A stretch of DNA of 26,900 nt from a virus: positions 1 through 26,900 of IMG/VR virus record IMGVR_UViG_3300031575_000002. One strand, 5' to 3'. Shown here in pieces: positions 1 to 26,900 of this stretch (positions are counted from its first letter, which is position 1; each line of letters starts with the position of its first letter). The notes below the pieces were generated by a model. That model was not told the DNA's origin. It saw only the letters and a program-made list of their open reading frames with translations, and did not search any database. A program made the position numbers and the translations under genes.

Positions 1-904
1 CCTTTGTATCTTCAGCCATCGGGGGATTTTCTTCCTCTTGCGGGATATCTTTTTTATTTTCTTCGCTCATTTCTATTTCCCCCAATTCAGGTTGCAATCC
101 CAGAATCCACTCAATCATTTTATCTTCTTCGCTGTCATCATTTATGCCCTTGATAAGAATTGCCTTAAGATTTGCTTTGATATGGGAGTCATTGATGAGT
201 TCCCTGACTTTATCGTATCCCGCTTTTGTCTTCCAGGTGATTTCAAAAATGTCTCCTATCTCTCCTATCATATCCTCAATATCTTGTGTAAACATTTCGG
301 ACAATCCTTTGAGTCTACAAGTTGCATCAATATGAGAAGATTTCATTGACATTTTGATACACTTATTTATGTCGTTATCGTCTTGTGCAAGGGTTCTGGC
401 GCCTCCACCTTCACTGACAATTTCACCACTTTGTTCTTCTATCAATGTGCATTTATGTGCAACTCCTTTCCCAACCAGACCTAAAATTTCTATCGTATTA
501 TGGTCGATTTCAAAGTGAGGTCTTATTCGCAGATAACCGCAGATACTTTCCGCCCCTGGTTTCCAGAGAGAATATTTTGCTCCGCAGTCAGGACATTGAT
601 AAATTAATGCACCCTTTTTATCTCTCAATACTGTCTCATCTTTATATTTGCAAGAGACCCATTTCCCATCTTCATTTCTCCTTTTACGATGTATCATAGC
701 GTAATCAATTCCAGGAGTCAAATTATCACGAATGAAACGCAGAAGATAAGCCCGCTTCTCTCTCTCCTGTTTCAATATTACCTTCATTTCTTTCAATTGC
801 ATTGCTGGGATTGGAACTTTTACCTCACCTTGTTTTATTTCTACAATTTCCTGTTTAGACTCTTTAGATTCTTCTACTTTTGGGGCTTCTTTTACTTTTG
901 CCAC
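1..904 (-). CDS. Phage recombination-module protein, possible single-strand annealing protein (3' end missing)
   Basis: Reads leftwards and runs off the left edge; 301 residues are visible with no stop. The start is GTG at 904, with AAGGAGG five bases upstream, directly after the stop of the previous gene. Seen: a charged N-terminus (1-30), PGIDY at 64-68, a WKPGAE motif at 114-119, a segment ending in KMSMKSSHIDATCRLKGL (184-201) and FTQD at 205-208. I recognise this combination (DY, KPGAE, DA.LR, FTQD) from a family found in phage recombination modules, where RecT/Erf/Sak-type annealing proteins usually sit; the family name and activity are not certain. Cysteines at 85, 104, 107 and 122 could bind zinc in an insertion between the first two motifs. 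The C-terminus is acidic and low complexity, which suggests little is missing. The coiled-coil protein upstream is its likely partner. Confidence 0.6.
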   Translation of the reverse strand, partial: MAKVKEAPKVEESKESKQEIVEIKQGEVKVPIPAMQLKEMKVILKQEREKRAYLLRFIRDNLTPGIDYAMIHRKRRNEDGKWVSCKYKDETVLRDKKGALIYQCPDCGAKYSLWKPGAESICGYLRIRPHFEIDHNTIEILGLVGKGVAHKCTLIEEQSGEIVSEGGGARTLAQDDNDINKCIKMSMKSSHIDATCRLKGLSEMFTQDIEDMIGEIGDIFEITWKTKAGYDKVRELINDSHIKANLKAILIKGINDDSEEDKMIEWILGLQPELGEIEMSEENKKDIPQEEENPPMAEDTK

Positions 905-914
905 TTATGCCTCC

Positions 915-1520
915 TTATTTTATCACCATTATTTCTTCTTGATATATCTTAACGCCTGGTATCTCTCTAATTCCTTTTCTAATTGCATCTCGTATATTTG
1001 ATTCATCTATCATTAGATATTCCCGTGGGATCTTAATCACATCAATTATCTTAAACTTCCACACCTTGCGGGTCTGCGTGGTATCCCTTTTCTTCAAAGG
1101 TTCGGGTCTGGACATCACAACAGGCTCACTTACCTCGTGGCCTTGTTCCTTGTGCGCCTCTTGAATCTTCCGCCTGCGCTCTTCTTCCTTCGCTATGCGT
1201 TCCTGTTCTATGCGTATCTTCTCTTGTTCCTCTCTGCGCCAGGACATCACTTTATCGCTCAGAATAGTTTTAGCTGTCTGTAGGGGTTTTGTCAGTTCCT
1301 TGAATGTGTTATTGATTTCCCTCAGAGATTGATTAAGCGGTGTTGTAAAGGTCTTGCGTTTTTCCTCAACCATTTTCATCTGTTCCGATATGTGTTTCAA
1401 GATTAAGTTCACAAAATCGACATCTGCTTGATTTGCTACTTGTTGTTTTTCTGCTTGCAATACAAAACTGGTATTGACTGCCTCTATCTCGACTATTTCC
1501 TGTGATTTTATTTCAAACAT
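915..1520 (-). CDS. Coiled-coil phage protein of the recombination module
   Basis: A 201-residue protein. Residues 30-75 are a helical region rich in K, E and R (EKRKTFTTPLNQSL), followed by a long charged coiled coil (about 90-125) and a compact C-terminal domain (150-201) with the motifs VWKFKIIDV, IPREYLMIDE and REIPGVKIYQEE. That C-terminal pattern recurs in phage proteins encoded beside annealing proteins and exonucleases. They resemble in outline the RecT-associated DUF1351 proteins, but I do not claim membership. Its start has AAGGAGG a few bases upstream and lies directly before the stop of the preceding gene. It is followed at once by the left-edge recombination gene, so the two are probably co-translated. 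Role in DNA recombination or protection is inference from context. Confidence 0.6.
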   Translation of the reverse strand: MFEIKSQEIVEIEAVNTSFVLQAEKQQVANQADVDFVNLILKHISEQMKMVEEKRKTFTTPLNQSLREINNTFKELTKPLQTAKTILSDKVMSWRREEQEKIRIEQERIAKEEERRRKIQEAHKEQGHEVSEPVVMSRPEPLKKRDTTQTRKVWKFKIIDVIKIPREYLMIDESNIRDAIRKGIREIPGVKIYQEEIMVIK

Positions 1521-1916
1521 TTAAGCCTCCTTTTTATATTTTTTCACGAACTCCCTTTTGGTTAAATCAAGGGAATCCTGCCACATCCGGCGACGAAATC
1601 TAAGTCGTTCCATATTGAGGTCGAATCCTTTGAATTGTCTTCGAGTATCAAGATTAAATCGCTCTCGAAAATAAGATGCATTATTAACACAATCCAAATA
1701 TGGACTAAAATCCTCACCGTTAATATCTTTATTCTTTTTTACATCTAATATCGAATTGATTTTGATATTAGGACAACTATCGCAATAAAGATGCCCAATC
1801 AAATTAAACTCAAGGCAAAAAACACATCTCCTTTTACATCGAGTATTCTCAATCTTCCTCTCATATTCCTTTATTTGCTTCTCGATTGCTTCCCGCTCCT
1901 TTTTAGTCCACCTCAT
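1521..1916 (-). CDS. Hypothetical cysteine-rich, possibly zinc-binding protein
   Basis: 131 residues, not recognised. An N-terminal basic helix (residues 3-30, lysine/arginine/glutamate rich) is followed by a cysteine cluster, CKRRCVFC then a spaced CDSC (residues 27-50). This resembles a small zinc finger with two CxxC knuckles. The rest is basic and aromatic with no known motif. The start has GAGGAG about six bases upstream. It sits in the leftward early operon between a small membrane protein and the recombination pair. Nucleic-acid binding is plausible from the charge and the knuckles but is only inferred. Confidence 0.55.
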   Translation of the reverse strand: MRWTKKEREAIEKQIKEYERKIENTRCKRRCVFCLEFNLIGHLYCDSCPNIKINSILDVKKNKDINGEDFSPYLDCVNNASYFRERFNLDTRRQFKGFDLNMERLRFRRRMWQDSLDLTKREFVKKYKKEA

Positions 1917-1927
1917 TATTTATCTCC

Positions 1928-2047
1928 TCAATATCCCGTTGGACTCATAGACATCATTAGTTTTATGAAGAACCAAAACAGGCCTCCACCAACTACTAAT
2001 AAACCTATAACTATCAAGAAAAACACTTTGTAAAATTTTTCCATCAT
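1928..2047 (-). CDS. Micro membrane protein (39 aa)
   Basis: A 39-residue ORF that is easy to miss by length. It starts with ATGATG at 2047 or 2044, overlapping the stop of the upstream gene (ATGA), and has a GGGGG ribosome binding site just before. After the start MMEKFY, residues 7-29 form one hydrophobic helix (VFFLIVIGLLVVGGG then LFWFFI), with a short polar tail ending SPTGY. A single-pass inner-membrane peptide is the best description; function unknown. It lies inside the leftward early operon, and the next gene starts 12 bases after its stop. Confidence 0.55.
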   Translation of the reverse strand: MMEKFYKVFFLIVIGLLVVGGGLFWFFIKLMMSMSPTGY

Positions 2048-2265
2048 TTACCCCCTTTATGTTCCCGCATAAATTTCTCCATCCGCCTCTTTGCAACCTT
2101 CTGGGATTTCCCCTCGTAAAGAATCCTTCTCAATCCACTTGCGGGGATAAGGATAGTTTCCCACCCATTCTTTCTACCAGTGCCATCGAAACCCCGATAA
2201 TAGATGATATTTCCGTCATCATCTTGATATGATTCCTGAGCCACGGTGAGGATTTTAGTCCACAT
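2044..2265 (-). CDS. Hypothetical small phage protein
   Basis: 73 residues, not recognised. The N-terminal half looks beta-rich (KILTVAQESYQDDDGN then IIYYRGFDGTG); the C-terminal third is a strongly basic helix (KSQKVAKRRMEKFMREHK). The start overlaps the end of the upstream gene by 11 bases and its stop overlaps the start of the micro membrane protein, so it is embedded in a translationally coupled chain. Nucleic-acid binding through the basic tail is possible but unproven. Confidence 0.5.
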   Translation of the reverse strand: MWTKILTVAQESYQDDDGNIIYYRGFDGTGRKNGWETILIPASGLRRILYEGKSQKVAKRRMEKFMREHKGGK

Positions 2266-2626
2266 TTAGGATCTTCTTTAATTTCAGAGGACAATATTTT
2301 GTATATAGTGCGAAATAGGAATCCCAATTCATTGTTCCCATTAATTTTATATGATATTGATATGCCTCTTTCCAAGTTTTATGTTTCTTTATTACAATAA
2401 ATTTGCTTACATCTTTCCTTGGGTCTCCCCAACCTGCTCTTTTATAACATTCCTTTGCAACAAAAACTTTTCCCATAAGATGAAATCTGTTAAGGGTATC
2501 ACCAAAACAAATTGCGGTGCTTCTTTCTTGGCCCAGCTTACAAAAAACAGTGCTAACAAGCATTATGGGCTTCAGAAAAGTATCGGGCGCATATCCACTC
2601 AATAAATTTCTACCATGATATTTCAT
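2255..2626 (-). CDS. Hypothetical phage protein
   Basis: 123 residues, no family recognised. Visible features are a moderately hydrophobic N-terminal third (FLKPIMLVSTVFCKL), scattered cysteines (positions about 29, 40, 60, 112) without a CxxC pattern, and an aromatic, lysine-rich C-terminus. The start ATG at 2626 has GGAGGCTTGA upstream. It belongs to the leftward early operon and overlaps the following gene by 11 bases. Confidence 0.45.
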   Translation of the reverse strand: MKYHGRNLLSGYAPDTFLKPIMLVSTVFCKLGQERSTAICFGDTLNRFHLMGKVFVAKECYKRAGWGDPRKDVSKFIVIKKHKTWKEAYQYHIKLMGTMNWDSYFALYTKYCPLKLKKILNVD

Positions 2627-2646
2627 TCAAGCCTCCATTATTTTTA

Positions 2647-2847
2647 TCATTGGAATTTCAAGTCTTTTGGGTTTGTGGCACTGGCAGTAAAATCCTGAAA
2701 TCTATCCCATTCATTGTTACATTTATAGACAACAAAAATATATTTATCATTCCAAGATTTTATCTTCCCTCTCTCGGCAGAAAATCCAGTTTTATAGATA
2801 ACCCATTTGCCAATATCTTTTGAGGTGAGTTTTTTTACATCAATCAT
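2647..2847 (-). CDS. Small SH3-like phage accessory protein
   Basis: 66 residues. I chose ATG 2847 because it overlaps the stop of the upstream gene as ATGA and has GGAGG four bases before it; an upstream in-frame start at 2898 would add a cysteine/glycine-rich stretch that lies inside the previous gene. The sequence runs as short beta strands with the pattern IGKWVIYK, GKIKSWNDKYIFVVY and a final SATNPKDLKF. This pattern, with the phrase SWNDK.IFV and a terminal ATxPxDL, is familiar from many small phage proteins of unknown role. Fold (small beta barrel) is inferred. Confidence 0.6.
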   Translation of the reverse strand: MIDVKKLTSKDIGKWVIYKTGFSAERGKIKSWNDKYIFVVYKCNNEWDRFQDFTASATNPKDLKFQ

Positions 2848-3083
2848 AATGCCTCCACATCCATATCTAACGCCTCGAAACAATTTTGACACAGACACTC
2901 ATTGCCATACATAAACACATCACTCTCTTTAGAAATTTCCCGTCCACAAAGTTCACAGCAATAACTTTCCCTATCATGCTCAGCCCAGTCCTTGTCCTCC
3001 CGTTCCTGTAGGGCGTTGTTCAGTCCTTGATGCGCCCAATAAGCCGAGATATTGTCATAATACTCATCCTCGATTAATGGCAT
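2844..3083 (-). CDS. Zinc-ribbon protein
   Basis: 79 residues. An acidic N-terminal half (many D/E, tryptophan and tyrosine) is followed by a clear four-cysteine ribbon: CELCG at about 43-47 and CLCQNCF at about 64-70, separated by a strand-loop stretch. Such small ribbons bind one zinc ion and usually contact nucleic acid or protein. The start overlaps the stop of the 3083-3517 gene by one base, and its stop overlaps the next start, so it is coupled on both sides in the leftward operon. Specific role unknown. Confidence 0.6.
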   Translation of the reverse strand: MPLIEDEYYDNISAYWAHQGLNNALQEREDKDWAEHDRESYCCELCGREISKESDVFMYGNECLCQNCFEALDMDVEAL

Positions 3084-3517
3084 TAGACCTCCTTGATATA
3101 TCCATTTTCTCTAAGCCAACACCAAAGTTCGCCTGCATTTTCTTGGATAAAATCAGATTTATTTGTAAGGGTTATCTTGCAAATTGGTGGCGGAATAGAT
3201 GGTGATTGTGTATATGCAATTGAATTATCTTCATATAAAGCCTTTGTAAGATAATCTCCAGATTCGGGTTCTTGAATCTCATCGGGCAACTCCTTCCATA
3301 TCTCACAAAAGAGGGGGGCATCATACCATTCATTATTTTCCTGATGGCATTTGTAATCTCTATTAACTACTCTCCAATCATACTTATATTTATTTCTTAT
3401 GAGGAAGTTTCTTATATTGCGAAGCCAAATAAAATATGATTCGTATTGTTCCCACCCCAGTTTCTCCATCCTCTCTGCAAGTTCAAGGGAGACAACTTTT
3501 GATTCAAGATTATTCAT
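3083..3517 (-). CDS. Conserved-type phage protein of unknown function
   Basis: 144 residues. The N-terminus (VSLELAERMEKLGWEQYESYF) and the W-rich middle (EIWKELPDEIQ) match a pattern familiar from many phage early proteins, in which a short helix containing LA..LE.LG.....SYF.W is followed by a domain often carrying a LPDE phrase. No catalytic motif is visible. A C-terminal helix (AGELWCWLRENGYI) is typical of the group. It overlaps the upstream gene by 8 bases. Function has not been established as far as I know. Confidence 0.55.
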   Translation of the reverse strand: MNNLESKVVSLELAERMEKLGWEQYESYFIWLRNIRNFLIRNKYKYDWRVVNRDYKCHQENNEWYDAPLFCEIWKELPDEIQEPESGDYLTKALYEDNSIAYTQSPSIPPPICKITLTNKSDFIQENAGELWCWLRENGYIKEV

Positions 3518-3740
3518 TTAGCACTTCCTCCGTTATATTTGTGGCTATCCAATCTTTCACATCTTCTAATCGGATTCGCCCCCCATACCAAAATTCCCTT
3601 TCAATATCGAGGGTAGTATATTTTTTCTCTCCATCATTACTATGCGCACTTATATGGGCTTCCCAATTTTTGGTGGTGAAAATTTCACCATCTATTTTGT
3701 TGAGAATTCGCTGTGTGTTTGTTTGGGGTTTAGTTTTCAT
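3510..3740 (-). CDS. First gene of the leftward early operon, hypothetical
   Basis: 76 residues from ATG 3740. I prefer this start to the ATG at 3764 because GGAAGG lies seven bases before it. Basic N-terminus (MKTKPQTNTQRILNKI), then an acidic-aromatic C-terminal half ending in a DVKDWIATNITEEV helix. No family recognised. It is the promoter-proximal gene, about 130 bases downstream of the predicted leftward promoter, so it should be the earliest product on this strand. Confidence 0.5.
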   Translation of the reverse strand: MKTKPQTNTQRILNKIDGEIFTTKNWEAHISAHSNDGEKKYTTLDIEREFWYGGRIRLEDVKDWIATNITEEVLNE

Positions 3741-3863
3741 TTTATGCCTTCCAATGAAAGACACCCCGGGTCGATAAAATTAATACCGGCTAAGGTAAAA
3801 ACCCCCGGGATATCTTTCTGTTTTCTATTTTTTGTTTTGGATAATTCTGGTATTAATCTTATC

Positions 3864-3899
3864 ATATTGACAATATAAGGTATTTTCCTTATTTGTCAA
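3864..3899. promoter_or_regulatory. Candidate repressor operator at the leftward promoter
   Basis: ATATTGACAATAT at 3864-3876 is a perfect palindrome around one central base. A larger imperfect dyad also spans the site: TTGACAATATAAGG (3867-3880) and CCTTATTTGTCAA (3887-3899), differing by one base of length. Both overlap the predicted -35/-10. The minus strand reads TTATATTGTC, the same ten bases that occur at 4665-4674 before the repressor gene, as expected of two operators for one repressor. Confidence 0.5.
3872..3899 (-). promoter_or_regulatory. Leftward early promoter (sigma70-like)
   Basis: On the minus strand, -35 TTGACA (3899-3894) is followed after 16 bases by -10 TATATT (3877-3872). 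It points into the nine-gene leftward operon. The -10 box lies inside a perfect 13-bp palindrome, so repressor binding there would block it. Function is inferred from the match to consensus and position. Confidence 0.65.
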
Positions 3900-3942
3900 G
3901 GGGTAAAATGATATTTTTATGAAATAACACGATATAGGAGAC

Positions 3943-3966
3943 AAAAGAAAGCCCCGATAGCGAAGC
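3943..3966 (-). terminator. Possible terminator after the repressor gene
   Basis: Read on the minus strand, GCTTCG (3966-3961), loop CTAT, CGGGGC (3956-3951) forms a six-pair stem with two G-U pairs, followed by TTTCTTTTG. It lies about 45 bases past the repressor stop. The stem is modest, so confidence is limited. The rest of the 3741-4011 gap holds the promoter and operator described above; no gene is seen there. Confidence 0.4.
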
Positions 3967-4011
3967 CATTATTTGATTCAATGTTTGGGTTTAATTAGAA
4001 TTTATATGTGA

Positions 4012-4635
4012 TTACAGTTTTCTGATGACTCGCACAACCTTACCGATAATCTGGATCTCTGATTGATGGTATATTTCGGGATAATATTTAAAGTTACAGG
4101 AACATAATATAATCTTATTGTCAGTTTTCCGTATTTTCTTTAAAAGTGCTTCTGCATGCTCACAACCGTGAGAGAATATTGCAACTGCATAAATACCCTT
4201 TTCATTTATATTGTTAATTGACGGTTCGATTAAAACATAGTCCCCGGGATAAATCCCTTCACCTATCATACTATCACCAATAACCTTTAATAGTAATAGA
4301 TTAGGATCTTTCGGCAGTATCTCTTTAATATTGATTATTCGTTTAATGTTTTCGGAGGCAAAGATTGGAGTCCCTGCTGATATTTCAGAGAGATAAGAAT
4401 ATTGGATTGTTTCCGATTTATCCTCGAACAACCTACTTGGTAAAATTTCTAAGACTTTGCAAATTTTATTAATTTTTGTTGATGGGATTCCCTTTCCCTT
4501 TTCCCATCCTTGAACAGTTGACCAATGCACATTTAACTTCTCACCCATTTCTTTGAGAGTTAACCCCTTTAATTTCCTTGCAATCCTTATTCTTTCACCT
4601 ATTTTAATATCGGATAATTTCCTCTTTTTCATCAT
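4012..4635 (-). CDS. LexA/CI-like autocleavable phage repressor (HTH plus S24 peptidase)
   Basis: 207 residues. Residues 11-65 are a Cro/C1-type helix-turn-helix (IGERIRIARKLKGLTLKEMG, then VHWSTVQGWEKG). The C-terminal half is an S24/LexA-type domain with a candidate Ala87-Gly88 cleavage site in SAGTP, nucleophile Ser122 in GDSM, the YPGDYVLIE strand (129-137), and a candidate general-base lysine at 166 or 167 in ALLKKI. In known phages such repressors hold the lysogenic state and cut themselves with RecA help after DNA damage. The start is ATG 4635 (or 4632) with GGGGC upstream. It is the only leftward gene here with its own promoter region, and dyads at 3864-3899 and 4663-4679 are its probable binding sites. 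It marks this phage as temperate and probably SOS-inducible. Confidence 0.9.
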   Translation of the reverse strand: MMKKRKLSDIKIGERIRIARKLKGLTLKEMGEKLNVHWSTVQGWEKGKGIPSTKINKICKVLEILPSRLFEDKSETIQYSYLSEISAGTPIFASENIKRIINIKEILPKDPNLLLLKVIGDSMIGEGIYPGDYVLIEPSINNINEKGIYAVAIFSHGCEHAEALLKKIRKTDNKIILCSCNFKYYPEIYHQSEIQIIGKVVRVIRKL

Positions 4636-4642
4636 TTGCCCC

Positions 4643-4670
4643 TTGACTTTTTAGGAATATACATTATATT
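4643..4670 (+). promoter_or_regulatory. Rightward early promoter
   Basis: TTGACT (4643-4648), 16-base spacer, TATATT (4665-4670). It would start transcription near 4677 towards the HTH regulator and the replication genes. The -10 overlaps the operator-like dyad at 4663-4679. It faces the repressor promoter. Confidence 0.55.
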
Positions 4671-4679
4671 GTCTATAAT
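4663..4679. promoter_or_regulatory. Candidate repressor operator upstream of the repressor gene
   Basis: ATTATA-TTGTC-TATAAT is a perfect dyad with six-base arms and a five-base centre. It contains TTATATTGTC, shared with the leftward operator. Nearby TTGAC elements occur at 4643 and 4684. It covers the -10 of the rightward promoter and lies within the 5' leader of the repressor transcript, so binding could repress the first and tune the second. Confidence 0.5.
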
Positions 4680-4718
4680 ATGATTGACTATACTAACCTC
4701 CCGTTTTTCATATCCCCA

Positions 4719-4746
4719 AGTATAATGATTTTTTACGGAAATTCAA
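4719..4746 (-). promoter_or_regulatory. Promoter of the repressor gene
   Basis: On the minus strand, TTGAAT (4746-4741), 16-base spacer, TATACT (4724-4719). It would start near 4712 and give the repressor mRNA a leader of about 75 bases. Confidence 0.55.
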
Positions 4747-4764
4747 GGACAAATCTAACAAAAG

Positions 4765-4787
4765 TTTTTGTAGTTTAGCTACAAAAA
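4765..4787. repeat. Perfect inverted repeat just before the HTH regulator gene
   Basis: TTTTTGTAG (4765-4773), five-base loop TTTAG, CTACAAAAA (4779-4787). The right arm abuts the G-run (4788-4793) that serves as ribosome binding site of the TTG-started gene at 4797. As DNA it could be an operator, as RNA a hairpin that influences access to that site. Confidence 0.6.
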
Positions 4788-4796
4788 GGGGGGCAA

Positions 4797-5240
4797 TTGG
4801 AGTTTTCGGAAATTTTAACTATATCAATACACAACTCGGAACACAGCCACGAGGAAATAGCAAGGGCTGCCAGCATTAAATCAAATACCCTCTCCGAATA
4901 TCGGTGTGGGCGCCTGCAAATGTCTATCGATGCTTTTATACAGCTCATTAATGGTTTTACATTATTAGGTGAATCTGACAAAGCCTTGGATTTACTGAAG
5001 TTCATTGTAGGTGGCAATTGGCATGTTTTATACATAAAAAATACAGCCAACAATCTTCCAGGAGAAATTATCCTCGATATGATAATTAGCTTCGGTAAAC
5101 TTGTTTGCGAGTATAAGGAAAAAGCGGAATACGATCAAATAGGGGACCACGACAGATTTGAACTCAGGAGTGCCGCAATGGGAATGATAAGTTTATTGAA
5201 CGACTTTGTATATCACATAAACGCTAACGAGAAATTATGA
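4797..5240 (+). CDS. Small HTH regulator, first rightward early gene
   Basis: 147 residues from TTG 4797, with a GGGGGG run four bases upstream; no other start with a good site is visible. Residues 17-52 read as a helix-turn-helix (EEIARAASIKSNTLSEY, then MSIDAFIQLINGF), like the CII/Cro-type DNA-binding regulators placed opposite a repressor in lambdoid switches. The rest is mostly helical, with no enzymatic motif, ending FVYHINANEKL. By position it could act as a second-layer regulator of lysis versus lysogeny; the exact class (Cro, CII, other) cannot be told from sequence. It is followed by a strong terminator-like structure, so it may be transcribed largely by itself. Confidence 0.55.
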   Translation: MEFSEILTISIHNSEHSHEEIARAASIKSNTLSEYRCGRLQMSIDAFIQLINGFTLLGESDKALDLLKFIVGGNWHVLYIKNTANNLPGEIILDMIISFGKLVCEYKEKAEYDQIGDHDRFELRSAAMGMISLLNDFVYHINANEKL

Positions 5241-5290
5241 AGCCCGGGTTTTGTGTCCTAACTCCACACAGTCCCCACCCGGGCTTTTAT
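5241..5290 (+). terminator. Strong stem-loop terminator after the HTH regulator
   Basis: AGCCCGGGT (5241-5249) pairs perfectly with ACCCGGGCT (5277-5285), followed by TTTTAT. Inside the loop, TGTGT (5252-5256) and ACACA (5266-5270) give a second stem. The left arm begins at the base after the stop of the regulator gene. The next gene's ribosome binding site follows a few bases later, so read-through or a further promoter must feed the replication gene. Confidence 0.7.
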
Positions 5291-5303
5291 ATTTGGAGGG
5301 ATA

Positions 5304-6170
5304 ATGGGAAGACCAATTAAAAATACAGTAGATTACTTTCCACATAGTTGTAACCATAAAAAAACAATTTTTATATTGGAGCAACAGTACGGGAATGATG
5401 GTTATGCTTTTTGGTTTAAATTATTAGAATTATTAGGGTCAACAGATAAGCATTTTATTGATTGTAATAATAAGAGTAACTGGAGGTTTCTACAGGCAAA
5501 AACTCACCTCAGCGAAGAAAAATGTGTAGAAATGTTAAATCTGTTGGTTGAATTAGACGCAATTGATAAAAATTTATGGGATAAAAAGATAATCTGGTGT
5601 CAGAACTTTGTTGACAATATTACCGATGTTTATAGGAATCGGCGTGTAGAAACTCCAACTAAACCTCTTTTCTACAAACATAAACTCAAACAAGCTGATG
5701 TTTCTACAAACATAAAGTCACAAAGTAAAGTAAAGGAAAGTAAAGTAAATAAAAGTAAAGAAATTTATATTGTTTTAAGTAAAAAGTTAGGAGATTTAAT
5801 TTTAAAAAGGAAGCCTGATTTTAAGATAATAAAAAAGCAGGAGAAAAAAAATTATATAGATTGGGCAGATAATATTAGATTAATGGTTGAAAGAGATAAT
5901 AGGAAAATAGAAAAAATAAAGGAAGTGATTGAATGGTGCCAGGAAGATGATTTTTGGAAAAATAACATTTTATCAACCCAAAAACTTAGAAGCCAATTTG
6001 ATAAGTTAGAAATTAAAATAAAAACAGATCAGCCACAGGAAAACCTTACCCCAGGATATTGGGAACCCCCAGCTGACGAAGAAGAAGCTGAATTTAACCC
6101 TGAGAAGATACGAGCATTACGAAAAAATATGGGAAAAATAGGGAAACCAAACAACAATGACCTCGCATAA
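5304..6170 (+). CDS. Phage replication initiator, Lin1244/Lin1753 (DUF4373) type, DnaD-like
   Basis: 288 residues, good site GGAGGG before ATG. Residues 8-110 match the winged-helix N-terminal domain of the Lin1244/Lin1753 family: DYFPHSCNHKKTIFILEQQY at 10-29, the phrase DGYAFWFKLLELL, then LQAKTHLSEEKC and a final W-x-x-K strand. Residues 125-155 are a lysine/serine linker (SKVKESKVNKSKE) coded by repetitive DNA. The C-terminal part (about 180-240) carries the WADNIRLMVERDNR and EWCQEDDFWKNNILS pattern typical of phage replication proteins. Such proteins bind the phage origin and help load the host helicase; that role is inferred. Repeats inside the gene make it a candidate site of the origin. 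It lies between two structured terminator-like elements. Confidence 0.75.
   Translation: MGRPIKNTVDYFPHSCNHKKTIFILEQQYGNDGYAFWFKLLELLGSTDKHFIDCNNKSNWRFLQAKTHLSEEKCVEMLNLLVELDAIDKNLWDKKIIWCQNFVDNITDVYRNRRVETPTKPLFYKHKLKQADVSTNIKSQSKVKESKVNKSKEIYIVLSKKLGDLILKRKPDFKIIKKQEKKNYIDWADNIRLMVERDNRKIEKIKEVIEWCQEDDFWKNNILSTQKLRSQFDKLEIKIKTDQPQENLTPGYWEPPADEEEAEFNPEKIRALRKNMGKIGKPNNNDLA
5669..5716. repeat. Iteron-like direct repeats inside the replication gene
   Basis: TTTCTACAAACATAAA occurs twice, at 5669-5684 and 5701-5716, with starts 32 bases (about three helical turns) apart. The core also occurs as TTTCTACA at 5487-5494, and inverted as GTAGAAA at 5646-5652. Origin iterons inside the initiator gene are known from lambda and many siphophages, hence the origin interpretation. 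Confidence 0.5.
5717..5762. repeat. AAAGTAAAG low-complexity tract following the iterons
   Basis: A 46-base run made of AAAGTAAAG-like units, coding for the lysine/serine linker. It is followed by very AT-rich DNA up to about 5840. It could be the unwinding region of an origin, or simply the coding sequence of a charged linker. Confidence 0.45.
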
Positions 6171-6182
6171 CACCTCCTTAAG

Positions 6183-6247
6183 AGCCCCTGGCTTTATCCC
6201 TCCCTTTCGGGAGACTAAATCTCCTAAGAAACAGGTCGGGGGCTTTT
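6183..6247 (+). terminator. Multi-hairpin terminator-like element with alternative pairings
   Basis: AGCCCC (6183-6188) pairs with GGGGCT (6239-6244), followed by TTT and an AT tract. Within it, CTCCC (6200-6204) pairs with GGGAG (6209-6213), while GGAGA (6210-6214) pairs with TCTCC (6220-6224); the two hairpins exclude each other. The G-run of the closing stem (6238-6242) is also the only visible ribosome binding site for the next gene (ATG 6253). It may be a terminator, an attenuator, or both. Confidence 0.55.
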
Positions 6248-6252
6248 AATTT

Positions 6253-6552
6253 ATGGGTAAAAAATCTAAAGTAAAGGGTTATAGAGCGGAAAGAGAGATA
6301 GTAAATTTATTGCAAAAATCTGGAATAAATGTAAAAAGAATTCCACTTTCGGGAGGAATATGGTGGCTAAAAGGGGATATTCTTTTTCCTAACAATAGAA
6401 AAGGTGAAGTTAAAATCCGTAAGAAGATTAACCGCCTTCTTTATGATATGCTTGTAGACGCCAGTTACGGATTTATTCGTGGCGACAGCAAGCCTTGGCT
6501 TGTGGTGATGGAGTTGCCTGAATTTATTGAATTATATAAGAAGGCTCAATGA
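6253..6552 (+). CDS. Hjc-like Holliday junction resolvase (PD-(D/E)XK nuclease)
   Basis: 99 residues, the usual length for small Hjc-type resolvases. Motifs in order: KGYRAEREIV (residues 8-17, containing the first catalytic glutamate), IPLSGG (36-41), KGDI (45-48, catalytic aspartate) and GEVKIR (56-61, the E-x-K pair of the PD-(D/E)XK core). Archaeal Hjc and their phage relatives cut four-way DNA junctions; in phages they resolve replication and recombination intermediates before packaging. The gene follows the replication initiator directly and overlaps the next start as ATGA. Its ribosome binding site is weak or sequestered: the only G-run lies in the 3' arm of the preceding structure. 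Confidence 0.75.
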   Translation: MGKKSKVKGYRAEREIVNLLQKSGINVKRIPLSGGIWWLKGDILFPNNRKGEVKIRKKINRLLYDMLVDASYGFIRGDSKPWLVVMELPEFIELYKKAQ

Positions 6553-6773
6553 AGAAAACGATTAGGGTGTATGGTTTTCAAAGTTGTAATGGAGTTGAAT
6601 TTGAATATTATTTGGGCAAAGTAAAGGATTTTTGCAATATGGACGAACATGGGTGGTTAGAAATGAAAAATAATATCCTGGATCATTTCGGGGCTGTCTA
6701 TTGTCATGGGGCTAAACATCAAATGAGCAAACTTTGCTTCACGAGTAAAATCGATAAGATGAGAAAACAATGA
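6549..6773 (+). CDS. Hypothetical early protein
   Basis: 74 residues, not recognised. Begins with a beta strand (KKTIRVYGF), has single cysteines at about 13, 29, 52 and 63 and two histidines in a YCHGAKH stretch, which could make a small metal site but shows no standard spacing. Coupled to the resolvase gene by an ATGA overlap, and its own stop overlaps the next start the same way. Confidence 0.45.
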   Translation: MKKTIRVYGFQSCNGVEFEYYLGKVKDFCNMDEHGWLEMKNNILDHFGAVYCHGAKHQMSKLCFTSKIDKMRKQ

Positions 6774-6907
6774 AATATAGGTTAATTTTATTTATCCTTT
6801 CAGCCATAATCTTATTTTTATTATCTAACAATCGCAACCTTGAGGTTGAGAAATTCACTAATGAGGATTTTCTAAGGGAATATACAATCGAGGGATATCG
6901 GAAATGA
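6770..6907 (+). CDS. Micro membrane protein (45 aa)
   Basis: 45 residues, too short for most gene callers. MKYR is followed by one hydrophobic helix (LILFILSAIILFLLS, residues 5-19), then a polar acidic tail of about 25 residues. The start overlaps the previous stop (ATGA) and the stop overlaps the next start (ATGA), which strongly suggests a real translated gene. The helix could be a signal anchor or signal peptide. Function unknown. Confidence 0.55.
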   Translation: MKYRLILFILSAIILFLLSNNRNLEVEKFTNEDFLREYTIEGYRK

Positions 6908-7053
6908 AAGACATTGGTAATCTTTTCATAAAATTACTTATAGACTTAATGGTTGTACCAATGGCGTTCCTAAAATGGTATTGCGTCCATAAGGGAATCG
7001 GCAACGAAAGGGAACGAAATCCAGATGAAATGGTCTATGACCCATTGGTGTGA
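6904..7053 (+). CDS. Micro membrane-associated protein (49 aa)
   Basis: 49 residues. MKDIGN, then a hydrophobic helix (LFIKLLIDLMVVPMAFLKWY, residues 7-26), a single cysteine, and a charged C-terminal tail ending DEMVYDPLV. Coupled to the gene before it by ATGA. The helix contains a lysine and an aspartate, so it could lie along the membrane surface rather than cross it. No family recognised. Confidence 0.5.
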   Translation: MKDIGNLFIKLLIDLMVVPMAFLKWYCVHKGIGNERERNPDEMVYDPLV

Positions 7054-7065
7054 AATGGAGGGCAA

Positions 7066-7155
7066 ATGGTAGGTTGTATTATTGTAGCCGTATTAGGTTT
7101 ATTTTATTTTGGTATGCTTTTTTCATATAATTGGATAACAAAGGAGGATCGATGA
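7066..7155 (+). CDS. Micro membrane protein (29 aa)
   Basis: Only 29 residues. GGAGGG lies a few bases before ATG 7066. A hydrophobic stretch VGCIIVAVLGLFYFGMLF fills residues 2-19, followed by a short polar tail. The stop overlaps the next start (ATGA). Its size leaves real doubt, but the good ribosome binding site and coupling support it. Confidence 0.45.
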   Translation: MVGCIIVAVLGLFYFGMLFSYNWITKEDR

Positions 7156-7373
7156 CCATATTATGGATTATTCTGTTTAGTTGTGTGGGATTAATTATTG
7201 GGGGCTTATTGGGAACGTCCAAAAGGGCAGATCTTGTGAATGAGGTGAGGATATTGAGGATTAAACTCTTTAAGGCGGAGGAAGATATATCCGAATGCAA
7301 GCGACACAATGTAAAATTGGCAAACGCAAGAGAAAATATGTCCAATATGCAGAGCGGGAAATTCTTGACCTGA
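7152..7373 (+). CDS. Membrane-anchored short coiled-coil protein
   Basis: 73 residues from ATG 7152, which has AAGGAGG five bases upstream and overlaps the previous stop. Residues 2-21 are a transmembrane helix (TILWIILFSCVGLIIGGLL), then a basic stretch and a heptad-like helix (LVNEVRILRIKLFKAEEDI). Topology is probably N-out with a cytoplasmic coiled coil. It is the fourth consecutive tiny membrane protein in this cluster. The last 79 bases are overlapped out of frame by the next gene. Confidence 0.5.
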   Translation: MTILWIILFSCVGLIIGGLLGTSKRADLVNEVRILRIKLFKAEEDISECKRHNVKLANARENMSNMQSGKFLT

Positions 7374-7528
7374 TTGAGTTAAATATAGGAACAAGTTTAA
7401 ATTTATCAAAATTATCAAGGGGACAGATAATTAGTCTAAGGGAAATTGCTAAAAGAGGGGCTAAATGGAGGAATAAAATGAAGAAGAGTGCGAAAGAATT
7501 GGGTATCGAAATAGAGGAGGGGTTATGA
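7295..7528 (+). CDS. Hypothetical basic early protein
   Basis: 77 residues from ATG 7295. The first 26 codons lie out of frame inside the previous gene; no later start with a good ribosome binding site is seen, and GGAGGA lies about 12 bases before this one, so the true start may be different. Lysine/arginine rich (KRKRK, KRGAKWRNKMKK) and mainly helical. No family recognised. The stop overlaps the next start (ATGA). Confidence 0.4.
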   Translation: MQATQCKIGKRKRKYVQYAEREILDLIELNIGTSLNLSKLSRGQIISLREIAKRGAKWRNKMKKSAKELGIEIEEGL

Positions 7529-7734
7529 TACCATCAAGAAGAGTTAGAAAGTGTATAGAAAAAATAGAACGATTCAATGAACAGGAAGGCTGGCTTGCGG
7601 CTAAGGATTCAAGGCTATATGATTCCTGGCTGGCTTTTCAAGGGGCATTTTATAGAATTTATGCTTTTCCCCCAAGGAAGCCGATAATCTATAAACTACT
7701 TAAGAAGAATGAGCCACCACCCAGTAACGCTTAA
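7525..7734 (+). CDS. Hypothetical early protein
   Basis: 69 residues with a GAGGAGGGGTT site before ATG 7525. A basic N-terminal helix (RRVRKCIEKIERFNEQ) is followed by a tryptophan/aromatic segment (GWLAAKDSRLYDSWLAF) and a proline-rich tail. No known motif. Its last 26 bases overlap the next small gene. Confidence 0.45.
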   Translation: MIPSRRVRKCIEKIERFNEQEGWLAAKDSRLYDSWLAFQGAFYRIYAFPPRKPIIYKLLKKNEPPPSNA

Positions 7735-7888
7735 GCGCAACAAAGACATCAAGAGGGATTTTAAGGAGATGTATAGAGATTATAAAAACGGTAATATCTA
7801 TGTCGAGAATATCCTTGAAACTTTATCGGACAAATATCAGCTTTCAGTCAAAACTATCAAGAAAATCATCTATCCCATAAGTAACTAA
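7709..7888 (+). CDS. Small HTH-type DNA-binding protein (59 aa)
   Basis: 59 residues, easily missed by length. After a basic N-terminus (LKRNKDIKRDFKEMY), residues 33-55 read as a helix-turn-helix: VENILETLSDKYQLSVKTIK followed by KIIY, the recognition helix being LSVKTIKKII. Small proteins of this pattern (RNK.I...F..L...... .... LA.KY.LS..TI..I) are common next to phage terminase genes. It starts inside the end of the previous gene and is the last gene before the repeat array and small terminase, so a regulatory role in late expression or packaging is possible. Confidence 0.6.
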   Translation: MSHHPVTLKRNKDIKRDFKEMYRDYKNGNIYVENILETLSDKYQLSVKTIKKIIYPISN

Positions 7889-7902
7889 CAATCAATAACA
7901 AC

Positions 7903-7951
7903 GCCTTAAAAGAGCCTTATTACCGCCTTGTTTGAGCCTTGTTTGGGCTTT
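7903..7951 (+). repeat. 11-bp phased repeats upstream of the small terminase gene (candidate packaging site)
   Basis: GCCTT begins at 7903, 7914, 7925 and 7936, exactly 11 bases apart, with a degenerate fifth unit GCTTT at 7947. Units: GCCTTAAAAGA, GCCTTATTACC, GCCTTGTTTGA, GCCTTGTTTGG. The array lies in the 94-base gap before terS, is not coding, and repeats on one face of the helix, as terminase-binding sites (pac or cosB) often do. It could alternatively bind a late-gene regulator. Confidence 0.6.
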
Positions 7952-7982
7952 CGGACTCAGGAAGGTATATTTATTTTAGGTT

Positions 7983-8360
7983 ATGGCTAAACGCGGACCC
8001 AAACCAATCAAGATTAAATGGAAGGAGTTCGACAAACTTTGCGCAATGCAATGCACTCTCTCTGAAATTGCTGCGTGGTTTGAATGTAGTGAGGATACAA
8101 TTGAGCGGAGAGTGAAAAAATCCAAGAAGATGAAATTTGCGGATTATTATGCGCAAAAGAAGGAAAAGGGGTTTGTCGCGCTAAGGCGTCTTCAATGGCA
8201 AAAGGCAAAGAAAGGAAGTAATATAATGCTTATCTGGTTAGGGAAGCAATGGCTTGACCAACGAGATAAAAAAGACATTGAACATTCAGGTTATATTAAT
8301 GACCACGAGAAGGTTGTGGTAGAGGAAGTTGTAGTGAATCAGCAAGACGAGAAAGGATAA
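7983..8360 (+). CDS. terS: Terminase small subunit
   Basis: 125 residues. Residues 1-12 are basic (AKRGPKPIKI). Residues 25-47 form the helix-turn-helix (TLSEIAAWFECSEDTIERRV) typical of terminase small subunits, which bind the packaging site on concatemeric phage DNA and hand it to the large subunit. The middle (RRLQWQKAKKGSNIMLIWLG, then KQWLDQRD) matches the conserved oligomerisation segment in which a helix ends in WLGKQ.LGQ.D. The tail is acidic and valine rich, probably contacting the large subunit. The start lacks a strong ribosome binding site. The stop TAATG overlaps the large terminase start. Confidence 0.85.
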   Translation: MAKRGPKPIKIKWKEFDKLCAMQCTLSEIAAWFECSEDTIERRVKKSKKMKFADYYAQKKEKGFVALRRLQWQKAKKGSNIMLIWLGKQWLDQRDKKDIEHSGYINDHEKVVVEEVVVNQQDEKG

Positions 8361-9628
8361 TGTGGATAATCTTAATCCTGTTGGCATTTTCAATGGCTAA
8401 AGAATTAAGACTGACAATACCCTCAACCTTCAAGCCTTTACTGACTAATCAATACAGATATTTAAATCTTGTCGGTGGAAAGGGTTCGGGCAAGAGTGAA
8501 TTTGTAGCCCGGAAGATGTTATATCGTTGTTGGGTAGAGGGCAATCATAAATTCCTTGTCCTCAGGAAAGTGAGGGCAACTACATACGATTCGGTTATTG
8601 AAGTTTGGCAAAAAATGTTAGATGAGCAGAAGGTTAAATATAGTTATAGAAAATTTGATAGGACAATCTCATTTAGAAATTCAAACAGGCAGAAAAATAT
8701 TATCAAGTTCGATGGGCTTGATGATCCCGAGAAGATTGAATCAATTAAGGGAATCACCGGGATCCACATGGAGGAGTTGACTGAGTTTACCTCTAAGGAT
8801 TTTAGAATTGTTGATTTAGCGTTAAGAGAACAATTATCAGATTACGAGCAGATTATAGGGACATATAACCCCGACGAGGGCGAAGCCGAATGGATCAAGA
8901 ATAAATTCTTCTTAAATGATAAGATAAAGACTGGTCCGGGGAAGATGGAAGATTCATACATCCACCACTCTACAATTGCGGATAATCCCATTGCAGATAT
9001 AAGAAATTCATATAGGAGAATCTTAGACCGTCTTGAAGATGAGGTTTATATCTCAATTTACAAGCATGGTCAATGGGCTGTTCCCAAAGAGAAAATTTAT
9101 AACTGGGATATAGTCGATCTTCCCGACATTAAATTTGATGAAATATTTTATGGTGGGGATTTTGGATACAGTATTAACCCCGCTGCGTTTATTAAAATAT
9201 ACCACAAAGCGAACGAATATTGGGTTAAGGAACTAATTTACGAGACTGGGCTGACTAACATTGCATTAGGGGAGAAAATCAAGGGACTAAAAGAGGTTAA
9301 TCTTCTTGACCCGCAGTATTGGGATTCAGCAGAGCCTAAATCAATTCAAGAATTGTATGAGATGGGGATAAATGCTTTGCCATCAGATAAGGGACCCGAT
9401 TCGGTTAAGCATGGGATTGACTTCTTAAAAGAGCAAATAATTCACATTGTTAGCGGGTCTGAAAACATAAAAAAAGAACGCAATAAATATAAAATGAGGC
9501 AGGATAAGAACGGGAACATACTCAACAAACCAGTTGAATATATGAACCATGCTATGGATGCAATTAGATATGGGATTTGCACACACTCCCATAATAATGT
9601 AGAACCTTTTGTAATAATCGGAGGATAA
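8360..9628 (+). CDS. terL: Terminase large subunit (PBSX/Terminase_3 type)
   Basis: 422 residues, normal for this class. ATPase: Walker A GGKGSGKS at 39-46, Walker B-like GIHMEELTEF at 134-143 with the catalytic Glu pair, and a GTYNP coupling motif at 167-171. Nuclease (RNase H-like): Asp267 in GGDFGY, Asp322 in WDSAEP, and Asp400 in HAMDAIRYG, the usual acidic triad. The protein translocates DNA into the prohead and cuts it. The start at 8360 overlaps the terS stop, but the first 11 residues are oddly hydrophobic; Met12 (8393) would give the more usual N-terminus, though it lacks a ribosome binding site. Followed immediately by the portal gene. Confidence 0.93.
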   Translation: MWIILILLAFSMAKELRLTIPSTFKPLLTNQYRYLNLVGGKGSGKSEFVARKMLYRCWVEGNHKFLVLRKVRATTYDSVIEVWQKMLDEQKVKYSYRKFDRTISFRNSNRQKNIIKFDGLDDPEKIESIKGITGIHMEELTEFTSKDFRIVDLALREQLSDYEQIIGTYNPDEGEAEWIKNKFFLNDKIKTGPGKMEDSYIHHSTIADNPIADIRNSYRRILDRLEDEVYISIYKHGQWAVPKEKIYNWDIVDLPDIKFDEIFYGGDFGYSINPAAFIKIYHKANEYWVKELIYETGLTNIALGEKIKGLKEVNLLDPQYWDSAEPKSIQELYEMGINALPSDKGPDSVKHGIDFLKEQIIHIVSGSENIKKERNKYKMRQDKNGNILNKPVEYMNHAMDAIRYGICTHSHNNVEPFVIIGG

Positions 9629-11623
9629 ATGCCTAATATATTTGAAAAAGTATTCAGGAAGAGACTAAGAATAACGGAGACTGAGAGTGTTCCGTACGTT
9701 ATTACCACATCCAAGCGAGGGCTAACATCACAGGATAAGGTAACCGATTATGTTGCACAGTGGAAAAATCATCATATTTACAGGGCAATTGATTTTACTG
9801 CAAAGTCAATGCAAAAGGTCAAATGGTATTTAGAGCAGGATGGAGAACCTCTCCCGGAGAAGAATAAGTATGCGAAGAAATATTATCAACTATTAAAGAA
9901 ACCTTTTGAGAAATGCACCTGGAGACAGTTAATATATTTATGGGTTTGTTCTCTTGAGGCAACTGGGAACACATATCTACTTAAGTTTGGAGACAGCCTT
10001 AGACCAGAGAAGCTGTATTTTATCCCACCTGATAAAACGAAGATTATTGTTACAGATACTAACCCCATTGCCGGATATCAGCTCGATATAAACAGTGCGC
10101 TAAAGAATTTTGTCCCGGATGTGATTATTCACTCAAAATATCCTAACCTTGCAGACCCGCAGGGTTATGGGATTGGACCATTTCAGGCTGCACTTGGGCA
10201 GTACAATAATTATGAATATGTTACGGATTATGCCAATATTCTTCTCCAGAACATTGGCGTTCCTCCCATTGTATTAGAATGGGGAAAGACGCCAGAGCAA
10301 ACACAGAGGATGGTTTCCCTATGGATTGAGAATTGGAGTGGATATAAAAATGCAGGTAAAACGTCGGGTGTCCCAGAGGGAACTAATATCCACAGATTTG
10401 CTTTCTCTCCATCGGAGATTAATTTTACAGGTATTCAAGAGGCAGGAGAAAAGAGCTTATATAAAATCTTTGGAGTCCCCCGTGTTTTAATCGACCCTGA
10501 AAAGGCGACTTATGCTAATGCTTATCAAGCAAGGCTTTCATTCTATGAAAATAAGCAACTGCCCATTGCAGAGGATATTGCAGAGACCATTACAGAATAT
10601 TTAATTTTAGAACCTTCCATCTCATTTAAGTTTGCAATGGAACTGCCCAAAGACCCCGCCATGGAGATGAAGAGAGAAAGAATGTATCTTGAGATGAATG
10701 TTATGTCTCCTAACCAGTCCAGAGGTAACCACGGATGGTTCCCATATAATGGTGGTGATGATGTGTATAGAAGTTTAGGTGAAGTGCCGGTTGCAACTAT
10801 TCAGGAGAAGAAGGGGAAGAAGTCCGCACCTAATATAAAAGTCTATAGACCTAAAGTAATCGGGATACGCTCATGGAAAACTTTCTATCAATGGCAGAAT
10901 GCAGTCGAGAAGAGATTTGCGAAAGAGGTTGATAAGTATTTCTCATGGGTGGGTAAAGAAGTATCAAAGAATTTAAGGAAGTTAAGTCCTAAAGGATTTG
11001 ATGACCCTACGCTATCGGATATGGTTATACTCTCTTATATCATTCTTACCGATAAAATGAAAGAGCAGTTCAACCCATACATTATAGAATCTATTGAGAA
11101 GGCATTTACTCAGAAAATGTCCGAATTAGGTGGAGATGTCAGCAGGATGAATATAGAAGAATATATAAAGCAGTATATCAACAATCTTGAAAAAACATGG
11201 AAGGGAATTGCTGAAACAGATATTAAACAGTTAAAGAAATTGCTTTCAGAGGGAATGGAACAGGATATGACAATGAATGAAATGTCAAGATATGTAAATG
11301 CGAAATATGACCCTCTCAGTCCTGATTACATGAATAAACATAGAGCAATGACAATTTCAAGAACCGAAACGGGAGGAGCAGCGAATAAGACATCTCACGA
11401 TACTATTGATGTATCAGGTATAATGTGGCGAAGTTGGTTTTCCGCTCTCACGGAAGCATCGAGAGAGGCGCATGTGGCTGCTCATGGTCAAGTCAAACCA
11501 GTCAAAGAACCCTTTATTGTCGGTGGAGAGCCTTTAATGTATCCAGGAGATAGGAACGGCTCAGCCAGCAATGTAATTAATTGCCTCTGCATTGAAGTGC
11601 CAGAAGAGGCATTGGAGGTATAA
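9629..11623 (+). CDS. Portal protein fused to a MuF-type head morphogenesis domain
   Basis: 664 residues, much longer than a stand-alone HK97-type portal (about 400). Residues 1-390 are the portal: HHIYRAIDFTAKSMQKVKW (48-66), the GIGPFQAA segment (181-188), VPPIVLEW (211-218) and the FGVPRVLI stretch (281-288). A helical linker leads to a MuF/SPP1 gp7-type domain (about 415-660) ending in ISRTETGGAAN (576-586), REAHVAAHGQ (612-621) and YPGDRNGSASNVINCLC (638-654). The portal forms the 12-fold ring through which DNA passes; MuF domains are internal minor head components. The gene lies base-adjacent to terL and to the protease gene. Confidence 0.9.
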   Translation: MPNIFEKVFRKRLRITETESVPYVITTSKRGLTSQDKVTDYVAQWKNHHIYRAIDFTAKSMQKVKWYLEQDGEPLPEKNKYAKKYYQLLKKPFEKCTWRQLIYLWVCSLEATGNTYLLKFGDSLRPEKLYFIPPDKTKIIVTDTNPIAGYQLDINSALKNFVPDVIIHSKYPNLADPQGYGIGPFQAALGQYNNYEYVTDYANILLQNIGVPPIVLEWGKTPEQTQRMVSLWIENWSGYKNAGKTSGVPEGTNIHRFAFSPSEINFTGIQEAGEKSLYKIFGVPRVLIDPEKATYANAYQARLSFYENKQLPIAEDIAETITEYLILEPSISFKFAMELPKDPAMEMKRERMYLEMNVMSPNQSRGNHGWFPYNGGDDVYRSLGEVPVATIQEKKGKKSAPNIKVYRPKVIGIRSWKTFYQWQNAVEKRFAKEVDKYFSWVGKEVSKNLRKLSPKGFDDPTLSDMVILSYIILTDKMKEQFNPYIIESIEKAFTQKMSELGGDVSRMNIEEYIKQYINNLEKTWKGIAETDIKQLKKLLSEGMEQDMTMNEMSRYVNAKYDPLSPDYMNKHRAMTISRTETGGAANKTSHDTIDVSGIMWRSWFSALTEASREAHVAAHGQVKPVKEPFIVGGEPLMYPGDRNGSASNVINCLCIEVPEEALEV

Positions 11624-13039
11624 ATGGCAAAACTATTAAAAGATTATCTTAAGGAATGTGGACCTAAACTTGGGATAGATCCAGAACTTGAATTTAAAAA
11701 TGCAGTTAAGAGATATGGGGAAGATACCGCAAACAAGGCAATGGTTTTCGATAGTTTGATTTCTATAGAGAAGAAAGAGTTAGATGAGGATGAACCGATT
11801 GTTGATGTAACTGTGGAAATTCCCGATAGGAGTAGAGAAGTTTTACTTGTTTCTGGTGCAAGATTAGCGAATTATCGAAAGAATCCAATTATGCTTTCTG
11901 GCCATAGATATGCACCTGAATTTACTATCGGGGGTTCGAGATGGATTAAACCGGGAAAGACGAATTGGAAAGGAAAGGAAGTCAATAGTCTTAAGGCTAA
12001 GACATGGTTTGCTTCAACACCGTTTGCACAAGACCATAAAACACTTATTAAAGAAAGGGCATTGAGGGCATTTTCGCACACCTTTGTTCCCTTTGAGTTT
12101 ATTGATGATGAGGATTCGATAAAGGAGTTAGGCTTTAAGGCTAAGGATGTTAATAGAATATATACCGATTATGAAATATTAGAACTTGGCCCCGTTACCA
12201 TTCCCGATAATCCTGCTGCACTTGTATCACAGAAAGGAGCAGTCGAGTCGGATTATTTCAAGAATATGATTAGGGGATATGAAGGTGAGGAGGATAATGA
12301 AGAGTATGAAACCGAAGCAGTATCGGAAGAACCTTACGATAAGGATACAGATACATCCATAGAATCTATGCTAATTGCATCAACGAAGTTCGCTGGTTCA
12401 CCCAAAAATAAATATGGAACACATAGTTCCAAGGGATTCAAAGGGAATTATGCAGCAGCTTGGAGATGTCATTTCTCTAAAATTGGAGGAGGTGGACTAT
12501 CGGGAACTGCATCAGGTCCAATTCGGGGGACAGTGAGAAGGACAGAGATGATTGCAGCTGTAATGAAACCTCCTTGCTCATTACCAAAGACAGAATCAAT
12601 TGGAGCAAGACAAGGACCTAAAAGTCCCTTAAAATGCACCTTCCCAGAAAAGCCATCGGATTATGGGTTATCGAGTTGGGCAAAGCCTGGGGATGACAAT
12701 TTAAAACAAGAAGATATCAGGTTAACCTGTAAGGATTTAGCAGTTATTAAAAAAGCTGCACTTGCAGAAATAAAGAGAAGAGCAGCGGACAGGGAAAAGG
12801 AAGAAGATGGCAAAAAAGATTTAATTAAGGAAGAGACTAATTCGATATGGGCTGAGATAAATGCTATTAAGACGGAATTAGTTGAGATAAAGGCAATTAT
12901 TAAGGGAAAGAAAGGTCAGGAGTGGAACGAAAGTAGCTCTGGAGACCTACCCGAAAAGGAAATTGCCAAGGTCATTACTGACAAACTTAGTGATGTCCTG
13001 AAGTTTGGAATGGAAGAACTAACCAAACCGGAGGTATAG
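11624..13039 (+). CDS. Prohead protease with probable C-terminal scaffold region
   Basis: 471 residues, about twice a usual HK97-type protease. Residues 60-205 fit the S78 fold: His94 in MLSGHRYAP, candidate nucleophile Ser151 in AFSHTFVPF, and the strand YEILELGPVTIPDNPAALV (182-200), which matches the conserved end of the family. Residues 215-245 are very acidic. Residues 250-370 form a glycine/lysine-rich segment with cysteines 282, 318, 338 and 369 that I do not recognise. Residues 370-471 are a charged coiled coil resembling a scaffolding domain. The protease would mature the capsid by removing scaffold or delta domain. An extra N-terminal segment of 55 residues precedes the fold. The stop is TAG, directly before the next ATG. 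Confidence 0.8.
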   Translation: MAKLLKDYLKECGPKLGIDPELEFKNAVKRYGEDTANKAMVFDSLISIEKKELDEDEPIVDVTVEIPDRSREVLLVSGARLANYRKNPIMLSGHRYAPEFTIGGSRWIKPGKTNWKGKEVNSLKAKTWFASTPFAQDHKTLIKERALRAFSHTFVPFEFIDDEDSIKELGFKAKDVNRIYTDYEILELGPVTIPDNPAALVSQKGAVESDYFKNMIRGYEGEEDNEEYETEAVSEEPYDKDTDTSIESMLIASTKFAGSPKNKYGTHSSKGFKGNYAAAWRCHFSKIGGGGLSGTASGPIRGTVRRTEMIAAVMKPPCSLPKTESIGARQGPKSPLKCTFPEKPSDYGLSSWAKPGDDNLKQEDIRLTCKDLAVIKKAALAEIKRRAADREKEEDGKKDLIKEETNSIWAEINAIKTELVEIKAIIKGKKGQEWNESSSGDLPEKEIAKVITDKLSDVLKFGMEELTKPEV

Positions 13040-13492
13040 ATGAGGAAACTTGTTTTATTTTTCATGGTTGTGGCAATATGTCTATTCGCAAGAACAGGGA
13101 CTCTCGCGTCTTATTTCGGCAGTGTTGATATTGCATCTTCAGATAGTGTAGCTACTACTGCCGCAGATACTACAATAGTTGACCTTGATACCTTACTGGC
13201 ACAGTATGTCGGTTCGGGAGACTTAAAGGCAAACTGTAAACTTGTTTATAAGGCATTTTCCACAGCTGGAGCCGTAAAAGTCAAAATTACATGGGAGCCA
13301 TCCATAGATGGTAGCACCTGGCTTACTGCATCTGTTATACAAGATAGTTTAAAAACTGAAACCTGGAAGATAGATAGCTTACCTACAAACGCATCTTATT
13401 TTAAGTGGGCTCGAATTATAACCGTTGGATTAACGGGTAATAGTGCAGATGCAGCTTATTGGTTTAGTATATCATATCAGAAGGTAGAATAG
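13040..13492 (+). CDS. Secreted beta-rich protein in the head gene cluster
   Basis: 150 residues. Residues 1-23 look like a bacterial signal peptide (MRKLVLFFMVVAICLFA, then a TGTLAS cleavage region). The mature part is threonine/serine/alanine-rich with alternating beta strands (KVKITWEPSIDGSTW, then ASYFKWARIITVG), like an Ig-like or decoration-type domain. It lies between the protease and the capsid gene, where stabilising or decoration proteins are often coded, yet a signal peptide would send it out of the cytoplasm where heads assemble. Possibly an accessory exported protein, or the N-terminus is a structural helix. A similar architecture recurs at 23599 and 24024. Start follows the previous stop by no spacing; GGAGG lies seven bases upstream. 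Confidence 0.6.
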   Translation: MRKLVLFFMVVAICLFARTGTLASYFGSVDIASSDSVATTAADTTIVDLDTLLAQYVGSGDLKANCKLVYKAFSTAGAVKVKITWEPSIDGSTWLTASVIQDSLKTETWKIDSLPTNASYFKWARIITVGLTGNSADAAYWFSISYQKVE

Positions 13493-13502
13493 GAGGGTTA
13501 AT

Positions 13503-14693
13503 ATGACCATAAAAGAACTTATAGAGAAAAAGTTTAAGGAACTTTCAGACCAGGGGATGGAGGAAAAGATAGCCTATGAATCTCTCGTTGCGGAGTATGG
13601 TCTTGATGAAAAGCACATCAAGGAAATACTCGAAGGGAAAAGCGCTCTCTCTAAAGAGATGAAAGCTGAGATTGAGAATACGGTTGTTGAGACAGTTGGA
13701 CCTCTTTTTAAGGGCTTCAAAGATAAAGTTTCGACACTCAACTTTGCACCTGCGAAAGCAGACTGGAGAGTTGAGATGGGAGAGAAGATAAGGAAAACTC
13801 TTACCAAAGAGTTGGATTCGATTGTAACAGGTAATAAGGCAATCACCACGACTACAATGGCTGCTATAATCCCCGAAGAATGGATTAAGCACATCTATGA
13901 GACTGTCCCAATGTATGGTGCTGCTTTTGAGGCAGGTTTGGCACGAATACCTCTTGCTGAAGTTGTCAATATGGCAAAGCTTGGAACAGATGTAACTCTC
14001 GAATATCAAACTGAGAATACTGCACCTTCTGATTCAGCTCCAACTGTAGACGCAAAACCAGTCAACCGTGAAACCTTGATTGGAACGCTCGTAATGTCAA
14101 GACAATCCTTGAAATATTCAGCGGTAGAATTGACCAACTATTTCACTCAGAGATTCATCAAGAAATATGCCCGTCACATTGATGAGGAAGTATTTACCGG
14201 GACAGCATCAGGCTCTTCAAAATATACGGGTATTACTCAGGCAAGTGGTACCAATTCGGTCATTTTTGCACCTGGAGAAACCAGCTTCAATAATATCAAC
14301 AGGGATTATCTCATTAATGCAATCCATGCGATTAATGCGAATCATCTTGTTGGTGCAGGTTGGATAACGAATAACCAGACAGTGGGAACAATTCACACGA
14401 GATGCGTTACTTCCGCAGGAATGCCTCTCTTTAATTACAACACAAAACAACTGCTTGGTTATCCTGTTCATATCACCTCAGCGCTTCCTGCTACCAGTGC
14501 AGCTGATACCGCATTCATAATCTTTGGTAGTGTGAGTGAAGGTGTAGCCTTTGGGGAAGATGGATTTGAGGTAGCATCTGATGCATCGGTGAAATTTGCA
14601 GAGAACGCAATCATGCTCAGAGCGGTTGGCGACATAGCCATCTATGTTATTCAACCCGAATTATTCACTATCATCAAAACTTCCGCAACATAG
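13503..14693 (+). CDS. Major capsid protein, HK97 fold
   Basis: 396 residues with GGAGGG before ATG. The first 110 residues are helical and charged, consistent with a delta domain removed by the protease. From about 120 the HK97 pattern is visible: IPEEWIKHIYETVPMYG (122-138), EYQTENTAPSDSAPTV, then LVMSRQSLKYSAVEL and the long helix RHIDEEVFTG; the C-terminal P-domain and A-domain strands include LLGYPVHIT and IIFGSVSEGVAFG. These are landmarks of the Phage_capsid family. It forms the icosahedral shell. The stop is TAG. Expected to be the most highly expressed gene of the window. Confidence 0.9.
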   Translation: MTIKELIEKKFKELSDQGMEEKIAYESLVAEYGLDEKHIKEILEGKSALSKEMKAEIENTVVETVGPLFKGFKDKVSTLNFAPAKADWRVEMGEKIRKTLTKELDSIVTGNKAITTTTMAAIIPEEWIKHIYETVPMYGAAFEAGLARIPLAEVVNMAKLGTDVTLEYQTENTAPSDSAPTVDAKPVNRETLIGTLVMSRQSLKYSAVELTNYFTQRFIKKYARHIDEEVFTGTASGSSKYTGITQASGTNSVIFAPGETSFNNINRDYLINAIHAINANHLVGAGWITNNQTVGTIHTRCVTSAGMPLFNYNTKQLLGYPVHITSALPATSAADTAFIIFGSVSEGVAFGEDGFEVASDASVKFAENAIMLRAVGDIAIYVIQPELFTIIKTSAT

Positions 14694-14701
14694 GAGTAAT
14701 A

Positions 14702-14938
14702 ATGCCTTTCAATGATAAGAGCATTAAGAAACTAAAAAAGGACAGCGAGAAGATAGTTGACAAGATACCCGAAGACAAGAAGAAGGTTGAGGTCAAGATG
14801 ATTGCTTCAGCTTCTATTGGCAGAGACCAAGAATTTACTGTTGACGGTGGTGAGAAGAAAGACGGTGTCTATGTAGTGAATACGAAAGTGTATAACGAGA
14901 TTAGACGCTCATGTGTTTTGGTGAGAAAAACAAAATAA
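14702..14938 (+). CDS. Small protein downstream of the capsid gene
   Basis: 78 residues. Lysine/glutamate-rich helix (res 7-35), then a small beta domain (KMIASASIGRDQEFTVDG, ending DGVYVVNTKVYNEI). Proteins of this size and pattern, with a VKM...A...G.....G..Y.V ... A..L... layout, are commonly found between capsid and connector genes, with unknown or head-associated roles. Start has AGGAGTAATA upstream. Followed by a terminator-like hairpin. Confidence 0.5.
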   Translation: MPFNDKSIKKLKKDSEKIVDKIPEDKKKVEVKMIASASIGRDQEFTVDGGEKKDGVYVVNTKVYNEIRRSCVLVRKTK

Positions 14939-14948
14939 AGGGAATAGA

Positions 14949-14980
14949 AAAGGGGATTGGTACCGATCCCCCCCCTTTAT
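14949..14980 (+). terminator. Terminator-like hairpin between capsid and connector genes
   Basis: GGGGAT (14952-14957) pairs with ATCCCC (14966-14971); an alternative register pairs AAAGGGG (14949-14955) with CCCCTTT (14972-14978). A short T-run follows. The next gene starts within 20 bases. It could partially stop transcription to keep capsid mRNA in excess over connector mRNA. Confidence 0.45.
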
Positions 14981-14993
14981 ATAGGAGATTTAA

Positions 14994-15536
14994 TTGGCTT
15001 GGATAACTAAAACAGATGTAAAAACAATACTCGAAACATCATCTACAGAGCATGATGGTTTAATTGACGAATTGATAAAATTTGTAGAGAATGCTTTTAA
15101 GACATTGTCAAATAATCCGATAGATTCAGCGACTCTAACTGAGAAGATTAAGGTTAACAATGGGAATGAGATTGTATTAAGCCGATACCCTGTAACTGCA
15201 ATCGTGGATTTAGATATAACTGAAGGGGATTACACTCAGAATATAGACTCTGACGATTACATAGTGTATAAAAACGGGGTTATCAAATTTGACAGCAGAT
15301 TTACCGGGACGGTCTCAATTGAGTATACAGCGGGTTATTCCACTATTCCTGAAAATATCAAAAAGGCTGTAATCTTTGAGGTGATGGATTTGATGAAGCA
15401 AAAGGGTAGGTTCGGACTGGCTTCACTTGGCAAGCGTGGAGAGGCAACATCATATAACGACATCCCCTGGCTTAAAATATTCCTTGAGGTTGTAGAACTA
15501 TACAAGAATCCAGTAGAGAACATGGAGATAATATGA
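14994..15536 (+). CDS. Head-tail connector protein, HK97 gp6-like
   Basis: 180 residues from TTG 14994 with AGGAG upstream. N-terminal helices (ITKTDVKTILETSS, then ELIKFVENAF), a central beta hairpin (VLSRYPVTAIVDLDITE, YTAGYSTIPENI) and a C-terminal helix (KAVIFEVMDLMKQKG) match the pattern of gp6-like connectors: the phrase YTAGY..IP..IK.A......L is characteristic. These proteins form the ring below the portal. Stop overlaps the next start (ATGA). Confidence 0.75.
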   Translation: MAWITKTDVKTILETSSTEHDGLIDELIKFVENAFKTLSNNPIDSATLTEKIKVNNGNEIVLSRYPVTAIVDLDITEGDYTQNIDSDDYIVYKNGVIKFDSRFTGTVSIEYTAGYSTIPENIKKAVIFEVMDLMKQKGRFGLASLGKRGEATSYNDIPWLKIFLEVVELYKNPVENMEII

Positions 15537-15955
15537 AATTCTTTGCTCGGTTTAAGTTTTTCGATAGGGTTATAAAGAAAAAGGAAGAGAGGATTGAATC
15601 TAATCTTCTTAATTCAATGAATTACATTATGGCTCTAATAAAGGGAAGGGCTCAGGCAATGTATCTCTCTGGTCCTTATCCTCACAGACTGAGTCATAAA
15701 TTCGGTAAGGGAACACTCTGGAAACAAATAGATATCCAATCTCAAAAAGTTTTATACGGAGTAATAGGGAAATTATCAATCGGTCAAATGGCGTGGTATG
15801 CTAAGGTATGGGAATCGATTGACCAATATGCTCATCGAAAAGGAAGGGTTTTTAAGTGCGGTCATCCAATGTCAAGGCCTTTTGCCCGACCCGCATATGA
15901 AGATATGAAACTCAAAATTAAAAGAGTAATAGGAGAACAAATTGTTAAGGGGTAA
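15533..15955 (+). CDS. HK97 gp10-like neck protein
   Basis: 140 residues. An amphipathic helix region (residues 10-45, NSMNYIMALIKGRAQAM) is followed by P-x-x-SG-type loop YLSGPYPHRLSHKFGKGTLW and beta strands (VLYGVIGKLSIGQMAWYAKV), then a C-terminal helix after RPFARPAYE. The combination of TG/SG...L...W, YA..WE and RPF..PA is the hallmark of gp10/tail-completion (HK97_gp10) proteins that join head to tail. Overlaps the preceding gene by four bases and the next by 14. Confidence 0.7.
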   Translation: MKFFARFKFFDRVIKKKEERIESNLLNSMNYIMALIKGRAQAMYLSGPYPHRLSHKFGKGTLWKQIDIQSQKVLYGVIGKLSIGQMAWYAKVWESIDQYAHRKGRVFKCGHPMSRPFARPAYEDMKLKIKRVIGEQIVKG

Positions 15956-16394
15956 AGAGATTCGTGCATGGCTTAATACAAAAATAAGCGCAATTAGTAG
16001 CCCTATGGCATTTGCTGAAGTTGTTACGGATTTATTTGTTTCAGAAGAAGATGCAGTTGCTAAATCTGGGACTCCGATTGCTTTTATAGGACCCGTAAGC
16101 GAGCATATCCCAATTGAAGGAGCTCATATGTCACACAAGGCTGATGTAGCAGTTGGAATAATTATTAGAGAAGATAATGCAAATGATATAGATGAAATTG
16201 TCACGGCAGTTATCAAGGCAATCGAAGCGGACGCATTTCCTATTTATACAAGAGATACAGATTCAATGCCAGGTTATGTCGCATCTTATGATACAGTTCC
16301 TTATGCCTTTGGCAGTGAAGGGCCTCTTGAGGGAAAAATGGGAATCGAGATAACGATTCATATTGAATATCATAGCTTATCGTCAGGGAGGTAA
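15942..16394 (+). CDS. Probable tail terminator protein
   Basis: 150 residues from TTG 15942 with AGGAG eight bases upstream. The N-terminal helix (GKEIRAWLNTKIS), a beta core (DVAVGIIIREDNANDIDEI followed by a long helix) and a C-terminal strand (GIEITIHIEYHSLS) suit the alpha/beta fold of tail terminator (gpU-like) proteins, which cap the tail tube. Identified mostly by position between neck and tail tube genes. Motif-level support is weak, hence moderate confidence. Confidence 0.55.
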   Translation: MLRGKEIRAWLNTKISAISSPMAFAEVVTDLFVSEEDAVAKSGTPIAFIGPVSEHIPIEGAHMSHKADVAVGIIIREDNANDIDEIVTAVIKAIEADAFPIYTRDTDSMPGYVASYDTVPYAFGSEGPLEGKMGIEITIHIEYHSLSSGR

Positions 16395-16396
16395 AA

Positions 16397-16564
16397 TTGA
16401 GTGAAAAAAGATATATAGTTAATGTCGATAAATTTAAGTTTAGAGGCAAATGGCGAAAAAAAGGAGATATTATCAGTATGAATATAGATGAATGTGTCTT
16501 CTTTTTACCTTATGTAAAACCATATAAAATAAAAACAAAAAAGGAGGGAAAAGATGGGACTTAG
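16397..16564 (+). CDS. Small hypothetical protein before the tail tube gene
   Basis: 55 residues from TTG 16397, with GGGAGG six bases upstream. Not recognised. It is basic (RYIVNVDKFKFRGKWRKKGD) with a short aromatic stretch (VFFLPYVKPYK) and a lysine-rich end. A pattern of a small strand followed by RG.W..KGDII suggests a compact SH3-like barrel. Its last 11 bases overlap the start of the tail tube gene, so coupling is likely. Confidence 0.5.
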   Translation: MSEKRYIVNVDKFKFRGKWRKKGDIISMNIDECVFFLPYVKPYKIKTKKEGKDGT

Positions 16565-17489
16565 ACTCGCAAGGTATGTATTATTAGGCAAGTTAGAACC
16601 AATAGCAAGTTATGGTGAGGATCCAACTCCTGTTGTGGCTGATGATGTTATCCAGGCGAGGAACATCACCTTAACCCCAGAATACAATCCTCAAAATATC
16701 CCTCGAGGGGATAGAGGATTCTGGTATAAGACACTACCAGGCGCACAGCTCAAGACACTATCTTTTGATGTGCCACTTACAAAAGCACTTGTCAATGCAA
16801 CTGCTGGAGAGATAACAAAACTCTTAGACGCTTGCGCATATAAGGAAAAAACAGCAGAAGTAAATGAATTCGATACAATCGAAGAGTATAATGCAACCAA
16901 CAGCTCGATGTATTTCTACTTCTATAATGATGGAATCCTTGAAAAGTTATCCGGCGCCCGAGGGACTGCAACCTTTAGATTGGAAGCAGGCTTAGAGGCT
17001 ATGGTTCATTTTGAATTCACAGGGCTTTATGTCAGCGGTAGTGCAGTTTCCTGCCCAGAAGTAACAGCATACAAATCTGGAACTATGTATGTAGTGAAGG
17101 GAAGCACATTGACATTGGGGGCTAATTATCACTCTTCCTTTGTAGAATTCACCGATGGAAACACACTCACAGCTATTAGAGACGCAAGTGGTGTCGAGGG
17201 GATTTATAGGATTGAAGTAGCAAGTGCAAATGCAAGGGGAACGCTTGACACACTCGTTGAGACAGCTAACGCTGCAACCTTAGAGGCTTTGGTTGAGAAT
17301 GGAACTCCAGCTACGATTACTTATGAGGCTATCCCAGCTGGTGTAGGCGCAGATGACAAAAATCCTGTAATCACCATTGGAGTAATCATCGAGAGTTACA
17401 CGAGAGTAGAAGAGGGCGGTTATCTCCGGTATTTAATGTCATTTGTCATAACCAGTCTTGATATAGATCTTGAAATAACGGTTATATAA
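16554..17489 (+). CDS. Major tail tube protein
   Basis: 311 residues with a GGAGGG site. An N-terminal segment (GLRLARYVLLGKLEPIASYG), the strand ARNITLTPEYNPQNIPRGDR (35-54) and the late strands YLRYLMSFVITSLDIDLEI suit tail tube proteins that start with a loop-strand module and alternate beta sheet. Alanine-rich insert at about 215-265 (ASANARGTLDTLVETANAA) may be an extra exposed domain. Its position between the neck genes and the chaperone/tape measure supports the call. The stop overlaps the next start (TAATG). Confidence 0.7.
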   Translation: MGLRLARYVLLGKLEPIASYGEDPTPVVADDVIQARNITLTPEYNPQNIPRGDRGFWYKTLPGAQLKTLSFDVPLTKALVNATAGEITKLLDACAYKEKTAEVNEFDTIEEYNATNSSMYFYFYNDGILEKLSGARGTATFRLEAGLEAMVHFEFTGLYVSGSAVSCPEVTAYKSGTMYVVKGSTLTLGANYHSSFVEFTDGNTLTAIRDASGVEGIYRIEVASANARGTLDTLVETANAATLEALVENGTPATITYEAIPAGVGADDKNPVITIGVIIESYTRVEEGGYLRYLMSFVITSLDIDLEITVI

Positions 17490-17812
17490 TGAAGGAATAT
17501 TTAGACGGTAAAATCAAACTCAAAGAACCCACTCTGGAAATGATGTGTGAGATTGGAGAGATAATACAGACATATAGTATTCCATCTGTGTTGGCAGGCA
17601 GTGGGTTGAAGCATCTTTTAGGAATAATATGTGAAGGTGATGTCGAACTTCTAATGAAAAGCAATCCCAAAGAAAGCAAGCAGATATTACAGGATTTTTT
17701 TACCATTTGGAAGCCCTTGGAGTGGATATTCGCCAATACTTCCACCCTGCCAAAATCAAAGAAATCATTGCAAGAACTTCGAGCAGCTTCCAAGAATATA
17801 AAGAAGCTCTAA
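17489..17812 (+). CDS. Tail assembly chaperone, unshifted G form
   Basis: 107 residues. N-terminal helical domain (KLKEPTLEMMCEIGEIIQTY, 10-29) then DVELLMKSNPKESKQILQDF. Position, size and helix content match gpG-like chaperones that coat the tape measure during tail assembly. The last 36 codons lie beyond a T TTT TTT site, where ribosomes can shift frame. No ribosome binding site of note; it starts by TAATG coupling to the tail tube gene. Confidence 0.75.
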   Translation: MKEYLDGKIKLKEPTLEMMCEIGEIIQTYSIPSVLAGSGLKHLLGIICEGDVELLMKSNPKESKQILQDFFTIWKPLEWIFANTSTLPKSKKSLQELRAASKNIKKL

Positions 17813-17889
17813 ACTCAAGAGTGGAGCTTTGGGAGGAATGGATAAATATACAGGCAAAGATAATAAAGAGGAAACCTAATGCCCGGTGA
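17489..17889 (+). CDS. Tail assembly chaperone, -1 frameshift G-T fusion form
   Basis: Joined product 17489-17701 plus 17701-17889, with base 17701 read twice. It would have 71 residues shared with the G form, then 62 residues from the -1 frame (YHLEALGVDIRQYFHPAKIK onward), 133 in total. The -1 frame has no good start of its own, fills the 66-base gap between the G stop and the tape measure, and ends 11 bases inside the tape measure gene. Such fusions (lambda gpG-T) recruit the tube protein to the tape measure. Confidence 0.7.
17695..17701 (+). promoter_or_regulatory. Programmed -1 ribosomal frameshift site (T TTT TTT)
   Basis: In the zero frame the run is GAT TTT TTT ACC, so both P- and A-site tRNAs can re-pair after a one-base slip, the X XXY YYZ rule. 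It sits 71 codons into the chaperone gene and the open -1 frame follows at once. Confidence 0.7.
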
Positions 17890-19576
17890 TAATATCCTGT
17901 TAGAAATAAGAGCCGATATAAAAGACGTAAAGGCTAAGCTCAAGCAAGTAGATTCTGATTTTAAGGGTGCATCTAAGAATGTCGAGGCGCAAACTCAGCG
18001 AATGAATTCTGGTTTTAGTAATCTAAAAAGAATGATTGCTGGGGCCTTCACGGTTGCCATATTGTATAAATTCCAACAGGGATTAAAGGACTGTGTTAAG
18101 GCGGCACTTGAGCAAGAGACTGCAACCATGTCCTTGCGTTCGATTATGACCAATCTAAAACTGGCAACCGATGACGAGATTGATTCCCTCATTAAATATT
18201 CGGAACAATTACAAAAGACAACTACCTTCGGAGATGAGCAAACGCAAGCTGCAATGGCAATGCTTGGGACTTTCCGATTGAATGCCGACCAGATGAGAAT
18301 AGCAATTCCAAGGTTAATGGATATGTCGGCTGCAATCTCAATGATGGAGGGAAGGGAAGTTAAACTTGTTGAAAGTGCAAAGTTGTTTGGTAAGGCATTG
18401 ATTGGACAAGTCGGGCAATTGTCAAGATATGGTGTTGTGGTAGATAAGGCTGCAATAGAATCCGATAGGTTCGGTGGAATTGTAAAATCTTTAGACGATA
18501 ACTTCAAAGGGCAAGCTAAGACATTGGCTGAGACCAAACAAGGAGGTTTGACTCAATTTGGTAACGCAATGGGAGACCTGAAGGAAGCAATTGGAGACGC
18601 ATTTATTCCCGCTTTGCTGAGTATTGCAGACGCATTAAAACCAATCATCGAGGGGTTTGATAAAACGATTGGTAGAATCGATGAGGTTACAAACGCCTTT
18701 ATCAAACTCGATGAGGCTCAAAAAGGGATTAATGCTCCAACAATGCTAATATTCTTGAAGGAAAGAATAGCTGGGTTAAAGGAAGAGAGAGATGCATTAG
18801 AATCACAGACAGATAGATTGGGTATGAATAAGATAAAAATAGATGAACTCCAAAGCTCCATAGAAACATTACAAGGACAATACGATAAATTGAAGGCAGC
18901 GGGTAAGGATATTAAATATGCTCCAACGGATAAAGAGATTAAGAAGATAAAAGAGACTAAAGAAGCAGTTGAAAAAGTTGCACCTCCATTTGATTATTGG
19001 GTGGAAATAACAGAGCAATTACATACTGCAAATGAAGCTATTATACTTGACCTGATGGAAATAAATCCAGAAATAAAAACACAAAGCGATTTATTAAAAG
19101 ATTTAACTTTATCTCAAGATTTAGCAGCAGAATCAGCAGAAGATTGGATAAATTCCTATCAAGACGCTAAAAAAGTTAATGAACAAATAAAACAACAAAC
19201 CGCTAATATGCAATTAGCTACAGAAGCTGGTCAAATAATGGGTAATGTATTAGCCGATGTTTTTAGTGATTCAGCAGACAAAGCCTATAATTTGGGGGAT
19301 GCAATACAAGATATATTGCTTGCCCTTGCTCAATTTGCAGCTATGAGTTATCTGCCAGCGCCATTCGGTGGGATTGTATCAGGTTTTGCTGGAGGTTTTT
19401 TGGGAGCGCCAGCACCTGGACCAGTCCAACAACCCGCATATTCACAACAGGCTATTACTATTGGGCAAATTAAAGAGGCTCAGACTTTAAGTAAACCCCT
19501 ATACGGAAGAAGATTTTTAGAAGAAAGTGCAATGCAAAACCTTAATATCGAAAGCATTAGCACTTGGGAGTTATAA
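17879..19576 (+). CDS. Tail tape measure protein
   Basis: 565 residues with GAGGA upstream. Long helical protein: N-terminal basic coil (DIKDVKAKLKQVDSDFKGAS), a first helical bundle with TKFGDEQ-like phrase TTTFGDEQTQAAMAMLGTF (about 115-133), FGKALIGQVGQLSRYGV, and EAIGDAFIPALLSIADALKP, familiar from tape measures. A further coiled coil spans about 290-345. A hydrophobic glycine-rich segment near 485-515 (LAQFAAMSYLPAPFGGIV) could act in membrane penetration. At 1.5 angstrom per residue it suggests a tail near 85 nm. The end (after 520) is polar and helical. It follows the chaperone frameshift locus as expected. Confidence 0.85.
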   Translation: MPGDNILLEIRADIKDVKAKLKQVDSDFKGASKNVEAQTQRMNSGFSNLKRMIAGAFTVAILYKFQQGLKDCVKAALEQETATMSLRSIMTNLKLATDDEIDSLIKYSEQLQKTTTFGDEQTQAAMAMLGTFRLNADQMRIAIPRLMDMSAAISMMEGREVKLVESAKLFGKALIGQVGQLSRYGVVVDKAAIESDRFGGIVKSLDDNFKGQAKTLAETKQGGLTQFGNAMGDLKEAIGDAFIPALLSIADALKPIIEGFDKTIGRIDEVTNAFIKLDEAQKGINAPTMLIFLKERIAGLKEERDALESQTDRLGMNKIKIDELQSSIETLQGQYDKLKAAGKDIKYAPTDKEIKKIKETKEAVEKVAPPFDYWVEITEQLHTANEAIILDLMEINPEIKTQSDLLKDLTLSQDLAAESAEDWINSYQDAKKVNEQIKQQTANMQLATEAGQIMGNVLADVFSDSADKAYNLGDAIQDILLALAQFAAMSYLPAPFGGIVSGFAGGFLGAPAPGPVQQPAYSQQAITIGQIKEAQTLSKPLYGRRFLEESAMQNLNIESISTWEL

Positions 19577-22537
19577 ATGACCTGGACACTTAAATATTAT
19601 GACACGGATCACTGGGTAGATATAACCGATTATATTATTGAAATGACTAAATTCAAGTATTCGATGGACAATAGACTACAGGGTTCTCAAATGGTGTTAA
19701 ATATTGTCCTTGATGAGTCTGCTATTTATGGAGCTGGGAAATACAAGCTAACATTGGGAACAGGTGGGAATGAACATTATTTTCTATATCAGGCGCCTCC
19801 CGATGGGATTGAACTTCTTGCGGATAAAAAAGTATCTATAACTTTAATCGATTTCATATTTTATAATTTAGATAAAAGAGACCCTCTGCCAATAAGGGGG
19901 ATTATTCTCGGAAATTTAATATCTTATTGGAAATGTGATACTGATGGGAGCTTTCCCGATTTGTATGGAGGCTATGACGGAACTATTGTCGATGCTTCTT
20001 ATAGTATAGGGGGTAAAATTAATGGTTGTTATAAATTCGATAGTGATAATTTGGAATATGTAACAATAATAGGATTCCCGAATAAAGATATTTTTTCAAT
20101 TTCTTTATGGTTCAAATTAAAAGAAACCTGGGATAGTGGAAGTTCAGGCATAATGAATATTATTTCAAAAGATGATGGAACAGATGGTTTTGCCTTACAA
20201 TTTAATACTGCCGATAATGGCAAAATGAGATTTGCAACTAATCACGGAAATATCCAGACGGTTCAAGATTCTTGGACAGGTAGCCAATGGTATCATATTG
20301 TTGTTACTCAAACAGGGACTACTGGAGAGATTTGGGTAAATGGGGTATTGGATGTAACAGGTAACAATGGATATGCGGGATATGATAATATAGCCCTATA
20401 TATCGGGAAAAGATATAATGGAAATTATTTTGACGGATATATTGATGAGATTGGATTCTGGGATGATGTATTGTCAAAAAAAGAAATCCAGCATATACAT
20501 AATACACAAAAAGGTGCTATTGCATTGGGGAGTTGTAAGGTAAGTGGAAGTGTCTTTAGGGACTTTAAGACCAATTATAGGACAAGACAGCACAGTATCG
20601 ACATAAATGACTTTGAAACAAGTGATGATGAACATTTTAATGACTGGGTAGGAAATAATATCTATATCGAAGATAACCCTCGATATTCCTCTATTGGTAT
20701 GATAAAAGGAAGAAAAAGATATGGGCTTGAATTAGGTCAGACCCATATAAATATAAGAGACCTCTTCAGGGAAATAGCAATGGAAGAGGGTTTATCCCTG
20801 ACTGTTGATGAAGGGGATTTAATCGAAACTGAAAGTGATGACAGTGATGACATTTCATTATCAGGTATCAAGGGAATATGGGATTGTAAATTTGTAAATG
20901 GATTTATAGTAATTACTTATTCCGATACCGGACATTTTTATATCAGGACTTATGACACTGATGGCGTTGTGAAGGATACGGTTACTTTTGAAAGCAGGGA
21001 TTGGGACCATACAGGAGTCGGGGTTGATAATTTAGGCTATCTGATTTATCCAGACTATAATAACCAAAATTTTTATGTCCCGATTTACTATTGCAGTGAT
21101 TACGATTTAGCGAATAAAGACGCCGTGTATGATTTGAGAATTTATAAATATACGATTAATCCCACCACTGGAGCAATAACTCAGGTGTATATGAAAGATT
21201 TTAACGGTGAGTCTGATTTCCTTCACTATCAATCAGGGGATAGAGTGATTGGACAGAATCAATGGACAGACAGGGAACAATTCCATAGCACTACTGGAGA
21301 CAGTATAAGATTTAGAACTATGCCAATGCGAATGAGGGAAATCAAATTATATGTTGATGAGGATTATACTTATTTCGTTCTCTCTGAAGATAATGCCAAT
21401 CCTTCAGCGGGTTCTGGATACACTTATATAATAGATTTGAATTTAGAGAATGCAGGGGGTAGTCCCTGGTATTTGAAGTTTGCAGTTGATTATACCCATC
21501 CTGCTCACGGCTGGGAAGTTGATTATGTGTTCAACGATTTTGGCAATAATGCAATTATAGGAGTGGTTCCTGAATATGTTTATAATACTGTAACCTATGT
21601 TAGGCATAGAGAATTTTATAGAGTTGATTTAGCGGTATTGGATTTAGACCATTACGATGGATATGATACTTGTTCGGAAGTAGCAGAGGACAAACACGAA
21701 CAATTTACGCCTCCGGAACCTATCGTAGCCTGGAGGGAATCAATCAATTATATGTATACTGAAGACACAAGTCGGGAGCATTATTACTTTTTGCCATCAC
21801 TTCCTTCTGGCGTTTTATATACGAATGGAGTGAGAAACAATTATATCCGGGAGACTCACGACTTTATGGACTTGGAATTTGATAGCTATCCAGTAGGTTG
21901 TCATTACGGGACATCTTGGGATAGCTTTAATGACATTGCACTCAGCTGGAGAGATGACGCATGGGAAGATCCCACCGTATTAAAGTGGAGGGAAAGGGAA
22001 AATTACGCATACAAGCGGTTATACCTTTACCAATATTATGCGTATGCCAATAGGAAAGACCAATTCATTGATGGGTTTGTATCTACAGGCTTTTTCTACG
22101 AACAGAGGGATGGGAGTATCCGTTTATTCAGACATAAGACTTCCCCTGATAGCATAGGTACTTTAACCAGTTGTGAACTTTTCTCGAATAAGCTCGAAGG
22201 ATTCACAAAATTCGCAGATAAATACACTATCAAAATATTGGGAAGAAGTATGGAATATGGCTCGGGGCCCCGAGTTGATGAAATTCCAATTATCACAGGA
22301 AAATATGGGTGGATTTCACCTTCACAAGTTGATTATTACACGGATTGGGTTGATAAAATTAATGGAACGAAAGATGGTGTAATAGCCTATTTTGATTTAG
22401 GGAAGTTCTACGAAATCACAAGCACTTATCTTCCTGAGTTGGGGAAGAAATTTGTATTCACCGATAATTATAGATTGATTGAAGCCGAAGTCGACCTGTT
22501 GAATAGAACAGTCAAGTTAGTGGGGGTGAAGATATAA
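19577..22537 (+). CDS. Baseplate/tail-tip protein with an inserted LamG lectin-like domain
   Basis: 986 residues, base-adjacent to the tape measure. Residues 1-110 are beta-rich and look like the start of a tail hub (WVDITDYIIEMTKFKYSMDN). Residues about 112-315 are a LamG/concanavalin-like domain: SYWKCDTDG, FSISLWFKLKETW, GSQWYHIVVTQTGTTGEIWV and YFDGYIDEIGFWDDVLSKKE are its landmark strands. At about 315 the hub sequence resumes (SCKVSGSVFRDFKTNYR) and continues with a beta-propeller-like or beta-rich region to the end (VDKINGTKDGVIAYFDLGKF). By position it is the tail-tip protein; LamG domains usually bind carbohydrate, so host-surface recognition is the inferred role. No protease or hydrolase motif seen. 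Confidence 0.7.
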   Translation: MTWTLKYYDTDHWVDITDYIIEMTKFKYSMDNRLQGSQMVLNIVLDESAIYGAGKYKLTLGTGGNEHYFLYQAPPDGIELLADKKVSITLIDFIFYNLDKRDPLPIRGIILGNLISYWKCDTDGSFPDLYGGYDGTIVDASYSIGGKINGCYKFDSDNLEYVTIIGFPNKDIFSISLWFKLKETWDSGSSGIMNIISKDDGTDGFALQFNTADNGKMRFATNHGNIQTVQDSWTGSQWYHIVVTQTGTTGEIWVNGVLDVTGNNGYAGYDNIALYIGKRYNGNYFDGYIDEIGFWDDVLSKKEIQHIHNTQKGAIALGSCKVSGSVFRDFKTNYRTRQHSIDINDFETSDDEHFNDWVGNNIYIEDNPRYSSIGMIKGRKRYGLELGQTHINIRDLFREIAMEEGLSLTVDEGDLIETESDDSDDISLSGIKGIWDCKFVNGFIVITYSDTGHFYIRTYDTDGVVKDTVTFESRDWDHTGVGVDNLGYLIYPDYNNQNFYVPIYYCSDYDLANKDAVYDLRIYKYTINPTTGAITQVYMKDFNGESDFLHYQSGDRVIGQNQWTDREQFHSTTGDSIRFRTMPMRMREIKLYVDEDYTYFVLSEDNANPSAGSGYTYIIDLNLENAGGSPWYLKFAVDYTHPAHGWEVDYVFNDFGNNAIIGVVPEYVYNTVTYVRHREFYRVDLAVLDLDHYDGYDTCSEVAEDKHEQFTPPEPIVAWRESINYMYTEDTSREHYYFLPSLPSGVLYTNGVRNNYIRETHDFMDLEFDSYPVGCHYGTSWDSFNDIALSWRDDAWEDPTVLKWRERENYAYKRLYLYQYYAYANRKDQFIDGFVSTGFFYEQRDGSIRLFRHKTSPDSIGTLTSCELFSNKLEGFTKFADKYTIKILGRSMEYGSGPRVDEIPIITGKYGWISPSQVDYYTDWVDKINGTKDGVIAYFDLGKFYEITSTYLPELGKKFVFTDNYRLIEAEVDLLNRTVKLVGVKI

Positions 22538-22538
22538 T

Positions 22539-23588
22539 ATGGATAAATTAATGTGGGGTTCGGCTCGACCACTCTTCAGAATTGGAACTAATCGGTATGT
22601 CTTGAATCAACCTGTGTCCGAGCACGGTATAAAATTCCCTAAGCAGATAGTCTTAAATGAATCGTGGAACGGGAAGTTATATGAGCATAATTTAGGGCAT
22701 AGGGGGATTTTTACAGTTGGATATGACCTCCTCGATAGACCCTCCACGGAGGTTATGAAGGACATCCTGAATAGTAGCTCGGATATTTATATGCGACCAC
22801 ACTTCAATTTCTGGAAGGAATATTTGATACGGTGCGTGAATGGGTTTGAATTGGATAGATTCGGGAAGGCGAATCAACCTTATAAGGGAACTTTATCATT
22901 CGAAACAATTAACCTTGAATCCACGATACCCGCTGAAAGCTCGGGTTGTTTCTATTTAGGTGATAATGATTATTGGACTACGGGGGCTTTAACGGACAAT
23001 CTGATTGGGGATGTATCTGTTGAATTTTGGGTTCGTTGGCAAGACCCTTATGGATCAAAAAGAATAATGTATTTTACTGATATTGACCCTCCAAGTGGAG
23101 TGAATTGGCAAATTGATACTGAAACTGGAGGCACACTTGCCTTTATAACGGGACCCCCTGCAGTAGGTCACCATATGGCAACGCCTGCAGGAACTTTTCT
23201 CCCAAACGAATGGTATCACATTGTTTGCAAAAGAATAAATACCGATGACAAATATATTATTGTAGATGGAGTTGAAAAAGCCTCGGGTTCTGATTTATTG
23301 GCAGCAAACAATCTTAACTCACTCAAAATTGGAGAGACTGTAACGGGTTTCGATGGACATATTCAAACTTGCAGAGCCTATGACCAGGACATAACAGCAT
23401 ATAATAATATTGCAATTGAGGCAATCCCCTCAACTTACATTTCAAATTTAAAAATCTGGATTGATTTTAGTAGTGGACTTGGAACTGACCTATCGGGAAA
23501 TTCAAATGATATGACCTTAAAAGGAAATTCAAACTTCAAAAAAGAGTCATTCCCCGATAAGGGATACGAGATAAATGTTTTAACCTAA
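22539..23588 (+). CDS. Second LamG-domain tail protein
   Basis: 349 residues. The N-terminal 130 residues form a beta-rich attachment module (FRIGTNRYVLNQPVSEHG; YDLLDRPSTEVMKDILNSSS; FWKEYLIRCVNGFELDRFG). From about 140 a LamG domain follows: CFYLGDNDYWTTGALTDNL, VSVEFWVRWQDPYG, NEWYHIVCKRINTDDKYIIV and SLKIGETVTGFDGHIQTC, with a final strand IDFSSGLGTDLSGNSND. It begins one base after the stop of the tail-tip gene. A tail appendage or receptor-binding accessory is likely; carbohydrate binding is inferred. Confidence 0.65.
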   Translation: MDKLMWGSARPLFRIGTNRYVLNQPVSEHGIKFPKQIVLNESWNGKLYEHNLGHRGIFTVGYDLLDRPSTEVMKDILNSSSDIYMRPHFNFWKEYLIRCVNGFELDRFGKANQPYKGTLSFETINLESTIPAESSGCFYLGDNDYWTTGALTDNLIGDVSVEFWVRWQDPYGSKRIMYFTDIDPPSGVNWQIDTETGGTLAFITGPPAVGHHMATPAGTFLPNEWYHIVCKRINTDDKYIIVDGVEKASGSDLLAANNLNSLKIGETVTGFDGHIQTCRAYDQDITAYNNIAIEAIPSTYISNLKIWIDFSSGLGTDLSGNSNDMTLKGNSNFKKESFPDKGYEINVLT

Positions 23589-23598
23589 AGGAGGAAAT

Positions 23599-24024
23599 AT
23601 GAAAAAAGTATTGTTTGTATTTGTTATTTTATTCCCCATCTTATTGATTGGAAGCACAGATTTAGTAAGGCACGAACTGGCGAGGGACTACGATTATATC
23701 ATCTTCGGAGATACAAATGAAATCTCAATCACCGCCTCAGCCGATATTGACACCTTGTATGTTCCATTAATTGAGATAGCGCACTACAATTTTCAGACCT
23801 CGGTTATATTCGGGACGGACTCGGTTGACGCATATTACAAAGAGGCAATGACCATTGCGGATTTAGACTCAATCTCCTGGGTTGTCTATGATGAATTGGG
23901 AACTGATGATGAATCGATATATTCCTTTTGTCTTTCCGCTGCAAGATACCTCAAAATAATGTATGTGGTTTACACGAAAAGCGCCGAGAAATTTCACTGG
24001 CGCATTGGTCTCTGGAGGTATTAA
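23599..24024 (+). CDS. Exported beta-rich protein near the tail genes
   Basis: 141 residues with AAGGAGGAAAT before ATG. Residues 1-19 are a classic signal peptide (MKKVLFVFVILFPILLIGS). The mature part alternates beta strands and is acidic (ISITASADIDTLYVPLIEIA; SISWVVYDELGTDDES) and ends FHWRIGLWRY. Its layout resembles the 13040 protein (signal peptide, threonine/aspartate-rich beta domain, an ARYLK.. strand near the end), so the two may be distant paralogs; sequence identity is too low to judge by eye. An exported or surface role, such as blocking superinfection, is speculation. Confidence 0.55.
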   Translation: MKKVLFVFVILFPILLIGSTDLVRHELARDYDYIIFGDTNEISITASADIDTLYVPLIEIAHYNFQTSVIFGTDSVDAYYKEAMTIADLDSISWVVYDELGTDDESIYSFCLSAARYLKIMYVVYTKSAEKFHWRIGLWRY

Positions 24025-24590
24025 TGAGAAAGTTATTAATCATATTGTTAATCTTTTAGACCTTTTCATTATTTGGTTGGGCGAAGTGGTCAGAGCAACA
24101 ATGGATATGTAACTATGAGGTGGATTCGATATATGTGGCACAGATGGATGCAAGTAATGGTTTTGGTGTAACTCTAAATTTAGATGCCAAACGGGGAACA
24201 GAAACAGATTTTTTATATATCAAGATGGCTGTTAATGGCGGAGTTTGGTTCTATGATTTAGATGAAGTAACCTGTGATTCCGCGAGGATTGATTCTATAA
24301 ATTGGCAAATGAACATATACGCCAGTGATGCTGATACTATATATTTAGGATATATTGACCTTATGGGTGGGAATTGTAATCAAGCAGATTTTGTAACAAC
24401 TGATACAATAATTAAGAGTTCTAACACGGGTTGTTGGGATACGACTGTTGTTTTTGACCAGAGAATAAATAAATCGAATAAACGATATTTCCCATATATA
24501 AATCTTGTTGAAACTTCAAATAATGTGCATCTTTGTAGACTTATCCTCTGCTACAAAGCCTACAATTTGAGATATGGGATACCTCAATAA
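24024..24590 (+). pseudogene. Signal-peptide gene interrupted by an in-frame amber codon
   Basis: Reading from ATG 24024, which has GGAGG five bases upstream, the frame is MRKLLIILLIF, then TAG at 24057-24059, then TFSLFGWAKWSEQQW and on without a break to TAA at 24588-24590 (188 sense positions). The amber codon splits the hydrophobic core of a signal peptide. Downstream, GTG 24120 could restart a 156-residue product, but only GAG lies before it, so restart would be weak. The mature region is beta-rich with cysteines (DEVTCDSARID, GNCNQAD, SNTGCWD), similar in style to the 23599 gene. Options: a nonsense mutation, a sequencing or assembly change, amber suppression, or restart at 24120. TAG is a normal stop elsewhere in this window, so genome-wide recoding is unlikely. 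Confidence 0.6.
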
Positions 24591-24982
24591 TGATATTTCT
24601 ACTCCTCACCCTTGCAACTATGGGAGAATATCAAGCGACTCACTTTGAGTTTGATAAATTCTCACTGGGTAAGGATAAAATTGCCCATATTGCAATCGGT
24701 GCAGGAGTGGGAGAAATAACCAATGAATGGTTAAGAAATGATAATTTAAGGTGGAAGGACAGATTAATGATAACCACTTTTATCGGTTTTATTGCTGGAT
24801 ATGCGATAGAAGGTTATGACATTAGGCAAGGTGGGTATGCTGATGGCTATGATTGGCTGGCTACGGGATTAGGTTCTACGCTGGGATTCTTTATAGGAGA
24901 GTGGATTTATAACAGGAACAGAGAGCCTGATATTGAACAGCGAACAAATCGGGCAATAAAAAAATGCAGATGCGGGAGGTGA
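24590..24982 (+). CDS. YfiM/VanZ-like small membrane protein (first of a pair)
   Basis: 130 residues; start overlaps the previous stop (TAATG). N-terminal 11 residues are hydrophobic (MIFLLLTLATM), possibly a signal. A motif D29-K-x-x-H33 (GKDKIAHIAIG) precedes a helix; then a hydrophobic helix (ITTFIGFIAGYAIEGYD, with Glu74 and Asp77), Asp85 and Asp88 in GYADGYDW, and a final hydrophobic helix (LATGLGSTLGFFIGEWIY). This conserved acidic/histidine pattern in the membrane is shared with YfiM (DUF2279) and VanZ-like proteins. The tail is basic with CRC. Placed in the lysis cassette; function unknown. Confidence 0.6.
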   Translation: MIFLLLTLATMGEYQATHFEFDKFSLGKDKIAHIAIGAGVGEITNEWLRNDNLRWKDRLMITTFIGFIAGYAIEGYDIRQGGYADGYDWLATGLGSTLGFFIGEWIYNRNREPDIEQRTNRAIKKCRCGR

Positions 24983-24986
24983 AGTA

Positions 24987-25235
24987 ATGCAATGGTCAAA
25001 AGATAATTGGTTCGGGGGAAATATCCCCATAAACGATAAACTGGCACACTTTGGAACTGCAATGATTGGGACTCGACTTTTGGTGATTTTCGGCGCCCCT
25101 CTGGGCTGGATACTGGGGATTACGATAGCGGTTTCAATCGGGAAAGAACTCTATGATATGAGATTCAATGATGGGTTTTCAAAATGGGATTTGATTTATG
25201 ATTTTATCGGTATTGGAATGGGATTGATACCATAA
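24987..25235 (+). CDS. YfiM/VanZ-like small membrane protein (second of a pair)
   Basis: 82 residues with GGAGG before ATG. The same signature as its upstream neighbour: NDKLAHFG (Asp17, Lys18, His21), a hydrophobic helix (LGWILGITIAVSIGKELYD with Glu54 and Asp57), Asp62/Asp68/Asp72 in NDGFSKWDLIYD, and a final GIGMGL helix end. It lacks the extra N-terminal signal and C-terminal basic tail. Two adjacent paralogs of this type are unusual. Possible roles are holin or antiholin, envelope modification, or lipid-pyrophosphate chemistry as in distant VanZ/PAP2-like folds; none is demonstrated. Confidence 0.55.
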   Translation: MQWSKDNWFGGNIPINDKLAHFGTAMIGTRLLVIFGAPLGWILGITIAVSIGKELYDMRFNDGFSKWDLIYDFIGIGMGLIP

Positions 25236-25244
25236 GGAGGCAAA

Positions 25245-25484
25245 TTGAAAAACAAAGGGCACGTAATAACTAATGGAAGAACTTTGTGGATATGGATATT
25301 AATAGGTTCTTTTGCAATTGGAGCAACAATAACTATAGGGTTAAAATGGGATCAGATTGATAGAAATGAGCAAGACATTGAGATAATGGAAATTGAACAA
25401 AGAGAACAAAGAGATGTACTGATCCGAATAGATGAAAATGTGAAGGATATTAAAGACGATATAACAGAATTAAAGGCAAGATAG
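25245..25484 (+). CDS. Membrane-anchored coiled-coil protein, XhlA-like/holin-associated
   Basis: 79 residues from TTG 25245, with AGGAGG four bases upstream. Residues 14-33 form one transmembrane helix (WIWILIGSFAIGATITIGL), then a heptad-patterned charged helix (DQIDRNEQDIEIMEIEQREQ). This layout is that of the small hemolysin-XhlA-type or phage membrane coiled-coil proteins near holin genes; here the helix is N-terminal. Function in lysis is inferred from position. The stop is TAG. Confidence 0.5.
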   Translation: MKNKGHVITNGRTLWIWILIGSFAIGATITIGLKWDQIDRNEQDIEIMEIEQREQRDVLIRIDENVKDIKDDITELKAR

Positions 25485-25492
25485 GAGGTAAT

Positions 25493-25699
25493 ATGAAAAA
25501 TAAATGGGGTAGCAGAAAATTTCTACCGCTGGCAGTAATGGGGGGATTAATGATTATAGGAACTCTAAAAGGGTTCTTCTTCAATCTCTCTCCAGAGGCG
25601 TGGAGTTTCATAAAGGTTTCTTTGACCCCTGCGTTTATTTTATTCTCGGGCTGGTATTGTAAAATTAATATCGACCAGAAAATACTCGAAAAGAAATGA
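25493..25699 (+). CDS. Holin-like two-helix membrane protein
   Basis: 68 residues with AGGAGG before ATG. The N-terminus KNKWGSRKF precedes two hydrophobic helices (LPLAVMGGLMIIGTLKGFF at 11-29; VSLTPAFILFSGWYC at 42-56), then a short charged tail. WGSRKF followed by LxxxxG... and SPEAWxxI is a pattern shared with several phage holin-like proteins next to an endopeptidase. It probably helps release the peptidase coded next door. The next gene starts four bases before its stop. Confidence 0.6.
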   Translation: MKNKWGSRKFLPLAVMGGLMIIGTLKGFFFNLSPEAWSFIKVSLTPAFILFSGWYCKINIDQKILEKK

Positions 25700-26283
25700 T
25701 GGACTTAAAAGACTTGAAGTCAATAGACCTATCTGAGCATTTTCGGGCTTCTGAAATATTCTATTCTAACCAATACAAGGTTGTCACCATTGCGGAAGAA
25801 AGTCCCCTTCACAGAGTTCAGTTAAGACTGGCTATAAGATTGGCACACGAACTTTTAGAACCCATTAGACATCAAGCAAATAATATGGGAAAGGATAGCA
25901 AGATGATTATCAGCGGAGGGGCAAGAAATGCGGAGACACACAAGGCAATGGAACGGTTTAATCCTATCCCACCCTCGCAAACATCTGACCATTCATTTAT
26001 GAATCATTATTGGCCTCTCGGAGTTGGAGCAATTGATTGGTATATTCCTGGATTTTTCACTCAAGCAATGGAAGTGCTTTATAAATGGACTATCCAAAAT
26101 ATCGACCCAGAACTTTATGGGCAGATAATTATCTATCCTGAAAGCACTCACAGTTTTATTCACATCTCTAATCCCAAAAGTGTCCTGGGAATGGTAGGAG
26201 CAACAATAAAAATACCCGAAGGTAGAAAGCAATTAGTTTATACAAGAAGTAAGGGATTTGAACCCTTTAATGGAGGTGTCTAA
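25696..26283 (+). CDS. M15-type peptidase endolysin
   Basis: 195 residues from ATG 25696, with an overlapping ATG. The N-terminal region (LSEHFRASEIFYS, 12-24) matches the usual opening LSxHFxxxEF of phage M15_3 peptidases. Catalytic landmarks: IISGGARNAETH (71-82), SDHS with zinc ligand His99, GAIDW with Asp114, and FIHIS with His156. Between His99 and Asp114 there are 14 residues instead of the usual six, an insertion of about eight (FMNHYWPL). Such enzymes cut peptide cross-links in peptidoglycan. The lysis cassette context is strong. Confidence 0.8.
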   Translation: MMDLKDLKSIDLSEHFRASEIFYSNQYKVVTIAEESPLHRVQLRLAIRLAHELLEPIRHQANNMGKDSKMIISGGARNAETHKAMERFNPIPPSQTSDHSFMNHYWPLGVGAIDWYIPGFFTQAMEVLYKWTIQNIDPELYGQIIIYPESTHSFIHISNPKSVLGMVGATIKIPEGRKQLVYTRSKGFEPFNGGV

Positions 26284-26900
26284 TGTGGAAAGTTTATCTA
26301 ATTAGAAGTATCCCTTGGATCAAGAAAAATTTGAAGTGGATAATCTCAGCAATTGTAATCATCTGGATTGCGAGTTGGATTCATAATATAAAGGCAACAC
26401 ATAGAAGGCAAGTCTACGAACTTGAACAGGTAAATATATTAGTCAGAAGAATGATGGTAAATCAGTGGGAAAAAGACAGCCTTTCGATAGTGAAGAAGGC
26501 AGAGGAAAATGAGGAACTAAAAGGGATACTTGAATCACAGGTCAAGGCTACCGTAAAATTCAAAGACCTCTACCTCCGCGAAAAAGCGAGGGCAACAATA
26601 ACGGACACCACTGCATTGGCGGAATTTACAAAAGAAACAAAATGTCACTTTGCTTGGGGATGGACTAAAGCAAATCTCATAACTGGAGAATCGGAATACA
26701 ATTTGTCGGTCGTATCTCAACCGGTGAATTTACAGATAGATATAACAAAAATCAAGAAGGGCGAAATTTTTGGTCGAGTCAAGGCAAGTAGTGATTGTCT
26801 TGAGATTGGGAAAGTAAAATTCAATGTTCCACCGGAGTTAGATCTGCAAGTTGAATATAAGACTGATTGGAAAACAGCAGGGGTTATATTTAGTCTTGGT
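26283..26900 (+). CDS. Membrane-anchored coiled-coil protein, spanin-like (3' end missing)
   Basis: 206 residues visible, running off the right edge with no stop. The start overlaps the peptidase stop (TAATG). Residues 15-34 are a transmembrane helix (KNLKWIISAIVIIWIASWIH), then a coiled coil (about 40-110: QVYELEQVNILVRRMM; VKKAEENEELKGILESQ) and a beta-rich domain from about 120 (CHFAWGWTKANLITGES). One membrane span plus a periplasmic coiled coil next to an endolysin recalls an inner-membrane spanin or Rz-like protein, but the beta domain is atypical, and an unrelated structural protein is possible. Confidence 0.55.
   Translation, partial: MWKVYLIRSIPWIKKNLKWIISAIVIIWIASWIHNIKATHRRQVYELEQVNILVRRMMVNQWEKDSLSIVKKAEENEELKGILESQVKATVKFKDLYLREKARATITDTTALAEFTKETKCHFAWGWTKANLITGESEYNLSVVSQPVNLQIDITKIKKGEIFGRVKASSDCLEIGKVKFNVPPELDLQVEYKTDWKTAGVIFSLG

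Follow-up and report, generated by a model that had tools for sequence, protein, structure and literature searches.

A putative nonsense mutation at codon 12 of an accessory gene ahead of the lysis cassette of an uncultured phage

Results

The interrupted gene and its surroundings

The window, that is, the whole stretch of 26,900 bases analyzed here, encodes proteins of the terminase, portal, protease, and capsid families, a tape measure protein, and an S24-type repressor, a gene set that identifies the virus as a temperate, tailed phage. The genome is incomplete, as reading frames are still open where the record begins and where it ends. The gene under study is placed between a tail-tip gene with a Laminin_G_3 lectin domain and the lysis cassette. 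The relevant features are:

23599–24024, plus strand: intact upstream gene, 141 amino acids, signal-peptide-like N-terminus (MKKVLFVFVILFPILLIG), no known family
24009–24026, plus strand: start region of the interrupted gene, with a GGAGG Shine-Dalgarno motif and ATG 24024 in a TAATG overlap with the upstream TAA (from the sequence)
24024–24059, plus strand: eleven N-terminal codons, MRKLLIILLIF, signal-peptide-like, closed by TAG (from sequence and translation)
24057–24059, plus strand: the in-frame TAG, codon 12 (from sequence and translation)
24060–24590, plus strand: part of the interrupted gene beyond the TAG, with 176 open codons, TAA end, six cysteines
24590–24982, plus strand: downstream gene, 130 amino acids, membrane-type, no confident family, overlapping the stop of the interrupted gene
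25245–25484, plus strand: small membrane gene in the lysis cassette, spanin/holin-like (PHROG 739, Rz-like spanin, E=6e-4)
25696–26283, plus strand: endolysin-like gene (PHROG 894, endolysin, E=1.8e-6)

By direct reading, the start region is TCTCTGGAGGTATTAATG, with the ATG at 24024. An earlier note on this DNA had assigned a strong ribosome binding site to this ATG, and the GGAGG is indeed present in the sequence. The TAG after eleven residues and the approximately 176 open codons beyond it, described in the same note, were confirmed letter for letter. Specifically, 24060–24587 translates into 176 sense codons, and the frame is closed by TAA at 24588–24590, the last base of which is the first base of the ATG of the next gene. 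Such tight stop-start spacing, seen at both ends of the interrupted gene, also occurs at many other genes of the window, and ATG 24024 is therefore taken as the natural start of a gene of 188 codons.

In the early block on the minus strand, a 25-base inverted repeat with 96% complementarity was observed (1696–1720 and 2243–2267, 522 bases between the arms).

Coding signal and expected frequency of the arrangement

A codon model trained with the large genes of the window gave the frame after the TAG a score of +0.24 bits per codon. Neighboring genes scored 0.20–0.29, and the other five frames were below zero. From base composition alone, the probability of 176 open codons is about 2e-6. Both strands were also scanned for a Shine-Dalgarno motif and start codon followed by a stop within at most 60 codons and then by at least 100 open codons. 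Seven matches were found. In six, the stop lies shortly ahead of, or in the vicinity of, a normal gene that has a start codon of its own; the match at 24024 is the only one without a separate normal gene start downstream. First-order Markov sequences matched in composition gave 0.05 matches per window at a stricter threshold of at least 150 open codons. The frame at 24024 thus represents either a genuine gene with a single interruption or one whose start is unusual. The coding-like codon use after the TAG implies that the damage is recent or that the product is still made.

A second TAG-interrupted candidate, at 4680–5240, was rejected, as the gene there starts at TTG 4797 with a Shine-Dalgarno sequence of its own (AAAGGGGGG).

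Internal starts and RNA signals

A gene with an unusual start would begin downstream of the TAG, at GTG 24120, GTG 24135, or ATG 24144, and the peptide from ATG 24024 would then be a separate short ORF, for instance a coupling leader. Under the normal code, GTG 24120 opens an ORF of 156 codons, and codon use gives weak support over the first 32 codons (0.045 bits per codon). However, none of the three codons is preceded by a Shine-Dalgarno motif, in contrast to the strong one at ATG 24024. Furthermore, upstream of them the frame is free of stops as far as the TAG, and the hydrophobic stretch extends through that codon. Neither a terminator nor an unusual RNA fold was seen, and we consider an internal start rather unlikely.

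Specifically, RNA folding around the TAG was no better than that of shuffled sequences (z=0.78 for 24000–24140 and z=0.19 for 24060–24120), no terminator-like site was found, and promoter-like sites occurred at chance level only. An Rfam search returned no match. The switch between a short leader peptide and a full product that the earlier note had left open, or an attenuation switch, is disfavored by these results, given the lack of a terminator or unusual folding. A +1 slip at TTT-TAG was discarded from reading the sequence, as it exits the open frame.

Properties of the predicted product

The residues on the two sides of the TAG jointly resemble one signal peptide, MRKLLIILLIF-x-TFSLFGWAKW. 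The cysteines of the remaining protein are even in number and enriched compared to the other proteins of the window (p=0.003). The signal-peptide-like stretch and the six cysteines fit an exported, disulfide-bonded protein, and the product is, judging from its sequence, probably exported. An exported protein had been proposed before for the case that TAG is read as sense.

No family was found for the interrupted protein in Pfam, and a sequence search of the PDB gave no convincing match. Single-sequence structure prediction yielded a mean pLDDT of 37 and no usable confidence. In a library search PHROG 15898 was retrieved at E=0.019 only; this was taken as a chance match, as matches to the same family, at E up to 1, were also obtained with control sequences from unrelated archaea. 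Tandem paralogy with the upstream neighbor was likewise dismissed, the small BLASTP score being reached by 403 of 2000 shuffles.

TAG as a stop codon in this phage

Among the 36 listed genes of the window, 22 end in TAA, 10 in TGA, and four in TAG. The four TAG-terminated genes are those named in the earlier note, namely the protease, 13040, capsid, and lysis-cassette 25245 genes. In three cases the TAG is fused to the Shine-Dalgarno sequence of the next gene (TAGGAGG at 13490–13500, TAGGAG at 14691–14697, and TAGGAGG at 25482–25488), and the fourth sits directly before an ATG. The large genes are open under translation table 11 and none is interrupted by TAG, the terminase and tape measure genes being free of it. 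Translation of TAG as glutamine only extended genes beyond their ends and added a small number of frames that were weak or due to chance. As three TAG stops are fused with a following Shine-Dalgarno sequence, and as a sense reading extends large genes only beyond their ends, TAG is a genuine, working stop in this phage. Overall, a single in-frame TAG was found in approximately 6,400 codons.

These counts bear on the idea that the TAG is partly decoded, either by a suppressor tRNA, encoded in the phage sequence beyond the record or by the host (a pyrrolysine-decoding one included), or by natural readthrough, with the little exported protein so made possibly timed to lysis. Such decoding would agree with the coding-like codon use after the TAG and with the position of the gene just ahead of the lysis genes. 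Genes may be missing beyond the two open ends of the record, and some recoded phages have no suppressor tRNA of their own (PMC10607447). Nevertheless, a single TAG in this number of codons contrasts with the dozens of affected genes in recoded phages (PMC10607447), and the protease, capsid, and lysis-cassette genes terminate at the same codon. No tRNA gene, and hence no suppressor tRNA(CUA), was found in the window or the strain contigs described below, the genome being incomplete, and the z-scores given above indicate no stimulating structure. Partial decoding is accordingly given a small chance. Localized readthrough, one of the options raised earlier, loses ground for the same reasons: a suppressor tRNA was found neither in the window nor in the strain contigs, RNA structure was lacking, and TAG stops late genes. 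A variant in which the amber codon is kept on purpose, so that a part-time suppressor tRNA of the host or the phage switches secretion on in amber-suppressing hosts or stages while TAG otherwise acts as a stop, appears very improbable.

Relatives and strain variation

No convincing relative of the interrupted protein was found among viral contigs or genome contigs, nor among annotated phages, for which matches at E up to 10 were considered. Relatives of the neighborhood were sought with the 23599, 24590, and 24987 genes and the endolysin, lectin, portal, and terminase genes as queries. These retrieved only strain contigs that stop short of the interrupted gene, distant relatives of the terminase and portal, and one short terminase relative with 55% identity (L014). 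The strain contigs align with the window as follows:

7147–23559: contig L006, 99.84% identical
4169–18970: contig L007, 99.8% identical
7702–18970: contig L013, 99.86% identical
7936–13341: contig L011, 99.9% identical

All four end before the interrupted gene, at 23559 or earlier.

In the genes covered (7147–23559), 23 nonsynonymous and five synonymous changes separate the strains from the window, compared to a random expectation of 72:28 (p=0.30). As the nonsynonymous share is no different from neutral, the differences look unfiltered by selection and are compatible with mutations that selection has yet to remove, purifying selection being absent in the short period since the strains diverged. 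Of random coding changes, 3.8% would be nonsense, about one per 28 coding changes, under a model free of selection in which each transition is weighted 4:1. At this rate one nonsense allele in a dispensable gene could well occur in the population. None of the 28 coding differences between the strains is a nonsense change, a count that concerns the covered, mostly structural genes only; this absence would be expected if most of these genes are needed for building the particle.

The strain contigs are also informative on whether the TAG arose through a mistake in the consensus or assembly of a metagenome contig. Only one uncultured-virus record underlies the window, and the sister-strain contigs break near the interrupted gene, indicating strain variation, which makes assembly harder. 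On the other hand, the record agrees to 99.8–99.9% with independent contigs elsewhere, the aligned stretches of L006, L011, and L013 contain no indels, and consensus substitution errors are rare. An error at this codon is therefore regarded as decidedly unlikely.

The tail-tip/lectin region (18970–23588; positions 1–3714 of L007 and the end of L006) is strongly divergent between strains that are 99.8% identical elsewhere, and position 18970 is where the contigs from two strains end or change. In L007, the lectin gene shows only 59% protein identity; its first 136 residues are almost the same, and the divergence falls in the Laminin_G part. The region looks like a variable receptor-binding region. 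At 4648–4664, L007 carries 13 substitutions in 17 bases with identical flanks; the cluster coincides with the spacer of TTGAC and TATATT boxes beside the S24 repressor gene and is perhaps a swapped operator. Dense strain substitutions were observed at 17767–17829, at the 3' end of the 17489–17812 gene and just beyond, at a density far above that found elsewhere.

Discussion

The arrangement at 24024 is best explained by a nonsense mutation, recent or still segregating, that in this phage strain affects codon 12 of a dispensable accessory gene whose product is exported, and we assign a probability of roughly 0.7 to this explanation. As expected of a nonsense-interrupted gene, the start signal is intact and the frame beyond the stop is coding-like. 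Of the three options put forward in the earlier note, a nonsense mutation is thus the best supported, whereas readthrough and a leader-peptide switch are not favored. We infer that an intact allele exists, that the gene is dispensable, and that its product was exported.

With a nonsense mutation at this position, ribosomes would initiate at ATG 24024, yield a hydrophobic peptide of 11 residues, and terminate at the TAG, and the full-length protein would be absent or present in trace amounts only. As the stop lies at codon 12 inside the signal peptide, the short product would be no working protein. The lysis genes farther downstream should still be translatable via their own ribosome binding sites, and the directly following 24590 gene may rely more on coupling.

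If this explanation holds, the gene is one more null allele of a phage accessory gene, and it advises caution against calling single in-frame stops in uncultured phage contigs recoding. Conservation of the stop together with readthrough would, instead, make this a rare case of amber control of a single gene for an exported phage protein.

Phages with genetic code 15 read TAG as glutamine, as described for phAss-1 (PMC10607447) and crAss-like phages (PMC9523058). The recoded phAss-1 contains TAG inside 41 ORFs, including the terminase gene, and encodes suppressor tRNAs (PMC10607447). The present case shares with them an in-frame TAG in a phage gene near the late genes, but differs in that one gene is affected rather than dozens, TAG serves as a late-gene stop, and no suppressor tRNA was found. 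Programmed stop-codon readthrough in a phage is represented by the extension of the Q-beta coat protein. There, too, a long in-phase open frame lies beyond a stop; here, however, the stop is located at codon 12 in a signal peptide, and no context signal was seen. Temperate phages and prophages carry nonsense-interrupted accessory genes, as pseudogenes or segregating null alleles. Compared to these, the intact sister allele is in the present case a presumption, but the likeness extends to a single stop, an otherwise open, non-structural gene, and an intact start signal.
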